Source of the DNA: a virus
IMG/VR virus record: IMGVR_UViG_3300010885_033773
Location: 1 to 61,499 of that record
Reading direction: 5' to 3' (one strand)
Length of the DNA stretch: 61,499 bases
The notes beneath the pieces are model-generated. The model did not search any database. It saw only the letters and a program-made list of their open reading frames with translations, and was not told the origin of the DNA. The number at the start of each line of letters is the position of its first letter. Within the stretch, counting starts at the first letter, position 1. A program made the translations under genes and the position numbers. Below, in pieces: positions 1 through 61,499 of the stretch.

Positions 1-314
1 AACAGTATGCGGTCACGCTCGTCATTGAGCATTGAGAACCAAACTTCTCTTTCCAAAACTTGTGCAAACTTGATTTTCCGTGCTGAAAAGTGAACCGTTG
101 AGAACGGAAACCGTTGACCCGACCAGTTGTGTTTGACTTCCACTTCCACAGCCAGTTGTCTTTCACCACGCTCTGCCAGAACGTCAATGCCATATTGGTC
201 GGGGTTTACATAGGCGTTCCAACCGAAACCACCCATCCAACCAATTACCTGTTCTTTGGCATTGTCGTCTGCTTTGTAGTGCGAAGGGTCAAACTGTTTA
301 GAATCGTTTTTCAC
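1..314 (-). CDS. PD-(D/E)XK nuclease-like protein, partial (runs off left edge)
   Basis: This reading frame has no stop inside the window, so only its first ~104 residues are seen. It starts at a GTG that overlaps the TAG stop of the upstream methyltransferase (TAGTG), which suggests coupled translation. Visible residues include G-I-D-V-L-A-E followed about 10 residues later by V-E-V-E-V-K-H. That D...ExK spacing fits the PD-(D/E)XK nuclease fold (family knowledge), with D and E/K as metal-binding and catalytic residues. A following F-S-A-R-K segment is basic. Its place next to two methyltransferases suggests a restriction-like or modification-sensitive nuclease, but that is inference. It could also be a resolvase or repair nuclease. 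The C-terminus is missing. Confidence 0.6.
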   Translation of the reverse strand, partial: MKNDSKQFDPSHYKADDNAKEQVIGWMGGFGWNAYVNPDQYGIDVLAERGERQLAVEVEVKHNWSGQRFPFSTVHFSARKIKFAQVLEREVWFSMLNDERDRIL

Positions 315-1414
315 TACACAAGGTTGACGGTATTGAACATTGGCGCAGAATCGCTAATGCGTTTGTGGGCGATTTTGGCGTATTCGGGGTTTAGTTCAGT
401 TCCAACAAAGTTTCTACCATGACGTAAAGCCACCACCGCTACCGTTCCACTGCCCGTAAAGGGGTCTAGAACCGTGTCTCCGACGGCGGAACCTGCCAAG
501 ACACACGGTTCCACCAAAGCCTCTGGCATCACGGCAAAATGGGCTTCTCGGAATGGCTTGGTAGCGATATTCCACACGTCACGCTTGTTTCGCTTACCGT
601 CGGCTCCATAGACTCGCTCGCCGGGACTAAAGCGTTCGCCGCTGGGGTAATCCGCAACGTAACCCTCGGCGTTTTTGTTTCTTGCCGTAGGTGCTGTTGT
701 CGCCCCTTCCTTGATGGCAACGTGGTCAAAAAAGTATTGCTTGCTCTTGGATAGTAAAAAGACATACTCGTGCGACTTTGTGCAACGGTCAGTCACGGAT
801 TCGGGCATTGGATTTGGTTTTGCCCAGATAATGTCCTGCCTCAGATACCAACCATCAGCACGCAGGGCGAAGGCGAGCATCCACGGGATACCAATCATGT
901 CTTTCGGCTTTAGCCCGTTGCTTTCCAGCCAGTTGCCACGATTACGCACGTTTGTGACGTGCTGTCCGCCAGCCTGTGATACGCCGGTCTTGTTGTAGTT
1001 TCCACCACCACCGCCAGCGTAAGTATCGCCAATGTTCAGCCAGACGGTTCCGTCGTCAGCCAGCACTCGTCGGACTTCACGGAACACGGCAACCATTTGC
1101 TCAATGTATTCCTCTGGTGTTTCCTCTAGACCAAGTTGTTCGTCCTCACGAACCGCACCGCAACGGGGGCAGACTGATTTGTAAATAGCGTCGCCAACGG
1201 TCAAGAGTGGGTTCTTGTGCCCCGTTATGGTGAAATCGCTGTGCTTACTGTCTCGCCTGTGAGAGCAAGTCGGGTCGCCACCTTCCCAATCACCTGTGCC
1301 GTAGTCACGCAACCCGTAATACGGTGGGCTGGTCACGACTGTCCGCACCGAACCTTCGGGGATTTCACTAAGACGCTTTAGAACGTTCCCGACGTAAATA
1401 TTTGCTTCAGGCAA
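314..1414 (-). CDS. Beta-class DNA methyltransferase (N4-C or N6-A)
   Basis: 366 residues. The catalytic motif IV T-S-P-P-Y-Y-G-L is near residue 30 and the SAM-binding motif I D-P-F-T-G-S-G-T is near residue 320. This IV-before-I order is that of beta-class amino-methyltransferases. A Cys pair (C-P-R-C-G) near residue 80 resembles a small zinc ribbon. The start is a TTG overlapping the TGA stop of the upstream paralogue. The alignment with that paralogue (I-x-V-G-x-V-x-K-R-L-x-E-I-P near the N-terminus) supports this start. It methylates an exocyclic amino group in a sequence that cannot be read from the protein. It sits between its paralogue and a nuclease-like gene. Confidence 0.9.
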   Translation of the reverse strand: MPEANIYVGNVLKRLSEIPEGSVRTVVTSPPYYGLRDYGTGDWEGGDPTCSHRRDSKHSDFTITGHKNPLLTVGDAIYKSVCPRCGAVREDEQLGLEETPEEYIEQMVAVFREVRRVLADDGTVWLNIGDTYAGGGGGNYNKTGVSQAGGQHVTNVRNRGNWLESNGLKPKDMIGIPWMLAFALRADGWYLRQDIIWAKPNPMPESVTDRCTKSHEYVFLLSKSKQYFFDHVAIKEGATTAPTARNKNAEGYVADYPSGERFSPGERVYGADGKRNKRDVWNIATKPFREAHFAVMPEALVEPCVLAGSAVGDTVLDPFTGSGTVAVVALRHGRNFVGTELNPEYAKIAHKRISDSAPMFNTVNLV

Positions 1415-2588
1415 GGGTCACCCCGTTCATTAGGGGTGCGTCACCCGTTATTCGCTTCTGTGCGATTTCAGCGTAATCAGGGTTCAACTCTGTGCCCACA
1501 AAGTTTCTACCGTGTCGCAGTGCGACGACGGCGACGGTTCCCGAACCCGTGAAGGGGTCAATAATCGTGTCGCCCTCTGCTGAACCAGCCAAGATGCACG
1601 GCTCAACTAACGCTTCTGGCATTACCGCAAAGTGCGCCCCTCGGAACGGTTTTGTAGTAATAGTCCAAACTGACCTGCGGTTTCGCTTTTCAGCAACAGG
1701 GCGGTCAGGGTCGTAGTCTCTGGGCTGGGCAAGTCCGTGCTTTGTCTGTCCGGGCGCACCGTTGATGTTCTTGTGCGTTGCTGAAGTTCCACGCTTCATA
1801 CGCCCGACAGTTGCCTCTGCCACCGGCTCTTTTACTGCCTCGTGGTCATAGAAATACTTTGATGATTTCGTCAACAAGAACACATACTCGTGACTCTTGG
1901 TCGGTCGGTCGGTCACACTCTCCGGCATCGGATTGGGCTTGTGCCAAATGATGTCGCTGCGGAGATACCAACCGTCTTGCTGAAGTGCGAACGCCAAACG
2001 CCACGGAATGCCCACAAGGTCTTTTGGTTTCAGCCCTGCCTCACGCAACATTGCTCTGTCGTCGGTTGGTCGGGTCTTACCCTGTCCAGCGACCTGATGG
2101 TGGGCTTGGTTGATGCTTTCACCATTGCTGGCACGTTCCGCCTGCGCCTCAGGGTTGCCCTGACCAGACTTGCCTTTTCCACCAACGTAACTGTCACCAA
2201 TGTTGAGCCAAAGTGTGCCGTCGTCGGTCAAGATGCGCTTGATTTCACTAAACACTTCGACCATCGCCTGAACATACTCCTCTGGCGACTGTTCCAATCC
2301 AAGTTGGCTGTCCACACGGGTAGCACCGCACAAATGGCAAGCGTCAGCGTTTCCACCACGACCAGACACTTCGGGGCGCAGAACTGCCGTGCCTCTCTTG
2401 GGGTCGTTCCATTTGGTGTCCATAGAAATCGTGTGGGCACACTCAGGGTTTCCACCATCCCACGACGCCGTTCCGTAGTCACGCAGGCCCCAATACGGCG
2501 GTGAGGTGACGCAAGTGCGAACCGACCCCGACGGGATTTCGCCCAACCGTTTGCGAACATCACCAACGAGAATCTTTGCTGTCGACAT
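1407..2588 (-). CDS. Beta-class DNA methyltransferase, paralogue of the next gene
   Basis: 393 residues. It has motif IV T-S-P-P-Y-W-G-L near residue 30, motif I D-P-F-T-G-S-G-T near the C-terminus and a C-H-L-C-G ribbon-like pair. It is clearly a duplicate of the downstream gene. They share the block around K-P-N-P-M-P-E-S-V-T-D-R and the C-terminal E-A-L-V-E-P-C region, but differ in the central region where target recognition would be expected. I chose the ATG at 2586-2588 over the GTG at 2597 because a TTGCGT-17-TAGAGT promoter ends 7 nt before it, which predicts a leaderless mRNA. Different specificities for the two copies are an inference. Confidence 0.9.
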   Translation of the reverse strand: MSTAKILVGDVRKRLGEIPSGSVRTCVTSPPYWGLRDYGTASWDGGNPECAHTISMDTKWNDPKRGTAVLRPEVSGRGGNADACHLCGATRVDSQLGLEQSPEEYVQAMVEVFSEIKRILTDDGTLWLNIGDSYVGGKGKSGQGNPEAQAERASNGESINQAHHQVAGQGKTRPTDDRAMLREAGLKPKDLVGIPWRLAFALQQDGWYLRSDIIWHKPNPMPESVTDRPTKSHEYVFLLTKSSKYFYDHEAVKEPVAEATVGRMKRGTSATHKNINGAPGQTKHGLAQPRDYDPDRPVAEKRNRRSVWTITTKPFRGAHFAVMPEALVEPCILAGSAEGDTIIDPFTGSGTVAVVALRHGRNFVGTELNPDYAEIAQKRITGDAPLMNGVTLA

Positions 2589-2624
2589 AGCGACCACTCT
2601 ACTCTGGTTGAGCCGCTAACGCAA
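2586..2624 (-). promoter_or_regulatory. Leaderless promoter of the methyltransferase pair
   Basis: On the minus strand, TTGCGT (2619-2624) and TAGAGT (2596-2601) are separated by 17 bp. The ATG begins 7 nt after the -10 box, leaving no room for a ribosome binding site. This is the usual geometry of actinobacterial leaderless genes. Confidence 0.55.
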
Positions 2625-2636
2625 GCATTTCACTAT

Positions 2637-2711
2637 TGGCTGGTCAGGTAGGACTCGAACCTACAACCACCTCATTAACAGTGAGGCGCACTGCCATTGT
2701 GCTACTGACCA
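2637..2711 (-). tRNA. tRNA-Asn (anticodon GTT)
   Basis: A complete cloverleaf can be folded by eye. The acceptor stem is TGGTCAG/CTGACCA. The D arm is GCAC/GTGC. The anticodon stem is CCTCA/TGAGG with loop CTGTTAA, giving anticodon GTT. The T stem is GTAGG/CCTAC with a TTCGAGT loop. The 3' CCA is encoded at 2637-2639. It lies 4 nt downstream of tRNA-Ala, so the two are probably one transcript. Confidence 0.95.
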
Positions 2712-2715
2712 TTCG

Positions 2716-2789
2716 TGGAGGCAGTGGGAATCGAACCCACGACCCTCTGCTTGCAAAGCAGATGCGCTACCGGACTGCGCCATACCCCC
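2716..2789 (-). tRNA. tRNA-Ala (anticodon TGC)
   Basis: The cloverleaf has acceptor GGGGGTA/TGCCTCC, anticodon stem TCTGC/GCAGA and loop TTTGCAA, giving anticodon TGC. The G3-T70 wobble pair, the main alanine identity element, is present, as is discriminator A73. No CCA is encoded, unlike the neighbouring tRNA-Asn. Confidence 0.95.
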
Positions 2790-2795
2790 AAAGAC

Positions 2796-2825
2796 TTGAC
2801 ACAGCCTATCGTAAATATGTATGCT
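2796..2825 (+). promoter_or_regulatory. Possible plus-strand promoter, no clear target
   Basis: TTGACA and TATGCT are 18 bp apart on the plus strand. TATGCTG also occurs in the two plus-strand promoters at 13.46 and 54.35 kb. Downstream there is only the terminator hairpin at 2896-2928 and then the 3' end of the antisense helicase gene. It may be fortuitous, or make a short antisense RNA. Between 2826 and 2895 I see nothing else. Confidence 0.25.
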
Positions 2826-2895
2826 GATTTTGCCTGCGGAAAATCCGTTGGCGAAACACAATTTGCAATCCGACACTGCAAACTGCGAAACGTGG

Positions 2896-2928
2896 AAGCC
2901 CCTCACTTTTACCCAATGTGGGGGGCTT
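2896..2928 (-). terminator. Intrinsic terminator after the SNF2 helicase gene
   Basis: The arms AAGCCCCTCAC and GTGGGGGGCTT pair over 11 bp with one G-T wobble. The hairpin lies 9 bp downstream of the helicase stop and separates it from the tRNA pair. Confidence 0.75.
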
Positions 2929-2936
2929 GCTCGTAT

Positions 2937-5402
2937 CTAACTAGCCTGACGCATTCCACGCTCGGCAAGGCTGACCAACAGGTCACCGACCATAGACGTT
3001 TCTTCCTCTTCATCGCTCTCTGGCGCACCGTCAATGGCACGGTTCACCACAGCCCTCTTAGCGTCGATTAGGGCGGCGATGTCCTCGTCAATGGTGTTCT
3101 CGGTGAGCATGAGCCAGCCGGTCACAGAATCTTGCTGACCGATACGGTGGCAACGGTCAACGGCTTGTTCCATTTCTGCCGGTGTCCAGCCTTGCTCAAT
3201 GAACAGCACGTCACTAGCGGCGGTCAAGGTCAAACCAACTCCCGCCGCCTTTATCTGGCACGAAATCACCTTTTGCTCGTCGCTATTTTGGAATAGGTCG
3301 ACATACGCCTGACGCTTCTCAATGCTGATACCGCCCTGAATCTTGACGTTGTTCGCAAATTCCTCTGCGACCATATCTACGACAACCTTGTGCCAACCGA
3401 ACACCACAAGTTTCTTGTCTTGGGCAAGGAAATCGTCTATCCACTCTCTCGCTGCGGTCATCTTTGCCTTAGCGGCAAGTTGCTTCAAGGTGGCGATAGA
3501 GACAAGGTGTTCGGCGGCTCTCGCTCGTAGGGCACGTTGCCACGCCTCACGTTGTGCTTCCTCTGTATCAGCACCACTCTCTAGGGCAAGTTTCATGGCA
3601 AGTTCGGACAGATACTTGACGATGTTCGCCTCTGCTTCCCGATACTCTTTCATCACCTTGGGGTCACCCTCAACAATGATTTGCGACCAACGCTTCGCTG
3701 GTAGTTCGGTCAGCACTTCTATCTTGCGCCGACGGACGTAGCACGACGAACGCAGTTTGCGGTTCAGCAACGCAAGCGACTTGTTGCTCGCTCGCCCATA
3801 GGTGTTGCGGAACTTTGTCGCACCGCCAAACAGTTCGTCTAGGCGATAGATAATTCTCAACTGCGTCATTATTTCTAACGGTTGATTGACGATAGGCGTG
3901 CCCGACAGACAGACACGGATACCGCCTTCAGCAACCCTGTCCGACAGTTGGATGGATGCCTTGCTTCGTATCGTGCGCCCGTTTTTGACGTAGTGACTTT
4001 CGTCTAGGACTATGCCCTTTACGCTCACAAACTTGTCAACCCAATTGTCAAGAATGTCGTAGTTGATAACGTAGACATCAGCGTCGGGTAGGTTGCCACT
4101 AGTACCCGATAGAACCTTGACTTGGATACCGGGAATCCACTGTTCAGCCTCACGCTTCCAGTTCAGTTTGAGGCTCGCAGGGCAGACAATAACGGCAGGG
4201 AACGACTCCGTAGCCTTCAGCAACGCCAAGCCTTGACACGACTTGCCTAGCCCCATTTCGTCGCCAATCAGCACGCCACCGTCAATGTCAAAGATGCGCT
4301 TCCACTTGTCGTCGTGATACTCGTAGCCCATACGCTTTAGCGAATATGCCACGCCTGCTCGTTGGAATGGAAACAGTTGGAACTTGTCTGTGCCGAATCC
4401 GGGAATGGTGATGTCTGCGTCGTGGGCGGCACTTGCGTCAATGACTTCACGCATACTCGCCGCATCGTTGAGTAGTTGTCGGGCTTCGGGCGTAAGAACA
4501 GCACCACGCTCTTGAACAAACGCCAATACTTCGTCGCTCGCCTCAATGGGGACTAGCCACGCTCTATTGGTTGCCGACCAGATAGAACCGGGCATTTGTC
4601 GCACTTGGCTAATCAAGTTTGCGTCGTAATCAAACGACAGTGCGAACGACCCATCGTTCACACGAATCAGCACGCCTTCTTTAACGTCCATTTCGGGCAA
4701 CCGCTTCACGTCAGCCGACATAAACAGGTTGTATTCGTTCGCTATTTTGCGAACTGAGCCGACGCTCTCTTTGGGGAGTATCCACTCTTTGTGTTCAGCG
4801 TTCCAACGCCGTGAGGGGATAGTGCGGATAGCGTCAAGAATCGCAGGGTGGTATTCAAACTTGACGACTAGGTGACCGTGTTCCAGCGTCACAGTGCCCA
4901 TGTAGTGTGGGGCGATAGGGGCTTCAGCCGTGTCAAGAATTGCTTTGGCTCGCTCTGTCACGGGAACTTCAAACCGTTGCGCCCACGACAGGACTAACCC
5001 ATACTTGCTTGGTGATACTTGCCACCCACGAAGGTCACGGTTCCACACTGCGCTCAGTGCGGTCTTGGGATACGCTACGTCGCCGTAGGGAAGAAACACC
5101 AAGACCTTGCCAGCCTTGACATCAATGGCTCTTACGTCCTTGCTCTTTTTAACGTCTGGCGGTTCAGGGATAGCGTCGTAATCCAAACCAGCGGCGGTGA
5201 TTTGTGAACGATACTTGTGGAGCATTTCCCACGCATGACGTTGTAAAGGCTCAGTCCAAACTTCGGGTGGCATTACGGCTAACTGCTTGCCAAACTTAGT
5301 ATCAGTGCCGTTGAAACCCTTGCCGTCATTACTGCTCGCACCGTCACAGTTGCGTGCGACAGCCAATAGGGCGTTGACTAAAAGTTCATCAGGTAACGAC
5401 AT
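2937..5402 (-). CDS. SNF2-family DNA translocase with HARP-like N-terminal repeats
   Basis: 821 residues. The C-terminal two thirds is a superfamily 2 SNF2 motor. Walker A G-D-E-M-G-L-G-K-S is near residue 380, the Walker B box D-E-S-H near 466, S-G-T-P follows, and motif VI D-R-C-H-R-I-G-Q is near 750. The first ~330 residues hold three related segments, each ending in a W-x-x-x-x-x-x-W pattern, that resemble the HARP repeats of SMARCAL1. That family rewinds single-stranded DNA and remodels forks. I set the start at the ATG at 5400-5402 rather than the TTG at 5408. A TTGACG-17-TACAAT promoter ends 8 nt upstream of the ATG, so the mRNA is probably leaderless. A role in fork repair or recombination is inferred from the family and the nearby RusA gene. 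Confidence 0.9.
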   Translation of the reverse strand: MSLPDELLVNALLAVARNCDGASSNDGKGFNGTDTKFGKQLAVMPPEVWTEPLQRHAWEMLHKYRSQITAAGLDYDAIPEPPDVKKSKDVRAIDVKAGKVLVFLPYGDVAYPKTALSAVWNRDLRGWQVSPSKYGLVLSWAQRFEVPVTERAKAILDTAEAPIAPHYMGTVTLEHGHLVVKFEYHPAILDAIRTIPSRRWNAEHKEWILPKESVGSVRKIANEYNLFMSADVKRLPEMDVKEGVLIRVNDGSFALSFDYDANLISQVRQMPGSIWSATNRAWLVPIEASDEVLAFVQERGAVLTPEARQLLNDAASMREVIDASAAHDADITIPGFGTDKFQLFPFQRAGVAYSLKRMGYEYHDDKWKRIFDIDGGVLIGDEMGLGKSCQGLALLKATESFPAVIVCPASLKLNWKREAEQWIPGIQVKVLSGTSGNLPDADVYVINYDILDNWVDKFVSVKGIVLDESHYVKNGRTIRSKASIQLSDRVAEGGIRVCLSGTPIVNQPLEIMTQLRIIYRLDELFGGATKFRNTYGRASNKSLALLNRKLRSSCYVRRRKIEVLTELPAKRWSQIIVEGDPKVMKEYREAEANIVKYLSELAMKLALESGADTEEAQREAWQRALRARAAEHLVSIATLKQLAAKAKMTAAREWIDDFLAQDKKLVVFGWHKVVVDMVAEEFANNVKIQGGISIEKRQAYVDLFQNSDEQKVISCQIKAAGVGLTLTAASDVLFIEQGWTPAEMEQAVDRCHRIGQQDSVTGWLMLTENTIDEDIAALIDAKRAVVNRAIDGAPESDEEEETSMVGDLLVSLAERGMRQAS

Positions 5403-5410
5403 AAGCAAAC

Positions 5411-5439
5411 ATTGTATCGGGGTTTAGTATCCCCGTCAA
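5411..5439 (-). promoter_or_regulatory. SNF2 gene promoter with palindrome in the spacer
   Basis: On the minus strand, TTGACG (5434-5439) and TACAAT (5411-5416) are 17 bp apart. The spacer carries the inverted repeat CGGGG/CCCCG (5418-5435), a likely operator. The same layout recurs at several other promoters here. Confidence 0.75.
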
Positions 5440-5442
5440 GTA

Positions 5443-5706
5443 TTACTTGCCTCGGTTGTGGTGTTTGTAGAGGGCTTGGTCGGTAGTGCCAGCCCACTGA
5501 GCAATCTTGCGCCAAGTCACGCCGTGCTGACGCAAACGGGTGACGGTCTGACGACGCTCTAAGCCAAGTTCAATGACCTTCTTTTCGTGTTCACGCATCT
5601 GCTTGCAAATGTCCTTGATGTGCTGAAGCAGGGAAATAACTTCTGCGCTCTCGTTTGCGTCGACAGGGGGAAGGTCGGGCAGTGGGATGATTGGGTCTAG
5701 TGGCAT
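5443..5706 (-). CDS. Small putative helix-turn-helix protein
   Basis: 87 residues. The N-terminus is acidic and Pro-rich. A helical middle (about residues 25-55) is followed by R-R-Q-T-V-T-R-L-R-x-x-G-V-T-W-R-K-I-A-Q-W, a helix-turn-helix-like segment. It starts at an ATG preceded by GAAAGGA 8 nt upstream. It lies just upstream of the SNF2 promoter and could regulate it, but that is only a guess from position. No close family is recognised. Confidence 0.65.
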   Translation of the reverse strand: MPLDPIIPLPDLPPVDANESAEVISLLQHIKDICKQMREHEKKVIELGLERRQTVTRLRQHGVTWRKIAQWAGTTDQALYKHHNRGK

Positions 5707-5754
5707 TTTGGAAATCCTTTCGGTTTGAGTGTAGTCGGGTTAGTGTAGGTGGTG

Positions 5755-5946
5755 TTAGTTCTTTGGCTGGTTAGACGGATGGCGTAGGCGTGCTTTACTT
5801 ATTTCACTAGGGTTTGGCACAATTTCCAATTCGTAGAAAGAGTCAACATCTTCCTGCTGGTTGCCGTTTGGGGTAGCGTTCCTGTCCATAGAGGGTAGTT
5901 TATCAACAGGGGCTAGTGAAATGTAGATGCTCCGACGGTTTTGCAC
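5755..5946 (-). CDS. Doubtful small ORF in an intergenic region
   Basis: This 63-residue frame starts at GTG with no convincing ribosome binding site and matches no family I know. The 260 bp between the RusA gene and the 87-residue gene otherwise holds two copies of the dispersed ATTTCACTA motif (5801-5809, and reversed at 5914-5922). A TACAAT box at 5972-5977 (minus strand) could serve a promoter without a clear -35. The region may be regulatory rather than coding. Confidence 0.25.
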   Translation of the reverse strand: MQNRRSIYISLAPVDKLPSMDRNATPNGNQQEDVDSFYELEIVPNPSEISKARLRHPSNQPKN

Positions 5947-5969
5947 ACTTGGGGGTCAGGTGTGGATAA

Positions 5970-6347
5970 CTATTGTATCGCAACAATTGTGATTTCAAAG
6001 CCATCACGACCCATTTCGGGTGCTAGAAACGTGATTTTTGTCACAATCTTGGCGTTGTCATCAATCAAAACCCCAGCGTCAACCACACCGTCCACGGCCG
6101 CCTTTAGTGCTGGAAAACAGTTGCCCGTGTCTTGTCGGTAGCGTGCGTTGAGGACATACGGGCGAACAATAACTTCCACCTGCTCTAAATGCGGAATCAT
6201 CGCCTCTTGCGCTAGTTCGCAGAAAGCGTCACGCCACTCTTTGACTATCTTGGCTCGCTTGTGGTGATGCCACGTTCGTTCGTTGTTGAGTGTCCACGGG
6301 CGTTCCCCGTATTCCAAAGTCCATGACTTTGGTTGCTTCTTGGTCAT
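5970..6347 (-). CDS. RusA-like Holliday junction resolvase
   Basis: 125 residues, the usual size of RusA. The pattern Y-R-Q-D-x-G-N-C-F-P-A-x-K-A-x-x-D-G-x-x-D-A-G-V-x-x-D-D carries the conserved acidic residues that bind Mg2+ and cut four-way junctions. The N-terminus has the family's W-T-L-N-N-E-R-x-x-H-H-H segment. The open frame extends further upstream, but the ATG at 6345-6347 overlaps the TGA of the preceding gene (ATGA) and fits the family N-terminus. It would resolve recombination or branched replication intermediates before packaging. Confidence 0.85.
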   Translation of the reverse strand: MTKKQPKSWTLEYGERPWTLNNERTWHHHKRAKIVKEWRDAFCELAQEAMIPHLEQVEVIVRPYVLNARYRQDTGNCFPALKAAVDGVVDAGVLIDDNAKIVTKITFLAPEMGRDGFEITIVAIQ

Positions 6348-6832
6348 AGTGAAATAACTTTGAAGGGCGCACGAACTTTGTTGGTGTGATACGCCGTCGC
6401 CTTTAAGGCTGTGGTAAGGCGGTCTTTGCCCGTCATTGTCACGCCTTCTAATGCGTAGAACGCCGATAGTGCTGATAAACCACCAGCACCCACGGTTCCG
6501 TAGGACTCCCGACAACGGACAACCGAGAAATCGTTTCCAAGAATCCAAATCCCTGCGGTGCTGACAACCAGTATGTCGGTGTCATTCTCAGACTGAACGG
6601 GGGCGTTATCTTTCCACCAGCACTCTAGATAGTCACGAAGTTTGTAAGGGTCGCCTATTTGGCTGTCGTAAGCGATTTCAGCAAGGCGAAACCCACCAGC
6701 GGCTCCCAGTAAGTAGTCGTCAACTTTCCAAACCTTTGTTTCGGTCAGGACAACGGAATCCTCGTCAAATGCGCCAGAATCGCCACCTATCCACGCTTCT
6801 TTTTTATTGTGGTAGCCAGCAATGATGGTCAT
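6344..6832 (-). CDS. Proteasome/HslV-like Ntn hydrolase
   Basis: 162 residues beginning M-T-I-I-A-G. Removal of Met would expose the Thr nucleophile of the proteasome beta family. Counting from that Thr, Asp17 lies in G-G-D-S-G, matching the catalytic Asp, and Lys32 or Lys35 is near the expected Lys33. The glycine-rich G-A-A-G-G-F and G-T-V-G-A-G-G segments also fit. A TAGGCT box ends 6 nt before the ATG, so the mRNA may be leaderless. Similar genes occur in actinobacterial phages (general knowledge). A self-compartmentalised peptidase is inferred; substrates are unknown. Confidence 0.7.
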   Translation of the reverse strand: MTIIAGYHNKKEAWIGGDSGAFDEDSVVLTETKVWKVDDYLLGAAGGFRLAEIAYDSQIGDPYKLRDYLECWWKDNAPVQSENDTDILVVSTAGIWILGNDFSVVRCRESYGTVGAGGLSALSAFYALEGVTMTGKDRLTTALKATAYHTNKVRAPFKVISL

Positions 6833-6864
6833 GCGACCAGCCTACTAGGGGTATTTCACTAACT

Positions 6865-7200
6865 TTAGTTTTGTTTGTTAGCCCCGATAACGTCACGGGC
6901 CAAACTTGCCTTTGATTCATTGTCTTTGGCTCGTTGTGCCAACTCGTCAATTTTGCTTCCGCCGTTAGAGCGTTCAAGTTTACTGCCGTTGAGAAAGTGT
7001 TGCGATGCTTCTTTGTGCGAGGCTTGTGCGTGTTCCCAGCGACCATTACGCAAGTAAGTGTCTCCACGTTTTTCAGCCTTTTCACCAGCCTTAACGTGGT
7101 CGGAAACGCCAGAACTGTACTGATTACCGTGGAAAGCGTGACCCATGATGTCACCCTTGGTGAGAGGGTACAGAAGTTCGTTAGTGGTGAAGCCGGACAT
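6865..7200 (-). CDS. Tagged paralogue 4 (G-H-x-F-H-G-N-Q-Y family)
   Basis: 111 residues, the last and most divergent of four tandem genes that share an N-terminal tag. Here the tag reads M-S-G-F-T-T-N-E-L-L, then K-G-D-I-M-G-H-A-F-H-G-N-Q-Y. The rest is charged and helical with no recognised domain. AGAAGG lies 10 nt before the ATG. The gene follows the previous paralogue with almost no gap. The shared tag with differing bodies suggests a common destination or processing step; the function is unknown. Confidence 0.75.
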   Translation of the reverse strand: MSGFTTNELLYPLTKGDIMGHAFHGNQYSSGVSDHVKAGEKAEKRGDTYLRNGRWEHAQASHKEASQHFLNGSKLERSNGGSKIDELAQRAKDNESKASLARDVIGANKQN

Positions 7201-7202
7201 AA

Positions 7203-7580
7203 TTAAAAAACCTTCTCGCCAGTAATCCTGTGAAAGCCCGATTGATTAACAAAACGAGGGCGTTCACCTGAGTCATGATAGCCGTCATACCAAGCGTCAG
7301 GCTCATTGCGGTCATCTGCCCTATCCAAAGCCCCTTCAGCACCACCGGAACGCCACCCACGAGCGTATTGGCGTTTGTACTCTTTGACTGCTTCACGGTC
7401 GCTTGGATTAACACGCTGGTGTTCATTTAACTGAGTACTACCGTCTGACTGACCCTCTTGGTATTGGTTACCGTGAAATGGGTGTCCAGGTAAATCACCC
7501 TTAGCAATGGGGTAGTTGCTGGCAGATTTCAGTAGCGAAGCAATGGAGAAGCGTTCGTTTGGATGAAAACCTGAAGTCAT
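7203..7580 (-). CDS. Tagged paralogue 3 (G-H-P-F-H-G-N-Q-Y family)
   Basis: 125 residues. The N-terminal tag (about residues 1-40) matches its neighbours: M-T-S-G-F-H, L-L-K-S-A-S-N-Y-P-I-A-K-G-D-L-P-G-H-P-F-H-G-N-Q-Y. The C-terminal ~80 residues are charged, rich in Arg and Asp, with W-Y-D-G-Y and Y-A-R-G-W-R-S-G-G segments and no family I recognise. Its start AAGGACTAGTGAA-ATG is nearly identical to that of the next gene upstream, and it includes the dispersed TAGTGAAAT motif. Confidence 0.8.
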   Translation of the reverse strand: MTSGFHPNERFSIASLLKSASNYPIAKGDLPGHPFHGNQYQEGQSDGSTQLNEHQRVNPSDREAVKEYKRQYARGWRSGGAEGALDRADDRNEPDAWYDGYHDSGERPRFVNQSGFHRITGEKVF

Positions 7581-7594
7581 TTCACTAGTCCTTG

Positions 7595-8020
7595 TTATTC
7601 TGAAAGTTGACGCTCTGAGGGCGATGGTTCTAGCAGGTCACGCTGACGACGAGCCGCTCCCGTTGCCAAGCCAGCCTCGTTGGTTGCTTCGGGAGTGTTG
7701 GCGATAGATGCACGGGTGTGGGCTTCCGAGGCATCGGCGTGGAGGTCTGCAAGTTGCTGATAGCCCCTAGCCCCCTCAATGTCCCCCTCTGCGTGGCGTT
7801 GGTCTGCCGTGCGTTCGGCTTCCTGTGACTTCTGCCTATGAACATCTGAAAGGTGGCTGTGGTATTGCTGCTGTGGACTTGGAGAGCCACCTGCCCCCTG
7901 CGTGTACTGGTTTCCGTTGAAGGGGTGTCCGGGTTGCGCTCCGCTACCGGGACCGCCCTTAGCGATGGGGTAGTTGCTGGCTGACTTTAGAAGTTCACTG
8001 GTGTGGAAGCCTGATGTCAT
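7595..8020 (-). CDS. Tagged paralogue 2 (G-H-P-F-N-G-N-Q-Y-T family)
   Basis: 141 residues. The tag has an insert (K-G-G-P-G-S-G-A-Q) before P-G-H-P-F-N-G-N-Q-Y-T. The body is Ala, Gln and Glu-rich and should form long helices (roughly residues 55-130), with several H-A-x-A-S-E-A-H-like heptads. The start is AAGGACTAGTGAA-ATG. The body shows little similarity to those of the adjacent paralogues, so the tag appears to have been joined to different domains. Confidence 0.8.
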   Translation of the reverse strand: MTSGFHTSELLKSASNYPIAKGGPGSGAQPGHPFNGNQYTQGAGGSPSPQQQYHSHLSDVHRQKSQEAERTADQRHAEGDIEGARGYQQLADLHADASEAHTRASIANTPEATNEAGLATGAARRQRDLLEPSPSERQLSE

Positions 8021-8038
8021 TTCACTAGTCCTTACTTG

Positions 8039-8530
8039 TTAGATTTTGGCGGTAGCGGCAAGGGCATCAACGCTGGCTTGCGTTGCCAAATCAGTCAAGT
8101 GGTCAGAGTGACCCTGCTTTTGAGAAATGTATGCATCCTCGCCGTATTCGCTCTCACGCCGAGGCAACAAGGCAACAGCAGAAGCAGCGTGGTGTAATGC
8201 GGCAGCCTGTAAGTGAGCCTGAATAGCCTTATCTACTGCTTCGCCCTGACCACTCGCAACACCGTGCTTAGGGACCCGGTCGCCACCGAGGAGACGCTCT
8301 GCCATACGCTCGTGGTCACGAGCAAGTACACGGTGCGCTACATCACGCCCCTCTTTGTCATACCCCTCGGAAGGCTTACTCGCAACTTTGGTTGCTCTGA
8401 TGGAGATTTCACTTGCCATCTGCGTGTACTGATTTCCGTGGAAGGAGTGTCCGGGTAGGTCGCCTTTAGCAACGGGATGGTAGTTTGATGCCGATTTCAG
8501 CAACTCGTTGGTATGAAAGCCTGAAGTCAT
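8039..8530 (-). CDS. Tagged paralogue 1 (G-H-S-F-H-G-N-Q-Y-T family)
   Basis: 163 residues, the first and longest of the four. The tag reads M-T-S-G-F-H-T-N-E-L-L-K-S-A-S-N-Y, then A-K-G-D-L-P-G-H-S-F-H-G-N-Q-Y-T. The body is helical, Ala and His-rich (for example H-L-Q-A-A-A-L-H-H-A-A-S-A), probably a helical bundle. The ribosome binding site AAAGGA is 7 nt before the ATG. G-H-x-F-x-G-N-Q-Y/W motifs are seen in phage head-associated proteins (general recollection), so virion association is possible. Confidence 0.8.
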   Translation of the reverse strand: MTSGFHTNELLKSASNYHPVAKGDLPGHSFHGNQYTQMASEISIRATKVASKPSEGYDKEGRDVAHRVLARDHERMAERLLGGDRVPKHGVASGQGEAVDKAIQAHLQAAALHHAASAVALLPRRESEYGEDAYISQKQGHSDHLTDLATQASVDALAATAKI

Positions 8531-8577
8531 TGGAAAGTCCTTTCGGTGTTTATCTACCCCAAAGGCTACAACAGGAT

Positions 8578-8802
8578 TTACAAATCGGGGTTATTGGCGT
8601 GGTTTTCAGCAATCCCTTGTGCTAGTGCCTTGGTCATATAGCGAGGACTTGACCAACCGCAAGTACAAACAGGTTCGTACAAGGTGGTGTTCATCATGGT
8701 TGATTTGTATTCGTAAACCGAAACGCTGTGCTTGCCCTCGTTGTGAGGGGTGATTGCCTTTTTCTTTGGGGGCACTAAATGTTCCGTCGAAAGAGTTGCC
8801 AC
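8578..8802 (-). CDS. Small protein with C-x-C motif
   Basis: 74 residues from a GTG that overlaps the previous gene by 28 bp. A central V-C-T-C-G-W segment and several His could bind metal. The C-terminus A-L-A-Q-G-I-A-E-N-H resembles the end of small phage proteins that process W-x-S-P-x-Y-x-T-K repeats. No function can be assigned. The ribosome binding site is weak, so the start is uncertain. Confidence 0.5.
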   Translation of the reverse strand: MATLSTEHLVPPKKKAITPHNEGKHSVSVYEYKSTMMNTTLYEPVCTCGWSSPRYMTKALAQGIAENHANNPDL

Positions 8803-9077
8803 GACTTATTGTTATTTTCACCAACGGCAATAATCCACTGGTCGTAGCACATACGTCCGTTGCGGTATCCGTAACAAGCCCAGATAGAGCCAACAGCGAT
8901 TTCAGCAAGGTCGGGTAATTCGCAATCGTGAGGAGTGTAGATGAACTGACCGCTAGAGCGTTTAGGTTCTTCGTGTTGTGCTTGGGGCTGATGACCCAAA
9001 ATCCATTTGGAAATGTCTTTGTTGTTGGCGGGCCATTTCCCAAAATACTTGTTGTATGCGTCGTCGGACAAGGGCAT
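8775..9077 (-). CDS. Hypothetical protein
   Basis: 100 residues. The ATG is preceded by GGGAGG 5 nt upstream. There is a helical N-terminal half and a beta-like C-terminal half (G-S-I-W-A-C-Y-G-Y, W-I-I-A-V-G). I recognise no family. It overlaps the next gene and is tightly packed with its neighbours, as expected for an operon of small accessory phage genes. Confidence 0.6.
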   Translation of the reverse strand: MPLSDDAYNKYFGKWPANNKDISKWILGHQPQAQHEEPKRSSGQFIYTPHDCELPDLAEIAVGSIWACYGYRNGRMCYDQWIIAVGENNNKSWQLFRRNI

Positions 9078-9079
9078 AC

Positions 9080-9214
9080 CTACCTCCCCATTGCTTTGTG
9101 TGCCTCTCGCCGTTCAGCGTTTTTCTTGCGGAGAGAAGCACGGTTTACATCGTTCATACTAGAACTTAGTTGGTCTTGACGCAAGTGTTTTACTAAAATT
9201 TGTGCATAATTCAT
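9080..9214 (-). CDS. Very small basic protein
   Basis: 44 residues from the ATG at 9212-9214, which overlaps the TGA of the hydrolase gene upstream (ATGA). It is basic, with R-A-S-L-R-K-K-N-A-E-R-R-E-A-H-K near the C-terminus, and probably a single helix. The longer frame reaching 9325 is read through the hydrolase gene and is unlikely. Function is unknown. Confidence 0.5.
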   Translation of the reverse strand: MNYAQILVKHLRQDQLSSSMNDVNRASLRKKNAERREAHKAMGR

Positions 9215-9753
9215 TTGGAAATTCGTTTCTTTAGTTGGGTGGGGGTAACGCCGTAAATATCTGGCCAATTTTCCAGCATCCCAGCATAGCGCAAAGATTC
9301 GGCGGCAAGGGCAGAGCAAATCCAAGTTCCGTTACGACGAACAGACCAGAACCACACGGGTGTCAAGATGTCAACGGCAATACACACATCAGACAAAAGT
9401 CCGTAAGGCGCACCAACCTGTTCGTGGGCAAAAACCGCTACTTTTTCGGGGTCGCATTCGCTCGGTGGTGGCACAAGTAAGATTTCACTAGTCGTTGGGT
9501 ACAAATCCTCCATGCGTGAAAGAATTACGCCTTTCAGCGTGGCTTGGACAATCCACACATCGTCATGGCTAGAGCCGAGAGAGACAACGACAAAAGCGTG
9601 ATTGTATTCCCCGTCGCCAAACTTCCACTTTTCACCAACCTGAATAAGACGACCAAGAACGCCCGTTGTGCGTGAAAATCCAATGTATCCGGGCTTGATT
9701 TCACCGATAGCAGTGATTTTAGGAAGGTGTGAGGGGTCGCTCATGACCCCCAT
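9211..9753 (-). CDS. Papain-like cysteine hydrolase (YiiX/permuted NlpC-P60 type)
   Basis: 180 residues. The conserved elements of the circularly permuted NlpC/P60 fold can be seen in order. They are a G-Y-I-G-F-S-R-T-T-G-like start, the His in Y-N-H-A-F-V-V (near residue 52), an acid or amide in the I-V-Q-A-T-L-K-G-V strand, and the Cys nucleophile in T-W-I-C-S-A-L-A-A-E-S-L-R (near residue 148). Members cleave amide or ester bonds, often in peptidoglycan or lipids. It may take part in cell wall degradation, but it has no wall-binding domain and no signal peptide. GGGAG lies close to the first ATG. Confidence 0.75.
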   Translation of the reverse strand: MGVMSDPSHLPKITAIGEIKPGYIGFSRTTGVLGRLIQVGEKWKFGDGEYNHAFVVVSLGSSHDDVWIVQATLKGVILSRMEDLYPTTSEILLVPPPSECDPEKVAVFAHEQVGAPYGLLSDVCIAVDILTPVWFWSVRRNGTWICSALAAESLRYAGMLENWPDIYGVTPTQLKKRISK

Positions 9754-9754
9754 C

Positions 9755-10264
9755 CTACTCCCACGAATGTTTAGTTAGACCTAGTGCGTGGGCTTCCGCA
9801 GGGTTATCCTCTATCCAAGTGTTGTGGTGATTACAGACGAGGATAATGCCCGATACGTCCAGCAAATTCTCGTCAGTTCTACCAGCCCTTGCTCGGCTAA
9901 GTATTTCATGACCGTTCACCGCACCCCAACATTGAGTCGGTATCAGGTGTGAGACAGAACAGACCCATTTGTCTCGTGGGCCAAAATGGTTTTCCAGCAC
10001 TTCTTTGCGTTGCTTGTTGACTTCACGTCGCTTGTCGCTCACCTGTTTGAGTGGTGTTCGTTTTAGCGTGCTACCACGTTGAAACTTATTACTCTGCTTA
10101 TCACGCTGACGTGACTGAGAGTCATTTCGTTTTTGATTCTTCTTGCCGTTCTCGCATTCGTCGCAACGGATGGCGTATTTGCCAGAGCCGTCACGCCTCA
10201 TGGTGAAGTCAGATATTGGTTTGATTTCCCGACAAGCCCTACAACGCTTTACTTCGTCGGTCAC
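9755..10264 (-). CDS. HNH endonuclease with N-terminal zinc ribbon
   Basis: 169 residues from a GTG start; a TTG at 10288 is the alternative. An N-terminal ribbon (C-R-A-C and C-D-E-C, about 20 residues apart) precedes a long basic Lys/Arg linker. The C-terminal HNH core has G-H-E-I-L-S-R-A-R, then D-E-N-L-L, and I-I-L-V-C-N-H-H-N-T-W-I. The last His pair and Asn are the HNH signature. Such phage proteins act as homing nucleases or as packaging-associated nickases. No terminase is next to it here, so either role is open. Confidence 0.8.
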   Translation of the reverse strand: MTDEVKRCRACREIKPISDFTMRRDGSGKYAIRCDECENGKKNQKRNDSQSRQRDKQSNKFQRGSTLKRTPLKQVSDKRREVNKQRKEVLENHFGPRDKWVCSVSHLIPTQCWGAVNGHEILSRARAGRTDENLLDVSGIILVCNHHNTWIEDNPAEAHALGLTKHSWE

Positions 10265-10337
10265 GCCACTCGCCAATCGTGTAGGCAACGGAGAGCAATG
10301 CGAGCGAGGCTAAGTTCCCACCTATCCACGCCCACAT
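10239..10337 (-). CDS. Possible 32-residue membrane protein
   Basis: The frame from ATG 10335-10337 to TAG 10239-10241 encodes W-A-W-I-G-G-N, a hydrophobic stretch of about 16 residues, then G-E-W-R-D-R-R-S-K. That is one transmembrane helix with a basic cytoplasmic end. It overlaps the HNH gene start and has only a weak GGTGG ribosome site. The composition looks real, but the gene is unproven. Confidence 0.4.
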   Translation of the reverse strand: MWAWIGGNLASLALLSVAYTIGEWRDRRSKAL

Positions 10338-10351
10338 CACCACCCACCACA

Positions 10352-10903
10352 CTAGTAAGTGTTGTTGGCGTTTTCGATAGCGGTAGCCAGCGTGTTTGTG
10401 TCAACACTCCATTGGTCGACTGCCTTTTGGAAAGTGGTGATGTCGTTAGAGGACAGAGCGGCAATACCCGTTGAAGCAATCTGCTGTAAATCGCCTGCTG
10501 TGGCTTGAATAGCGGCGTTGACCGCCGTGTCGGGGCTGTTCGCCAAACCGTTGATTGTGTTAGCGTCCTGCGACAAAGTTGCAAAGTCCTGAACGGAGGC
10601 GTTGTAATCACCATTCGTCAAATCGGCTGTTGCTTGCGTGTAGTCGGTTTGCGTTTGGCTGATAATCGGCTGTGCGGTTGACTTCCATGTGTTCCACTGC
10701 TCAGAGAGGCTAATGGTCGTTGGGGTCGTGTCGCTGGTTGGGGTCGTGTTGCCACTACCACCAGATGCCCCAATCACCACGGTAATCAAGAGAACGAGAG
10801 CAACAAGCCCAATCGCAACCTTGGCGTTAGTGGTCAAACCGTTCCAGCCGGTTTTGGGTTTAATAGTTGGCGTTGTCTCAACGCTTGGTGTTTCATCCGT
10901 CAT
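10352..10903 (-). CDS. Single-pass membrane protein with extracytoplasmic helical domain
   Basis: 183 residues. A short Thr/Pro-rich N-terminus is followed by one strong transmembrane helix (residues ~28-46, V-A-I-G-L-V-A-L-V-L-L-I), a Gly/Ser/Thr/Pro linker, and a ~120-residue helical domain rich in Gln, Thr and Ala. AGGAG is 9 nt upstream of the ATG. The layout suggests a membrane-anchored extracytoplasmic protein, possibly for superinfection exclusion, but there is no family match. A TAAAGT box with palindrome lies 42 bp upstream, inside the end of the preceding gene. Confidence 0.75.
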   Translation of the reverse strand: MTDETPSVETTPTIKPKTGWNGLTTNAKVAIGLVALVLLITVVIGASGGSGNTTPTSDTTPTTISLSEQWNTWKSTAQPIISQTQTDYTQATADLTNGDYNASVQDFATLSQDANTINGLANSPDTAVNAAIQATAGDLQQIASTGIAALSSNDITTFQKAVDQWSVDTNTLATAIENANNTY

Positions 10904-10930
10904 GGTCTTTGCTCCTATTGGTTATGGTTT

Positions 10931-11443
10931 CTATGCCGATAGAGACTTTACCACAGTTGAGTGTGGTAGGGCGACTTTTTGTGCGCCTATTTCAAACGAG
11001 GCAGAACTAAGGATTTCGGTAGTTATCATTTCAGCACGCCGGTTGTATTCACGAACAAACTGCGAAGTGACCACCGACGCATCACCACTACGCAAAAACC
11101 ACCAGCCAAGCGAATCGCAGACCGCACGGGTCAAGCACGTCGTGTCGTCGTCGCTGAAACTTTTGCGCCCATCGTGTTCCATTTCACGTCGGACTTCCTG
11201 CCACGCTTCACCAGCCGTAATCGGAACAACTCCTGCGACTTGGGCACAGGCTTTACGGATTCCAGCAATGGTTGGAAACTTCTCGCTCGTCAAAATCCAA
11301 TTCTGCACCGCACGCATAACTATTTCACTATCCAAGTCCTGAAGCATGGCGTGGTACAACTCAATGGTTTCTGGCGTGGTTTGCCAGACGGGGAAAGCCG
11401 CCTTCAGCACGGCGCAGACTCTGGCTGTGTCTTTTCTATCCAT
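10931..11443 (-). CDS. Replicative helicase loader-like protein
   Basis: 170 residues. The N-terminal half (L-K-A-A-F-P-V-W, L-Y-H-A-M-L-Q-D-L-D, A-V-Q-N-W-I, F-P-T-I-A-G-I-R-K-A) matches the helical pattern of G39P-type helicase loaders and inhibitors, which bring the host or phage DnaB-type helicase to the origin. The ATG overlaps the TAA of the initiator gene (TAATG), which couples their translation. Initiator plus loader is a standard phage pair. The assignment rests on pattern and context, not a catalytic motif. Confidence 0.65.
   Translation of the reverse strand: MDRKDTARVCAVLKAAFPVWQTTPETIELYHAMLQDLDSEIVMRAVQNWILTSEKFPTIAGIRKACAQVAGVVPITAGEAWQEVRREMEHDGRKSFSDDDTTCLTRAVCDSLGWWFLRSGDASVVTSQFVREYNRRAEMITTEILSSASFEIGAQKVALPHSTVVKSLSA
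10945..10967 (-). promoter_or_regulatory. TAAAGT promoter with palindrome
   Basis: TAAAGT on the minus strand (10945-10950) directly abuts the inverted repeat ACCACA/TGTGGT (10950-10967). There is no good -35, so it may need an activator or be the operator of a weak promoter. It lies within the 3' end of the helicase-loader-like gene. Confidence 0.45.
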
Positions 11444-12273
11444 TACTCACCCCTCTGTAGAAATGCCTCAATGTCGGAATACGCACCGTTGGGTTTTGGC
11501 TGTCGGGATTCCACCACTGCCGTTCCGCCCTCTAGGTAGTCCTCGTAGCGCAAACCGTCGCCATAGAAAGTACCTGGGTGAAGTGTAAAACTTGCATCCT
11601 GCCCTTGCCGGATTTCAGCATAGGCAATTGTCGCACTCAGTAGGGTTTCTAACTTCACCCCACTCCGAAGCCTTGTAACCACTTTCTTGTAGGCAACTTG
11701 TTTGGCGATACGGCGTGGATAGATAGCCCACAGTTGCTCAAATTCGCTGGTGAAAGGTTTTGGCTCGGCGGCTTTTTTTCCATCGCCCCGTAGGGGTGAT
11801 GTAGAAGTATTGAAATCAGTTCTTGTTTCTATCAGTTCTTGTTTTACTTCAGTTCTTATTATAGGAGCAGGTTTGCCGTAAGCGGTTGACCCGTATGCGG
11901 TTGAACCGCTTACGGTTTTTGGAACTACGGTGATTTCACTATCGTCGGGGGAAACGCTCGGCTCATCGCCCAAGCAGATTTCGTGAACAACCCGTTCCAT
12001 TTCGCCAAACTTTCCACCATCGTCGTGGGTCTGCTCTTGCGTCAAGTAGCCGTAGTCCTCTAGTTCTTTGATGATTCGGTAGGTCTTGACCCGACCACAG
12101 TTGGGGCTGATTTTGACCAAGTGCTTGACGCTCACTCGCCAGTTGTCGGGCTTGGACAGCAAGTAGGCAAGCAAACCCCGTGCTTCCCACGACAATCGTT
12201 CGTCGGCAAGGGTGCGGTTGCTGATAACCGTAAAGTTCTTTCGCAGTTGTGATGGCGAGCGTCGGATGGACAC
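11443..12273 (-). CDS. Replication initiator (winged-helix, lambda O-like)
   Basis: 276 residues from a GTG with AGGAG 6 nt upstream. Residues ~1-90 form a winged helix (V-I-S-N-R-T-L-A-D, L-S-W-E-A-R-G-L-L-A-Y-L-L-S-K-P, then G-R-V-K-T-Y-R-I-I-K-E-L-E-D-Y-G-Y-L), as in RepA/DnaD-type initiators. A low-complexity linker with the repeat S-T-A-Y-G-S-T-A-Y-G follows. The C-terminal helical part (F-E-Q-L-W-A-I-Y-P-R-R) is typical of proteins that contact the helicase or its loader. The linker DNA contains iterons and AT-rich repeats (11816-11915), as in lambda O. It is coupled to the loader gene downstream. Confidence 0.8.
   Translation of the reverse strand: MSIRRSPSQLRKNFTVISNRTLADERLSWEARGLLAYLLSKPDNWRVSVKHLVKISPNCGRVKTYRIIKELEDYGYLTQEQTHDDGGKFGEMERVVHEICLGDEPSVSPDDSEITVVPKTVSGSTAYGSTAYGKPAPIIRTEVKQELIETRTDFNTSTSPLRGDGKKAAEPKPFTSEFEQLWAIYPRRIAKQVAYKKVVTRLRSGVKLETLLSATIAYAEIRQGQDASFTLHPGTFYGDGLRYEDYLEGGTAVVESRQPKPNGAYSDIEAFLQRGE
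11816..11915 (-). other. Candidate replication origin inside the initiator gene
   Basis: Three copies of a 12-mer are packed together: CCGTAAGCGGTT (11876-11887), CCGTATGCGGTT (11891-11902) and the inverse AACCGCTTACGG (11904-11915). Beside them are three AT-rich direct repeats of TCAGTTCTT(G/A)TT at 11816, 11832 and 11849, spaced 16-17 bp. Iterons next to an AT-rich unwinding region within the initiator gene is the classic phage and plasmid origin plan. The outer 12-mers could also form a hairpin followed by TTTTT on the plus strand. Confidence 0.6.
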
Positions 12274-12348
12274 TAAATGCTCCTCTCGTAAAGAGTAAGC
12301 ACTCTACACACTTTTGGTGAACGGTGCAGGATAGCCCTAAACGCCAAA

Positions 12349-12386
12349 ATCCCCCTTGGGTATGGCTAACCACACACAAGGGGGAT
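12349..12386 (-). terminator. Intrinsic terminator after the ATPase gene
   Basis: The arms ATCCCCCTTG and CAAGGGGGAT (10 bp) are followed on the minus strand by TTTT. It lies between the ATPase stop (12428) and the initiator start (12273). The rest of 12274-12427 has a short inverted repeat AGAGT/ACTCT near 12293-12306 and no clear promoter. Confidence 0.8.
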
Positions 12387-12427
12387 AAAATCGGCTCACG
12401 GGGCTTTTAGACCCCTCTGAGGGAACT

Positions 12428-13336
12428 TTAGGCTGGAACTTCCTCGTCGGAAGTTTCCTCAACCAGCGTGTCGGCACTCGCAACTAGGGCAAGGGCTTCG
12501 GCGTGGCGACCTTCGGTCATGGCGTTCACCTTTGGCAAACCAAGTCGTGCCCACTCTGCTCCAAGCGCACGGCGTTGGGCAGGGGTCAGTTTCTTGATTC
12601 GGTTGTCGATAGCGTCACGCTCGTTTTGTGTCAGCAACGGGTCACCTGCGGTAAGCCAAGTCAAGAAAATGTCGCTGGCTTCTTCGGCGGCGTTGGGCTG
12701 GAACGAACGGTCTGCGAGAGTGTCGCAACGGGTTTTGCTCGCAACGGCACGGTGCTGAATGTCCACGTCAAAAACCAACGTGAATTCGTATTCAATACCG
12801 TCACGCTGTTGGGGAGCCATACCGACCTTTTTGATTTCGGTCTTGCCCTTGTCGTTCTTTTCCATCGTGTATTCGGTCTTGGAACGCATGGTCACAATGA
12901 CGTGACCGTTAAAGGCGAGTAGCGCATCAACCATCGCCTGCTGGAGTGGTGTTCCCACGCCCCAAGCCATGTACTGATTGCCACCGAAGCGACCCTTAGC
13001 CTCGTCCACGATTTCAAGAACGCCACCTTTGCCCTGCCAAAAGTGAGTGAGGGAGTCAATCACGATTACGGCATAGCCTTCGGCTTCAGCGTTTTTGATA
13101 GCGTCAATCAGACGGTCAGGGTGATACGGCGGTGACATCGACAGGGTGTCGAAGTCAAACTTGTCGGCATACAACGACGCTGAACTGCGCTCGGTGTCGA
13201 TAAAGGCAATCTTGCCTCCGTCTGCCAACTTCTTAGCCCATAGCAACGACCAATAGGTCTTGCCTGCGCCGCTCGGCCCACAAAAGGCAACACGGGCTTT
13301 CGCCTGCGCCTTTGTGGCTTTGGTGAATAAGGACAT
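12428..13336 (-). CDS. RecA/Sak4-like recombination ATPase
   Basis: 302 residues. Walker A G-P-S-G-A-G-K-T is at 20-27, I-D-T-E-R-S follows at 46-51, and Walker B V-I-V-I-D-S is at 90-95. This is the compact RecA-like core of phage Sak4 single-strand annealing and recombination ATPases. The C-terminal ~70 residues are helical and acidic. The frame opens at 13402, but that start lies upstream of the -10 box (13389-13394). The ATG at 13334-13336 (M-S-L-F-T-K) is therefore the start. It is divergent from the Gam-like operon and ends at a strong terminator. Confidence 0.85.
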   Translation of the reverse strand: MSLFTKATKAQAKARVAFCGPSGAGKTYWSLLWAKKLADGGKIAFIDTERSSASLYADKFDFDTLSMSPPYHPDRLIDAIKNAEAEGYAVIVIDSLTHFWQGKGGVLEIVDEAKGRFGGNQYMAWGVGTPLQQAMVDALLAFNGHVIVTMRSKTEYTMEKNDKGKTEIKKVGMAPQQRDGIEYEFTLVFDVDIQHRAVASKTRCDTLADRSFQPNAAEEASDIFLTWLTAGDPLLTQNERDAIDNRIKKLTPAQRRALGAEWARLGLPKVNAMTEGRHAEALALVASADTLVEETSDEEVPA

Positions 13337-13388
13337 TTGGTTCTCTTTTCTAATCTGCTCTAACACATCGTCGGAGTCGTCACCTCGC

Positions 13389-13417
13389 AGTGTAGCCGCC
13401 AACTACACCGTCGTCAA
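13389..13417 (-). promoter_or_regulatory. ATPase gene promoter with palindrome
   Basis: On the minus strand, TTGACG (13412-13417) and TACACT (13389-13394) are 17 bp apart. The inverted repeat GTGTAG/CTACAC (13390-13408) covers the -10 box and part of the spacer and is a likely operator. Confidence 0.75.
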
Positions 13418-13457
13418 GTATGCCGTTTGCCCTTTGTTTGTAGGGCTTTTGGCGGTG

Positions 13458-13497
13458 ACTTGCTTTTGTCGCACCCATACTGTATGCTGGTTGAGTA
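13458..13497 (+). promoter_or_regulatory. Plus-strand promoter shared with the ncRNA
   Basis: GTGACT-17-TACTGT (or the shifted register TTGCTT-17-TATGCT). The ~40 bp from TGACTTGCTTTTGTC to TATGCTGGTT is repeated almost identically at 54.35 kb. It drives the two plus-strand genes and diverges from the ATPase promoter. Confidence 0.7.
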
Positions 13498-13524
13498 GCA
13501 GATAACAGACAAAAGGAAACCATT

Positions 13525-13734
13525 ATGGAATACGAATACGACCCCGACGTTGAGAACAAGGCGCAACGTGAAGACGCACTCATTTACGGCGATGAGCCAC
13601 GAGCAACTATCATCGTGAATCAAAACCCAAAAGGCTACGAGCGTCGTTACACCGTCGTCTTTGGTAGTGGTCGCTACCCATTTGACCGATTTGAGTCAGC
13701 CGTCAAGTACGCCAACGAACTTACCGTTCGTTAA
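13525..13734 (+). CDS. Small acidic protein, first gene of the plus-strand operon
   Basis: 69 residues with AAAAGGAAA 5 nt before the ATG. The N-terminus is acidic (E-Y-E-Y-D-P-D-V-E). The remainder could form a small beta-sheet and helix domain (T-I-I-V-N-Q-N, R-Y-T-V-V-F-G-S-G-R-Y-P-F). No family is recognised. Its position in front of the Gam-like gene, with its own strong promoter, suggests an early role in recombination or host takeover, which is inference. Confidence 0.7.
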   Translation: MEYEYDPDVENKAQREDALIYGDEPRATIIVNQNPKGYERRYTVVFGSGRYPFDRFESAVKYANELTVR

Positions 13735-13738
13735 AGAC

Positions 13739-13767
13739 TTGACAGCGTGACTAAACCACGCTAAAGT
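13739..13767 (+). promoter_or_regulatory. Second plus-strand promoter with palindromic spacer
   Basis: TTGACA (13739-13744), 17 bp, then TAAAGT (13762-13767). The spacer is exactly the inverted repeat GCGTG-ACTAAAC-CACGC, a likely operator. It starts transcription of the Gam-like gene. Confidence 0.75.
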
Positions 13768-13805
13768 TGTATCAACGAAGTTAACCGATTAAAGAAAGAG
13801 GCAAA

Positions 13806-14381
13806 ATGCCAAACGAAATGATGGAACAGTCGCTAGAGGATTTTCTGGCAACTATTGGACAGCCCGAAGGCTTTGACTACGGCAACGCCTTTGCTATTAA
13901 CAATGACGACGAGGCTCTTTGGGCTATGCGTCGGTTGGCACAGGCACAGCGTCGTATTGACGTGGTGAATGCACAGGCACAGGTCGAACTTGACCGTATC
14001 AACTCTTGGGTTGAGCAGAACACCGTCGCCAATGGTCAGACCGTTGAATACTTTGAGCGTATCTTGGGTGACTACCTTATGCGTGTTCGTGAGAACGACG
14101 CTGATGGTCGCAAGTCGCTGGACTTCCCCGACGGCAAGGTGACGAGCCGTGTCGTATCGCCAAAGGTTGAAGTTACCGACCTTGACGCATTCTTGACGTG
14201 GGCTGAAGCCAACGGTCACGGCGATTGGGTTCGCACCAAGCGTGAGGCAAACCTTGCGGTTATCAAGCAGGGTGTTGACTACGCCGAAGGCGCAGTTCTT
14301 GACCCGACTACTGGTGTCGCCATTGACGGTCTTGCGCCTGTTGAGGGCGGAATCAGCACAAGCGTAAAGGTGTCCGAGTAA
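13806..14381 (+). CDS. Gam-like host nuclease inhibitor
   Basis: 191 residues. The central coiled region (residues ~35-75: A-M-R-R-L-A-Q-A-Q-R-R-I-D-V-V-N-A-Q-A-Q), then Y-F-E-R-I-L-G-D-Y, and a beta part with D-F-P-D-G-K-V-T-S-R and V-T-D-L-D-A-F-L-T-W-A match the Mu Gam / host-nuclease inhibitor family. Those proteins bind double-stranded DNA ends and shield them from RecBCD or AddAB/AdnAB. It has its own promoter and ends at a cluster of hairpins. Protection of linear phage DNA beside the Sak4-like ATPase makes functional sense. Confidence 0.75.
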   Translation: MPNEMMEQSLEDFLATIGQPEGFDYGNAFAINNDDEALWAMRRLAQAQRRIDVVNAQAQVELDRINSWVEQNTVANGQTVEYFERILGDYLMRVRENDADGRKSLDFPDGKVTSRVVSPKVEVTDLDAFLTWAEANGHGDWVRTKREANLAVIKQGVDYAEGAVLDPTTGVAIDGLAPVEGGISTSVKVSE

Positions 14382-14393
14382 TTAAAATCGCTT

Positions 14394-14508
14394 CTAGTGG
14401 GGGTGGCTTCCTCTCCGCCCGCCACTCTCACTAGAGCAACTTCGTAGCACGGCACTGCGCTACGAAATAGAAATCCCCACCAGCCCTTATTTGGGTAGGT
14501 GGGGATTT
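14394..14508. terminator. Cluster of three hairpins, bidirectional terminator
   Basis: Three inverted repeats lie between the convergent Gam-like and holin-like genes. They are CTAGTG...GTGGC/GCCAC...CACTAG (14394-14434), TTCGTAGC/GCTACGAA (14441-14466), and AAATCCCCACC/GGTGGGGATTT (14471-14508). The last has A- and T-runs on the right sides for termination in both directions. Between 14509 and 14563 I see nothing more. Confidence 0.85.
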
Positions 14509-14563
14509 CGCCGTTCTAAGACGGCCACTGTGCGTGCCTATCGCAACGCCTGTGGTGATACTA

Positions 14564-14842
14564 CTACTTGACGGCTGGCTTCTTTGCGCCGAGCAAGCGA
14601 CCTAAAACCGGAACCTTCTTTTCCACGAAAGTGATAACCGCAAAGTAGACGGCAGAAACAAAGGGGGCGATGTAGCCAAAGGCGACCTGTGGCTTCAGAT
14701 TAAAGCCTGACTTGGCGGCGAGAGTAGTCGCATAGCCAACGAGCAGGGGGGTTGCGTAGCGCACCAAGTCCTTGCCGTAAGCCTGAATGTCAATCGTCGG
14801 TACTGCTGGTGCTGATTCAGTTGTTGTTGGGGTTGAAGCCAT
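14564..14842 (-). CDS. Holin-like small membrane protein
   Basis: 92 residues from the second ATG, which has GAAGGA at a good 8 nt spacing; the first ATG at 14851 has none. A Thr/Ser/Pro-rich N-terminus is followed by two hydrophobic segments (about residues 30-50 and 60-82) and a basic tail (G-A-K-K-P-A-V-K). Size, two membrane segments and charged tail fit phage holins, which permeabilise the inner membrane at lysis. The gene upstream is also a small membrane protein. There is no direct proof of lysis function. Confidence 0.6.
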   Translation of the reverse strand: MASTPTTTESAPAVPTIDIQAYGKDLVRYATPLLVGYATTLAAKSGFNLKPQVAFGYIAPFVSAVYFAVITFVEKKVPVLGRLLGAKKPAVK

Positions 14843-15155
14843 AGGGAACATCCTTCTTTAGTGATTGTTCCAAGTCCAATTCGGCTTGGGTTCTGTGCCA
14901 TCCAAGGTGACGCTCTATCTTATCCTCAATAACGTCAAAGCGTAGGTCGGTCTTTTCCACTTTGATGTCCACACTCTCAATGCGAGTGTCTAAACGTTCC
15001 ATACGAATTCCCAATTTGGAAAGTCCGTCTACAACCTTTGCGTGGTCGTCGGTGTTCTCTTTGCGCCCTTTATGAATTCCGTGCAACGCCGCTATTGAGG
15101 TGAGGGTTGCTGGAACGGCGGCGATGATTGCACCAATGACGTATGGTTGAGCCAT
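14817..15155 (-). CDS. Membrane protein with coiled coil (XhlA-like layout)
   Basis: 112 residues. A transmembrane helix (residues ~4-25, Y-V-I-G-A-I-I-A-A-V-P-A) is followed by a coiled coil (K-V-V-D-G-L-S-K-L-G-I-R-M-E-R-L and D-T-R-I-E-S-V-D-I-K-V-E-K). The start ATG at 15153-15155 has no ribosome site, but TATCAT ends 6 nt before it, so the mRNA may be leaderless; no clear -35 is seen. It overlaps the holin-like gene. A partner in lysis or an accessory holin is inferred from position. Confidence 0.6.
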   Translation of the reverse strand: MAQPYVIGAIIAAVPATLTSIAALHGIHKGRKENTDDHAKVVDGLSKLGIRMERLDTRIESVDIKVEKTDLRFDVIEDKIERHLGWHRTQAELDLEQSLKKDVPYGFNPNNN

Positions 15156-15189
15156 ACCAGAATGATACAACCGTGATTTGGAAATCCCG

Positions 15190-16194
15190 TTATGTGGCAA
15201 CGCCCATATCGTAAATACCAATTTGGCTACTTGCCACGTTCACCTGCGAGTGGTTAGCCGACAAAGAATTGACTTCCAAAGTCCACGCATACTGACTGTT
15301 GGGGTAATGAGTAGTCCATGCGTTGTTTGACCACAAGGCACTGTTGGTAGCAGACCACTGCTGAATCCCCGTCATTTGGTAGGAACTGTTGCTCTGAACG
15401 TCACGAGTGCCCAAGACGAGTGGGCTAGAACTACCGGGCTGGGATACCTTCAAAATCATTTGACCGACGGGAACTGCGCTGGTTGATTGAGTCCAATACG
15501 GTGCTGATGGCGAGGCGGCGGAAACGCCCGTCTGGCTCCAAGTTGCCGAAGTCGCCGTTGGGGCAGACCCACCAAGGCTTTTCACTAGACAAACGTAGTA
15601 ACCGTTGTCGGTGCTTCTGATGATTTGCCCCACTTGATAAGTGGTTAAGACAGACCAATTTCCCGACAGTGCCGTAGACGCTTGATAGTAGTTTCCACCA
15701 TAAGTAACCACAGAGCCAGCAGGGTAGGCGGTGGTGGAGGAGTATGAATTTGCCGAACCCGTGGTGGTAGTGAAACTTACTTGACCCTCAATGCGATACA
15801 GGCGATTTGGAAGAATGGGTGCGACAACTACAGGGTTGGTTGTGCCAATGGCAGAGGCTTGACCCAGGAGGGTCATGGGAGAGCGTTTTCCACCAGTGTT
15901 AGAGGCGTGATTGTGTAGCGAACCCATAACCCAGCCGTCGTCGGGGCTGATAACCACCCAAACCGTATCGCCCAAGTTTGGTATGTAATGTTCGCTGAAA
16001 CGAAAGCCGTGCATCATTCGTTCGTCGCCAGCCAACCGAACGCTGACCGCAGGGTAGCCACCGCTTGCGCTGTCAAAGTTGTAGGCAGGGTCGTACCCAG
16101 CAACTACACCCATGCGCCAAGTGTCGACGGCGGGCAGGTGAAACTGCTTGTTGTTTACAAGAGAGTTGGCTAAATCCCGAAAGTCCGTTCCCAT
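15190..16194 (-). CDS. Distal tail protein with OB-like and CBM5/12-like parts
   Basis: 334 residues. The N-terminal ~110 residues (V-S-V-R-L-A-G-D-E, Y-I-P-N-L-G-D-T-V-W-V-V-I-S-P-D-D-G-W-V-M-G) look like the OB fold of tail hub and spike proteins. Two later segments (Y-P-A-G-S-V-V-T-Y-G-G-N-Y-Y-Q-A and Y-Q-V-G-Q-I-I-R-S-T-D-N-G-Y-Y-V-C) follow the carbohydrate-binding module 5/12 pattern, with a closing W-S. This suggests a tail-tip protein touching surface sugar. The ATG overlaps the TAA of the gene upstream. Confidence 0.65.
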   Translation of the reverse strand: MGTDFRDLANSLVNNKQFHLPAVDTWRMGVVAGYDPAYNFDSASGGYPAVSVRLAGDERMMHGFRFSEHYIPNLGDTVWVVISPDDGWVMGSLHNHASNTGGKRSPMTLLGQASAIGTTNPVVVAPILPNRLYRIEGQVSFTTTTGSANSYSSTTAYPAGSVVTYGGNYYQASTALSGNWSVLTTYQVGQIIRSTDNGYYVCLVKSLGGSAPTATSATWSQTGVSAASPSAPYWTQSTSAVPVGQMILKVSQPGSSSPLVLGTRDVQSNSSYQMTGIQQWSATNSALWSNNAWTTHYPNSQYAWTLEVNSLSANHSQVNVASSQIGIYDMGVAT

Positions 16195-17783
16195 TACTGC
16201 GAGTACTCCGCAATACGAACTGCGTCCTTCTTGGTTCCGACACGACGCTCACGGGCGGTGATGGAAATAGTCTTATCTAGACCCAAGGGGATTTCCAATT
16301 TGTCAATGTAGTAGTTCACCGCACCGTCGGTAGGGGTTGCGCCGAGACAGACAATGGCATCTTTGCGGTAGTTCTGCGTTGGTGAAAAAGGTTCCACATA
16401 CAAAATAGTAGAGCCAGCCTTACACGCTTTATCCACAGTAAGGGCTTGGTTGCCATAGTTGGTAGTAATCAACAGTTTTGTGCCAGCAGATATATCTTTC
16501 AAAACAGATTTCACTACCAACTGCGTCAAAGGTTGTGTGGGGTTGGATGGAATGTCTGCCCCTAGTTGGCATTCAACGGCGGCGTGGTCAAATATACCGA
16601 TTTTCTGTCGTCGCACACGAATTACATCGCCCACATCAAGGGCTGGATTCACCACACCCTCAATGGTGGTACTTTCGTCGCCACCAACAAACCAGTTCAG
16701 GTAAGTCTTGGCTGCGTTATCCACTTCGGCTTGTGTGGTTAGTTTTTTTCTACCAGGTTCCATGCCAACAACACGACCAAATGTTCCCTTGTAATAAGTA
16801 GGTGAACTTGGGTCATTGTCCGTCTGAACAGAACGCAGTGGCGTGGTTGCGCCCGTGTTTTCACCTGTGGCAATGACGTAGTTCACGGCTTTGGAGTCTG
16901 AAAGTTCTCTCGTCGCCTTAGTCAAAAGCCCACCTTCGCCATCTAGAAATGACCATACGGCAGGAACGGTGTTGGGGTCGGGCACGCTACGCAAGTTAAA
17001 TGCTCCATCAGCATCAACAAACAGTTCGGCGTTGAGGGCGGTAGCGAGAGCCGTAATGTCCGTCCACGGGGAGTTGGAACCGCTAGTGGAAACCGTTTGG
17101 CTACCCATAATAACGGGCTTGTTTAGGTTCTTGTCGGCAATGCCAGAGAAGTTAAAGGTTGGAGGCCCAAAAGCGTTGTTCAGAGGCCAACGGTCTGTAA
17201 TGAGCATTTTGATTGCTTCTTGCGTGCTGGTTGCCGAGTAGTGCGCTTCCGGTGTGGTGTCCGTTTTTGCTACGGGAACCGAGTAGGGCGTTTTCCAAAC
17301 CGTAACCGGATTAGTCCAGTGGTTTTTACCAATGTTTGATGAAACGTCGGAAGCATCTACCGAAATCTTGATGTTGCTGTCCTCTGATTCGTCAATGGAA
17401 ACCTTGTTGATTCGGAACACTCCAAGAGGCACAAGTTCGTATGCCCCGTTTGCTGGAACACGCCACTCTTTAGACAAGGGCAACTTTGCCGTGTAAAGGT
17501 TTTGGTCAATTTCATCAAGGTTCCACACCACGCCACGATAGGCATAGACGTGGTTGCCGTAAATTTGAAGTGGGTCGTTGTTGGCGAGCGGCACTAAGTT
17601 TTGTGCGCCCGTAGTGAAATTAAGGGTGCGTCGCACATCTTGGCTGGTTCGGTCAACGGTTACCGAGCCGTCATCAACGGGTATGTAGGTTTGCACACCG
17701 TCAATAGAAACAACCCCGACATAAATCATTGGGCGGTGCGACCCTTGAAGGGATTGGCTCATTTTTTGACTCATGGCGTACAC
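16194..17783 (-). CDS. Minor tail / tail hub protein
   Basis: 529 residues from GTG; the ATG at 17774 is an alternative. The N-terminal beta segments (V-S-I-D-G-V-Q-T-Y-I-P-V-D-D-G-S-V-T-V-D-R-T), then a region with V-P-L-G-V-F-R-I-N-K-V-S-I-D-E-S, match actinophage minor tail proteins of the DUF5047 type, related to gp27/Dit-Tal hub domains. The C-terminal R-I-A-E-Y and I-S-I-T-A-R-E-R-R-V-G also fit. It sits in the usual place for the hub, downstream of the tape measure and giant proteins, and is coupled to the next gene. Confidence 0.75.
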   Translation of the reverse strand: MYAMSQKMSQSLQGSHRPMIYVGVVSIDGVQTYIPVDDGSVTVDRTSQDVRRTLNFTTGAQNLVPLANNDPLQIYGNHVYAYRGVVWNLDEIDQNLYTAKLPLSKEWRVPANGAYELVPLGVFRINKVSIDESEDSNIKISVDASDVSSNIGKNHWTNPVTVWKTPYSVPVAKTDTTPEAHYSATSTQEAIKMLITDRWPLNNAFGPPTFNFSGIADKNLNKPVIMGSQTVSTSGSNSPWTDITALATALNAELFVDADGAFNLRSVPDPNTVPAVWSFLDGEGGLLTKATRELSDSKAVNYVIATGENTGATTPLRSVQTDNDPSSPTYYKGTFGRVVGMEPGRKKLTTQAEVDNAAKTYLNWFVGGDESTTIEGVVNPALDVGDVIRVRRQKIGIFDHAAVECQLGADIPSNPTQPLTQLVVKSVLKDISAGTKLLITTNYGNQALTVDKACKAGSTILYVEPFSPTQNYRKDAIVCLGATPTDGAVNYYIDKLEIPLGLDKTISITARERRVGTKKDAVRIAEYSQ

Positions 17784-17785
17784 GA

Positions 17786-20700
17786 CTAGTTCCCGTAGGT
17801 GTAGCCGTAGTTCGGCGGTGCTGTCTCAACGTAGGGAATAGTAACTTTGCGCCACGGTTGCGACGATGCGTTGTTTTCCCACGTTACGTCGCTGTTGATA
17901 AAGATGTAGAACTTCTTGTTTTCCACCGGACTAAGCAAAATGTAGATTTCGCCCAAGCGTAGGAAGTCAAGGAAGTTCTGCCAGTTGGGCAGGTCGTTCC
18001 AAATAACGTCAATAGAACCGTCACGACCACCGACCACACCAGCGATGGTGATTGGGTAGCGTGAGCCAAGCGGATACATTACGCCAGACGTGTGCTTCTG
18101 GGTTTCACTAAAGGCGTTCTGAACAAGCAACGGATAACGCAACGCAGGGTTGCTGGTGCTGGAAATCCACCATTGAGTGTTCGCCATAATGGGTGCGGTA
18201 AGAGAACCCGTTGGCTCTCCCTGCCACTGTTGTGCGGATGGTGAAGTCCAAGTAGCCCACGAACGGTACAACTGCTGTGCGCCCGGAGTGATTTCGTAGT
18301 CGGTAATGGTTGCTATGCCCTGTGAGTTGACAGATACGTTTCCACCATCACGGAGCGTGACCCAAGTTTTGCCAGCGTCTTCACTGCGCTGAATAGTCAA
18401 ACCGTAGTGTGCCTTTGGCGTGTTTATCCAGCCGTCGGTGTTCCAGTTGAATACCGCAACGGGCGTTCCCGTTGCCTGTGGCTGAATAACGCCGTTGCTA
18501 ACACCAACCGTAAATCCATACACCGTGTCGTTGATGGGGTGGTTGTAAAAAATGGGTGCGCTGAGGGGAATGGGGTTGTTCCCATCCCAACCAGAAGCAA
18601 TAGTTACGGTTTCAGCGTTGGCTGTGTTGTAGCCGACAACAAGGGTTCCGCCAGATGCCAAGTTTTCGTTGATGTTTAGTGAAATCGTTGTATCGCCAGC
18701 GGCAACGGCGGAGGTGAGGGAAGTCCAAAGAATTTGGTTGTTCTTGCCCTTCACCACTTCTCTTGTTCCGTAGTCCATGCTTGGGTCAAGTAGGAAAATG
18801 CTTTCTGAACCGTTGGTTTTAGTGGTGGAATTAATGACCAGAGAGTCAAACGAGTATCCCGACGATGCCGACGCTACGGGAACTTGCAGGTTATCTATTT
18901 GCGTATTGAGTGCAACGTAGTTGCTGTTTGGCAGATTTGGGGTCAAAGCACGGAACATAACCGAACACAAGGCATATACGTCATCGGCAATAGCGTTTAT
19001 CCACTGAAAACGTGGAACGGCACGAGTAGCACTGGCGAACAAGCCCGTGCTACCGCCAGAGGGCAGGGAATTAAAGCGAACGCTGACCGACGTTGCACTG
19101 ACAGATGCGGAAGCAGTAAGGGTTGTGGTGAAACCGTTGCCGTCAACAATAACCGCACCTGCGGAAAGTGCAGTTGTTATTCCAGCAGGAACGCTGTATG
19201 TTCCCGTAGAACCAGAACCACTAAACGTGGCGGCGCTGGCAATAACGTGAGCCGTCGGGGCGGTTCCCGTTATTGCGTTAGGTGTCCAGTTCTGACCCCA
19301 CTGACCATTTGGAGAGTAGTAAAAAGTACCACCCACTTCGCCAATTGGAAATCCTGTTGAGGCAATGCGGAACGTGCCACCCGTTTGTGCGATTGTGGGT
19401 GTTGCGGAGAGGGTGATTTGCCCAGAACCGATGGAAGCAATCTTGGTTGCGGTTGGGATGCCGTAACCGTAAACGTATTGTCCAACCACCAAACCCGTTG
19501 TGCTGGAAACGCTAGTCATTGTGGTTGAGGCGGTTGACGTAGTTCCCGTAAAGGTAATTGGCGCACCGGGTAGCAGGCTCGTGCTATTGGAAATAGTTAC
19601 ACCAGATTTTGTAATGGTGGCGGCACTGCTGATAACAATGGAATTGGAACTAATAGAAACGATGTATGCGCCAGATGGAATGCCCTGACCCGACAAAACA
19701 TTGCCAACGTCAAGACCCGTTGTGGTGGAAACAGAACCAATGGTTGTGCTTCCGCTTAGGTTGCCAGTGAAGTACGGGGTGGTGATGCTGTGGCGACCAG
19801 ACGAACTGGCGAGCAAATCACCGACTTCGTTGTACCAGTCAATGTATGGCGTAAAGGCTGGCGTTCCAGTTCCAACAACATTACGACTAAAACCAGCCAA
19901 ACCGTATCGCTGACCAGCCACCACCGGAACATTATTGGTTGAAGTCCAAGACACATTTGCTAGTTTTACTAGTGAAATGTCCGAAGTGTTGGTGCTTCCG
20001 GCGGCAAGCGGCTTGATAAATAGTGCGTTGTCGCCATAAAGAGCCGGATATTGGATGCGAACAGGGCATTGAAAGGGATAGTTGAAGTTCACCTGAACGG
20101 GACAAACGGGGATAGACGTAGAGCCTGCTGGAATAACGTGAGCATTTGGCGGAATGAACGACGCTGACCCAACAGTGTTGTAAACGGGTGCCCCGGTCGA
20201 CGGATTGTATGAGGCAACGGGTACGACCCCACTTGCCGAAAGGGTGATAGTGAAAGTTGTTCCCGACAAAGCCGTATTGGAAATAATGGTTGTTCCTATG
20301 GGAACACCAGTCATGACCACTTCGTAGTCTTGGTAGGCATTTGACGCTACGGCAACTGTAATTTGGCGTGCGCTGGCACTTGTCGTTGTCGGCAGGCTGA
20401 TACCGATGGAATTGCCAGTGGGGGTTACCAAAACAGAAGTAACCGTTGTGCCACTCTGTATGCCGATTCCCGTAATCGCCATACCCACAACAAGGCTGGC
20501 TGCATCAGAGTTGGAAAGTGCTGAAATCGTGCTTGACCCATTAGCAAACGAACAATTAAATTGCGGAACCGTCACCACTAATGAGTTGAAGGAAGGGAAA
20601 GCCGTTCCCGATGTTGGTAGGGCAATCCTACGAAAAGGAATTGGCGGTTTGTCGGTTAAGTGGTCAATGGTGAAATTGAGTGTCTGGGTGCGTGATTCCT

Positions 20701-22909
20701 GCCACTGTGGGGTTGTGTAAGTAGTTGGTGAAATGGCAGAAGCGGAGTGTCCTCCGGCATATCCGTAAGAGGGCAATTTTGCCGTTTGTGGAACAATAAG
20801 GTGGTCGCCCTTACCAAGAACAATTCCCTTGAATTGCCCCTGACCGTAGTCGTGCGTAAGGGTTACTTTTTTGACGGGATTGGGAGAATACGCCCCGTGG
20901 ATTTGGACACGACTTCCATCGGGAATTTGGAAATAGGCTCCGGTGTTGTTGCTAAAAATGTTTTGTTTGAACTGCTTGCAAAAAGAAATGGGCTTAATGT
21001 GAATGGTGACCTTATCCCAACCCCAGAACCACGCACCCTGACGCTTTCCTGCCCAGTGAACGTCTTTAGCGACTTCAGCATCAATAAAATTGCCGTTTGG
21101 AGCAATAATGCGGATTTTGGTGCCAGTCTTGGTGGTTCCATTGACATTTTGGGTGCCAGAACCGCCCAAGCCAGACCCGTCGGTAGCCATGTGAACGTCA
21201 ATTTGGGTAATGGGCTTACCCGGCCCGCCGGATATATTACCCGTGGTGTTCCCAACAAGGGTGGGTGCTGCGTTTTGTATCTGGTCGGTGGCTACAGACT
21301 TAATGGTAACGGCTTCACCTAAACCATAAGTATTGCCGATTTTGATGGTTTGGCTCGGCAGCAACGGGTGTTCAAGGGCGGCTATCGTTGTTTGACGCTT
21401 CCACTGCCCACCACCGCCGTTTGGGTTGTTTATCCATGTAATCTTTGTAATGCTTGTACGCCACTTGGCATAGTTAAGGTATACGGACATATTTGCCTTC
21501 AGCAAGTTGCCGGGGTCTTTGACCCAAAAATAATTACGCTCGTTTTTGTGCTGGGGGTCAACCCCCTGCGTGATTTCAAGAGAGGTGATATTGCCAGGGT
21601 TGCCTGCGTCAGACGTAGCGGTTGCGCCAATTGCAGTCCAGCGAACTACGCCGGGAGTAGCAATTGGCTTGCCATACATTGTCACGTCGTAGGTGTAAAC
21701 CAGTTCCCCTGCCGAGCCGGTAAAAATGTCGTTTTGAAGTCCAATAATGACGGGCGACCACTGATTGTGTGCCGTTCCCGAACCACCAGTGTTTGTGTAT
21801 GGGTTGTAGTTGCGTAAAACAATGGTAAAAGTATCTGGCGTAGTTGTTGTGCCGTTCATACCGTTTGTTACCAAAATGTTTTCACTACCAATAGTCACCC
21901 AAAAGGTTCCTGAAATTGGAAATCCGTTTGCAGCGGTCAATGTTCCGTTTTTACCAGAAACGGTAAATGTGTTTCCCGTGCTTGCGCCCGCCAAAAGCCC
22001 ACCAACGGTGGCTAGATAGCCCGTAGAACCGACATTGAGGGTGGTGATGTATGTGCCAGCCGAAAGGGCATTTGTGTTGGTGGTAGCCGTGTGTCCGTAG
22101 AAGACACTTGTTTGGGCGGTGTCTCTAGTGGTCGTTCGCCAATCGCCAATGGTTTGCGCCATTCCACCATTGTTGTCACCGAGCAGGTTGTCCGACGACT
22201 GTATTACAAGAGTATTACTTGCCTGAGCAGTGTTGGTGTAAACCGACATAAGAGGGGGCTTGGGCTGGTCAATGAAAACGGTAATTTGCAGGTATGCCCA
22301 ACTGCTCCAAAATGGTGTTTGGTTGTGGTCTTTGGCGGCTTTAACGGCAATGTAATAAACACCACCGTCGACAAAACCCGTGTTGTAAGCAGTGGTTCCC
22401 GTGATTTGTGGCAAATAACTGTCTAGTGAAATAGACGTGCTGGCATCGCTACCCGACTGTTGCCAAATGGGGGCAGAATTATCGGCTGAAAAAGTAGCGG
22501 ATTCGTATGTAAATTGGTCAAAGATTTTCACCGACCATTGCGTTTGGGGGTCGTTGTCAAAGTCTTTGTAAACCCAACTAATGTCGTTTTCAGCACCCTC
22601 CGTAAAGGTCAACTGCGTTGCCGGAGCAACCGAAACTTGGCTCACTGTCGGTGCTGATTTGAATGTTGCCTGAACGCCAACAGAACGAAAGCCAACGCTT
22701 TGATTTTGAGGAATAGAAGCCGTTTGTTTTACTATGGCTCGGCTTAATGCTTTTTGTGTCCACTCGTCGCCATTGGGGTCTTTGGAACGAATACCGCCCT
22801 GTTGAGTGGCGTAAGCGGTTGATTTTGTGCTAACAAAACTGTCGTCGGTGGTGAAAGCCCCCGTCAAAGGGTCAAGCATTTGAAACGAAAACTTGTGGCT
22901 ACTAGCCAT
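17786..22909 (-). CDS. Giant tail/fibre protein (1707 residues)
   Basis: The protein is beta-rich, with low charge and many Thr, Ser, Gly and Asn residues. The N-terminal 250 residues (W-V-Y-K-D-F-D-N-D-P-Q-T-Q-W-S-V-K-I-F, G-G-V-Y-Y-I-A-V-K-A) look like fibronectin or Ig-like domains. The middle holds repeated modules with G-x-V-V-x-G-x-x-I and S-G-x-T-I/V-T-S-V patterns. The C-terminal ~250 residues (Y-P-L-G-S-R-Y-P-I-T-I-A-G) resemble tail proteins that bind the hub. I chose the ATG at 22907-22909, which overlaps the stop of the larger gene upstream and has AGGTG at a fair distance. Confidence 0.75.
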   Translation of the reverse strand: MASSHKFSFQMLDPLTGAFTTDDSFVSTKSTAYATQQGGIRSKDPNGDEWTQKALSRAIVKQTASIPQNQSVGFRSVGVQATFKSAPTVSQVSVAPATQLTFTEGAENDISWVYKDFDNDPQTQWSVKIFDQFTYESATFSADNSAPIWQQSGSDASTSISLDSYLPQITGTTAYNTGFVDGGVYYIAVKAAKDHNQTPFWSSWAYLQITVFIDQPKPPLMSVYTNTAQASNTLVIQSSDNLLGDNNGGMAQTIGDWRTTTRDTAQTSVFYGHTATTNTNALSAGTYITTLNVGSTGYLATVGGLLAGASTGNTFTVSGKNGTLTAANGFPISGTFWVTIGSENILVTNGMNGTTTTPDTFTIVLRNYNPYTNTGGSGTAHNQWSPVIIGLQNDIFTGSAGELVYTYDVTMYGKPIATPGVVRWTAIGATATSDAGNPGNITSLEITQGVDPQHKNERNYFWVKDPGNLLKANMSVYLNYAKWRTSITKITWINNPNGGGGQWKRQTTIAALEHPLLPSQTIKIGNTYGLGEAVTIKSVATDQIQNAAPTLVGNTTGNISGGPGKPITQIDVHMATDGSGLGGSGTQNVNGTTKTGTKIRIIAPNGNFIDAEVAKDVHWAGKRQGAWFWGWDKVTIHIKPISFCKQFKQNIFSNNTGAYFQIPDGSRVQIHGAYSPNPVKKVTLTHDYGQGQFKGIVLGKGDHLIVPQTAKLPSYGYAGGHSASAISPTTYTTPQWQESRTQTLNFTIDHLTDKPPIPFRRIALPTSGTAFPSFNSLVVTVPQFNCSFANGSSTISALSNSDAASLVVGMAITGIGIQSGTTVTSVLVTPTGNSIGISLPTTTSASARQITVAVASNAYQDYEVVMTGVPIGTTIISNTALSGTTFTITLSASGVVPVASYNPSTGAPVYNTVGSASFIPPNAHVIPAGSTSIPVCPVQVNFNYPFQCPVRIQYPALYGDNALFIKPLAAGSTNTSDISLVKLANVSWTSTNNVPVVAGQRYGLAGFSRNVVGTGTPAFTPYIDWYNEVGDLLASSSGRHSITTPYFTGNLSGSTTIGSVSTTTGLDVGNVLSGQGIPSGAYIVSISSNSIVISSAATITKSGVTISNSTSLLPGAPITFTGTTSTASTTMTSVSSTTGLVVGQYVYGYGIPTATKIASIGSGQITLSATPTIAQTGGTFRIASTGFPIGEVGGTFYYSPNGQWGQNWTPNAITGTAPTAHVIASAATFSGSGSTGTYSVPAGITTALSAGAVIVDGNGFTTTLTASASVSATSVSVRFNSLPSGGSTGLFASATRAVPRFQWINAIADDVYALCSVMFRALTPNLPNSNYVALNTQIDNLQVPVASASSGYSFDSLVINSTTKTNGSESIFLLDPSMDYGTREVVKGKNNQILWTSLTSAVAAGDTTISLNINENLASGGTLVVGYNTANAETVTIASGWDGNNPIPLSAPIFYNHPINDTVYGFTVGVSNGVIQPQATGTPVAVFNWNTDGWINTPKAHYGLTIQRSEDAGKTWVTLRDGGNVSVNSQGIATITDYEITPGAQQLYRSWATWTSPSAQQWQGEPTGSLTAPIMANTQWWISSTSNPALRYPLLVQNAFSETQKHTSGVMYPLGSRYPITIAGVVGGRDGSIDVIWNDLPNWQNFLDFLRLGEIYILLSPVENKKFYIFINSDVTWENNASSQPWRKVTIPYVETAPPNYGYTYGN

Positions 22910-25900
22910 TGGTTGCACCTAACATACCGTAGACCCCCTGTATCCCCAAGATACGGGAAAGCCTCCAGTCTAAACCATCATACATAAAGAATTCGTCAAG
23001 GTCGGGTCGGTAAGTAACGTCACCAATATTGGGACTGTCAGGCCAAGCCCAATATTGGAACGACGCTCCCTGTGTGTGGCTCTTGATAAGTGGTGAAAAA
23101 ACCGTTACGGTAAATGGGCCAGAATAACCATCGCCCGATTGCGAAACGGGTAGTGTGATGGGGTAAACGGTTTCTAACGCTTCCCCCGCATCTAGTGAAA
23201 CAGGGTATGGGGCAAAAACAAGGGCGGTAGAGTCGTATGCGTAGTTGGGGCTAAACGCCTCAAAGGAAACGGATTGGGTATTTTGTGACACAGTTCGTGC
23301 CACCGTCAATTGCTGATAGTTGTTATTTTGAGACATAATCATGGTTTGCTGGTCGTTAAAAAATGCACCAGTTCCAGTAGTCAAGTATGCGCCCGGATTT
23401 GTAATCACGCCAGCCGAAGCCGTTGTTGCGGCGTAGTTGTATTCAGAGGTGAATGAACCACCAGACCCATTGTTTATAAGAAGAGTGGTCGACCCTGCGG
23501 CGGCAGAAGCGGTTAGAAAAACCCTTTGACCGTAATTGCCGGATTGTAAATAAAAAGCCGTTCCGGCTGACAAATTGCACCCTAGTGGTGTGGTGGAAAA
23601 TGATGAATATGTCGCACCCACCGACAGGTTTTGTAGTAACCAGACATAAGGCACTTCCAATGTTGTGTACTGAATCCCAACCGGCATCGCCTTTAGAGTG
23701 ACGGGTGTCAAGTCGCTGTGTGTTTTCGAAGTAGCAAGGGTGAAAATGAGTGTTCCAAAGGTGACCGTCGCCGCTTGGGAAATCGTAATACTTCCAGAAG
23801 CCGAAGCCGTCGTAGAAATGGTTGTTCCGGCAGGTATTCCACCACCCACAATCCCTTGACCGGCTGTTAGGTAAGAGAAAGCCGAGGCGACAATGCCGGA
23901 AATGGTTGTTGGGGTTCCACTTGCTGTTGTTCCGGTAAAGGAATACGCCGTCAAGTTGATAGAACCGTTGCTGTTGTTAATACTGCCCACGACAACGGTT
24001 TCCGTGCCGAGGGTGACAGAAAAGGGCGTGCTATTCGGAATGGAATCACTAACGGCTAGTGGAATTCCAATAGAACCAGCCTCCAAAGACCCGTTGAGTC
24101 GTCCCAATTTGGGTGGTAGAAATGCCACATTTTTTCGGGTAAGGGTGGGGTATGCCTTGGGAAATCCGTCTTTTTTAGCAATACTCAAAGTAGTAGAGCC
24201 AGCAGATGCGCTGTCGGTAAGGGTGGTGGAAATGTTGGCAGTTCCATTATTGCCCGACACTAGCCACGGTTGGTTAAGGGTTGTGTGTGCCTCAACGGTG
24301 GCATTAGTGGGGCTTGAAGGATTGCTTCCAATTATTGACGGTGATGCACGATAACCAAGGGCGGCGACGGTGCCAAAATCAGCACCGCCAAGAACGGGAG
24401 TATTGGTGGGATGGGAATTTAAGAATCCCGTTCCAAGTGGGTCGTTGATTGCTGTTGCTCCACCCGTTACGGATGTGAAACTAACGGTTACCACACCATT
24501 AGTGGAGGTGACTGCCGATTGGCGTGCTATGCCCGATGCAGGGGTCGGGTATGAAACCACAAAATAGTCGGCTCCAGATACATTCCCAGTCGCTGCAGTG
24601 GTGAAAGTGCCGTTGTAAGAATTGGGCGTGACACCGGAAACATTGACGACTTCACCAGCCGTAATGCCCGATGTCGCAACAAAATATGCCGCCGCTGACA
24701 TATTGGACGTAACGGCAACACCTTTTTGATTGGTTATGGCTGTTGGTGTGTGGGCAAGAGAGGGTACGGTGAAAGTACCATCAAAACCATAATTTGTCAG
24801 TGACGAAACTGAATTGATTTTGAATGTTCCGTTGTAAGAACTTACGGTCATTCCAGTAACGTTGATATACCAATTGGCTTGAATGTTGTAGTTGGGAAAC
24901 GCCAGGGTGTAGTGATAAGTGGTGTAGCCAGCAGCGTAGGAACCAGCCGTAATCCTAATGTTTGAACCGTTGGGAATGATTTGCGTCAAGTTGATTGGCG
25001 CAAACGGATTTGCCGACGGCAGGGCGGTGGAAAAAGACGTAGAAGTAGCGTCAATAACTGACGTTCCAAGCGGGGCGTAGTTCCATGATGCCGTGCCACC
25101 ACCCTGAACTTGCGCCGTTGCCGACACGTTAAGTGCTTGACCCGTTACCAAGTTATTGTTGGCGGTGTAAAGCACGCTGTTGCTGTCGCTACCCAAAACT
25201 GCATTGGTAATACCAATGACGGTTTGTTGATTATTTATTGCCAACTGGCTAATACCAACCAAGCCAGCGTCGGTGCTTCCGGTATTGGGCAAGATTGACG
25301 TGACGGTTGTTCCTGTGGGGATGTTCCCGTAAAGCGAGTAAATCGGTTGTCCAATTTCCAAATTGCCAAGTCCTGAAACAATCCGCACGTTCTGGCTAGT
25401 CATAGCCCCATTGACCGTTGGCGAACCAGTTGTGGCGTTGGCAATTGAGAAGGTGGTGGAACTTGGAACCGTGCGAACCGTTGCCCCCACCGTGTTGTAA
25501 CCCGACGGCGTGAAGTTGCTGATAGAAACAAGGTTGCCAATGGCTAGGTTGTGGGGTTGTGCGGTGGTGTAGGTGACGTAGCCGACGCTGGGCGAACCAG
25601 CCGTTACTGCGCTAATGGAATAAACAACATCGCCAAGAATAAATGATTGACCCAAGTTCACGTTGGGCGTGACAACAGGCTCGTTGGCAACGTGGTCGTA
25701 CTGAAAAGACTGACCCTCTGCCAACTGCCAAACAACGGGGCCAGCACCGTATGTGGTTACGTCAGAGTTGTCCGTGGTTTGATACTGACCGCTAATCAGC
25801 ACCGCCTCACGATGCGTACCCGAACCAATAATCACAACATAGTTAGAGCGAATACTGTTTCCACCAGCCGACCCAAGTGTTAAATCAACAAAGGTGCGAT

Positions 25901-28900
25901 TGGGAACGGTGACATAGCCATCCGTTGTGTAGGTGTTGAAGGTCGTTTGGGCAGGATTAACAACAAACTGTTTATCCAATTGTGCTGAAATCGGCTGGTT
26001 AAGGGTTGTTCCAACGTGACTTCCTAGTGACGGTGGGGTGATGTAGGTTTTCTCAAAGTCAATGTTTGTGTAGGAGCCGAAGTATCGGTTTCCAGCAGGG
26101 TAAGCACCAACATACATACCCAAGTTGTGATGGCGAGTGATGTTGGAACTTGTAAAGAACGAACCCTGACCACTGTAATTAAAGGTGGTGGAATTAAGGA
26201 AAGAGCCTGATTGGATGTAGGTATAAACGTTATTTCCGCTTGATTCGTAGTTGTAGATGTTGTTTCGGGTCGCATCGCCGTTGGGATAGGGGGTTGCGTT
26301 CAGGACAAAAGGATTACTTACGGAGAATGCTGGTGAAACCGTAATTGTATTATTGAGGGGGTTGGTAGAAGTAACGGAAAATACAAAACCCTGCACCATG
26401 TATTTGTTGGTGATAGTGAAACCCGTTGTGTTGTTGACATAGACCGTTGCCGACGTAGAACCCTGCGTAATCTGTGCTACCGGCGTTGACCGAAGGCTGG
26501 TGATTTGGATGGGCGTTTTATACGATGGAACGCCCGTAATGTTGGCAAAAAAGTTGTTGCCATTGGTGGTTGCTAAATACGCTTGGTTTGACCAAACGGC
26601 AGGTGCGCTGTTAAAAAAAGCCGTTTCGGGGTTGTAAAACGCACCTTTAAGTGCTGAGTCAAGGGTGTAGTTTCCATTATTGACGGTTGTTGTATTGGTA
26701 GGGTTGGAGGGGGAATAGGTGGTGACGCTCTGCGTACCCGTTGCGGTAGCACTTGCGCTCAGAATGCCAAATGAATATGCGCCAGGTGTCCAGTTGGTGT
26801 TTATGGAAGATTCCGTGTAAACGTTGAGGGTTGTGGTTCCAGCAGTGATGTTGTTAGACAACTGCAAAAATTGCTCGCTATTTGCCGTTCCACCACTAGC
26901 AGTAACCGTTCCAATAACGGCGGTCATGTAGCCACCCGCCCCAGACGCAGTTGATGCCAATGCAACAGTTCCACTACGAACAATAGTGGTGGGGGAACCT
27001 GAGGCTATTTGGAAAGTGGCGTTGAAAGCCGCTTGGTTGGCAGTGGCAGTTGAGGTAATACCCGTGGTTGTGACCCATTCGCCAGCCTGATAGTTGTGCG
27101 ACGGAACCGTGTAGGTCAGGGTTCGAGTGCCCGTGGCGGTTCCACCAACTGCCACACTGGTCACGTTGACCTGAGTGGGGTCGGTGACGGTGAAACTTGT
27201 GGCAGAAGTAGCCGTGACATAAGCATTGGAAAGGTCATAGGCGGCGGTGTTGTTGGCATTTGAGCCAGTGGTGCCAGAAATACTGACCGTCTGACCGGGG
27301 ATAAATTGGTGAAATCCTGACGCACCGTTGTAGGTAACCGTTCCTGCAGAAGCCGTAGCACTTGCGGTGGTGATGGTGCCGCTCGTGTATCCCGTCGCTG
27401 CGATTTGTGTTCCCATTGGAACGCCCGTGCCATACACAAAGTCGGCAACTAAAATGTTGTAGGGCGAAACGCCGTTGATAGCGACAAACTGCGAGCCGTT
27501 GGCTGTTGCTGGAATCGCCACAGACAAAGAGTTGCTGGCGGTAGAAGTTCCAACCAATGCCTTACCAACGACATAATTAATGTCCATTACACCGTTAGCG
27601 TTAAACATGAGAATGGACTGAGTGGTAGTCGCTAGGGCATTTGGCGAATTGATTGCGTCAAAAGAAGGGGGCAACTGAACAGAGAAACTGGTTAAGCCAG
27701 TGGCCGTCGCCGTTTTGGAAATTACCATTTGATTACCAGAAACGGAAACAACGGTTGTTCCCGATGCAATTGCCGTGCTGGAAACCGTCATTCCTGAATA
27801 CACTTCGTTCTTGTTGAAGTTGGTAATGGTTACGCTGGTTGAGCCAGATACCGTGTAGCCATAAATTGTTATGGTTGGGTAGTTGAGGGTGAAAGACGTT
27901 CCCGAACTACCTATGCCCACCACTTGTGCGTATTGCGTATTAAATGCCTGCTGATAGCAGCCTTGAACCGTGACATATTGCCCAACGTTAAATGCGTTTG
28001 ACAGCGTAGTGAAAACTACATTGGTAGAGCCGTCACCGTTGTAGGTAATGGGCGAAGCCGTGGCTACACCCGTGATTAAAGTGGTTGCGCTGTTGCGGTC
28101 AATCATTGAAGTGGAGGCGGACATTCCGGTTACCGTTGCCGTGGCGGCGGTAGAAACAACCAAGTTGTAAGTGAATTGCGTATTGCTTGGAACGGTCTGG
28201 ACAATGGCGGTGATGTTGTGGTTAGTGTCAGACGAACCCTGAATGGTGACGGGCATACCAACAGTAAATCCGTGTGCGCTGCTCGTGGTTGCCGTCGCCG
28301 TAAAGGTCGTTGAGGCAATACTGGTGACGGTTGAAGAGAGGCTAAATCCTACGGTTCCCGTAATAAGTCTGTTGTAAAGGGTACTGCTGGCAGTATTGGT
28401 CGTGGCAAAAAGAGTGTAAGCGGGCGTTGATGCCGACTGACCCGAAACGTCGGTGGAAAGGTTGGTTGACGCTGCCGACGCAAGGGTAATTGTGTGGTTC
28501 GTGTAGTCGACGTAGGTGATAAGGCACGGGGGGATAATTGTCGTGCCCGAATTGTAAAGACCGCCGAACCACATACCGGGCAAAAGACCCGACGCATCGT
28601 TCGTGAAAGAACTGGCGGAATAAGCCGTTGGGCTAAGGTTTGGGTCGTAGACGTTGACGGGAAAAACATTCTGTCCATCCACGATTTCAGTAGCAACAGA
28701 GGAAGAGCCGTTAATGCCCGTTGAGGCAAAGTTGAACGCCACCGAAGAATTTGTAATATTTGTGGTGAAAGTGGAACCGTTGTACGCAGCCGATGCGTAG
28801 CCGGTTAGAACGCCGTTTGCGTCATAAACGGCAGGGTTTACAGTTGCCCTGGCGGTGGCTGTTGCCGAGCCACTAAATGTCACATAAGGGGTAGATACTG

Positions 28901-31115
28901 TAAAGGTTGTTGGGGTGGCACTAGCGATGGCAACGCCCGTCAGGTTGTAGGCGGTAGCCGTTGTAGTGAAACCCGTGACAGTAACAACTTGTCCTGCTAC
29001 AAAACTGTTGTTGCAACTGTAGGTAACAGAAAAATTGGCAATAGAACTTGCGCTAGTGACAGATGAGGTGGAAGTACTAGGTAGTGCGTAAAGGTTGCTG
29101 GGCGACACCGTGGCGATACCCGTAGCCGTTGTTCCAGCACCAAGGACAGAATCAATTTGGAAGGTGTTGTTTGAAATTGCCGTAACAAAGCCAGATGTGT
29201 TGAAGGCGGTGGTGGAAAATCCAGTTACGGAAACGCTTTCGCCAAACGAAAAGCCTTTATTGACCGAGTAATAAGTAATGCCATTAGCAACAACCGACCC
29301 CGTTCCCGAAACGGCAGCGGTGGCTGTTCCCGACAAAGTAAAAGTGTTATAACTGACACCAAAAATAAAACCAGAAACATTGTAACTAGTAGGTGAAAAA
29401 CCCGAAACCGTGACGTATTGCCCAATTTCGTAGTTGATAAACGTGTTTGCTGGGGCGGTATAGGTGATGAAATTACCATCGCTAGTTACGCCCGTTGCTG
29501 GCAAGCCCGTGACGGTCAGGTTTGCTATTGCCCCGAAAACGGTTTGCTTGGCACTGGTCACCGCAAGGTAGTTACCCTTGGTGTCGTAGTAGTCAACCAC
29601 CAGCGTTCCACTGTTGGTGCTATCCAAATTGGAAATTAACGAGCAGGTGAAAATGGTGTTACCGTTAAGTGTTGTAGAGGCGTTGGAAACAAGGGTGACA
29701 AAATAGCCCGACGAATCAACACTTTGCACAATACCGACATAGTTGTTGTTAGCGTCGGTTATGACTTGACCTGCGACAAGCGCACCTGCGTCGCCGTTGG
29801 TGAAAGTTACAACATTGTTTGGAAAAAAGATTACACCCGAACCAGTTGCGTTTTGCGACATGGTGATTTGGTTGGGGTCGGTGGCGATAGCGTTGCTCGC
29901 CACCCAAGTCTGGCAACTAGACGTAATGTACCCACCCGATACCCAAGTTCCGGTAGCGGTTGAGGTAATTCCCACCGTAGCAATCGAACCAGATACGGAG
30001 TAGGACGTAATTTGCTGTGGTGTGGTGAAATTAAACGCCGCTACGCCCGTACCGTTGACCAAAATGTTCTGCCCAACGGCGTAGGTACTGTCCGTTGAAG
30101 CATAAAAACTAAAGAAAACCTGCGAGCCGTTGCCGGTAGCCGCACTAAGGCTGTAAGAGTGTGGGTCAGAGGTGGTGAAACTTCCCGTCGCAGCGGTTAT
30201 GACCGAACCCCCTGTGGCGTTGTTGTAAACAGTAGGGGTTGCATTGGAAACGCTAACGTTGTCGCCAGTGGCAAAGGGTATTCCAGCAGAATAAGTAGAC
30301 ACCGTAAATGTCAGTGTTGGCGTGGCGGTTGAGGATGCGAGGCTGGACGTGACACCCGTCAAAGTGGCGACATTGCTGTTGGCGGTAATCGTGGTACTTG
30401 CAGGAACGTAAGGGCCTGTGACGGGCAGGTTAACAACAATGCCGTCGTTGCTGGAAACACTGACAATGTTTGAGCCGTTGGTCGTTGTAATTACGCCGCT
30501 AGGCCAAGGGGTGGTCGGAACAGAAGAGTAGCAATTGGTGGTAGTGAAATAATCAGGGATAATTTGTTGCGCCGTTGTGAGTGGTGCGTTCTCAAACGGG
30601 GCGGCGAGAGAAATTGTTGGATTTAATCCACCGCCAACGTTCGAAGGCAGCAAGTCCACATTGGGTTGTGCTGAAGCCACTACCGGAATGATGCCAGAAC
30701 CCGTAATTGGGAGGGTTTCATTCATAATGGTGAAGTTTGCTAAGAGTAGGTCTGGCGTGTAGTCGTTCGAGCCTTCCAAAATAACCGCATACTCGCCATT
30801 GGAAAAGTTGGACACGTCATTAACAAATGCCCACTTTTCACCATTTGCGTATTCGGGTATGATTTGGTAGCGTGATTGCCCGTAGGCGTAAGGAACGCCC
30901 CCAAAGGTCGCTGAACCCAACTGTGTGTAGCCAGCAAAGAACTTAGACAAATCCTCAACGTGGGCGGAATCTATGTGCCCATAGGGGTTGGTGACAGAGC
31001 CAACAACAAGTTTCGTCAAGTCGTTTTGTGCGGAGGCACCATCAGACGCACCGACCACATCCAAGTTGTCAGTTACGGTTGTGGTGGAAATGGGGTTGAG
31101 TGTAAGGATTTTCAT
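22902..31115 (-). CDS. Giant repetitive virion protein (2737 residues)
   Basis: This is the largest gene here. The N-terminal ~150 residues (T-V-T-D-N-L-D-V-V-G-A-S-D-G-A) are followed by some 25 degenerate copies of a 40-60 residue beta module. The core pattern is F/Y-x-x-G-Q-x-V-x-V-x-G-F-x-x-x-A/S-Y-N, then x-x-V-x-x-x-x-x-T-T-F-x-V. The same module recurs in tail tube, capsid and adhesin proteins of this phage. The C-terminal 150 residues (P-D-S-P-N-I-G-D-V-T-Y-R-P-D-L-D-E-F-F-M-Y-D-G) look like an attachment domain. GGGGAG lies 6 nt before the ATG. It is probably a very long flexible tail fibre or surface protein. Confidence 0.75.
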   Translation of the reverse strand: MKILTLNPISTTTVTDNLDVVGASDGASAQNDLTKLVVGSVTNPYGHIDSAHVEDLSKFFAGYTQLGSATFGGVPYAYGQSRYQIIPEYANGEKWAFVNDVSNFSNGEYAVILEGSNDYTPDLLLANFTIMNETLPITGSGIIPVVASAQPNVDLLPSNVGGGLNPTISLAAPFENAPLTTAQQIIPDYFTTTNCYSSVPTTPWPSGVITTTNGSNIVSVSSNDGIVVNLPVTGPYVPASTTITANSNVATLTGVTSSLASSTATPTLTFTVSTYSAGIPFATGDNVSVSNATPTVYNNATGGSVITAATGSFTTSDPHSYSLSAATGNGSQVFFSFYASTDSTYAVGQNILVNGTGVAAFNFTTPQQITSYSVSGSIATVGITSTATGTWVSGGYITSSCQTWVASNAIATDPNQITMSQNATGSGVIFFPNNVVTFTNGDAGALVAGQVITDANNNYVGIVQSVDSSGYFVTLVSNASTTLNGNTIFTCSLISNLDSTNSGTLVVDYYDTKGNYLAVTSAKQTVFGAIANLTVTGLPATGVTSDGNFITYTAPANTFINYEIGQYVTVSGFSPTSYNVSGFIFGVSYNTFTLSGTATAAVSGTGSVVANGITYYSVNKGFSFGESVSVTGFSTTAFNTSGFVTAISNNTFQIDSVLGAGTTATGIATVSPSNLYALPSTSTSSVTSASSIANFSVTYSCNNSFVAGQVVTVTGFTTTATAYNLTGVAIASATPTTFTVSTPYVTFSGSATATARATVNPAVYDANGVLTGYASAAYNGSTFTTNITNSSVAFNFASTGINGSSSVATEIVDGQNVFPVNVYDPNLSPTAYSASSFTNDASGLLPGMWFGGLYNSGTTIIPPCLITYVDYTNHTITLASAASTNLSTDVSGQSASTPAYTLFATTNTASSTLYNRLITGTVGFSLSSTVTSIASTTFTATATTSSAHGFTVGMPVTIQGSSDTNHNITAIVQTVPSNTQFTYNLVVSTAATATVTGMSASTSMIDRNSATTLITGVATASPITYNGDGSTNVVFTTLSNAFNVGQYVTVQGCYQQAFNTQYAQVVGIGSSGTSFTLNYPTITIYGYTVSGSTSVTITNFNKNEVYSGMTVSSTAIASGTTVVSVSGNQMVISKTATATGLTSFSVQLPPSFDAINSPNALATTTQSILMFNANGVMDINYVVGKALVGTSTASNSLSVAIPATANGSQFVAINGVSPYNILVADFVYGTGVPMGTQIAATGYTSGTITTASATASAGTVTYNGASGFHQFIPGQTVSISGTTGSNANNTAAYDLSNAYVTATSATSFTVTDPTQVNVTSVAVGGTATGTRTLTYTVPSHNYQAGEWVTTTGITSTATANQAAFNATFQIASGSPTTIVRSGTVALASTASGAGGYMTAVIGTVTASGGTANSEQFLQLSNNITAGTTTLNVYTESSINTNWTPGAYSFGILSASATATGTQSVTTYSPSNPTNTTTVNNGNYTLDSALKGAFYNPETAFFNSAPAVWSNQAYLATTNGNNFFANITGVPSYKTPIQITSLRSTPVAQITQGSTSATVYVNNTTGFTITNKYMVQGFVFSVTSTNPLNNTITVSPAFSVSNPFVLNATPYPNGDATRNNIYNYESSGNNVYTYIQSGSFLNSTTFNYSGQGSFFTSSNITRHHNLGMYVGAYPAGNRYFGSYTNIDFEKTYITPPSLGSHVGTTLNQPISAQLDKQFVVNPAQTTFNTYTTDGYVTVPNRTFVDLTLGSAGGNSIRSNYVVIIGSGTHREAVLISGQYQTTDNSDVTTYGAGPVVWQLAEGQSFQYDHVANEPVVTPNVNLGQSFILGDVVYSISAVTAGSPSVGYVTYTTAQPHNLAIGNLVSISNFTPSGYNTVGATVRTVPSSTTFSIANATTGSPTVNGAMTSQNVRIVSGLGNLEIGQPIYSLYGNIPTGTTVTSILPNTGSTDAGLVGISQLAINNQQTVIGITNAVLGSDSNSVLYTANNNLVTGQALNVSATAQVQGGGTASWNYAPLGTSVIDATSTSFSTALPSANPFAPINLTQIIPNGSNIRITAGSYAAGYTTYHYTLAFPNYNIQANWYINVTGMTVSSYNGTFKINSVSSLTNYGFDGTFTVPSLAHTPTAITNQKGVAVTSNMSAAAYFVATSGITAGEVVNVSGVTPNSYNGTFTTAATGNVSGADYFVVSYPTPASGIARQSAVTSTNGVVTVSFTSVTGGATAINDPLGTGFLNSHPTNTPVLGGADFGTVAALGYRASPSIIGSNPSSPTNATVEAHTTLNQPWLVSGNNGTANISTTLTDSASAGSTTLSIAKKDGFPKAYPTLTRKNVAFLPPKLGRLNGSLEAGSIGIPLAVSDSIPNSTPFSVTLGTETVVVGSINNSNGSINLTAYSFTGTTASGTPTTISGIVASAFSYLTAGQGIVGGGIPAGTTISTTASASGSITISQAATVTFGTLIFTLATSKTHSDLTPVTLKAMPVGIQYTTLEVPYVWLLQNLSVGATYSSFSTTPLGCNLSAGTAFYLQSGNYGQRVFLTASAAAGSTTLLINNGSGGSFTSEYNYAATTASAGVITNPGAYLTTGTGAFFNDQQTMIMSQNNNYQQLTVARTVSQNTQSVSFEAFSPNYAYDSTALVFAPYPVSLDAGEALETVYPITLPVSQSGDGYSGPFTVTVFSPLIKSHTQGASFQYWAWPDSPNIGDVTYRPDLDEFFMYDGLDWRLSRILGIQGVYGMLGATNG

Positions 31116-31156
31116 TGGCGGCTCCCCATTACTTTACCCTGCTTCTGCGGATTTTA

Positions 31157-34100
31157 CTACCTACCCATTCCCTTTAGGGTTCGGTGCAGTTCCTTGAACT
31201 GACCTTCAACGTGGCTCTTGATTTGGGCGGTTACCTTTTCGTCGGCTGAACCGTTGATGTTGATAACCACCGCACCGGGGTGAACGGACAGTTGCCCACC
31301 GCTACCAGCGTTAGCCCTAGCACGGGTCTGTGACATTGAAAGGACTGTTTCACCAGCCTGAAGGATGGCAGGAACTTCCTTGCCGGGGCTACCGGGCACG
31401 ATACCGCCAGAGTGGAACTTGGGAACTTTCATTGCCGTTAGTTTGGTGACCTTAACATTTACGCCAACCGCCCCAAGAATGTTGCCCAAAGTGCTATTCC
31501 ATACTGAAATAATCATGTTGGCAACAGTTACAAATCCGTTGTAAAGGTTAGCCCACACCCATTTTCCAGCATTGGACAAAAAGTCAAAGGCGGACTTCAA
31601 CCAGCCCCACAACATTTTTCCACCACTGAGAATGCCGTGCCAGACAGCCATAGCAACGCCGTAAACGTCTTTCCACGCTTGGATAAATGCCTTGACGTAG
31701 GCGACCAGAACGCTACCAATGAACTTGCCCACGTCCATGAGAATTCTCCACACAAACTTGATAATCCCCCAAAGAATCTTGAATTCAAGGATTATTGCCT
31801 TGACGGAAGCCAAGATAAGGGTTTTCATAATCTTGCCGACCCATTTCAGCGCAGGCAAAATGTCCTTCCAAATACGGGTAGCCCACTTCTGAATCCAATG
31901 GGCGATGTCCATAACAAACTTGTGAAAAGGCTTACAGGTGTTAAATAGGTTGGTAAGTGCCCCAATAGCGGCACCGATGGCGGCACCCCACGGGCCGAAC
32001 ATCATTCCCATTGACGCACCACCCAAGGCGGCGTTAGCGACACCCGAAACGGATTTAGGTAGAATCTTGGCAATAAGCGGGCCTGCAACCATTGTTGCCA
32101 AGCCAGCGGCTCCACCTAGTAGACCCTTGCCGACCATCCCCATGCCCCCGACTTTTCCACGAATACCGCCGAGCATTCCGCCCATTTTGCCAATTCCACC
32201 ACCTAGGCGACCAGTTATGCGTCCAAGAATGCCACTCTTAGCAACTGCCTGCTCTGCCTCTTTCGCAGCCAAGTTGCCCCTAAGGGCTTCCAGCCCTTGC
32301 ATATAAGGGTTGTGTGCTGAACCAGGCGTCCGTGAAAGGTTGCCGTGTAGTGCCTCGTACCCACTTGCGCTTCCACCAAAACCGCCATAGCCACCTGAAA
32401 GGGTGCCTCCGGCTCCCATTTTCAGCGCAGTGGTCAAGTCAATGAGAGCCGCCGTGTTCTGCTTGGTGGCATCCATTTGGTTTGTTGGCTGAAAAGCGTT
32501 ACCCAGACCAAAGCCAGAAAAGGCTCTTGCCGCCCCCATAAAGCCACCGCCAAGTCTGGCAACAGCCCCCTGTCTGCCACGGGCGAGACTTGCCCTTGTC
32601 TCAGCAGCCTCAACCTGTGCTAACAACTTTTTGTGCTTGGAACTACCCTCTCCGTATGCATCCGATGCGGTACCAGCCTTGTTACGCAAAATTGCAACGT
32701 TTTTTTCCAAACGACCAGCACCGTATTCCGCCATATTGCCGAAACGATTACCTTTTCCACCACTAAAGAACGACTTAAACAGCCCACCAGTAGTTTTGGT
32801 AGCCGAACCGAGCGAGACTAACTTGCCCATCAGCATCCCAATACCGCTAGCGGCGGCCATAACAGGGGTTAAGAATAAACTTTTGGTGAACCAGATGGCG
32901 AGAAGTGCGCCGATAACGCCCGTCAAACCTTTATTGCCAGTGAAAAAACTTACTAGTTTGGTCAGCCAGCCGATAACGGTTGTTAACAGTGGCGTGAGGA
33001 CGACCAAGATTTTTGTGAATAAGTTAAACGATTTTACAATGTCAGGCAAAGCGGCGATAAAGGCTGGTGAAATAGCGATGACAAGTTGAGCAAACGAAAG
33101 AGCCAACTGAGGCAGGATGGGGGCAAGACCCTTAAAGGCATCGAGGAGGCTGTCCATCATTTTGGTCATTGTGCCATCGGCAACCATTGACTTGAAAGAT
33201 TTAGCGAGGAAGTCAATGGCTGGTTGCAGGTTGCTGGCAATGGTTGTTCCCATGTCCTGAAACGCCTGTGACAACGGCCCGATTTTAGTACCAACACCCA
33301 CCAGAACTTCAAAGGCTTTGGCAAACGGCGAAATAATGGCATCCGCCATTTGTACCAAAGGCGTAATCAAGTTAAAAAACGCTGGCAGTAGACCTTTCAC
33401 CACTAAGTCAATGAGAGGGATAAGGTCGGCAAAAAGATTACCGAGCGACTTACCCAATGTTTCGGCGGTGTCTCGGATAAGACTTGCCATGTTTTTCAGT
33501 ACAGGTATCAACTGTGTCACAAAAGGCACGACAGCCTTAGAAAGTTCGTCAACTACGGGGATAAGACCCTGACCCAAAGACTGCCAAATCACAGCCACAT
33601 CGTTTTTCAGCAGGTCAACAGGCGACGCTGCGGATGAAGCGACGTTGTGGTAGGTCTTATCCAAAGCGGTCAGCAAAGCCCCCTGTGCCGCAACCAAACC
33701 GTTCTGTTTTGATATCTGCTTGATGCGGTCTTGGTCGGCTTTGGACAGTTGGATACCCATACGAGACATAGATGACATACGCTTTGCAGGGTCAGCCATT
33801 ATTCGGTTCAGTATTTTCATCGAACCGCCGACACCCTGACCCGTGACTTCGGCAAGGTTGGCTGCGGTCTGCAACGTTGCCTGCATCGCATCGTGACCGT
33901 TTTCCTGATAGGTCAGGTTGTCCTTTAGATACTTTCCACCAGTTTTGTAAAACTTTAGAAGGTCATTGTTGGTGATGGATAGCGTTTGGGCTTTTACAAT
34001 TTCGTTCTTGGAAATGGCGTTAGACAACGACAATTGTGTCGCCATGTTATCTAAATACTTAGACGACCACTCATAAGACTTGGCACTGCCCTCTAGTTGG

Positions 34101-34384
34101 AACTTATCAAGACTTATCAACGAGCCTTTTTGCTTGGCTTGGTTGGATATGATTTGAGACTGTGCTTTTTGCAGGTTGATAAGCGTTGAGGCACTTTCAA
34201 TCGCCGTGTCAATACCAACGGCTAGACCAGCAAACCCAATAGTCCTCTTAAACAGACTGCCAAGGTGGCTGAAAGAGCCGGTTATTTTGTCTGCGGTGAG
34301 TTGGGCAACTTTTTCTACTTGGTTCAGGGAACTAATAGCCCCTGAAGGGTCACCGATGATTCTTAGCCGTAATGATTCATCCAT
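31157..34384 (-). CDS. Tape measure protein
   Basis: 1075 residues, Ala and Gly-rich, with helical N-terminal ~260 residues and several hydrophobic stretches (residues ~430-560 and ~780-830) and W/K-rich helices at the C-terminus (W-H-G-I-L, W-K-D-V-Y). Long helical genes with these traits directly downstream of frameshifted chaperones are tape measure proteins. They set tail length at about 1.5 A per residue, giving roughly 160 nm here. The protein forms a scaffold inside the tube and may be ejected into the cell. The ATG at 34382-34384 follows the chaperone stop by 30 bp. Confidence 0.9.
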   Translation of the reverse strand: MDESLRLRIIGDPSGAISSLNQVEKVAQLTADKITGSFSHLGSLFKRTIGFAGLAVGIDTAIESASTLINLQKAQSQIISNQAKQKGSLISLDKFQLEGSAKSYEWSSKYLDNMATQLSLSNAISKNEIVKAQTLSITNNDLLKFYKTGGKYLKDNLTYQENGHDAMQATLQTAANLAEVTGQGVGGSMKILNRIMADPAKRMSSMSRMGIQLSKADQDRIKQISKQNGLVAAQGALLTALDKTYHNVASSAASPVDLLKNDVAVIWQSLGQGLIPVVDELSKAVVPFVTQLIPVLKNMASLIRDTAETLGKSLGNLFADLIPLIDLVVKGLLPAFFNLITPLVQMADAIISPFAKAFEVLVGVGTKIGPLSQAFQDMGTTIASNLQPAIDFLAKSFKSMVADGTMTKMMDSLLDAFKGLAPILPQLALSFAQLVIAISPAFIAALPDIVKSFNLFTKILVVLTPLLTTVIGWLTKLVSFFTGNKGLTGVIGALLAIWFTKSLFLTPVMAAASGIGMLMGKLVSLGSATKTTGGLFKSFFSGGKGNRFGNMAEYGAGRLEKNVAILRNKAGTASDAYGEGSSKHKKLLAQVEAAETRASLARGRQGAVARLGGGFMGAARAFSGFGLGNAFQPTNQMDATKQNTAALIDLTTALKMGAGGTLSGGYGGFGGSASGYEALHGNLSRTPGSAHNPYMQGLEALRGNLAAKEAEQAVAKSGILGRITGRLGGGIGKMGGMLGGIRGKVGGMGMVGKGLLGGAAGLATMVAGPLIAKILPKSVSGVANAALGGASMGMMFGPWGAAIGAAIGALTNLFNTCKPFHKFVMDIAHWIQKWATRIWKDILPALKWVGKIMKTLILASVKAIILEFKILWGIIKFVWRILMDVGKFIGSVLVAYVKAFIQAWKDVYGVAMAVWHGILSGGKMLWGWLKSAFDFLSNAGKWVWANLYNGFVTVANMIISVWNSTLGNILGAVGVNVKVTKLTAMKVPKFHSGGIVPGSPGKEVPAILQAGETVLSMSQTRARANAGSGGQLSVHPGAVVININGSADEKVTAQIKSHVEGQFKELHRTLKGMGR

Positions 34385-34414
34385 TAGTCACCCTACGGGT
34401 AAGCCTACTATCGC

Positions 34415-34953
34415 TTATCCGTTTTTGGCTTTGTTCATTTCTTGTTCCTGCTCATAGGCACGAAGTTGATAAAGAGCCTGCCATTCCACCAACTCTGACG
34501 ACGCTAATGGGCGGTGGGCAGGGGAACCTTCTAGCAGTTCCCCCACAGTCCGTCCAAGTGCGTCCGCTAGTTCAAAGAGGAATCGGCGGTCAGGGTTGGT
34601 GAGGAGTCTTTTCCCGCTTCGTCAACCGCCGTGTCGGACATTCCACTAAGAGCCATAGCCTTTAGGGCAATCTTCTCAATGGGGTCGGCTGACTTTGCCA
34701 AGAGTGCATCACGGTCTGACGGCACGAAAATACGCTCGCCACTTTCGGGGTCGTATGAACACAAAATCACCAAGTCGGGCAAAATCTGTTCTAGGTTCAT
34801 GTTCGCTTCGCCGCCACCAGCCTGTTCGACCATACGGGCACGGTCACGGGCGGTCATTGCCTTGACCAAAATGTCTACGCCCCAAGCGTCAACGTGGACT
34901 AATTCTTCAGCAATGTCGCTTGTGGCAAAAATGATTTCACTAAGGTTAGACAT
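34415..34953 (-). CDS. Tail assembly chaperone G-T fusion by -1 frameshift (179 residues)
   Basis: The zero frame (residues 1-115) shifts -1 at G-GGA-AAA (34609-34615 on the plus strand as TTTTCCC) and continues for 64 residues to a TAA at 34415-34417. The extension contains N-P-D-R-R-F, then L-A-D-A-L-G-R-T-V-G-E-L, and S-S-E-L-V-E-W-Q-A-L-Y. These are the hallmarks of the gpT part of lambda-like G-T chaperones. The heptamer fits X-XXY-YYZ in the reading frame. The fusion product binds tail tube and tape measure during assembly. Confidence 0.85.
34567..34953 (-). CDS. Tail assembly chaperone G (unshifted product, 128 residues)
   Basis: This is the zero-frame product that ends at the TAG at 34567-34569. 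It carries the acidic chaperone domain (V-L-V-K-A-M-T-A-R-D-R-A-R-M-V, L-P-D-L-V-I-L-C-S-Y-D-P-E-S-G). The start is the ATG at 34951-34953. A TTG at 34983 opens the frame earlier but has no ribosome site. It shares its first 115 residues with the frameshift product. It would be made in excess, as is usual for this pair. Confidence 0.85.
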   Translation of the reverse strand: MSNLSEIIFATSDIAEELVHVDAWGVDILVKAMTARDRARMVEQAGGGEANMNLEQILPDLVILCSYDPESGERIFVPSDRDALLAKSADPIEKIALKAMALSGMSDTAVDEAGKDSSPTLTADSSLN

Positions 34954-35019
34954 AGATAGTTTCCAATCCGCCGGGGTAGGCAACCTGCGCTAAACCCCGA
35001 CGGATGGATACTACTACAA

Positions 35020-35775
35020 CTAGAGGGTGGTGCGAGTGACCACACCCGTGACCTGAATTTCACTATCAAACGTCACAACGCCCGAAACTGAAGTCTTTAG
35101 GTCATACTTCATAATGATGCCCTGTCCGTAGTATTGCGGAGCAGCCGCTTGTCCGGTGAAAGCACCGGGGGTAGAAGGCCCGTAAATAAACGATACAAAG
35201 TTGGGCGTGTAGACACCGTTGATGGTGTTGGCGTTGTCCTGCCAAGAAATCAAGTCGGTCATGATGGCATCCATACCACCCGTCGTTGAGGCATTGGAGG
35301 CCTGCGTTGATGCCGTCGGGTCGTACATTCCACCAAACGAAATCGTGTAACCCTTCAGACCCACGATGTAGGTCTTTACACCAGCCTGCGAGAACGTGGT
35401 CGTTTCGGCAGACTCAATGGCGATAGGCAAACTTAGGTCGTTCAGGTATTGTGAAATGTTGACCATAGGCAAAACGGGGCTACCGCTTGCCGTTCCCGAA
35501 ACTGCGGTGTTTACCGAAGTCGTGTAAGACGTAGTTCCGTTGGCGAACTTGGTTGCCGTGGCGTAGGGGATACCGTTTACGAAAGCACCGTAAACCGAGC
35601 CACCGGCAAGAGTGGGCTGACCACCTGCCAAGAGCGTTCCCGTTGCTGGCGCACAAGCGATAATTGCTGGGCTTCCTGTAACGCTGGCAGTCAAAGAGGT
35701 GACCGCAGTACGACCATTCACGTTCTCGTAGCCAATTGCAAGAAACCCGTTCTTACCATGCTGAAATGTAGGCAT
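35020..35775 (-). CDS. Major tail protein A
   Basis: 251 residues with AAGGAAT 5 nt before the ATG. It begins M-P-T-F-Q-H-G-K-N and contains Y-L-N-D-L-S-L-P-I-A-I-E-S-A-E-T-T-T-F, then G-L-K-G-Y-T-I-S-F-G-G-M-Y-D. Near the C-terminus is M-K-Y-D-L-K-T-S-V-S-G-V-V. These blocks fit the tail tube fold of actinophages. It is paralogous to the next gene upstream, which has the same blocks plus insertions. It lies just before the chaperones, as tube genes do. Confidence 0.8.
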   Translation of the reverse strand: MPTFQHGKNGFLAIGYENVNGRTAVTSLTASVTGSPAIIACAPATGTLLAGGQPTLAGGSVYGAFVNGIPYATATKFANGTTSYTTSVNTAVSGTASGSPVLPMVNISQYLNDLSLPIAIESAETTTFSQAGVKTYIVGLKGYTISFGGMYDPTASTQASNASTTGGMDAIMTDLISWQDNANTINGVYTPNFVSFIYGPSTPGAFTGQAAAPQYYGQGIIMKYDLKTSVSGVVTFDSEIQVTGVVTRTTL

Positions 35776-35788
35776 TTCTTATTCCTTC

Positions 35789-36952
35789 CTAGTAACGGGC
35801 GAACCCGTAAAAGATTGTTGCGGAACCGCCATTTGACAAGTTCCAGTTGAGTCGTGAGTATTGGTTAATACTGCCCAGAATTGGGTTGATTACAGCACCC
35901 ACAGCCGTAATCGTGCTTCCGACGTTCGTGTAAGTCGTGCCGTCGGAAGAAGTTTGGAAATTCAAGGTGATAGTCCCCGAAAGGGCGGTAACCGCCATAA
36001 CCAGAAGCCCACCATTGGTGCTGGAAGCGGAATTGTTGAGGGCGACGCTTGTTGCCGACGCACCCGTTCCGACAATGCTGAAAACCTTACCCGTACCGTT
36101 CCAAACGCCAGCGTCGGCTTGGATTTCAGTATCCGCTGCCACAATGCCAGCCACGGGGGTTTTCAGGTCATATTTGGTTTCAATACCCTGCGCCATCCAG
36201 CAACGCTCGTTGTCGGTGCTTCCGCCCAAGGCAAAAACCACACAAGCGTCGTCAGAGGGGTTGAAGGACATATTGTTCAGGATTGCGTCAAGACCCTGTG
36301 GGGTTCCGTCGTAAAAGCCTGATAGTGAAATCGTGCCGTCTTTTAGACCTTTGATGTAGGACTTGGAACTACCCGTTTGGAACGTGGTGGATTCTGTCGC
36401 CTCAATGTTTAGAGAAAGGCTGGCATCGTTGAAGTATTGCGAAAGGTCGTAGGGCGCAGCGGCGGTGGTTGCGGTTCCGCCGGAACTGTATGTTCCCGTA
36501 GCGGTGCTGGAAACCGAGAATCCAAGGTTGTTGGCAGCCGTGATGTTGGCGGTCAGGTTGAACGCCGCTGGTGAAAAGCCTGTCGTGGTCACAGACTGTC
36601 CTGCGACAAAGCCCGTTGCCCCAACGAAGCCAACTAAGCCTGAGACACCGCCAAAAGCCGAAATAGAGGCAGTAGCGGCACTGGCGATAGTGAAACTAGT
36701 CGGTGACGTAGATGCCGTCACAGCGACGCTAGAGGCGTTGTAGGCGGTTGGGGTGAAGCCCGTAATGGTTACGGTGCTTCCCTGATACAAGCCGTGTGGA
36801 ACGTTCGTGGTGTAAGTGGCGTATCCAGCAGAGGGGCTAGATGTGGCAACTGCGGTGATTGCGAGGGGGCCTGATGCACCCGTCATCGTGGCGGAGGCAC
36901 TACTGTTAACGAGCAATACCCTTGTATTTTTACCGTGAGTAAAGACTGGCAT
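35789..36952 (-). CDS. Major tail protein B with inserted beta modules
   Basis: 387 residues. It shares M-P-V-F-T-H-G-K-N, Y-F-N-D-A-S-L-S-L-N-I-E-A-T-E-S-T-T-F and K-Y-D-L-K-T-P-V-A-G-I-V with protein A. Between residues ~30 and ~165 it holds two copies of the G-F-x-P-x-A-Y/F-N module seen in the giant fibre and capsid proteins. A C-terminal ~100 residue beta domain is also extra. Having two tube proteins suggests a mixed or decorated tube. The ATG overlaps the TAA of the small gene upstream. Confidence 0.8.
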   Translation of the reverse strand: MPVFTHGKNTRVLLVNSSASATMTGASGPLAITAVATSSPSAGYATYTTNVPHGLYQGSTVTITGFTPTAYNASSVAVTASTSPTSFTIASAATASISAFGGVSGLVGFVGATGFVAGQSVTTTGFSPAAFNLTANITAANNLGFSVSSTATGTYSSGGTATTAAAPYDLSQYFNDASLSLNIEATESTTFQTGSSKSYIKGLKDGTISLSGFYDGTPQGLDAILNNMSFNPSDDACVVFALGGSTDNERCWMAQGIETKYDLKTPVAGIVAADTEIQADAGVWNGTGKVFSIVGTGASATSVALNNSASSTNGGLLVMAVTALSGTITLNFQTSSDGTTYTNVGSTITAVGAVINPILGSINQYSRLNWNLSNGGSATIFYGFARY

Positions 36953-37215
36953 TAGGCAGTCGCCGTCGTGTCGGTGCTAACCAAAGGGTCGGTAGCAGGT
37001 GATGAATCAACAGGCGTGGGGTCTGCCACAGGTGCGTCAGGGGTCGTGTCAACGGGCTGGTCTTGGGCAAGGGTGATGAAACCCTGCTCAATTAACCAAC
37101 CAATGCTCTCGCCTGGAATATCTGTAACAACATCACCAATGTTCGCCATCTTGCCGCTGTAATAAAGCGGCGATAGACCTGAAACTTGGTATGCCGTGAC
37201 TTTTGACTTTGCCAT
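36952..37215 (-). CDS. Small structural-region protein
   Basis: 87 residues. A compact N-terminal half (V-S-G-L-S-P-L-Y-Y-S-G-K, G-D-V-V-T-D-I-P-G-E-S-I-G-W-L-I-E-Q-G-F-I) is followed by a Pro/Asp/Thr-rich unstructured tail. The N-terminal pattern is seen in small phage proteins next to tube genes, which I recall without a name. AAAGG is 4 nt before the ATG, and it is coupled to major tail protein B. Confidence 0.65.
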   Translation of the reverse strand: MAKSKVTAYQVSGLSPLYYSGKMANIGDVVTDIPGESIGWLIEQGFITLAQDQPVDTTPDAPVADPTPVDSSPATDPLVSTDTTATA

Positions 37216-37305
37216 AACGCCTTTCAGCGAACTAGTGACCCTACGGGGTAGAGGCTACCATCGTATTTTGGAAATCTAGTTGGCTAATTTGGGGTAGCAC
37301 CCAGT

Positions 37306-37319
37306 ATGGGACATCCCAT
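37306..37319. repeat. Perfect palindrome in a 145-bp gap
   Basis: The gap 37216-37360 has no gene. It contains the perfect inverted repeat ATGGGA-CA-TCCCAT and the short hairpin ACCC-TAC-GGGGT near 37239. Either could be an operator or weak terminator. I see no convincing promoter. Confidence 0.35.
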
Positions 37320-37360
37320 TTGAGGGGTTGTATGAGCCTCTAGGCGTGTCTGTTTATGGC

Positions 37361-37639
37361 TTATTCGTCGTCTTCTGACCGAATGGTGCGCTTGCGCTTT
37401 TTGGATGCTGATACACGGTGAGGGTAGAAGGCACGGACTGTTTGGTTGCCATAGGTTCCGCCGTGAACAATAACGTCGGTCACTTCGTTGTTGCGAATGT
37501 GAACTTTGATAAAGGTGAAGTCGCCACGCTCGCCAGCAACCTTTACAACGTCGCCGGGATTTATGCCATTCCATTCCTCCGCAACGTCATAGGACGGAAT
37601 GTAGTGGGGGGTGATGGTCGTTGCTATTCGTTTAGCCAT
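37361..37639 (-). CDS. Small SH3-like protein with its own regulated promoter
   Basis: 92 residues. A beta-rich core (I-N-P-G-D-V-V-K-V-A-G-E-R-G-D-F-T-F-I-K-V-H-I, D-V-I-V-H-G-G) suggests an SH3-like barrel. A basic then acidic tail (K-K-R-K-R-T-I-R-S-E-D-D-E) follows. It has its own strong palindromic promoter although it lies inside the structural operon, so it may be expressed at another time than its neighbours. It could bind nucleic acid. The function is unknown. Confidence 0.65.
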   Translation of the reverse strand: MAKRIATTITPHYIPSYDVAEEWNGINPGDVVKVAGERGDFTFIKVHIRNNEVTDVIVHGGTYGNQTVRAFYPHRVSASKKRKRTIRSEDDE

Positions 37640-37666
37640 ATGTTCCTCTCTTAATCAGGTCTAAGA

Positions 37667-37695
37667 ACTTTATCATAATACTTGACCGCCGTCAA
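37667..37695 (-). promoter_or_regulatory. Strong promoter with overlapping palindrome
   Basis: On the minus strand, TTGACG (37690-37695) and TAA AGT (37667-37672) are 17 bp apart. The perfect inverted repeat CTTGAC-CGCC-GTCAAG (37681-37696) covers the -35 box, so a dimeric repressor could block it. Confidence 0.8.
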
Positions 37696-37696
37696 G

Positions 37697-37933
37697 TTAT
37701 TGCGTTATCTGTTCACCACAAGGGCATACCAAATAACTGCCGCCACCAACATTAACGGGTATTGCCTTGGCGTGGTCGCAAGCCTTTTCCAATTCCTCAA
37801 CGCCGTCGGCTGATGCTGTTTCTTCAGGCTCTACAAGCATTTTCTCAACTGCGGCGATAGCGAGCAGGGAAGCCTCGCTGGCCTTGCGTGCCGCCTGTAG
37901 CGTTTTGATTATCACATCACGTTCTACGGTCAT
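37697..37933 (-). CDS. Small protein with zinc-ribbon-like end
   Basis: 78 residues. The first two thirds is helical, and the C-terminus has C-D-H-A-K, then Y-L-V-C-P-C-G-E-Q, a possible metal site. Its ATG and the TGA of the gene upstream overlap (ATGA at 37930-37933). The function is unknown. Its position among connector genes may be incidental. Confidence 0.6.
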   Translation of the reverse strand: MTVERDVIIKTLQAARKASEASLLAIAAVEKMLVEPEETASADGVEELEKACDHAKAIPVNVGGGSYLVCPCGEQITQ

Positions 37934-38379
37934 GTGGTCGGAACACCATTAGTGTTATTGGTAGTGAATTGGAAGTTCATAGAGAAACGTGGTCGCTCTA
38001 CGTCGTCGTAGCCAATGGGGTTGGGGATACCCATCAACTCAATACGGGCGACATGGGGGAAGTAGGTAGCGTCGGGAACGACAAACCCACCCAAGACGTT
38101 GCGAATGGTGTTCGCCCACGCATACGCACCGGGGTAGTCCTCTCGTTCCCCACGAACGCTGATTTGGACACGGGGATAATCAAGGGCGGTAATGCCGTTG
38201 CCCATTGTGAAGCCCGAATTCTTACCCTCATACTGCTGAACCACAACAGCGGCGTTAGGGGCTTCTGCTGGCATACGACCCACAAACAGGTTCACCCCTG
38301 CCACTAGACCTTGCGAGCCGTAAGAAGCCGTTGTGACCTTGGCTACGAGGAACGTGGCGATGTCGTCTAAAAGTGCCAT
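37930..38379 (-). CDS. Tail terminator-like protein
   Basis: 149 residues. The order N-terminal helix (M-A-L-L-D-D-I-A-T-F-L), beta strand with V-N-L-F-V-G-R-M-P, A-A-V-V-V-Q-Q-Y-E-G, then P-R-V-Q-I-S-V-R-G, and a C-terminal F-S-M-N-F-Q-F is typical of tail terminator (gpU/gp17-like) proteins that cap the tube. AGGA is 7 nt before the ATG, and its spacer contains the dispersed motif. It lies between the gp10-like protein and the tail genes, as expected. Confidence 0.7.
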   Translation of the reverse strand: MALLDDIATFLVAKVTTASYGSQGLVAGVNLFVGRMPAEAPNAAVVVQQYEGKNSGFTMGNGITALDYPRVQISVRGEREDYPGAYAWANTIRNVLGGFVVPDATYFPHVARIELMGIPNPIGYDDVERPRFSMNFQFTTNNTNGVPTT

Positions 38380-38388
38380 AGTGAAATC

Positions 38389-38838
38389 CTACCCCCCAAA
38401 CGCCTGTCCCAATTGTTCCGTGAACTGACCCAACGAGAACGTAGATGACAAGCCAGCCATATTCCAATGTTTTTCTAAGTTATGAACCAGCAAGGGTATA
38501 AGTTCCGGTTGGTGACGGGTCAGGGGAACTTCCAAATACTTTGCCTGTGTCGGTGCGGTGTGTGGCATTTCTAAATCTTCATGAACTTTTAGGGCGTAGT
38601 CCACCATGCTGTTGCCATATTGGATGTATGCGTCTAAGACAAATTCACTGGCTGGGGCAAGAACACCCGAATCCCGTAGTGCCCCCGTATTGACGGGAAC
38701 CAATGTCTGACTGTCGTCATACACTTTTTGCAGAACCGTGTTTAGCGTTTCTGCCATTGATGCCCTGAATATGTGTTCCACCATCGATTTGCTCGGCAGT
38801 TTGGAAGTGTCAAACAGAACCCTGAAGTCTCTACCCAT
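38389..38838 (-). CDS. HK97 gp10-like neck protein
   Basis: 149 residues. The conserved block V-P-V-N-T-G-A-L-R-D-S-G, then Y-G-N-S-M-V-D-Y-A-L-K-V-H-E-D, is the signature of the HK97 gp10 / neck and tail-completion family. It is preceded by AAGGGG and a TAGTGAAAT copy. The product helps join the head and tail. It is placed between the head stopper and tail terminator, which matches the standard order. Confidence 0.8.
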   Translation of the reverse strand: MGRDFRVLFDTSKLPSKSMVEHIFRASMAETLNTVLQKVYDDSQTLVPVNTGALRDSGVLAPASEFVLDAYIQYGNSMVDYALKVHEDLEMPHTAPTQAKYLEVPLTRHQPELIPLLVHNLEKHWNMAGLSSTFSLGQFTEQLGQAFGG

Positions 38839-38853
38839 TTATTTCACTACCCC

Positions 38854-39261
38854 TTATTGGAAGTGGATAGTTGTGGAGTAAGGGCCTGTCTCGTCGTAGT
38901 TGTTGTCGATATAGGCGATTACGGGATACCGCAGGGCTGGCTGGACTTGGCTGGGGATACACACCTTGCTTTCCGTGCTGACGTTGGGGAAAAACCCCGT
39001 CAAATAAGCCTGACCAGAGGACTTACGTTCACGCCCCTCAGCGTCGGTGAAAACCTTTGTCGTGTATTCAATACGGCAAAGGTATGAAACTGCCGTTGTC
39101 CAAGCCTGTTCGCTGTTGTTGGTAGCCCCACTAGGAAGGGGGTTGGCGTGACGACCATAAATGTCTAGCGGTGCTGAAACCGTTGGAACGGCGTAGGGCG
39201 CAGGATTCTGAATCAGAATCGTCTGCGTCATTATTGCTAGAAGTTCAGGGTCAATGGCCAC
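38854..39261 (-). CDS. Head-tail stopper-like protein
   Basis: 135 residues from a GTG start with AGG upstream. It has beta segments (Y-L-C-R-I-E-Y-T-T-K-V-F, G-Q-A-Y-L-T-G-F-F-P, Y-P-V-I-A-Y-I-D-N) similar to head-tail stopper proteins (gp16/SPP1-type). It lies exactly between the connector-like and gp10-like genes. The call depends mostly on order and fold pattern. Confidence 0.6.
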   Translation of the reverse strand: MAIDPELLAIMTQTILIQNPAPYAVPTVSAPLDIYGRHANPLPSGATNNSEQAWTTAVSYLCRIEYTTKVFTDAEGRERKSSGQAYLTGFFPNVSTESKVCIPSQVQPALRYPVIAYIDNNYDETGPYSTTIHFQ

Positions 39262-39268
39262 TTTCTAC

Positions 39269-39739
39269 CTACATCCCACCGGGGTTGTAGCCAGTTCCAT
39301 AGGTGGTGGTAACGCCCAATACGGATTCGCTAGGCCAGTAGTTTCCGTGTGCGTAGTAGGGGTCAAATTCGCCCGGAACGGTGAATTCTGCGCCCAAAGC
39401 GTGTGGGTCTGCATTCACCATTGGTGGGTTAACACGACGGCTACGGGCAAGCAGGTCTTTGGACAGACGCTCGTAGCGTTGCGCCCTATCACCATAGGAC
39501 TGCGACAGGCTCAAACCACCGACGCTTTTGCTGGTGGATTGCGCCAGACCCGTAAAGGTAGAGGCGATATTCTGCGCCGTGTTGGCGGCGGTTCGGTAAA
39601 TTTCATAGTTCATTTCAGCAAGGTTGAAAGTGATTTCTTCGTCCTGAACCAACGGGTTATCAGGGTTGGTATCACCAACAAGCCAGCGAACTGCGTCCTT
39701 CGGGGAGGAAGTCGGGTCGGCAGAGTAAGTCCACGTCAT
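39269..39739 (-). CDS. Head-tail adaptor (connector) protein
   Basis: 156 residues. The N-terminus D-P-T-S-S-P-K-D-A-V-R-W-L-V-G-D-T, then L-V-Q-D-E-E-I, is the well-known start of phage connector proteins (gp6/gp15-like) that dock under the portal. A helical middle and a loop-rich tail follow. AAGGA-TAGTGAAATA-ATG gives the ribosome site and again contains the dispersed motif. Confidence 0.8.
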   Translation of the reverse strand: MTWTYSADPTSSPKDAVRWLVGDTNPDNPLVQDEEITFNLAEMNYEIYRTAANTAQNIASTFTGLAQSTSKSVGGLSLSQSYGDRAQRYERLSKDLLARSRRVNPPMVNADPHALGAEFTVPGEFDPYYAHGNYWPSESVLGVTTTYGTGYNPGGM

Positions 39740-39752
39740 TATTTCACTATCC

Positions 39753-40094
39753 TTACAGGGGGTTGAAGTTGAACAAAATAGAACCAGTCAAGATGCGTTC
39801 CGCACCCGACGAAGTTTGCACTGCGGTGATTTGGAAATACCAACGGCCTGCGGTCAGTTGTGAAAGTTCGCCGTTGCTCCACGTCACCACAAGGTTTGCC
39901 GAGTTGTTGACGCTTGCCAAACCGCTAAATCCAGTGCTTTTGTAGATTTGTGCGCTATTAGGTGGGCGACCAATCTTCAAGGAAAATGTCCATCCACTGC
40001 TGAAATCTAAAGGCACGCCCGAAGAATCTAGCCACAGAAACGATGCTTGGGGCAGGTTCGCCGCTGGTGTCGGGTAGGTCAAAGTGTCTGCCAT
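39753..40094 (-). CDS. Ig-like/BppU-type beta domain protein
   Basis: 113 residues. The pattern F-L-W-L-D-S-S-G, W-T-F-S-L-K-I-G, L-V-V-T-W-S-N-G-E-L, then G-R-W-Y-F-Q-I-T-A-V is that of BppU N-terminal-like or Ig-like beta sandwich domains found in baseplate and fibre-binding proteins. GAGGAG lies 8 nt before the ATG. It overlaps the 20-residue repeat gene (TAATG), so the two products may work together as a base and a fibre. Confidence 0.65.
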   Translation of the reverse strand: MADTLTYPTPAANLPQASFLWLDSSGVPLDFSSGWTFSLKIGRPPNSAQIYKSTGFSGLASVNNSANLVVTWSNGELSQLTAGRWYFQITAVQTSSGAERILTGSILFNFNPL

Positions 40095-41029
40095 TAGTTT
40101 CGCTCCTCAAACGATATTACTCCTGCGTCTTGGATTATTTCACTAGTTGCGGAGTCTGTGAATGATGCTAGTGCCTGTTCTTTGTTTTGTGCAGGGGCAG
40201 AATCTTGCAATTGTTCAAAGGTCAGGTATTCCTGAAAAATAACAGGTGCGGTGACGAAAAGATGAACAATGTAAGCCCATCCAAGTTGTGTCTGAATGCC
40301 AACAGCACTACTGTCACGCTGGCGAGAAATCTGCCGAACCGACGTAATGGTACTGGACAGGGCGTTAGCAACGGCACGAACACGGGAGAGCGACTTAGCA
40401 GAACCGCTTGCTAGAACTTGTGAACCAGAGCCGGAAAGAGTGTGCGTTTGTTTCTTGGTATTTCCTTGACTTTTCACCTGCGCCGTAGAGCCAGAACGGA
40501 TAAGGGCACGACTAGCGGCACCAGCGGCAGACATTACACCTGCCACAGAACCAGCGACAATAGCGGAACGAGCCTTGACACCCATTGTGGTTTGGATTTC
40601 AGGGGCAGAACCCGTCACGTTGCGAGTGGCGGATTTCACACCGTCTGTGGTCAGTATGCCAGATGCCTGTGACGCAGTTTGCTTTGTTTGTGCTTTGGTT
40701 CCATCGGTGGTGGAAACTTCAACGGCAGACGAGACAGTCGTGTGTGCCACAACTTTGTTGCTTTGTGTAGTGGAAACTTCCGACGGGGCACTTGCAAATG
40801 TGCGAACAACGCTTTTACTTGCTGTGGTGATTTGGATTTCCGACGCAGAGCCAAGACGTGTGTAAAAGACCGTTTTTGCGTTGGTAGAAACAGGGATTCC
40901 GACAAAAGAACCGACAACAATGTAAGTGTTGGAAGACGGTGCGCCTTTGTAAAGCCCAATAAACGGGGTATTTCCACCACCGTTGTAGAAGGCAAAGACT
41001 ATGTTGGCGTTAGAAACTGTCGTGGGCAT
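40094..41029 (-). CDS. Fibre protein with ten 20-residue repeats
   Basis: 311 residues. From residue 45 to 244 the protein is ten tandem 20-residue units without gaps (DNA 40298-40897). The consensus is roughly I/V-x-T-T-x-G-x-K, then x-R-x-x-x-x-G-S-A-x-E. Such exact spacing suggests a beta-solenoid or stacked hairpin rod. The N-terminal 44 residues (N-A-N-I-V-F-A-F-Y-N-G-G-G-N) and C-terminal ~65 residues look like the attachment and a helical tail. It is likely a fibre shaft. The DNA units are diverged, so recent slippage is not the cause. Confidence 0.7.
   Translation of the reverse strand: MPTTVSNANIVFAFYNGGGNTPFIGLYKGAPSSNTYIVVGSFVGIPVSTNAKTVFYTRLGSASEIQITTASKSVVRTFASAPSEVSTTQSNKVVAHTTVSSAVEVSTTDGTKAQTKQTASQASGILTTDGVKSATRNVTGSAPEIQTTMGVKARSAIVAGSVAGVMSAAGAASRALIRSGSTAQVKSQGNTKKQTHTLSGSGSQVLASGSAKSLSRVRAVANALSSTITSVRQISRQRDSSAVGIQTQLGWAYIVHLFVTAPVIFQEYLTFEQLQDSAPAQNKEQALASFTDSATSEIIQDAGVISFEERN
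40298..40897 (-). repeat. Ten in-frame 60-bp repeats
   Basis: These are the tandem 60-bp units behind the 20-residue repeat in the fibre gene. They are recognisable at protein level more than DNA level. Confidence 0.7.
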
Positions 41030-41048
41030 AGCCCATCACCAGCCCCTA

Positions 41049-41771
41049 CTAGTTGCTCATAAGCCAGTATGGCGTAAATGCAAGGGTGTCATTTGCGCCC
41101 AGAGTGGGGCTGGAATTGTCGGCAAAGTTAGCGGCGTAAAGGGCTGTTCCACCAGTAAGTGCGGTAGCGATGAAGTACCCGTTCGCAGCACTCCACGTTC
41201 CAAGCGCAGGCCCAAAAGTCACCTGACCACCCGTTGACTTCATACCCGTTCCCAAAAAGGTTGTTCCGTCGTAGAACGTGTCCGTGACGGGGGGCAAGTT
41301 ATCACCAATGACAATGGCAGCACTGTTCTGCGTGTTTGTCAAGGTTCCGCTAATAACGATTTGGTTAGAACCCGGCAGACCCGTGATTATGTGGGATTCT
41401 TTGGTTCCACCAGTTCCGATAGTAATAGCCATACCAGCCTGTAAACCTGCGTAAGTCGTAATCGTTCCCGTGTAGGTTCCAGTGGTGGTGATGTAGGTAG
41501 AGCCTGACGTGTTACCAGATGACGTGGTGGTGGCGTTAGACAGGGTTACGTTGGCGGTAGCGGCGCTTCCAAAGGTAACAGCCTTGCGAGCGTAAATAGA
41601 ACCAGAAACTTCAGTTATTCCACTACCGATAGTCGCAGTTGCGGCAGGAACGGTTGTTCCCGACAAACCCGTGAAAAGACCAACGTACAACTGTGAATAG
41701 GTCGTCGGGGAAGCGGTGATTATCTGGTTGAACATTACGGTCAAACCAGCGTTGAGAAAAACCTGTGCCAC
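41049..41771 (-). CDS. Fibre-tip-like structural protein
   Basis: 240 residues from GTG with AGGAG. The N-terminus N-A-G-L-T-V-M-F-N and L-Y-V-G-L-F-T-G-L is followed by Thr-rich beta modules. The C-terminal block (G-T-W-S-A-A-N-G-Y-F-I-A-T, then G-A-N-D-T-L-A-F-T-P-Y-W) is like phage proteins of this position that I recall only as hypothetical structural proteins. The upstream gap 41772-41836 holds an inverted repeat TGGTAG/CTACCA of unclear role. Confidence 0.6.
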   Translation of the reverse strand: MAQVFLNAGLTVMFNQIITASPTTYSQLYVGLFTGLSGTTVPAATATIGSGITEVSGSIYARKAVTFGSAATANVTLSNATTTSSGNTSGSTYITTTGTYTGTITTYAGLQAGMAITIGTGGTKESHIITGLPGSNQIVISGTLTNTQNSAAIVIGDNLPPVTDTFYDGTTFLGTGMKSTGGQVTFGPALGTWSAANGYFIATALTGGTALYAANFADNSSPTLGANDTLAFTPYWLMSN

Positions 41772-41836
41772 TTATGCTCCTGTGTGGTAGAACGGGTGCT
41801 GCGACCTACTCTACCAAAGGATTTTGGAAATCCCTA

Positions 41837-42139
41837 CTAAGGGGCAGGCTGAATATTTGGAATTGCGCTACTTGGGTCGGCAGATGCCGTCGGGTCAATA
41901 GGCGGTGTGCTGGAAACCGGCGCAACCGACAAAGACTGAAGTTCCTCAAAGTGAACCTTTAGAGCATTGTCTAACGTGGCAATAGCCGATTCCGCTTGCG
42001 CTTCGGCATTTGCGTCGTTGTTTGCTTGTGCCACCTTTAGGTTCAGGCTGTGCTGATAAGCCTCGGCGGCGAATTGCTGGATACGCCCACTAAGCACTTC
42101 ACGCTTTTGGTCGTCTGTAAGGAAAGTTGAGTAGTCCAT
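41837..42139 (-). CDS. Small helical protein with Pro-rich tail
   Basis: 100 residues. A helical, possibly coiled-coil N-terminal 70 residues (I-Q-Q-F-A-A-E-A-Y-Q-H, A-E-A-Q-A-E-S-A-I-A-T-L) precedes a Pro/Ser/Ala tail. It could be a fibre chaperone or trimerisation helper. There is no family match. Its GGGG ribosome site is close to the ATG. Confidence 0.55.
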   Translation of the reverse strand: MDYSTFLTDDQKREVLSGRIQQFAAEAYQHSLNLKVAQANNDANAEAQAESAIATLDNALKVHFEELQSLSVAPVSSTPPIDPTASADPSSAIPNIQPAP

Positions 42140-42144
42140 AACCC

Positions 42145-43032
42145 CTACTCTAGCACTTCTGCGACGTGGAGTGGGGATAACGCCTCAAAAAGTTTCTTGC
42201 CCCAAGCAACTTTGAAAGCCTCCGTTGTGGTGGAAAAACCAGCCGTTTTTAGGTCTACCAGAGGCTTGTCTGCCAAACCACAAGGAACAATGCTGGTGTT
42301 CTGCGCTTCAAGGTCAATGGCGATATTGACCATAGCCATAACATTGACAATGGCAGGCTTGTCCATTTCACCAGACAGGTGCGCCTGTCCACCAGCCACG
42401 CCCACCTTAAATGGGTTGTCCGTTTCGGTATTTGTCCAAACACCAGGCACTTCTGGCAAATTGGAAATCTTGCCTAAAACCCCGTTAGTGTCAAGTTCCG
42501 CCAACGCTTCACAAGCCGCCTGAATCACCGCTTCCGTGACGATGCCAGCCACGTCATAACTTGGTTGAGCCTTAATGATGACGCTAACGAACACCTGACC
42601 CTTGTCGTGATAAGCGGTTGCTCCTCCACGAACGGGCAGTTCCACAATAGGCATTTCACCAGTGTCCCTAAAGTCGCTTTCTTGCGTCGAATCCCCCGTG
42701 GTAATCACCTTTTCGGGCAGTTCTCCAATAAGAACAAATCCGTTTGGGATGGCGTTGTAGTCGGGCATAGCCGATACTGTTTCATTCACAGCCTCCATTC
42801 CACCTTGCGTATCTGTCCAGTCAAGATGGAAAACCCTAACGGCACCATCAAAAGGCAACAAACATTCGGCGTGGGCCAATCCAAAGTTTCTAGCACCCTT
42901 GCTACTTGATAAAAGTAAGTTGTGAGACAAATCTGCAAAGTTGTCTCCCCCGTTGGTGGAATAATAGTTAAGAACCAATTTTTGGTCGCCATCAATTTGA
43001 TATTCGGCAACGATGTAGTTGGGTAGCGTCAT
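42145..43032 (-). CDS. Hypothetical structural-region protein
   Basis: 295 residues, of mixed alpha/beta composition, with no signal peptide and no motif I recognise. Notable segments are L-V-L-N-Y-Y-S-T-N-G-G-D-N-F and V-V-D-L-K-T-A-G-F-S near the end. AAGG-TAGTGAA-ATG is the start region and includes the dispersed motif. Its place between fibre genes suggests a virion or assembly role, which is only inference. Confidence 0.6.
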   Translation of the reverse strand: MTLPNYIVAEYQIDGDQKLVLNYYSTNGGDNFADLSHNLLLSSSKGARNFGLAHAECLLPFDGAVRVFHLDWTDTQGGMEAVNETVSAMPDYNAIPNGFVLIGELPEKVITTGDSTQESDFRDTGEMPIVELPVRGGATAYHDKGQVFVSVIIKAQPSYDVAGIVTEAVIQAACEALAELDTNGVLGKISNLPEVPGVWTNTETDNPFKVGVAGGQAHLSGEMDKPAIVNVMAMVNIAIDLEAQNTSIVPCGLADKPLVDLKTAGFSTTTEAFKVAWGKKLFEALSPLHVAEVLE

Positions 43033-43041
43033 TTCACTACC

Positions 43042-45552
43042 TTACACAATTGTGCCGTTTGGAAATGCGTGAGTCTGTCCATACATAATTCTTAGCGCAC
43101 CATGACCGCCCCCGCCGTCAAACGCCTGATAGTAAGCGGTTGCTGTTCCCGTGTAAGAAGCGGAACCGCCGATTCCGACCATAACGGTGTAGACCGTGTT
43201 GGGAATAACGCTGAGGCTATTTATCCAAGCCAAAGACCCACCGCCACCACCACCTATCTGACCCATGCCGCCGCCCCCAAAGTTTCCACCATACGAACCA
43301 GACAAATTGCTGGTAGCCGGTAATCCTGAATTTGTAGAATTGCCTTGCGACTTCAAAGGATATGCCGAGGCTGTAACTACGGTGCGAGCCGCCGAAGTGC
43401 CGTTGCTGACGGAAAAGGAAGTTGCCGTGACACCCGTAACTTGCTGAATACCAACGAAAGAAGGAATGTTGCCAATATTGACGTATTCACCAGTATTTAC
43501 ATATTGGTTGGGGGGGTAATTGGAGTTAACTTCAAAAGTTGCCGTTGCCGTTGTGCTGGAATAAGCAGTAATAGGCAAAAACCACGAACCACCCTCAAAC
43601 GCACCGCTATTTTGTGATTGTCCAACCACGCCAGAGTAAAGAGTTGAACCAACATACCCATTTATTTGCGTTCCACCACCAGATAGACCAGTTAATGTAG
43701 TGCTAGATGTCACCAATGCGCCTTGGTCGCCGCCAGCCGCCCCTCCTCCACCCGTGCCGTTTGATGTAACACGCTGTGCAGTACCGCCCGTTCCCGGTTT
43801 CATTAGATTGTTGCTGTGATTCCACCAAGTAAAAGTATTTGTTGATGTGGCAACCGCTACCCCTAAGCCGCTAGCGGTGGTCAAACCGCTAGGGATTGCG
43901 GAGGCAACACTAGATGTTGCTGAATAACCCGTCGGGGTTTTGCCGATTACATTAGAGCCAATCAAAACTAAAGTACTCCCAACAGCGAATGCACTTGGCG
44001 AGCCAGTAATGACCAAACTAGCGTTAGAGCCAATGGGCCAAACGGCAGAGGGCGAACCAAGTAGTGAAATGCTTGTCCTACTGGCAGAACACGCAGAGCC
44101 GGTAATCGCCACCAATCCAAAACTGTTTCCACTAGCGGTAAAACCACTTGCGCTTGTTGCGGATACATACATAAGATTTGTATTGCCGTAGCCTTGATAA
44201 ACGGTGGCTGACCCCGTTGTTTTTCCCTGTGCCGAGAACGTTCCTGATGAACCAAGAATGGTGAAGTTTCCAGCCGCACCCGTAGCGACGGTGCGGACAA
44301 AGCCTGTTATGTTGAACTGCGCCGTTGGGCTACCCGTGATGGTGAATAACTGCCCAGTCCAACCCGTTGCGCTTGCCGGAACATTGAAGTAGTAGGTAGC
44401 GGTTGTTGCAGTCGCAGAGCAGGCGGTGACGGTAGCAAGGCTTGTAACACCCGTGATGTTTACCAACTGACCAACCACAAAGTTATGCGAAAAACCGTTG
44501 TAGGTCACATTCAGAGAGCCGCTGGTGGTGGAAATAGAGGCTGACGAACCGGCAAACGCCACGTCTGTCAAATTGGAAATGGTTACGCTGTCGACGGGAT
44601 AAACACCCGACGCACCATTGGTCACGGTTACGGTTGTATTACTTCCGTCTGTATTGGAAATGGAAGTGACAGGCCCAGCCGTTGAAGTTTGGTTGATTCC
44701 CGTCAGGTTGATAATTTCGCCAACTTGGAATCCGTGACCAGATGCGGTTATTACATTGGTGTATTCACTGGTGGCGAAGATGGTTATGGGTGGGGAAATT
44801 GTGGCAGTAACACCACTTGCCATACTGGTAAGGGAAACCGCCCCTTCAAAAACATTGTGAGAATTGCCCCCTTGACCCGTATAGCCACCTGCGCCACCGC
44901 CTCCGCCCGCCCCCGCTCCACCATATCCGCCACCTGTAGCACCAGATGAAATACCCAATGGTGGTGAAATCGTGTACGTTCCGCCGCTGACCTGAACATA
45001 CGACGAGGAAGTTGCGGTCTGACCAACACCACCACCAGCAGTTATGTAAGCGGTTCCTGAATATCCAAAAGATGTGTTTCCACCAGCAGTCCCAGATGTG
45101 TAAACATAAGTCGGGGTTTTGCCAGATGCCGTATTTGTAATGTTTCCACCGCCGCCGCCGCCCCCGATAGCCAGAACACTGATGTTGTAGACATTGGGCG
45201 GACAAGTCCACGTCGTCATAGGTGAAACGGTTGCCTGATAACCAGCACCCTGACTTATGGAATAATTACCCGTTGCTGTGCTGGAAACCGTGAAGGACGT
45301 TGGCGTTGTTGAGGCAACCGTGTATGAGCCGTTAAACAACGGTGCATTGGCGACAGTGACCGTGACGGGCGATGCAATAGTGTTTAAGTAGTGAAATCCT
45401 GCGGTTTGGAACGTAATTGCCGACCCCGTTCCCGAAGCGGCTGTGGCACACGAAACGGCATAAATCACCGCCGTTGCATTGGTCGCTTGTAGTAGGTCAA
45501 ACTGACCTTCTCCACGAACCGAGGCACCTGCGAGCGAACTAGCGATAGGCAT
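43042..45552 (-). CDS. Glycine-rich adhesin / receptor-binding protein
   Basis: 836 residues. Several poly-Gly blocks (near residues 130-145, 205-235, 600-625 and 780-800) have a G-G-G-G-A-G-G pattern, as in the glycine-rich domains of T4-like gp38 adhesins, which fold as packed polyglycine-II helices and hold receptor loops. Between them are the shared V-G-x-x-V-N-I-T-G-V modules. It begins directly after the stop of the fibre gene upstream. It is the most likely host-range determinant in the window. Confidence 0.7.
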   Translation of the reverse strand: MPIASSLAGASVRGEGQFDLLQATNATAVIYAVSCATAASGTGSAITFQTAGFHYLNTIASPVTVTVANAPLFNGSYTVASTTPTSFTVSSTATGNYSISQGAGYQATVSPMTTWTCPPNVYNISVLAIGGGGGGGNITNTASGKTPTYVYTSGTAGGNTSFGYSGTAYITAGGGVGQTATSSSYVQVSGGTYTISPPLGISSGATGGGYGGAGAGGGGGAGGYTGQGGNSHNVFEGAVSLTSMASGVTATISPPITIFATSEYTNVITASGHGFQVGEIINLTGINQTSTAGPVTSISNTDGSNTTVTVTNGASGVYPVDSVTISNLTDVAFAGSSASISTTSGSLNVTYNGFSHNFVVGQLVNITGVTSLATVTACSATATTATYYFNVPASATGWTGQLFTITGSPTAQFNITGFVRTVATGAAGNFTILGSSGTFSAQGKTTGSATVYQGYGNTNLMYVSATSASGFTASGNSFGLVAITGSACSASRTSISLLGSPSAVWPIGSNASLVITGSPSAFAVGSTLVLIGSNVIGKTPTGYSATSSVASAIPSGLTTASGLGVAVATSTNTFTWWNHSNNLMKPGTGGTAQRVTSNGTGGGGAAGGDQGALVTSSTTLTGLSGGGTQINGYVGSTLYSGVVGQSQNSGAFEGGSWFLPITAYSSTTATATFEVNSNYPPNQYVNTGEYVNIGNIPSFVGIQQVTGVTATSFSVSNGTSAARTVVTASAYPLKSQGNSTNSGLPATSNLSGSYGGNFGGGGMGQIGGGGGGSLAWINSLSVIPNTVYTVMVGIGGSASYTGTATAYYQAFDGGGGHGALRIMYGQTHAFPNGTIV

Positions 45553-45554
45553 GG

Positions 45555-47675
45555 TTAGAACTTAGTCTGTGAGGCGAATACCGTGTAGGTGGAAGCGGCT
45601 GTCTGAATCACAGTGATGGTGTAAGCGTCGTAAAAACTTGCGTCAGCAGTTGATGGGTAGGTTGCCCCCGTTCCCTGCCAACGGAGGGTGGCTGGCGCAG
45701 AGCCGTTGATGGTGATTGCCGTTGGGGCATAAGCCGTTGCGCCGTTAAGAACCATAAATGCCACCGTTGCGGATTGACCCGTCGTGAGGGGGGAAGCCGT
45801 GGTGGAAACGTTGAGGGTAAATGCCCCACTTGCGCTTGCCGTGTAAAGGATAACGCTTGATGTTCCGAGTGTTGCTGTTCCGGTAGCACCTGCCGTTAAG
45901 CCCGTGCCGACAATGGTCACGTTTTCTAGCGGTGAGTTGAGCAGTGGGTTGTTGAGGATTGGGCTGGTGAGGGTCAGACCCGAAACTGCGGTAGCCGTTC
46001 CACCAAGACCAATGCTGGTAGAGCCGACTGTGACCGCCGAAGCGGCGAGTGCGCTGGCTGGTATTCCACTAAACGTATTCGCCGTGCCAGAAAGGGTAAG
46101 ACCCGTAATGGCGGTGGCGGTTGAGCCTAGTGAAATAGTTGTAGAGCCGACGGTTACCTGTGGGTTGGCAATGTATGTATTGGAAATCGCTGTAGCGTTC
46201 CACGTTCCAGCCGTCACTGTTCCAACAGTCGCTATTGACGACGAACCTGCCGATGGTGAAGCCCCCAGTGCCGTGAGTGCGCCAGAGGCACTAGTAGCAC
46301 TTGTTCCACCAGCGGCAATGGGGAGTGTTCCGGCAGTTAGGGCAGAAGCGGATGTGGAATACAAGGCGTTGTTTGACGCAGTAAATCCAGACAATCCAGT
46401 TCCACCATTGGCGACGGCAACAACTCCGACAAGGTGGTCGGCTCCGTTGGCAGTAGTCATATACCACTGCCCACCGCCGTAGTTGATGAATGAGTAAGCC
46501 TCATTGGGATTGACGGTGTAGTTGGTGACACCCGTTCCGCTACCGAGGGGAATCATCGAGTTGCTTCCAAAGCCAAGCGTCACATTGTTGGTTGAGCGAT
46601 TGATGAACGACCACATAGCACCGTCTTGCGGATTTGAGGGTGCTGAAATCGTTTGACCCGTGCTACTTCCCGTGAAAATTGTAACTTCATTCACCTTTGC
46701 CGTGGCCGACGAGGAACGAAGGACTAGGTGATTGGAAATCGTAGACCACCAAGTACCGGGACTACCGGCAACCGTACAAACCCAAATGGTTGCCGTCTGG
46801 TCAATAACAAAGTCACCAACTTGAAAAGTTCCCGAAACAGGCGCACCGTTGGCGGTTCCACCCACATAACGGGTAGCGGTAGTAGCACCCGTCAAGCCCG
46901 TTGCGTTGTATGAGGGGGCGGACAGGTTTCCACCAGAATCAACTTTGGCGAGAATTGCAGAGGCACTGCTTTGCCATTCGGTTAGGTCTGCTGTCTGAGA
47001 AACCGCACCACGCACAACCATTGGGATTGAGCCAGAAGCAGTGGTGGAAACTATTGCGTTTGTTGCGGTTGGCGAAGTAAGTGTCAGGCCAGAAACAGCA
47101 GTTGCCGTAGAGCCGAGAGAAATGCTGGTTGACCCCACCGTGACGGCTGAGTTGGCAAGATAAGCGTTGGTGATGGGCGTGGCGTTCCACACACCTGCGG
47201 TAACGGTTCCAACGGTAGCGATAGAAGTCGCACCAGTCTTCGGCGCATAGGTGGTGGAAAGAGTAGAGACAACGCTAGACAGACCGGCGAAATACGTTCC
47301 ACCCAACATTGGAAAGCAATTGTTGTTGGCAGACGAGCCAGCCGAGTGTGCTGAAATCGTTGTGCCATCCCAACCACGCCCGTCAAGAACGCCGTCAGTC
47401 CAAACCGTGACTACACCTGTTCCCGTAACTAGCGACGAGCAAAGGATGTGTTCTTCGGTGGAAAGTCCAAAATCAACGGCAACGACGAATAATCCCGTTG
47501 TGCCAAGTGGATTGGCGGTTATTTGACCGTTTATGCCCACTTCTAGCCACGTCGGAATGCTGTTCAGCGTGAATGTCTGACCCGACGAATACGAGCCAGC
47601 CAATGAACCCGTCAAATAAGTTGGTAACGCCTCGCCCGAAACAGATATTGCGGCAGTGGGGAGGGGATACGCCAT
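45555..47675 (-). CDS. Tail fibre protein
   Basis: 706 residues. It contains four or more copies of A-T-V-G-T-V-T-A-G-V/T-W-N-A-T and V-G-S-T-S-I-S-L-G-S-T-A-T-A, units of typical trimeric fibre shafts. A C-terminal Ser/Thr-rich beta domain with a Y-T-I-T-V-I-Q strand ends it. No ribosome site is seen, but TAAACT ends 6 nt before the ATG, again suggesting a leaderless mRNA. A TAGTGAAAT copy lies near the -35 position. It is paired with the glycine-rich adhesin downstream. Confidence 0.75.
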   Translation of the reverse strand: MAYPLPTAAISVSGEALPTYLTGSLAGSYSSGQTFTLNSIPTWLEVGINGQITANPLGTTGLFVVAVDFGLSTEEHILCSSLVTGTGVVTVWTDGVLDGRGWDGTTISAHSAGSSANNNCFPMLGGTYFAGLSSVVSTLSTTYAPKTGATSIATVGTVTAGVWNATPITNAYLANSAVTVGSTSISLGSTATAVSGLTLTSPTATNAIVSTTASGSIPMVVRGAVSQTADLTEWQSSASAILAKVDSGGNLSAPSYNATGLTGATTATRYVGGTANGAPVSGTFQVGDFVIDQTATIWVCTVAGSPGTWWSTISNHLVLRSSSATAKVNEVTIFTGSSTGQTISAPSNPQDGAMWSFINRSTNNVTLGFGSNSMIPLGSGTGVTNYTVNPNEAYSFINYGGGQWYMTTANGADHLVGVVAVANGGTGLSGFTASNNALYSTSASALTAGTLPIAAGGTSATSASGALTALGASPSAGSSSIATVGTVTAGTWNATAISNTYIANPQVTVGSTTISLGSTATAITGLTLSGTANTFSGIPASALAASAVTVGSTSIGLGGTATAVSGLTLTSPILNNPLLNSPLENVTIVGTGLTAGATGTATLGTSSVILYTASASGAFTLNVSTTASPLTTGQSATVAFMVLNGATAYAPTAITINGSAPATLRWQGTGATYPSTADASFYDAYTITVIQTAASTYTVFASQTKF

Positions 47676-47708
47676 GCCGTTAGTTTAGGCTACGAACGGG
47701 CGATTTCA

Positions 47709-48272
47709 CTAGCCCTTACAAGAGCAGTTGCCACCACACTTGGGCTTGTTAGCCTCTGAATCGTAAAGAACCTTGGTAATAACGATTTGGTTTGCCAAGT
47801 CAAGGAGACTGTCCTCAACGCCCTCGTGGTTCATTTTCTTTCCACCAAAGAAGTTGGTCAAGCGTTGCACCTTTTCTAAAGCACGAACAAAGCACGACTT
47901 CCACGCTGGAACACCAATGGATTCGGCGGCTCGGTAGTTGGCGTACACGTCTGCGCCCGTTCCGTAGTCGCTGGACTTAGAAATGTGAATAGCCAACATT
48001 TCAGCAAGAACCTTGCGGAAACGGGGGTCGCCACCATCGGGGAATTCCTTATCGGAAATCCGGCTACCAAGAAACGTGGGGGTGAAATCCATACTCACGT
48101 TGTCGGGATACGAGACATGAACCGACACACCGTTCATAACGAAATACTTAGTAGTCATCTTGGGCTTCTCTCTGATGCACTTTTCCTCTGCTACCAACAG
48201 TGCATCAATACGAGCATAGTCATTGTGGTAGGTGGAATCCAGGTTTCCCAGTCCTTTGCCGAGACTACTCAT
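47709..48272 (-). CDS. DUF1599/Nmad1-type protein
   Basis: 187 residues from the ATG at 48270-48272 with AAGGA 8 nt upstream. The C-terminal half (L-A-I-H-I-S-K-S-S-D-Y-G-T-G-A-D, then V-R-A-L-E-K-V-Q-R-L-T-N-F, then E-D-S-L-L-D-L-A-N-Q-I-V) matches the DUF1599 pattern, also called nucleotide modification associated domain 1 in phages. The last residues C-G-G-N-C-S-C-K-G are Cys-rich. Members may take part in base modification, but no other such enzymes are visible, so the role is open. It overlaps the DUF1003 gene. Confidence 0.7.
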   Translation of the reverse strand: MSSLGKGLGNLDSTYHNDYARIDALLVAEEKCIREKPKMTTKYFVMNGVSVHVSYPDNVSMDFTPTFLGSRISDKEFPDGGDPRFRKVLAEMLAIHISKSSDYGTGADVYANYRAAESIGVPAWKSCFVRALEKVQRLTNFFGGKKMNHEGVEDSLLDLANQIVITKVLYDSEANKPKCGGNCSCKG

Positions 48273-48738
48273 TGTTCTTTTCCTTTTCTTTATCCACAAG
48301 CCTGTGGATATCGTGTGCCAACTTACGAAGTTCGTGCATTTCGTGTCGGACTTCTCGGATTATTTCACTACTGTTTTTGGAAATCGTCAGGTGGCTAAGT
48401 GCTTGTTCGGCGGCGATGGCATCGGCTCTTTTGGCGGCAATAAGCAGGATAGCACCCTGTAGTCCAGCGAGCATTGAGAGAAACAGGTTCAGCAGGATGT
48501 ATGGATAGGGGTCAAAGCCGTGATTTCGTAGCCACAGGCTGTTGATAACTGCCCAAACACCCATAAAACCGAGGAAGGTGATAACAAAGCCCCACGAACC
48601 CATACGGTTTCGCACGCTGTCGGCTGCTTTTTCACCACGGGATAGTTCCCCACCTGTGCGAACGCCGGGTAGCGGTGTCCAAGGGTTATTGGGGTCAAAC
48701 CAGTGTTCGTCGTCGTCTGTCCAAGAAATATCTGCCAT
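48265..48738 (-). CDS. DUF1003 membrane protein
   Basis: 157 residues. Two transmembrane helices (residues ~46-66 and ~78-102) are linked by N-S-L-W-L-R-N-H-G-F-D-P-Y-P-Y-I-L-L-N-L-F-L-S, the DUF1003 signature. The preceding A-D-S-V-R-N-R-M-G-S-W also fits. A charged helical tail ends it. A TAAAGT box with palindrome (48753-48771) lies upstream. The role of this family is unknown; in a phage it might alter the host membrane. Confidence 0.75.
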   Translation of the reverse strand: MADISWTDDDEHWFDPNNPWTPLPGVRTGGELSRGEKAADSVRNRMGSWGFVITFLGFMGVWAVINSLWLRNHGFDPYPYILLNLFLSMLAGLQGAILLIAAKRADAIAAEQALSHLTISKNSSEIIREVRHEMHELRKLAHDIHRLVDKEKEKNNE

Positions 48739-48752
48739 AACAGACAAAGGCT

Positions 48753-48771
48753 ACTTTACAAAACTTGTAAA
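48753..48771 (-). promoter_or_regulatory. TAAAGT promoter with palindrome
   Basis: TAAAGT (48753-48758, minus strand) overlaps the inverted repeat TTTACAA-AAC-TTGTAAA (48755-48771). A weak TTGGGG lies 16 bp upstream. It overlaps the 3' end of the phosphoesterase gene and would drive the DUF1003 and DUF1599 genes. Confidence 0.45.
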
Positions 48772-49982
48772 TCACCCCAACCACGAACGCCGTAGTCAAG
48801 ACCAATGCCGATTGTAATCATTCCAGCAGGACTGTTCTTGCCCGTGCCCGAAGTGAACCAGTTAGAGCCACCGTCCATAGCCGGACTTTGGAAAACGGTT
48901 CTACCAGATTCTTCCGAGCAAATAAAGTGGTGCAAATGCCCTGAAAATAAAATGGCGCATTGGGATACGGGTGTGCGACCCATTACTTGGCCCGTGAGCC
49001 AGCCTTCCAATTTGGCTTGCGACTTTCCACCTTTGGCGCACTGATGCCCGTGAATAAACGACACGGGAACACCACAGATGTTGAGGGTCATAGAAAGGTC
49101 GTCACTATTGAGGATTGCGTCAAAGTCGGGAACTGATACTTGTTTGTAGCGTTCGGGGTTAGCGTTTAGGATTTCACCTAACTGCTCAAAGACCGCCAAA
49201 TCATCATTATCCAACCACGTCGTATATGCTTTTCCAGCACTGTTGCGATTTTCCCCGTGGTTTCCGGGAACAGCACCAAGAACGATGGGGATATCAAAGT
49301 TGTCCACCAGCAAGTCAACCAGTTTCAGCAACAAACGACGAACTGTCCGCATTTGCGAACGCCTGTCCATGTCGGTATTGGCGGTCTGCATTGCATAGTG
49401 TCCAGAACATTGTTCTATAAGGTCGCCCAAACCCACAATGTAAATAACACTTGGGGTGCGACCAGATTTCACTAGTTCACGAATGCGGAATTGGATTTCG
49501 TCAAACGCCGCCAAAATGCGCTCGGTCGTGGCTTCGGAACCGCCACCCTCATTTTTGCCCATCTGCCAATCGCTAATGACCGCTAGGAACGCCCTATTTT
49601 CGTTTCCAGCAGGTTCTCTACGCTTAGGGGTCTTGTGCCCCACCACAGCCTTACAAAGAGCCTCTACGTCGGCTCTGTCGTCGCTGGTGGAACGTGAGCG
49701 TATCTGCGCTCGGTAATACTTCATCCGACGGATATCACCGTTGCCTGCGTTGGTATCCCAAGCACGAATATGGACTGAACCCTCTACGATTTCAGTAAGT
49801 TCGGGGTTTAGACCCCAGTCTTGTATTACATCAGCCCAGATGCCCTCATCGGGTTCGCCCTCCATAGGCGGTGCGTCAATGAAGCCCTTTTTACCATCCC
49901 ACTTGATTTGTAGTTCACTCCCCTTGTGGATGGCGTGAGTACGCTTTTCGGGTAGGGATTTTCCAGCATCACGCAAGGTCAC
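48756..49982 (-). CDS. Metallophosphoesterase
   Basis: 408 residues from a GTG with AAAGG 8 nt upstream. The calcineurin-like motifs appear in order: S-D-W-Q-M-G (near 140), G-L-G-D-L-I-E (near 182), P-G-N-H-G-E (near 240), I-H-G-H-Q (near 312) and S-G-H-L-H-H (near 350). These bind two metals and cleave phosphoesters. A ~130-residue N-terminal region of unknown role precedes the catalytic domain. Similar proteins are common in phages, but the substrate is not known. It overlaps the small gene upstream by 14 bp. Confidence 0.85.
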   Translation of the reverse strand: MTLRDAGKSLPEKRTHAIHKGSELQIKWDGKKGFIDAPPMEGEPDEGIWADVIQDWGLNPELTEIVEGSVHIRAWDTNAGNGDIRRMKYYRAQIRSRSTSDDRADVEALCKAVVGHKTPKRREPAGNENRAFLAVISDWQMGKNEGGGSEATTERILAAFDEIQFRIRELVKSGRTPSVIYIVGLGDLIEQCSGHYAMQTANTDMDRRSQMRTVRRLLLKLVDLLVDNFDIPIVLGAVPGNHGENRNSAGKAYTTWLDNDDLAVFEQLGEILNANPERYKQVSVPDFDAILNSDDLSMTLNICGVPVSFIHGHQCAKGGKSQAKLEGWLTGQVMGRTPVSQCAILFSGHLHHFICSEESGRTVFQSPAMDGGSNWFTSGTGKNSPAGMITIGIGLDYGVRGWGDLQVL

Positions 49983-50229
49983 GGTAGGTGCCTTTCATTT
50001 TGGTTTCGTCGGGGCAACAGCACTGACCGTCAAGGTGACGTTTGAGGGTTTTTTCGTTTAATTGTTTGCCGTCGGCTTTCACCACACGGGAAATCCAACC
50101 GGCAGGCTTACGGTCTTGTATCCACTCGGTAATACAAGCAAGGTCATCTTTTTCTAAGCCGTCAAGAAAGGCGACAACTTTACAGCAGACGGTCTGTTCT
50201 AAACGCTGTTGCGTTTGCCGTAATGACAT
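49969..50229 (-). CDS. Small putative DNA-binding protein
   Basis: 86 residues. The segment W-I-Q-D-R-K-P-A-G-W-I-S-R-V-V, then L-N-E-K-T-L-K-R-H-L-D-G-Q-C-C-C-P, has the look of a short helix-turn-helix followed by a Cys cluster. I have seen the K-R-H-L/R-x-x-x-C-x-C ending in small phage proteins. The ATG at 50227-50229 is preceded by TATGCT at 6 nt, a possible leaderless start without clear -35. It might be a terminase small subunit or a regulator, but neither is shown. Confidence 0.55.
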   Translation of the reverse strand: MSLRQTQQRLEQTVCCKVVAFLDGLEKDDLACITEWIQDRKPAGWISRVVKADGKQLNEKTLKRHLDGQCCCPDETKMKGTYRDLA

Positions 50230-50273
50230 ACGCAAAGCATACATCACTACGCCGTAGCGGTGGTGGAATACTT

Positions 50274-50570
50274 TTACGCCTTCGGGGCGGTCTTTTTGGC
50301 AGGAGCCTTTTTCGCCACAGGCTTCTTGGCTACAGCCTTCTTGACTGGCTCGTGCGTTTCGTCAGTTTCCACCACTTCTGGTACTTCAAAAACTTCCGGC
50401 TCAAATGCGGACTTGTGGGGGTTTTCCACCAGTTCAATCATTCCACGCTCCAAAATAAGGCGCAGTCCGTCGTCCTCGTGATTGTAGGGGGCGACATCAC
50501 CAACCTGCATATTCGCCAGTTCAGGGTCAACAAATTCAATCGGGGTAAGGGCACGAAAGTGTGTGGTCAT
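50274..50570 (-). CDS. Small head-region protein with Lys/Ala-rich tail
   Basis: 98 residues. The N-terminal part (F-R-A-L-T-P-I-E-F-V-D-P-E-L, M-Q-V-G-D-V-A-P-Y) is followed by an acidic stretch, then a basic repeat of K-K-x-V/P-A-K-K. The tail resembles histone H1-like ends and could bind DNA. TACGCT lies 7 nt before the ATG. It is separated from the capsid gene by a strong terminator, so it probably has its own promoter. Confidence 0.6.
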   Translation of the reverse strand: MTTHFRALTPIEFVDPELANMQVGDVAPYNHEDDGLRLILERGMIELVENPHKSAFEPEVFEVPEVVETDETHEPVKKAVAKKPVAKKAPAKKTAPKA

Positions 50571-50600
50571 AGGGTTTAGCGTATCACACATTGAAAAGCA

Positions 50601-50634
50601 AAATCCCCCCCAACCCGAAGGTCAAGGGGGATTT
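50601..50634 (-). terminator. Intrinsic terminator after the major capsid gene
   Basis: The arms AAATCCCCC and GGGGGATTT (9 bp) flank a 16-nt loop, with T-run on the minus strand. It overlaps a copy of ATTTCACTA (50631-50639). Confidence 0.85.
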
Positions 50635-50661
50635 CACTAGAGCCGCTAGGCGACTTCTGGC

Positions 50662-51693
50662 TTAGATAATGTTCGTCCAGAAGTAACCCAAGTCGGAGGC
50701 GACGACCTTGTTGTCAAAGGCGATTTCACCCTCAACACGGTCAGCCTTCAACTCTTCCATACGGAAGCGTGAGACACCAACGGTGGTTCCAAGACCGCCC
50801 GATACACCCGTCCACATGAACGTGTAGCCAGCCGAAGGGGTCATAAGACCTGGGTTCGGGGCGGTGTAGCAAAGCAGACAGTTGTTTCCAATGGTGAACT
50901 GGTAGTTGCTTGCGGAAACGTTGGCGGGGAGAACACCTGCGGTGGTCTGACCCTGCTCCTGAGCCGTGTTGACAACTGCCTTCGCAACGAGAACACGGTC
51001 AACACCGAAGAGTTGCGCCAGCAAGTCCTCAGTGACGATTGCGCCAGCCTGCGTGTACTTGTAGCGGTCAACGAGCAGTGGGTGGTTCTTGAGGGTCTGG
51101 AAGACCTTGTATCCAAGAACCAGCGTGTTTGGCTCGTAGCCCGTGGTCTGCAAGACGTAAGCCTTAGCAAGTTCAACGTCCGTGATGGGGTTGGAGTTGT
51201 AAGACGTTGCGCCAACGTAGTCCGACCACTTGTAGGTCGAAGTACCGGCAACAGGGCTAGAGGCAACGCCCGTGATGTTGGTGCCCCAAACGGAACCCTG
51301 GAAGTAGTCCGTCGACCACTGAACTTCACGACGAAGGAGCAAACGCTGAGTAACAAACTGCGTCGCTTCCATGTCGGGGTTCAGGGGGTTGTCGGCGTTA
51401 GCACGAGTCTGGTCACCAATGTCCTTGTGGAAGGCGAAAACGTCTGCCATGTAGGTGTCGGTGGTCAGTCCGTAGCCTGAACCTGCTGAAGCAGTGCCGT
51501 CTGCACGACGCTGCGCCTCGTCACGGAACCAGTCGTCCTTGGTGTACTTGAAGTAAAGGTTCGACTTCTTGTCCACTGGGATGACGGGGAAAACCTTGTC
51601 CGCAATGAAGTTGTTAGTGTTCTGCAAGTAAGCAACGCTGATGTTGGTCAGAATTGCGTCGATGTGAACTTGTGAAACTGATGGCTGTGGCAT
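50662..51693 (-). CDS. Major capsid protein
   Basis: 343 residues with AAAGGA 7 nt before the ATG. The N-terminus F-I-A-D-K-V-F-P-V-I-P-V, then Y-F-K-Y-T-K-D-D-W-F-R-D-E-A, is typical of the HK97-fold capsid family with an extended E-loop. L-V-L-G-Y-K-V-F-Q-T-L-K-N-H-P, then L-A-Q-L-F-G-V-D-R-V-L-V-A-K, and the C-terminal G-V-S-R-F-R-M-E complete it. It lies after scaffold and decoration-like genes and ends at a strong terminator, fitting high expression. Confidence 0.9.
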   Translation of the reverse strand: MPQPSVSQVHIDAILTNISVAYLQNTNNFIADKVFPVIPVDKKSNLYFKYTKDDWFRDEAQRRADGTASAGSGYGLTTDTYMADVFAFHKDIGDQTRANADNPLNPDMEATQFVTQRLLLRREVQWSTDYFQGSVWGTNITGVASSPVAGTSTYKWSDYVGATSYNSNPITDVELAKAYVLQTTGYEPNTLVLGYKVFQTLKNHPLLVDRYKYTQAGAIVTEDLLAQLFGVDRVLVAKAVVNTAQEQGQTTAGVLPANVSASNYQFTIGNNCLLCYTAPNPGLMTPSAGYTFMWTGVSGGLGTTVGVSRFRMEELKADRVEGEIAFDNKVVASDLGYFWTNII

Positions 51694-51710
51694 TTTTCAG
51701 TCCTTTCTGA

Positions 51711-52484
51711 CTAGTAACCACGCACTGCGTTGTGACACGCAAGCGCAACAGTAATGATGTCACCAGAAATACCAGCCGAAAGGGCTGTTCCGACGACGTA
51801 TTGACCAGTAATGGCGGCGAATGCCGACACGACCGTGCTGAAGGTGTAAGCCGTAGCGTTACCCGAAGCGTCAATGGTAACGGGGTTACCCGGCAGGATG
51901 GTGCCACCGGCACGCATCTTGGTCACACCGGAAACGGTGATTTCCGCCTCAGAAATGCCTTCAAGGTTGCCGTTTGCGTCGTACCAAGCGTAAGGCTGGT
52001 TCTGCAACACACCGACAGGACGCTGCGTAGAGGCAGTGACCGAAGCCGACGTGCTGAACGACTCGTTGGTTCCCGTGACCAAACGGACAAGTCCGTTGGC
52101 GGTTGAGGGGTTACCCGTTGCCGTGCTTTGAAGGGTTGCGGTTAACGTCCAAGCGGAAGCACTACCACCAGTAGCGGTGATGTAGAACTGACCGTTGTAG
52201 ACCGCAGGCGCAAAACCTTCGGTGTTGACAACCTGACCGACGGCAATGGGGTTAGCCGTTGCGGTGACTGCGGTGGGCAAGGTGATGGTAACCGAAGCAC
52301 CACTGTTAGCCGAAACCGAAGTCGCCGCAGAGAACACCAAAGGTGACTGTGCGGGGCCAGTGGTCAAGACCTGTGCGGTGAATGGAATACCGGCTGCGAC
52401 ACGCTGACCAGCAATGGCGGTAACACCCGACACGTCTGGGATAAGCGTAATCTTTACGGCATAAGGATTCTGTTCGTAAGCCAT
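51711..52484 (-). CDS. Capsid decoration-like protein (DUF2190-type) with inserted module
   Basis: 257 residues. The N-terminus A-V-K-I-T-L-I-P-D-V-S-G-V-T-A-I-A-G-Q-R-V-A-A-G-I and the C-terminus G-T-I-L-P-G-N-P-V-T-I, then V-V-G-T-A-L-S-A-G, match the DUF2190 type of small capsid decoration proteins. These are usually ~110 residues. The extra ~120 residues in the middle hold a V-G-Q-V-V-N-T-E-G-F-A-P-A-V-Y-N module that is shared with tail tube and fibre proteins. So a surface domain seems to be built into the capsid shell. Confidence 0.75.
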   Translation of the reverse strand: MAYEQNPYAVKITLIPDVSGVTAIAGQRVAAGIPFTAQVLTTGPAQSPLVFSAATSVSANSGASVTITLPTAVTATANPIAVGQVVNTEGFAPAVYNGQFYITATGGSASAWTLTATLQSTATGNPSTANGLVRLVTGTNESFSTSASVTASTQRPVGVLQNQPYAWYDANGNLEGISEAEITVSGVTKMRAGGTILPGNPVTIDASGNATAYTFSTVVSAFAAITGQYVVGTALSAGISGDIITVALACHNAVRGY

Positions 52485-52487
52485 GAC

Positions 52488-53321
52488 TTATCGACCCTTC
52501 TCGTTCAAGTAAGCGGTGTAAAGGTCGGGGTTCGACTGAGCCACTGCCATGAGAGCAGACTCGAAAGATGGTGCGGTGCCAGAGGCAACAGCCGCCTTAG
52601 CAAGCGACTCCATCTTTGAGAAAGCGTCGTCAGCGGCAACAGGTGCGTCAGTTCCGACTTCGGTGAAGACCACGTTGGATTCGAGCAGTGCGTTTGCGCT
52701 GTCAAGAGCCTTTACGATTTCACCGGCAAGCGTTCCGTCGTTCTCTGAAAGACGACGAAGTGCTGGGCCGACAATCGTCGGGTCAATGTTTAGGTGTGAC
52801 CACTCAGCAGCCTTCAAAACGGCGGCCTCGTCAGCACGGGCTTCACGCTCGGCAACAAGGGCGGCCTCAGAAGCGGCTGCCTTGCGAAGAGCCAACTCGG
52901 CGGTAGCGGCGCTGTCATCCAACATCTTGCGGATTTGAGCAGGCATAGCCTTGATGATTTCTTCGTTAGTGGCTTCCCCAGGAATTACTACGACTTCAGT
53001 TGCGTCGCTCATAAGTTTGTCCTCCTGTGGACTTTGGGTTTTCACTACATCGTCTGATGCAGTGTTGGGTACTTCCAAGTTGCCTTCAACGGGCAACTCA
53101 CTTATTACGATTTCCGGCTCAATCACCACAGCATCGTCGTCGCTCTTGGCAACGGGTTCGGCGGTAGGGGCTTCGCTGGAAGGTCGCAGTTCGTCAAGAA
53201 CGGCGGTTAGTTCAGAAGTAGCGTCAGCAGATTTCATGATGACCCAGCCTTCGGTAAGGTGCGCCGGGTGGTCAACACCCGACGTTTCCTTGATGCTAAG
53301 TTTCACTAACTTTCGTGCCAC
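52488..53321 (-). CDS. Capsid scaffold protein
   Basis: 277 residues from a GTG with AGGAAG 6 nt upstream. It begins with S-I-K-E-T-S-G-V-D-H-P-A-H-L-T-E-G-W, a block also seen in phage scaffold and protease fusions (XkdF-like). The middle is an Ala/Glu-rich coiled coil (residues ~130-180). The C-terminal A-L-M-A-V-A-Q-S-N-P-D-L-Y-T-A-Y-L is like the shell-binding end of scaffolds. No protease motif is clear. It leads the capsid operon. Confidence 0.75.
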   Translation of the reverse strand: MARKLVKLSIKETSGVDHPAHLTEGWVIMKSADATSELTAVLDELRPSSEAPTAEPVAKSDDDAVVIEPEIVISELPVEGNLEVPNTASDDVVKTQSPQEDKLMSDATEVVVIPGEATNEEIIKAMPAQIRKMLDDSAATAELALRKAAASEAALVAEREARADEAAVLKAAEWSHLNIDPTIVGPALRRLSENDGTLAGEIVKALDSANALLESNVVFTEVGTDAPVAADDAFSKMESLAKAAVASGTAPSFESALMAVAQSNPDLYTAYLNEKGR

Positions 53322-53363
53322 TTGCTACTTCCTAATCGACTTTGCCTATGCGAATGCACAGGT

Positions 53364-53404
53364 CTTGACAGAAAGAACAATAGAGGGTGTTTTCTATTTG
53401 TCAA
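53364..53404 (-). promoter_or_regulatory. Capsid operon promoter with nested palindromes
   Basis: TTGACA (53399-53404, minus strand), 16 bp, TATTGT (53377-53382). A larger inverted repeat, CTTGACA...TGTCAAG, flanks the promoter, with AATAG/CTATT nested inside. It is probably the main late promoter for the head and tail genes. Confidence 0.7.
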
Positions 53405-53420
53405 GAGTTGAATTGGAAAC

Positions 53421-53436
53421 GGGGTCTAAATGCCCC
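53421..53436 (-). terminator. Terminator after the exonuclease gene
   Basis: GGGG-TCTAAATG-CCCC, followed by GTTT on the minus strand and overlapping the gene's stop codon. It is short, so moderate in strength. Confidence 0.55.
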
Positions 53437-54254
53437 TAGAAGGGATATTCGTCGTCTTGGCTAAACAAGGGGCAGATGTTCTTAAACGAACACCACTTGT
53501 CGCACAGGTTGTTCTTGACAGGGGGGAAGTAGCCCTGCTCAAACCAGTTCTCAATCTTGCCCCACGCCTCACGGACACGCTTTTCAGCGTAGATAACGTC
53601 AGCGTCGGTCACTTCTATGGTCAGGGTCTTGCCGAACTGAACGTAGAGTAGGCGTATTTTGGTCGGGCGTTCACCTAAGTGCTTCTCGCACAGGTAGGCG
53701 TAAATCTTGGCTGGCAGGGTCGCTGATGCCTTGTATTTGTCTTGTGGCACTTTGCCGGTCTTGTAGTCCACAATCACCAAAGAACCGTCGGGGTCACGGT
53801 CTAGGCGGTCAAGGATGCCACGCAGGGTGTATCCGCCCATATCCACGTCCATCTTGATTTCTATGCCCTCGCTGGTGATTTCTGTGGGGCTTTCCATTGT
53901 GAAGTAGGTGCGTATGTATTTGGCTAAGTCTGCGACGAGCGACTGACGACCGGCCGTATCCAATTCCATTTCAGCGCAGATTTCGGGGCTGAGTAGGTCG
54001 GGCAACAGTTCACGCATGATTTCCATAGTCAGTTCAGGCGTGCGGTCTTGTGGTGTTTCCGTAGTCCGCAGAAACAACTCTTCCAAGATGGCGTGGAACA
54101 CCGTGCCCCGATAGGTCGCCATTTTCTTGACTTCAGGCAGACGCTCAATGGTGGTGTATTGGTATTGACGTGGGCAAGTCTCAATCTGGTTCACACGGCT
54201 TGGCGAAACACCATAGGGCTTTTCGCCCAAGAACACAGATTGGGCATTGGTCAT
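53436..54254 (-). CDS. RecB/Cas4-like exonuclease with probable Fe-S cluster
   Basis: 272 residues. S-P-S-R-V-N-Q-I-E-T-C-P-R-Q-Y-Q-Y (Cys27), then G-T-V-F-H-A-I-L-E-E (near 50), G-I-L-D-R-L-D-R-D (near 150), and V-I-V-D-Y-K-T-G-K (near 165) form the PD-(D/E)XK core of the RecB nuclease family. Cys251, Cys255 and Cys261 near the end, with Cys27, fit a 4Fe-4S cluster as in Cas4 and AddB. It would resect DNA ends for the Sak4-like ATPase. The ATG starts 6 nt after a TAGGGT box, so the mRNA is leaderless. Confidence 0.85.
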   Translation of the reverse strand: MTNAQSVFLGEKPYGVSPSRVNQIETCPRQYQYTTIERLPEVKKMATYRGTVFHAILEELFLRTTETPQDRTPELTMEIMRELLPDLLSPEICAEMELDTAGRQSLVADLAKYIRTYFTMESPTEITSEGIEIKMDVDMGGYTLRGILDRLDRDPDGSLVIVDYKTGKVPQDKYKASATLPAKIYAYLCEKHLGERPTKIRLLYVQFGKTLTIEVTDADVIYAEKRVREAWGKIENWFEQGYFPPVKNNLCDKWCSFKNICPLFSQDDEYPF

Positions 54255-54290
54255 TGACCCACCCTAGTTGGTTGGTGCGACACAAGTCAA
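54252..54290 (-). promoter_or_regulatory. Leaderless promoter of the exonuclease gene
   Basis: TTGACT (54285-54290, minus strand), 18 bp, TAGGGT (54261-54266), then 6 nt to the ATG. The stretch TTGACTTG...TGTCGCACC resembles the plus-strand promoters at 13.46 and 54.35 kb, so all three may be co-regulated. Confidence 0.65.
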
Positions 54291-54295
54291 GCACT

Positions 54296-54332
54296 CCCCC
54301 AGAAATCCTTACCATTGCTGGTGATTTGGGGG
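54296..54332. terminator. Hairpin between the divergent promoters
   Basis: CCCCC-AG-AAATC pairs with GATTT-GGGGG. It lies between the ncRNA promoter and the exonuclease promoter. It could stop leftward transcription coming from 55-56 kb through the ncRNA region, or act as a regulatory site. Confidence 0.5.
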
Positions 54333-54352
54333 TTCTCAAAAAACTTTGCGAA

Positions 54353-54392
54353 TTGACTTGCTTTTGTCACACCAATACTGTATGCTGGTTTA
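54353..54392 (+). promoter_or_regulatory. ncRNA promoter, near-identical to the one at 13.46 kb
   Basis: TTGACT-17-TACTGT (or TTGCTT-17-TATGCT) on the plus strand. Over ~40 bp it differs from the Gam operon promoter at only a few positions, which indicates duplication or a shared regulator. Confidence 0.75.
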
Positions 54393-54745
54393 GTAGTCGT
54401 AGTTGGGCTATGTAGTATCCGATAGGTGTGGGATTTGCCCTAAGGCTTAGTCTGTTCTAAGGCAGACGGCGAGGGGGAACTTACTACTTAGAGGGGTGGT
54501 TCCTATTTGCGTCACGCACCACAGGGTTAGTGAGAGCAGGATGTGTCTCGGCAGGGATACAGACTGACTACTAATTGCTGGTCGCTGGAACACTTGGGGG
54601 CAAGTCGCCAGACCTATCGGGTACTACGAAAAAGCCTGACCCGTGAAAGAGGGGATGGCAAGCCTGAAGGTGTCGCTCTAGAAGCCGAGCCGTGAGACAC
54701 ACGGTAAGTCGGTGCTAATAGGGGGCGGTGGCGTTCAGGCACTCA
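54393..54745 (+). ncRNA. Candidate structured non-coding RNA (~350 nt)
   Basis: There is no ORF here on either strand, but there is a promoter and extensive pairing. A long helix of 16 bp joins 54412-54427 (GTAGTATCCGATAGGT) to 54612-54627 with one wobble. Inside it are GTCTG/CAGAC (54450-54467), GGAAC/GTTCC (54476-54503) and CTGG-AAC-ACTTG-GGGG-CAAGT-CG-CCAG (54584-54611 region). A 3' domain is closed by GCCTGAA/TTCAGGC (54662-54668 with 54734-54740) and holds CCGTG-AGACA-CACGG (54690-54704). I do not recognise a known class. No T-run marks the 3' end. Confidence 0.75.
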
Positions 54746-55015
54746 CAGGCTGAAGTTGTTGTAGTGACGAGCCTTGACGAATTCACGGTTCAGTTTGTCT
54801 GCTAATACCTTCGCCGCCCGTTCGTCACGGACACGGATGCTGAAGTCGTAGAACGGAACGCCTACGCCAAACCCAATGGTGTCATAGCGATAGAACCGAA
54901 GTTCGGTTCCCTCTTTCTCGCCGTAGTTCCAAATGACGAACCGATACTTGTCGTCACGGGCTTCCCATTCGCCCATAGGTTGCTGAACCCACGACAAACC
55001 CTTACGGCGAAACAT
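54743..55015 (-). CDS. Hypothetical protein
   Basis: 90 residues. It is aromatic-rich and beta-like (F-V-I-W-N-Y-G, L-R-F-Y-R-Y-D-T-I-G-F-G, F-Y-D-F-S-I-R-V) with a C-terminal helix. The ATG overlaps the TAA of the gene upstream (TAATG). No family is recognised. It is transcribed toward the ncRNA and may end antisense to its 3' part. Confidence 0.6.
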   Translation of the reverse strand: MFRRKGLSWVQQPMGEWEARDDKYRFVIWNYGEKEGTELRFYRYDTIGFGVGVPFYDFSIRVRDERAAKVLADKLNREFVKARHYNNFSL

Positions 55016-55257
55016 TAAATACTGCCCTCTGCCGAGTATTGGACAAGGTGGCTCAAAGGTTCCAACTGCTGAATGTGCTTGCCAGCCGTTTCCACGGCTT
55101 CGGTCAGACGCTTGTTATCGGCAATCAGCAATTCAATGGTTGCCTTTTGACCAAGTGCCGTCGCAATCAGAAAACCAATGTCGTTGTCGTCATAGATGTT
55201 CTGCGTGACGGATTTCCAAATCTTGTCTGTTAGTTGCTCTAGGTCTTTTGTTGTCAT
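55015..55257 (-). CDS. Hypothetical helical protein
   Basis: 80 residues, mainly helical (L-E-Q-L-T-D-K-I-W-K-S-V, I-E-L-L-I-A-D-N-K-R-L-T-E-A-V), with possible short coiled coil. AGGTGGGG precedes the ATG. Upstream (55274-55293) is the inverted repeat CTATGG/CCATAG, a possible operator. It is coupled to the next gene. Confidence 0.6.
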   Translation of the reverse strand: MTTKDLEQLTDKIWKSVTQNIYDDNDIGFLIATALGQKATIELLIADNKRLTEAVETAGKHIQQLEPLSHLVQYSAEGSI

Positions 55258-55322
55258 ATTTCACCCCACCTACTATGGTTGCTTACCCATAGCATAGCAT
55301 ACCCCTGTGGATAAACCTGTCG

Positions 55323-55703
55323 CTAACCGACAAAACGCAACCAAGTCTTAGGTTCGTTCGGGTCGGAAGTGAATTCTTTGGCGGTTTCGTGGCGACACAA
55401 GACGCAGACAACCTTGATTTCACCGTTCTTGGGCTTGGGGTCTTTCACACGCCAATCGTGGTCACAAGATTCCACCGACCAGCCGGTAACGACTTGTATG
55501 GTCTTTCTCTTGCCGTAGCGGACAATACGCCCACGGCGTTCTAGGTTGCGTATGGTGTCTAGGGCTGTGGATGACGAGCGCATATCAAAGGCTTTGGCGA
55601 TATCCCTGATGGTGGGGGCGTAGCCAAGTTCTTTCCAATGCTTTTGGATAAACAAACAAATGTCGTCGCCACTCCGTGTGCTGAAGTTTCCAATTCCGGT
55701 CAT
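55323..55703 (-). CDS. LexA-type winged helix protein with zinc ribbon
   Basis: 126 residues. Residues ~10-65 (I-C-L-F-I-Q-K-H-W, G-Y-A-P-T-I-R-D-I-A-K-A-F, S-S-S-T-A-L-D-T-I-R-N-L-E-R-R-G) match the LexA DNA-binding domain. The LexA protease domain is absent; instead a C-terminal part has C-D-H-D-W and C-V-L-C-R-H, a likely zinc ribbon. It may be a regulator that competes for SOS-type sites or that controls phage promoters. The ATG at 55701-55703 follows a TAAACT box by 6 nt. Confidence 0.75.
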   Translation of the reverse strand: MTGIGNFSTRSGDDICLFIQKHWKELGYAPTIRDIAKAFDMRSSSTALDTIRNLERRGRIVRYGKRKTIQVVTGWSVESCDHDWRVKDPKPKNGEIKVVCVLCRHETAKEFTSDPNEPKTWLRFVG

Positions 55704-55712
55704 AACCACAGT

Positions 55713-55994
55713 TTAGTCAAACAATGTGTCGCCTTTTAGTTCATCAAGCAAAGTTTCCGCCCACGTTGAAAGGTTTTCACTACTAATGCCTATGTGGGTT
55801 GATAGACGACCAGCAACGGTGTAGAACGCTTTGGCATACAGGTTTTTTTCAGCCTCTAGTTCGGCTAGTGCCACTCTTTGCGCCTCTTGTACCAGCGTTG
55901 CCGTATGTAGGGCTGTGCTGACGCTCTCGGCAATGATGCTCTGACGTTCTAGGGATTCCGTCAGGCTTTTCACCACCTTGCGGTTAAATGACAT
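55713..55994 (-). CDS. Hypothetical helical protein
   Basis: 93 residues from the ATG at 55992-55994, which overlaps the end of the small zinc-ribbon gene. It is helical (V-V-K-S-L-T-E-S-L-E-R-Q, A-Q-R-V-A-L-A-E-L-E-A-E-K), probably a coiled coil. It carries no motif that tells its function. It is packed directly in front of the LexA-like gene. Confidence 0.55.
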   Translation of the reverse strand: MSFNRKVVKSLTESLERQSIIAESVSTALHTATLVQEAQRVALAELEAEKNLYAKAFYTVAGRLSTHIGISSENLSTWAETLLDELKGDTLFD

Positions 55995-56148
55995 CAGGCA
56001 AGAATTCTGGGGGAACAGGCCCACGCCACGGCAAGCCGTTGTGTTGGGGGGTGATTTGGAAACGACCACTGCAGTTTGGGCAGACTACCCACACTTTTCC
56101 ACTAGGAACCATCAAAGTCCAGTTGTGCTTACAGTCTTTTTTTCCCAC
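55984..56148 (-). CDS. Small zinc-ribbon protein
   Basis: 54 residues from a GTG that overlaps the preceding TAG (TAGTG), the same arrangement as at the left end of the window. C-K-H-N-W near the start and C-P-N-C-S-G form a possible ribbon. A TTG at 56175 would lengthen it. It may bind nucleic acid. Confidence 0.6.
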   Translation of the reverse strand: MGKKDCKHNWTLMVPSGKVWVVCPNCSGRFQITPQHNGLPWRGPVPPEFLPDVI

Positions 56149-56258
56149 TATTTCTCTCGTTTCCAAAACTTCCAACCGGACTTTGCCGTTGGGGTAGTGG
56201 AATAATAGTCGTCACGCCACTGCCGGTAGTGGTTGTTCGCCTCTGTTTTTTTCATCAT
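56148..56258 (-). CDS. Very small basic protein
   Basis: 36-37 residues from a double ATG 14 nt after the methyltransferase stop. The sequence is basic and aromatic (W-R-D-D-Y-Y, G-W-K-F-W-K-R-E-K). Its stop overlaps the GTG of the next gene. It has no known relatives to my knowledge. Confidence 0.45.
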   Translation of the reverse strand: MMKKTEANNHYRQWRDDYYSTTPTAKSGWKFWKREK

Positions 56259-56271
56259 TTTGTCAAACTGC

Positions 56272-57774
56272 CTAGAAGAGCGTGTCATTCTTACCTGCCT
56301 TGTCCGTTGCCCACGCAACACGGGCTTCAATAATCGCCCAATATTCCTCGGTCATTTCGCATCCAATCCACTCAAAGCCTTCCAAGATGGCGGCAACTGC
56401 GGTAGTGCCCGAACCAAGGAACGGGTCAAGCACTGTTCCGCCTGGGGGTGTCACCAACTTGACTAGGTATCGCATTAGGGCTAGTGGCTTGACGGTGGGG
56501 TGGATATTGGCAGTTACCTTGGAGCGAGTCTTATATGGCACTTGCATTGCGTCTTGGCCTTCATCTCGCCCGGTCAGCATTTGTTCCGGCAGTCCTTCCA
56601 GCCCAGCGTTGCGCTCGGACTTGGAAGCCTTAGCGCAGTAGAAGAAACGTGCGGCGGAGCCTTCATCGCCAAAATCACGGATAGTGCCTTTGGTTGGCTT
56701 TATCCGATACTGGCTTTCATCAAGACGACCTTCATCATTTTGAACAACACGGTATTTGCCTTTATCGGTTGCTGGAAACCCTGCCAGCACTTCCTCTGAC
56801 CCGTCAAGGATTACGTTGGCAGGCCAGCGACCTTCAGGCTTGTAGGTGGCGACTTCCTTGCCGATAAGTGCTGATGCGCCGAACGCACCCTCAATCGCAC
56901 CCTCGCTGTGTTTTTGACGTTGCACACGGTCAAAGTTCACCTCACCGCTTGCGTAGCCCACCCTCGACCCGTCAATGTTCAACGCACCAGTTCCGTACGT
57001 CAGAACGTTGTTAGCGACAGTCCCGATTAGTGGCTTGCGTGCGACCACGATTGGTTCGTGGGCTGGCTTTAGAGCAGTACCCCAGCCTTGCCATTGTTGG
57101 GCTTCGGGTGAAATGGCTTTGTTGCTCAGTTGTTTGCCAGTGAAGTTGCCAACAGTGTTTCCCGTTCCGCCAGCAAGACCACCCGTAGCCTCAACATAGC
57201 CACGCTCGGCAACATTGTTGGGAATAATCCAGTCCCACTCATCAGACAAGCCAATGACCCGTTTCATTGTTTTCCATTTTTCGGGCGTTGGGTGGTTGGT
57301 ACTCCAATAATCCTTGCCGTCTGTCTTGGCATAAGAGCAAGCGGTGAAGCCACATTCATCGTCTATTTGCTTACGAGGCTTTCCGCAGTTGGCGATTTGC
57401 TCGCCCAACCATTTCTTGAACCCAATGGTGGAAAGTGCTTCAGGTTTTTTGTCTATCGCCTTACTCACGTCAAGCGACTTGGGAAATCCCGAACCGTAAA
57501 TCCAGTGGATGCTGTCACGTATCTCAAATCCTGCGTCCTCTATGGCTACGACCATGCGGTGATACGTCCGTGTTCCGCCAAAGGCGAGCAGATGCCCGCC
57601 CGGTTTCAGAACACGCAGACACTCTTGCCAAACGGCGACGTTATAAGCGATACCCGTGTTATCCCACGATTTGCCCATAAACGACAATTCATAAGGTGGG
57701 TCGGTGACGACGCTATCTATGCTGTTGTCCGGCAACGTCTTGAGGGTATCTAGGCAACTGCCCTTGAGCAACAT
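56272..57774 (-). CDS. DNA methyltransferase C (500 residues)
   Basis: Motif IV T-D-P-P-Y-E is near residue 26 and motif I D-P-F-L-G-S-G-T-T near residue 445, so it is beta-class. Between them is a large target-recognition region with an HTH-like insert (F-K-K-W-L-G-E-Q, then R-K-Q-I-D-D-E-C-G-F), followed by W-Q-G-W-G-T-A-L-K-P-A-H-E-P and a single G-S-A-A-R-F-F unit. It is the shortest of three tandem paralogues. Its ATG overlaps the stop of the next paralogue upstream. Confidence 0.9.
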   Translation of the reverse strand: MLLKGSCLDTLKTLPDNSIDSVVTDPPYELSFMGKSWDNTGIAYNVAVWQECLRVLKPGGHLLAFGGTRTYHRMVVAIEDAGFEIRDSIHWIYGSGFPKSLDVSKAIDKKPEALSTIGFKKWLGEQIANCGKPRKQIDDECGFTACSYAKTDGKDYWSTNHPTPEKWKTMKRVIGLSDEWDWIIPNNVAERGYVEATGGLAGGTGNTVGNFTGKQLSNKAISPEAQQWQGWGTALKPAHEPIVVARKPLIGTVANNVLTYGTGALNIDGSRVGYASGEVNFDRVQRQKHSEGAIEGAFGASALIGKEVATYKPEGRWPANVILDGSEEVLAGFPATDKGKYRVVQNDEGRLDESQYRIKPTKGTIRDFGDEGSAARFFYCAKASKSERNAGLEGLPEQMLTGRDEGQDAMQVPYKTRSKVTANIHPTVKPLALMRYLVKLVTPPGGTVLDPFLGSGTTAVAAILEGFEWIGCEMTEEYWAIIEARVAWATDKAGKNDTLF

Positions 57775-60323
57775 TAGAACAACCCGTCTTGTGTCGGTTG
57801 CGTGATTTGGTTTTCAGCCCACGCAATACGGGCATCAATGATTTGCCAATAGTCGGGGGTGATTTCACACCCAATCCAATCAAAGCCTTCCAAAACAGCA
57901 GCGACGGCGGTAGTGCCTGAACCCAAGAACGGGTCTAAGACTTTTCCACCAACCGGCGTGACCAGACGAATCAAGTGTTGCATCAGTGCGACGGGCTTGA
58001 CCGTTGGGTGGAAGTTTTGTGCTGGTTTGGTGTCGAAACGCTCGAAACCTGCCGAAACGGTGTCGCTTGTGTTATTTGCAGTGCGAAACATTTTGCTGTT
58101 TGAGCGTATTTCTAGTCCTTCCAGACCAGCGTTCTTATCCGCCTTACTGGCTTTTGCCATGTAGATGAAAGGTGGAAAGTCTGGTTTGGTCTTTGTAAAG
58201 AAGCGAGAAGCAGAGCCACCGTCTGCGTAGCCGTCGGCTGCGTTCTTTTCACCAGCCAAGCCGACACTGTGTTCGTTGTCGCCACCCTTGCGAAAGCCCG
58301 ACGTAGAACCGTTGCCCGTGCTGGCTGTTTCGGGGAATTGCACTGTTGGGCAGTCTATTGAACACTCCCAACCCGTCGTAGTGAAAAACCGTGAGGCAGA
58401 ACCGCTATCGCCGTATTCTGCGTCGTGATTTACACCACCAATGCCGAACATGGAACTGTCAGACCTATCAACCGACGGGTCATAGGGCTTGGGGCTTTTG
58501 CCGGTGTTCGGGAACATTTGGGTTGGACAGTCTGCCGAACATTCCCATTCTGTCTGGGTAAAGAACCGTGCCGCCGAACCACTATCGCCACCAAAGTTCT
58601 GTGTGATTTCCCTACCAGCGTAAGCACCGAAAGTTCCAGCCTCTTTGCCGTTGTCGGCGTGGTTGGGGTTGAGAGAGCCTGACTTGGTGCTAGGGAAGTT
58701 CATCGTGGGGCAGTCTGCCGAGCATTCCCAACCCGTCGTGGTGAAAAACCTAGATGCAGAACCCACGGTATTGTCGCTACGACTAGTCTCGTAGTTCGTT
58801 GCTTCCCCATCATTATTGAAGTGTCGTGCGCCTTGTGTGGTGTTCCATGTTCCACCCTTCGCTTCGGGGAACATTTGCGTCGGGCAATCGGCGGAACACA
58901 CCCATTCGGTTTGCGTAAAGAAACGGGCGGCCGAGCCTTCATCTCGGTAGTCGTGTGACCTTTCGGTGAGGTTCTGCTCGCTACCTCCAAACATCAAACC
59001 ACCCTTTTTGCCGTTATTTGGATTTCCGATACGAGTGCTTTTACTGTCAGGGAAGTTCAGCGCAGGGCAACCCTCAGCGCAGTTCCATACGTTCGTGGTG
59101 ATGTTTTGTCCTACGAAACCGTCATGTTCGTAGCCATTTACAAATCCCGAACTTGCCTTTGCGCCACCCCCTGCGATTTCACTAGTCGTGCCGACCTGAC
59201 GGCAGAGAGGCGAGTGTGTGATAATCGTGTTGGCAGGCCACCTGCCAAGGTCTTTCAGTTTGGATAGGGCTTCCTGCTGACCGGGGCTTTCCAAAACCCT
59301 TGCGTTGTATTCATCGTCAGTTTCACCTTCCCGTCGGGTGGCAAGTTTCGTGATGGGGCGACCCTTTAGGTCGTCAAAGTTTTCACCACTTGCGCCAACA
59401 CGGGTAGCGTCAATGTTGATAGCCCCCGTTCCCCATTTGAGAACGTTCTGGGCGACGGTCTTTTCACTAAGGGGCTTACGAGCGACGACGATGGGTTCGT
59501 GAGACGGTTTCAGGGCTGTTCCCCAGCCTTGCCATTGTTGGGCTTCGGGAGTGGCTGGGGCGGTGATGTCAACCCTCGTTGCCTTTAGACCGTACTCGTG
59601 AGAACCACCAGCCGCTCCATTTTTTACCCCCACCGACTTACTTCCCACAACCGCACGTTTGGCTTCCTCAATAGAGGTGAAAGGCAACCCAAACTTTTCA
59701 CAAATCAAATTGAACTGACTTGCTGTTGGCAAGTTCATGCCAAGTTCCCAGTTGGCGACACACCCCGTCAAGTTGCCTGTTTTGGAAGGGAACAAGGCGG
59801 CGATTTCTTTTTGTGAAATCCCGTTTTCCTCACGCCAATTGCGAAGCCACTGTCCAAACCAGCCAATGTCGGCACCACCACGCTTGTCTATGGCCTTGCT
59901 GATGTCCATAGATTTCGGAAAGCCACTGCCGTATGTCCAATGGATACTGTCTCGGATTTCAAATCCGGCATCTTCGATAGCGCACGCTAGGCGGTGATAA
60001 GTCCTTGTTCCCCCAAAGGCTAGGAAGTGCCCACCCGGCTTTAGAACACGCAAGCACTCCTTAGCGATTTCAGTAAACCACTCTTGGAACGCCAGCATTT
60101 CCTTGTGACCCTTGTTGTAGCGAACACCACTTGTAAATCCCTTGTCGTGGAACACGCCGTTGGTCTTTTTGTCGGTCACGGATACGACTTCAGCATTACG
60201 CCACGGTGCATCCCAATCTTTCCCCATAAATTCCAATCCGTATGGGGGGTCGGTCACAATGCTGTCCACCGAATTGTCCGGCAGGGTTTTCAGCATTTCT
60301 AGACAGTCGCCTTTGAGAAGCAT
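57774..60323 (-). CDS. DNA methyltransferase B with expanded repeats (849 residues)
   Basis: It has the same plan as its neighbours: T-D-P-P-Y-G (near 26), an Xre-like HTH insert (E-N-G-I-S-Q-K-E-I-A-A-L-F, V-A-N-W-E-L-G), W-Q-G-W-G-T-A-L-K-P-S-H-E-P, then motif I D-P-F-L-G-S-G-T-T near 810. In between, a unit of 58-62 residues occurs five times (W-x-C-x-x-x-C-P-x-x-x-F-P, then G-S-A-A/S-R-F-F-T). Its relatives have one. The start ATG at 60321-60323 overlaps the upstream TAA. The repeats make it unusually long. Confidence 0.9.
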   Translation of the reverse strand: MLLKGDCLEMLKTLPDNSVDSIVTDPPYGLEFMGKDWDAPWRNAEVVSVTDKKTNGVFHDKGFTSGVRYNKGHKEMLAFQEWFTEIAKECLRVLKPGGHFLAFGGTRTYHRLACAIEDAGFEIRDSIHWTYGSGFPKSMDISKAIDKRGGADIGWFGQWLRNWREENGISQKEIAALFPSKTGNLTGCVANWELGMNLPTASQFNLICEKFGLPFTSIEEAKRAVVGSKSVGVKNGAAGGSHEYGLKATRVDITAPATPEAQQWQGWGTALKPSHEPIVVARKPLSEKTVAQNVLKWGTGAINIDATRVGASGENFDDLKGRPITKLATRREGETDDEYNARVLESPGQQEALSKLKDLGRWPANTIITHSPLCRQVGTTSEIAGGGAKASSGFVNGYEHDGFVGQNITTNVWNCAEGCPALNFPDSKSTRIGNPNNGKKGGLMFGGSEQNLTERSHDYRDEGSAARFFTQTEWVCSADCPTQMFPEAKGGTWNTTQGARHFNNDGEATNYETSRSDNTVGSASRFFTTTGWECSADCPTMNFPSTKSGSLNPNHADNGKEAGTFGAYAGREITQNFGGDSGSAARFFTQTEWECSADCPTQMFPNTGKSPKPYDPSVDRSDSSMFGIGGVNHDAEYGDSGSASRFFTTTGWECSIDCPTVQFPETASTGNGSTSGFRKGGDNEHSVGLAGEKNAADGYADGGSASRFFTKTKPDFPPFIYMAKASKADKNAGLEGLEIRSNSKMFRTANNTSDTVSAGFERFDTKPAQNFHPTVKPVALMQHLIRLVTPVGGKVLDPFLGSGTTAVAAVLEGFDWIGCEITPDYWQIIDARIAWAENQITQPTQDGLF
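58190..59095 (-). repeat. Five tandem ~180-bp units in methyltransferase B
   Basis: Each unit encodes C-S-A-D-C-P-T-x-x-F-P near its start and G-S-A-S/A-R-F-F-T-x-T at its end. The ends are well conserved and the middles differ, suggesting duplication followed by divergence. Confidence 0.8.
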
Positions 60324-61499
60324 TAGAACAACCTTTCCATAGTGGTCGCAGGCTTTTCCACCTGCGTTTGTGCCCAAGCGGTGCGACCCTCAATAATCGG
60401 CCAGTAGTCCTCAGTCAGTTCGCAACCGACCCATTGGCAGTTTTCTAGCAGTGCCGCTACCGCCGTCGTTCCGCTACCCAAGAATGGGTCAAGAACCAGA
60501 CCGCCCCGTGGTGTTACCAGACGAACCAGATGGCGCATAAGGCTCACGGGCTTCACGGTGGGGTGAAAGTTCTTGGCAGGGGCTTTGATAGAGCCGTACT
60601 TGTCGCCCACATCGGTCAAGCCACCACCACCGACGGTTTGCTTTGTTTCCAAATCACCAAGACCTTCGCTGCGTTCTCGGCTAGAGGCTTTGGCTTGGTA
60701 GATAAAGGGCGGAAAGTCGATTTCGTCGTATTCCGTGTTGGTGAAAAAACGTGAAGCACCGCCATTGTCGTTCATTGTGCGTGCTTGGTTGGGCTTGTCT
60801 TTGTGTGTGCCACCTGCGCCAAACGCACCGATTTCACTACGCCCACGAACCGCAGGAAAAGTTCCGCCGGGTCTGATACCACTTTGCGTATCAAGTTCCA
60901 GCGCAGGGCAACCCTCAACGCAGTTCCAAATCGCTGTGGTTGATTCCGTAACCGCACCGCCGTTGTTGTTTTCACCACCCTCGAACGACCCTGCGAACCC
61001 CTTGCCGTTGGTGGTGATGATAGTTTCGCTTTTTGTTCCTACCTGTCGGCAATCCGGCGAGTGGGTCAAGATGGTGTTGGCAGGCCAGCGTCCTAGCGAA
61101 GTGTCGGGCCGTTCTACATCCTTGCGCCCTTCATCATTGACATCGGGGGCTGAACCAGCCTTAAGGTTGCTAGTCACTTTCCCTTGTGGCGTGGCACTTG
61201 CTCTATCTGCTTCGCTCTGATGCGCCACCCGTGACCCGTCAATGTTCAGCGCACCAGTTCCGTAAGTCAGAACATTATTAGCCACTGTGCCGACGACAGG
61301 CTTTCTAGCAACGACGACAGGCTCGTGGCTCGGCTTTAGAGCAGTACCCCAGCCTTGCCACTTTCTAGCGTCGTCTGTGGCTGGTGCTTTGTATTCGTAT
61401 GTACCCGTAGTGGAGTTAGCGTTCCAGCCATTTTCGTCATCAAACGGCTTGACATTTCGTGAGCGTGTGCCAACTACCTCGGTACGCTCCGCTCCAGCC
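60323..61499 (-). CDS. DNA methyltransferase A, partial (runs off right edge)
   Basis: The last ~391 residues are seen; the frame is open to the window's right end. Visible are W-Q-G-W-G-T-A-L-K-P-S-H-E-P, A-N-N-V-L-T-Y-G-T-G-A-L-N-I-D-G, one W-N-C-V-E-G-C-P unit, G-G-A-S-R-F-F-T, then motif I D-P-F-L-G-S-G-T-T. Motif IV must lie outside. It is the third tandem paralogue and is coupled to methyltransferase B by TAATG. Confidence 0.9.
   Translation of the reverse strand, partial: AGAERTEVVGTRSRNVKPFDDENGWNANSTTGTYEYKAPATDDARKWQGWGTALKPSHEPVVVARKPVVGTVANNVLTYGTGALNIDGSRVAHQSEADRASATPQGKVTSNLKAGSAPDVNDEGRKDVERPDTSLGRWPANTILTHSPDCRQVGTKSETIITTNGKGFAGSFEGGENNNGGAVTESTTAIWNCVEGCPALELDTQSGIRPGGTFPAVRGRSEIGAFGAGGTHKDKPNQARTMNDNGGASRFFTNTEYDEIDFPPFIYQAKASSRERSEGLGDLETKQTVGGGGLTDVGDKYGSIKAPAKNFHPTVKPVSLMRHLVRLVTPRGGLVLDPFLGSGTTAVAALLENCQWVGCELTEDYWPIIEGRTAWAQTQVEKPATTMERLF

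Follow-up and report, generated by a model that had tools for sequence, protein, structure and literature searches.

A structured RNA gene with mosaic domain architecture in a phage and its relatives

Relation to described phage RNAs

Large structured phage RNAs without known function are so far few and unusual, GOLLD and ROOL being the examples, and in the phi29 pRNA the subunits are joined via loop–loop pairing. GOLLD combines a conserved 3' part with a variable 5' part (PMC12286853). Here, we analysed a 61.5-kb virus record (61,499 nucleotides, hereafter the window), in which almost all genes lie on the minus strand and whose major capsid protein showed 52% identity to that of Arthrobacter phage Ottawa and approximately 49% to those of Laroyevirus and Microbacterium phages. 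The window carries a predicted structured non-coding RNA on the plus strand (54,393–54,752, the 3' end being undefined). Its length is approximately 350–360 nt, within a range of approximately 160–610 nt among the members of the family to which it belongs.

No relevant match to Rfam 15 was found for the window RNA at E ≤ 10, nor for the family members L019, L033, L061, L139, and L156 in cmscan searches at E ≤ 5–10; the weak matches fell mostly on terminator hairpins. The GOLLD and ROOL covariance models matched neither the window gap nor the five members (E ≤ 5–10 for GOLLD), and there was no Rfam match to tmRNA, RNase P, 6S, SRP, group I and II introns, or the phi29 pRNA. ARAGORN likewise detected no tmRNA (a tRNA-like domain plus a tag ORF) in the window. 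These results agree with the initial annotation, which could not place the RNA in GOLLD, ROOL, tmRNA, RNase P, or 6S RNA, and its suggestion of a new phage RNA class is supported by a family of homologues and by covariation as well as by the absence of Rfam matches. The roles that it proposed (host takeover, packaging, or regulation) are hypothetical.

GOLLD and ROOL are the closest described RNAs in behaviour. GOLLD is also a large structured RNA encoded by phages, without known function and found in lake samples too, and its conserved 3' region, less conserved 5' region, and kissing loops (putative here) have counterparts in the present family (PMC12286853). ROOL is likewise an ornate RNA of phages and prophages without known function and with kissing loops (again putative here). 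Membership in either class, however, fails on covariance-model match and size: GOLLD exceeds 800 nt and showed no similarity at E ≤ 10, while ROOL, to which there was no covariance-model similarity either, has a different secondary structure and is longer than the window RNA. The tRNA proximity of GOLLD also has no parallel, as the only two tRNAs detected in the window by ARAGORN (2,637–2,789) lie 51 kb away. The phi29 pRNA is also the product of a phage RNA gene, but it differs in fold and size and lacks covariance-model similarity. Retron ncRNAs and OMEGA (TnpB) RNAs are similarly compact structured non-coding RNAs of mobile elements; in contrast to their setting, neither a reverse transcriptase (PF00078) nor a TnpB-type zinc-ribbon domain (PF07282) is present in the record, and covariance-model similarity is again absent.

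Genomic setting and promoter

The RNA occupies an intergenic gap of 488 bases (54,255–54,742), flanked by a RecB/PD-(D/E)XK-type exonuclease gene (53,436–54,254, minus strand; PHROG 69, E = 1e-27) and a 90-aa gene with no assigned function (54,743–55,015, minus strand). As originally noted, the gap contains no credible ORF, the sole listed one being a chance plus-strand frame (54,170–54,415) that crosses the promoter, and the RNA runs against the direction of nearly all genes. The exonuclease and 90-aa genes are the conserved 5' and 3' neighbours, respectively: in the window, L005, L061, and L065, the RNA lies between them on the strand opposite to both, and in other members it is found at different genomic sites. 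One extra gene separates the RNA from the exonuclease in L005; it had been read as a sign of an insertion hot-spot, a reading that was revised, the RNA itself being present at the same L005 site.

A sigma70-type promoter (54,358–54,386, plus strand) precedes the RNA, with a -35 element TTGCTT (54,358–54,363), a 17-nt spacer containing a GTCACACC element, and a -10 element TATGCT (54,381–54,386). Transcription is predicted to start at 54,392/54,393, where the first predicted helix begins. A consensus promoter scanner run on the window missed this promoter; it was aligned by eye to that of L156 (TTGTGACACCGGTACTG TACACT GGTTTA). The 43-mer at 54,354–54,396 has a single further copy in the window, likewise plus-strand (13,456–13,498, 93% identity), and this second promoter copy (13,459–13,489) is located approximately 34 nt upstream of a plus-strand ORF, preceding the ORFs 13,525–13,734 and 13,806–14,381 (Gam-like). 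Most homologues have a sigma70-like promoter of the same layout at the expected position; a simple scanner picked other sites in L221 and L013, although in the latter the family motif TTGCTT-17-TAGAGT is readable by eye. The private plus-strand promoter proposed for the RNA from the window sequence is upheld by its readable elements, its second copy, and its counterparts in homologues. Because copies of this promoter precede mostly ordinary genes in relatives, it counts as a regular promoter in these phages. The -10 element and the initial transcribed sequence (GGTTtAtGTAG...; 54,381–54,405, plus strand) constitute a leader common to most members; its profile matches the window at E = 0.047, and most other members fall between 1e-4 and 0.07.

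A strong hairpin (CCCCCAgAAATCC...GGTGATTTGGGGG) lies at 54,296–54,332, flanked by the exonuclease promoter and the RNA promoter, which point away from each other. The GTCRCACC element of the RNA promoter is repeated upstream of the exonuclease (54,262–54,290, minus strand; CTTGTGTCGCACC), and may serve phages of this group as an operator or activator site. Elsewhere in the window, four ORFs match DNA methyltransferase families (1,407–2,597, 56,272–57,774, 57,774–60,377, and 60,323–61,285), three of them consecutive and sharing a common C-terminal domain; the end of the related contig L003 aligns to two of these. An ORF of 2,737 aa (22,902–31,115), adjoining one of 1,710 aa (17,786–22,918), is unusually long for a 61-kb phage record.

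The predicted transcript stops where the 90-aa gene has its 3' end, or reaches slightly into that gene, and in most members a terminator directly follows the conserved 3' core of the family (D4), where it could serve as a switchable attenuator. Both features would suit a cis-acting element, namely a leader, attenuator, or antisense RNA for a neighbouring gene. We consider this very unlikely, given that the contexts read in the window, L005, L061, and L065 contain no downstream gene on the strand of the RNA, the downstream genes being oppositely oriented, that the overlap with the 90-aa gene is only approximately 10 nt in the window, and that some members are located at other sites. No convincing antisense target was found inside the window, where nothing exceeded exact matches of 13 nt.

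Homologues, predicted fold, and covariation

Outside the window, exact patterns and blastn recovered the sequence solely in two further IMG/VR contigs, both from the same phage as the window (no difference over 8.5 kb; three differences in 13 kb). The orphan status suggested by these scans was overturned by nhmmer --max: among related phages gathered via the exonuclease and capsid gene (approximately 1.5 Mb searched), the window RNA alone as query retrieved two divergent homologues (E = 3.9e-6 and 1.1e-5) that match over most of its length. An independent scan with a gapped pattern built on the conserved motifs of the homologues added contig L139, and profiles and covariance models widened the family to about 13 phage lineages. 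Its members, the window phage included, belong to a clade of lake-water phages. Several related phage records had no detectable copy. The covariance model R1 gave no match in Arthrobacter phages Ottawa, Waltz, Salgado, and Kovu, Microbacterium phages ValentiniPuff and Lyell, or Roseobacter phage RDJL6, and model R2 gave only a weak 38-nt match among these isolates, in Ottawa (E = 0.12), which was taken as chance. The extra contigs from one pattern scan had no member-level score, and an 18-mer scan of bacterial genomes returned 12 matches, none with extended similarity.

The region 54,386–54,750 has a minimum free energy of -162.8 kcal/mol on the plus strand (z = -7.17; none of 100 shuffles was as good), a score reached on this strand only, vs -108.6 kcal/mol (z = -3.24) on the minus strand. 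In a composition-corrected sliding fold scan of the window, the region ranked second among plus-strand stretches. The top stretch, an island of four strong hairpins at 14,385–14,570 (z = -8.1 for the plus-strand RNA), separates the Gam-like gene from the convergent ORF 14,564–14,851 and is probably a two-way terminator region.

Domain D2 (54,412–54,627, plus strand), to which R2 assigned 154 bits by construction, is predicted as a long helix closing a three-arm junction. The 16-bp long-range helix previously noted between 54,412–54,427 and 54,612–54,627 is exact in all 16 pairs, with a mean pair probability of 1.0, and extends inward through 54,429–54,431/54,608–54,610 and then 54,432–54,441/54,597–54,606. 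D2 is followed by a diverged D3 segment (GGCAAGCCTGAAGGTG...; 54,642–54,678, plus strand; profile match at E = 7e-4) and a 3' hairpin domain particular to the window copy (54,662–54,740, plus strand; pair probabilities 0.91–1.0). At least five hairpins had been described initially, including a closed 3' domain. Such a number is indeed predicted, and those within 54,412–54,627 are backed by covariation, but the closed 3' domain, although predicted with high probability, has no covariation support.

The D2 alignment was made from sequence only, and the RNAalifold consensus recovered the long helix and the arms. Two-sided changes were found in 33 of the 72 pairs, vs 15.5 ± 2.6 in shuffles and 5–15 in slid controls, the shuffle counts for D2 overstating significance because the domain is represented by no more than about four independent lineages, L033 being nearly a duplicate of L139 and L156 of L147. 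The fraction of cells paired was 91%, compared with 34–49% when slid, and the identity of the window D2 to the other copies was 45–57%. To avoid circularity, reciprocal structure tests were used. The window-only structure, placed on the homologues, showed two-sided changes in 33 of 81 pairs and 78% of cells paired (36–47% when slid), while the homologue-only structure was satisfied by the window at 56 of 73 pairs, vs 29 ± 4 for shuffled sequences (maximum 44 in 2,000 shuffles). Within the 16-bp helix, the inner ~12 pairs are kept with compensation and the outermost 4–5 are shared in part; compensatory changes, which the initial annotation had proposed to look for in this helix, are therefore present in homologues. 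One-base gaps in the D2 alignment argue against coding. D4 also showed two-sided changes, in 12 of 35 pairs (6.6 ± 1.6 when shuffled). The fold is under selection.

The two strands of the long helix also form a 30-bp imperfect inverted repeat (54,412–54,441/54,598–54,627, 87%), as would be expected of a DNA-level element serving in replication, packaging, or mobility, with an incidental transcript. Such a role is extremely unlikely in view of the plus-strand bias of the fold energy, the 24 G-U pairs among the 123 of the plus-strand fold (which exist on that strand only), the pairs maintained through G-U in homologues, and the layout of promoter and terminator.

The loops of two D2 arms are complementary to each other: UUCUAAG (54,455–54,461, plus strand) is identical in all six D2 copies, and its partner is CUUAGAG in the window (54,487–54,493, plus strand), where pairing is retained by G-U, and CUUAGAA in the five others. 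No two-sided change occurs in this pair among the six copies. The two loops probably pair as a kissing loop or pseudoknot, either inside one molecule or between two. Together with phage encoding, strong folding, and the conservation of these complementary loops, the GOLLD-like division into a conserved 3' and a variable 5' part (PMC12286853) could suggest that kissing loops hold copies together in an oligomer or cage made of RNA only, as in GOLLD or ROOL. This is unlikely: the sizes are far below that of GOLLD, Rfam similarity is absent, the tRNAs of the window are distant, and the loops could as well pair inside one molecule.

Mosaic architecture and proposed role

The family is a mosaic of a common 5' leader, interchangeable domains D1, D2, and D3, the conserved 3' core D4, and, usually, a U-tailed terminator. 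All of these parts occur in L026. The leader, D1, D3, and D4 are followed by a terminator hairpin in L009 and L005 and by a terminator in L221, while L139 and L033 have D2, D3, D4, and the terminator, with the leader detected in L139 only. Shorter combinations are leader–D1–D4 (L088), leader–D1 (L229, and L013 at a contig end), and leader–D2 (L156), and a compact form in L061 and L065 consists of D4 and the terminator in approximately 160 nt. In some members, a GAGCGA-AGCGG-like segment is found in both D2 and D4 (weak profile cross-matches at E = 0.02–0.06 in L033 and L156), perhaps an internal duplication.

The window copy comprises the leader, D2, and the diverged D3. D4 followed by the terminator, a membership feature seen in most other members, is absent from it, as R1 gave no D4 match and no U-tailed terminator was found; the window copy may for this reason be reduced or altered. 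Together with the divergence of D3, this would also fit a decaying relic without a functional 3' core, the other members being functional. We regard decay as quite unlikely, since the D2 pairs are retained, the promoter is intact, and L139, a member with D4, has a poorer fold z-score (-4.2) than the window copy (-7.2).

A stand-alone RNA gene, equipped with a promoter of its own and evolving as a mosaic, occupies this locus. Under the proposed mechanism, the promoter would drive a plus-strand non-coding RNA that would fold into a long coaxial helix closing the three-arm junction of D2, where two of the arm loops probably pair, and would continue into the 3' domain. The folded RNA may then act in trans, most likely as a scaffold or decoy; trans action is suggested by the lack of downstream genes on its strand where the context was readable. 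Because folded junctions and complementary loops are kept while helix sequences drift, it may bind a protein or the ribosome, or other copies of itself through kissing loops. The gene would be accessory rather than essential, given that close relatives have no detectable copy and that domains are exchanged.

The existence of a genuine structured RNA gene whose family is absent from Rfam is very likely; the scaffold or decoy mechanism, which draws on genomic context, is tentative and in itself rather doubtful. For the two jointly, we estimate a probability of roughly 60%. The odds appear about even that the family represents an undescribed phage RNA class that evolves by swapping folded domains while keeping the 3' core conserved, in many cases at one genomic site, and provides a trans-acting mosaic effector of infection that is perhaps self-assembling.

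The family RNAs are small (down to approximately 160 nt), have a clear promoter and terminator, and offer a conserved core along with variants in which domains are naturally missing. For these reasons, they should be more amenable to expression and dissection than the giant RNAs. The exchange of domains reveals which parts are dispensable, and the use that phages make of such RNAs becomes directly testable.

Follow-up and report, generated by a model that had tools for sequence, protein, structure and literature searches.

A candidate multispecific beta-class DNA methyltransferase of a phage with five tandem target-recognition-like units

An amino-methyltransferase encoded in a 61,499-nucleotide stretch of viral DNA (IMG/VR record IMGVR_UViG_3300010885_033773; hereafter the window) carries, in place of the usual single unit, five head-to-tail units with conserved ends and strongly divergent middles, each middle being closest to the sole corresponding segment of a different phage enzyme. 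We think it rather probable that this protein, methyltransferase B, is a multispecific beta-class phage methyltransferase whose five units are tandem target-recognition domains (TRDs). From the position of the units and the exchange of their middles we infer their identity as TRDs, with the variable cassette as the base-reading part and each of the five presumably working and acting singly.

Methyltransferase B and its unit array

Methyltransferase B is encoded by a single uninterrupted open frame of 849 aa (57774..60323, minus strand, as are all features of the window given below). The protein matches the Pfam family PF01555 (N6_N4_Mtase; 121.1 bits against a gathering cut-off of 26.7, E = 8.6e-35) and the PHROG family phrog_67 (E = 5.1e-81) and, judged by its sequence, is a beta-class amino-methyltransferase of predicted N6-adenine or N4-cytosine type; the C5-methyltransferase family is absent among its Pfam and NCBIfam matches, the enzyme being of the DPPY/PF01555 type instead. 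The order of its motifs fits the beta class, viz., the catalytic motif IV (DPPY, aa 25-28, 60240..60251; invariant in a 70-sequence alignment), the TRD region, the motif X region (HPTVKP, aa 772-777, 57993..58010; likewise invariant in the alignment), and the cofactor motif I of the FxGxG form (LDPFLGSG, aa 796-803, 57915..57938; recognized from sequence and alignment), with both the catalytic and the cofactor motifs intact. The TRD of beta-class enzymes sits between a VIII-like motif and motif X. The initial annotation had noted the units between the catalytic motifs, where the target-recognition part was expected, and it is indeed between the VIII-like motif (EPIVVARKP, aa 276-284) and motif X that they are seen. 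This interval contains, in order, a variable slot S1 (aa 309-359, 59247..59399), which lies between NIDATR and GRWPAN; the GRWPAN motif itself; the motif HSPLC (59202..59216), which follows GRWPAN and is the first half of a proposed His/Cys metal site; a second variable slot, S2 (aa 375-410, 59094..59201), between HSPLC and unit 1; and the five units.

The array was originally placed at 58190-59095, and translation bears this out with five units at 58194..59090, each of 56-60 aa with a repeat period of 58-62 aa: unit 1 (58914..59090, aa 412-470; middle 58938-59054), unit 2 (58740..58907, aa 473-528; middle 58764-58871), unit 3 (58557..58733, aa 531-589; middle 58581-58697), unit 4 (58380..58550, aa 592-648; middle 58404-58514), and unit 5 (58194..58373, aa 651-710; middle 58218-58337). 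All five share a W-x-C-x3-C-P motif, an FP dipeptide, a variable middle and a terminal GSA[AS]RFFT; the end was first described as GSASRFFT, but units 1 and 3 read GSAARFFT, and the unit starts alternate between EW and GW. The conserved ends and variable middles of that first description correspond, respectively, to a family-wide frame and to cassettes. A DNA repeat finder independently recovered 4-5 copies at a spacing of 174-183 nt, and the unit junction pattern occurs four times in the window against none expected from 100 shuffles. When 2.9 million viral contigs were scanned for this pattern, matches in a methyltransferase frame were confined to this phage, and a scan of a genome collection gave none in a methyltransferase frame among the matches listed. 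Pairwise comparison of the unit flanks, which are 54-76% identical, gave near-saturated pS (0.70-1.04) with low pN (0.09-0.30), indicating that the unit copies are old and that selection on the protein has preserved them.

Exchange of middles and unit number among relatives

Each middle of methyltransferase B was scored against the single middles of its relatives, with 200 shuffles per unit. For each of the five, the best match is the only middle of a catalytically intact phage methyltransferase with one unit, a different enzyme in every case. These matches score 74-151, as against 29-43 for sibling units, and in no case does any of the 200 shuffles attain the score of the match. The match is modest for unit 1 (L414; score 74, 19/43 identical) and higher for unit 2 (L300; 149, 26/33), unit 3 (L338; 137, 25/39; also matching L337 and Mycobacterium phage BigNuz gp55), unit 4 (L010; 101, 20/34), and unit 5 (L012; 151, 30/40). 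In the donors inspected for units 2-5 (L300, L337, L010, L012), this segment is not preceded by a Cys pair, so that the common part runs from about FP to GSA rather than over the whole unit. The slots S1 and S3 of the TRD region also assort independently: across 238 relatives, 162 protein pairs resemble each other in the S3 middle, with S1 also shared in 10 and clearly different in 151. Moreover, one and the same cassette is found in different slots (top score 120, shuffle maximum 58). The S1 cassette of methyltransferase B recurs at 85% identity in L228 and also in L031 and L076, and its S2 cassette at 83% identity in slot S2 of L228, the same cassette standing in slot S1 of L012_5211. By these sequence comparisons, the middles undergo modular exchange as short segments of recognition type, like the TRDs of type I and type III systems in Helicobacter.

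We propose that the conserved frame (W-x-C-x3-C-P..FP and GSAxRFFT) would present a variable cassette of 35-40 aa as the reader of DNA, and that the single catalytic domain would serve whichever cassette is docked. Several different sequences would be methylated in this way, which would protect the phage genome against several restriction enzymes. The array may have arisen by duplication of the single unit present in relatives, its middles being exchanged from a pool of cassettes circulating among phage methyltransferases. The slots S1 and S2, being shared, might contribute an element of recognition that every target has in common. Because two or more slots vary in single-unit enzymes, an S3 cassette by itself might specify no more than a portion of a site. 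Among the three roles initially suggested for the units, several specificities is the one favored by the single use of cassettes in intact enzymes and by the location in the TRD region, while an extended DNA contact appears less likely. The third, metal binding, is probable for the frame and not for the variable part. An H-x3-C motif after GRWPAN is present in 18 of the 18 relatives that have C-x3-C, and both motifs are missing from 230 (another three H..C calls among relatives are chance matches). The Cys pairs are thus probably part of a four-ligand metal site, of His/Cys type, that belongs to the frame. In methyltransferase B, the set is complete for unit 1 only, with units 2-5 contributing two Cys each, and these could form Cys4 sites if the units pair.

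A survey of unit number, suggested along with the initial annotation, gave one unit as the rule: a single unit end was found in 248 of 275 non-redundant family frames, a count that does not represent a population frequency because the relatives were gathered by similarity to methyltransferase B, its sister and L382, and the unit-end pattern may miss diverged units. Exceptions are L382, which has four units, and L391, which is its sister in the tree and has two, the repeat in both starting at GRFPAN rather than W-x-C; L071 and L311 with two units each; and L012_3913, described below. A second pattern match in L347 looks like chance, and in BUCT618, Cr-LKS3 and FreddyB the long enzyme proved to have one unit with unrelated insertions. 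In Mycobacterium phage FreddyB (L472; gp67, gp69), the insertion is intein-like (GCLTDD...FITGN) and stands immediately ahead of SGFPKS, with the C-terminal cofactor part encoded separately as gp69. Searches with the unit array (tblastn) gave only single-unit matches in named phages, viz., the mycobacteriophages BigNuz and Nazo, and none in plasmids; in 396 genomes of one phylum, the family matched in 24, nearly always by the C-terminal core only. A quick maximum-likelihood tree built from catalytic-core sequences (210 rows, with weak support at many forks) places the multi-unit enzymes on separate branches, implying that expansion happened more than once, and groups methyltransferase B with the one-unit L018, whose core is 86% identical.

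Certain relatives have lost catalytic function. L012_3913 lacks both DPPY and FxGSG, has a doubled TRD region and adjoins an intact enzyme; such catalytically dead versions lie at L012:3914-5224 (also in L013) and L393:2393-3334, each immediately upstream of an intact enzyme from this family. METTL14 beside METTL3 offers a comparison case for a specificity partner, and by analogy these dead relatives could serve their intact neighbors somewhat similarly. Tentatively, and with less conviction than for methyltransferase B itself, we suggest that phage beta-class methyltransferases might constitute a modular reading system, in which cassettes of 35-45 aa occupy the equivalent slots S1, S2 and S3, move between phages and slots, and form tandem arrays that yield a multispecific enzyme, with the dead L012 (of doubled TRD region) and L393 proteins perhaps acting as specificity subunits for an active neighbor.

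Competing readings of the array

The units might instead act jointly as one long DNA-reading array that binds a single extended site, somewhat in the manner of zinc-finger arrays. Such an arrangement would suit the regular tandem, whose units keep their ends and Cys pairs but vary in the middle, and the alternation of EW and GW starts hints at two-unit blocks. We nevertheless regard it as unlikely in view of the occurrence of every cassette alone in intact one-unit enzymes and the differing unit number between close relatives; we would further reason that a very long and rare site is of little use in self-protection.

It is also improbable, in our assessment, that a single unit, either the first or the last, reads DNA and that the remainder are inactive passengers or spacers serving stability or protein contacts. 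Low pN at near-saturated pS is seen in the frame codons of all five units, and all five middles resemble working cassettes of other enzymes. In favor of such passengers are the adjacency of the H-x3-C partner to unit 1 only and the outcome of structure prediction, which counts against the tandem-TRD reading as well. The AlphaFold model, which had been proposed as a check, has low confidence over units 2-5, where pLDDT has block means of about 23-43; for the single-unit sister, block means over the TRD region are 38-68. In both models the catalytic core alone is resolved, and Foldseek returned core matches only, namely CcrM, M.BceJIV and M.RsrI.

Our estimate is lower still for the array as a store of alternative cassettes for recombination, with the active specificity shifting over time. 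Exact matches between units reach 6-11 nt at most, which together with the flank identity noted above makes for a poor substrate of homologous recombination, and all units lie in one translated frame, even though cassettes have evidently been transferred from protein to protein and from slot to slot and domain movement is known in the Helicobacter type I and type III systems (PMC3983042). Finally, an assembly or binning artefact that joined several one-unit genes can practically be dismissed: the window is a metagenome contig and the overlapping contig L009, from another IMG/VR record, stops within unit 4 (covering units 1-3 in full and unit 4 almost entirely, with unit 5 on the window contig alone), but exact runs of at most 11 nt are too short for an assembler to confuse the units, L009 is identical to the window at 3,111 of 3,111 bases and continues 4.3 kb past its end, and L382 provides another, different multi-unit enzyme, rendering unlikely the misassembly against which the initial annotation had cautioned.

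Known systems and the gene neighborhood

The reading of methyltransferase B as a multispecific enzyme has a precedent in another class. Multispecific m5C methyltransferases are described from the Bacillus phages SPR, SPbeta, phi3T, rho11 and H2, along with M.phiBssHII, in which several short TRDs in a variable region confer protection against several restriction systems (PMC12707154 and PMC8936443, with the literature cited there). Methyltransferase B resembles these in being one phage enzyme with several short TRD-type segments, its own multispecificity being predicted, and differs from them as a beta-class N6A/N4C enzyme (PF01555) with five TRD-like units and a Cys pair in each; its catalytic domain belongs to another class and, consequently, it is not a member of that group. 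Multispecificity by tandem TRDs is already known for m5C enzymes, and methyltransferase B is, by its sequence features, a like architecture in an unrelated enzyme class. Within the beta class, the solved enzymes CcrM, M.BceJIV and M.RsrI are closest to it in catalytic-core fold and sequence, and their chains of about 250-370 residues are too short to accommodate five such units. The single-unit enzymes of phrog_67/PF01555 (BigNuz gp55, the sister in L009) have the same core and frame with homologous cassettes, but one unit as against five. A further parallel is provided by the type I HsdS and type III Mod proteins of Helicobacter pylori, whose TRDs move between genes and slots (domain movement, DoMo; PMC3983042), as the cassettes do here; HsdS, however, has two TRDs and a bipartite site, whereas the five units lie inside the methyltransferase polypeptide. 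In the titles, abstracts and few passages of the open literature that were covered, a unit array of this kind is not described for a beta-class enzyme, which speaks weakly for its novelty.

Should every unit recognize a sequence of its own, a short cassette within a constant frame would suffice to give an adenine or N4-cytosine methyltransferase its specificity, a long-standing wish of enzyme engineering, and the natural cassettes with their one-unit relatives would make a recognition code readable by methylome sequencing. It would also mean that phages had arrived independently, in another class of enzyme, at the one-enzyme-many-systems protection of the Bacillus phages, and that recognition parts circulate as a shared pool.

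Methyltransferase B is flanked by two sister methyltransferases. The upstream one (60323..61498, cut off at the end of the window but complete with 504 aa in L009) carries a single full unit with a Cys pair, and the downstream one (56272..57774) has one Cys-free unit consisting only of FP..GSAARFFYCAKAS (GSAARFFY type); the initial assignment of one unit to methyltransferase A and a remnant to C holds only when A denotes the upstream gene. The three tandem genes (56272-61498) overlap at TAATG, which suggests translational coupling, and their products all end in ..LF. Two more, different amino-methyltransferase-like genes stand in tandem at 314-1414 and 1407-2597, so that the phage encodes at least five such proteins. 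Elsewhere in the window, four successive small ORFs (6865-8530) share an N-terminal stretch like MTSGFHTNELLKSASNYPIAKGDLPGHPFHGNQY, followed in each by unrelated sequence. Upstream of the methyltransferase genes, L009 (30-3293) encodes a 1087-aa protein with four copies of KGDxxGHxFHGNQ.
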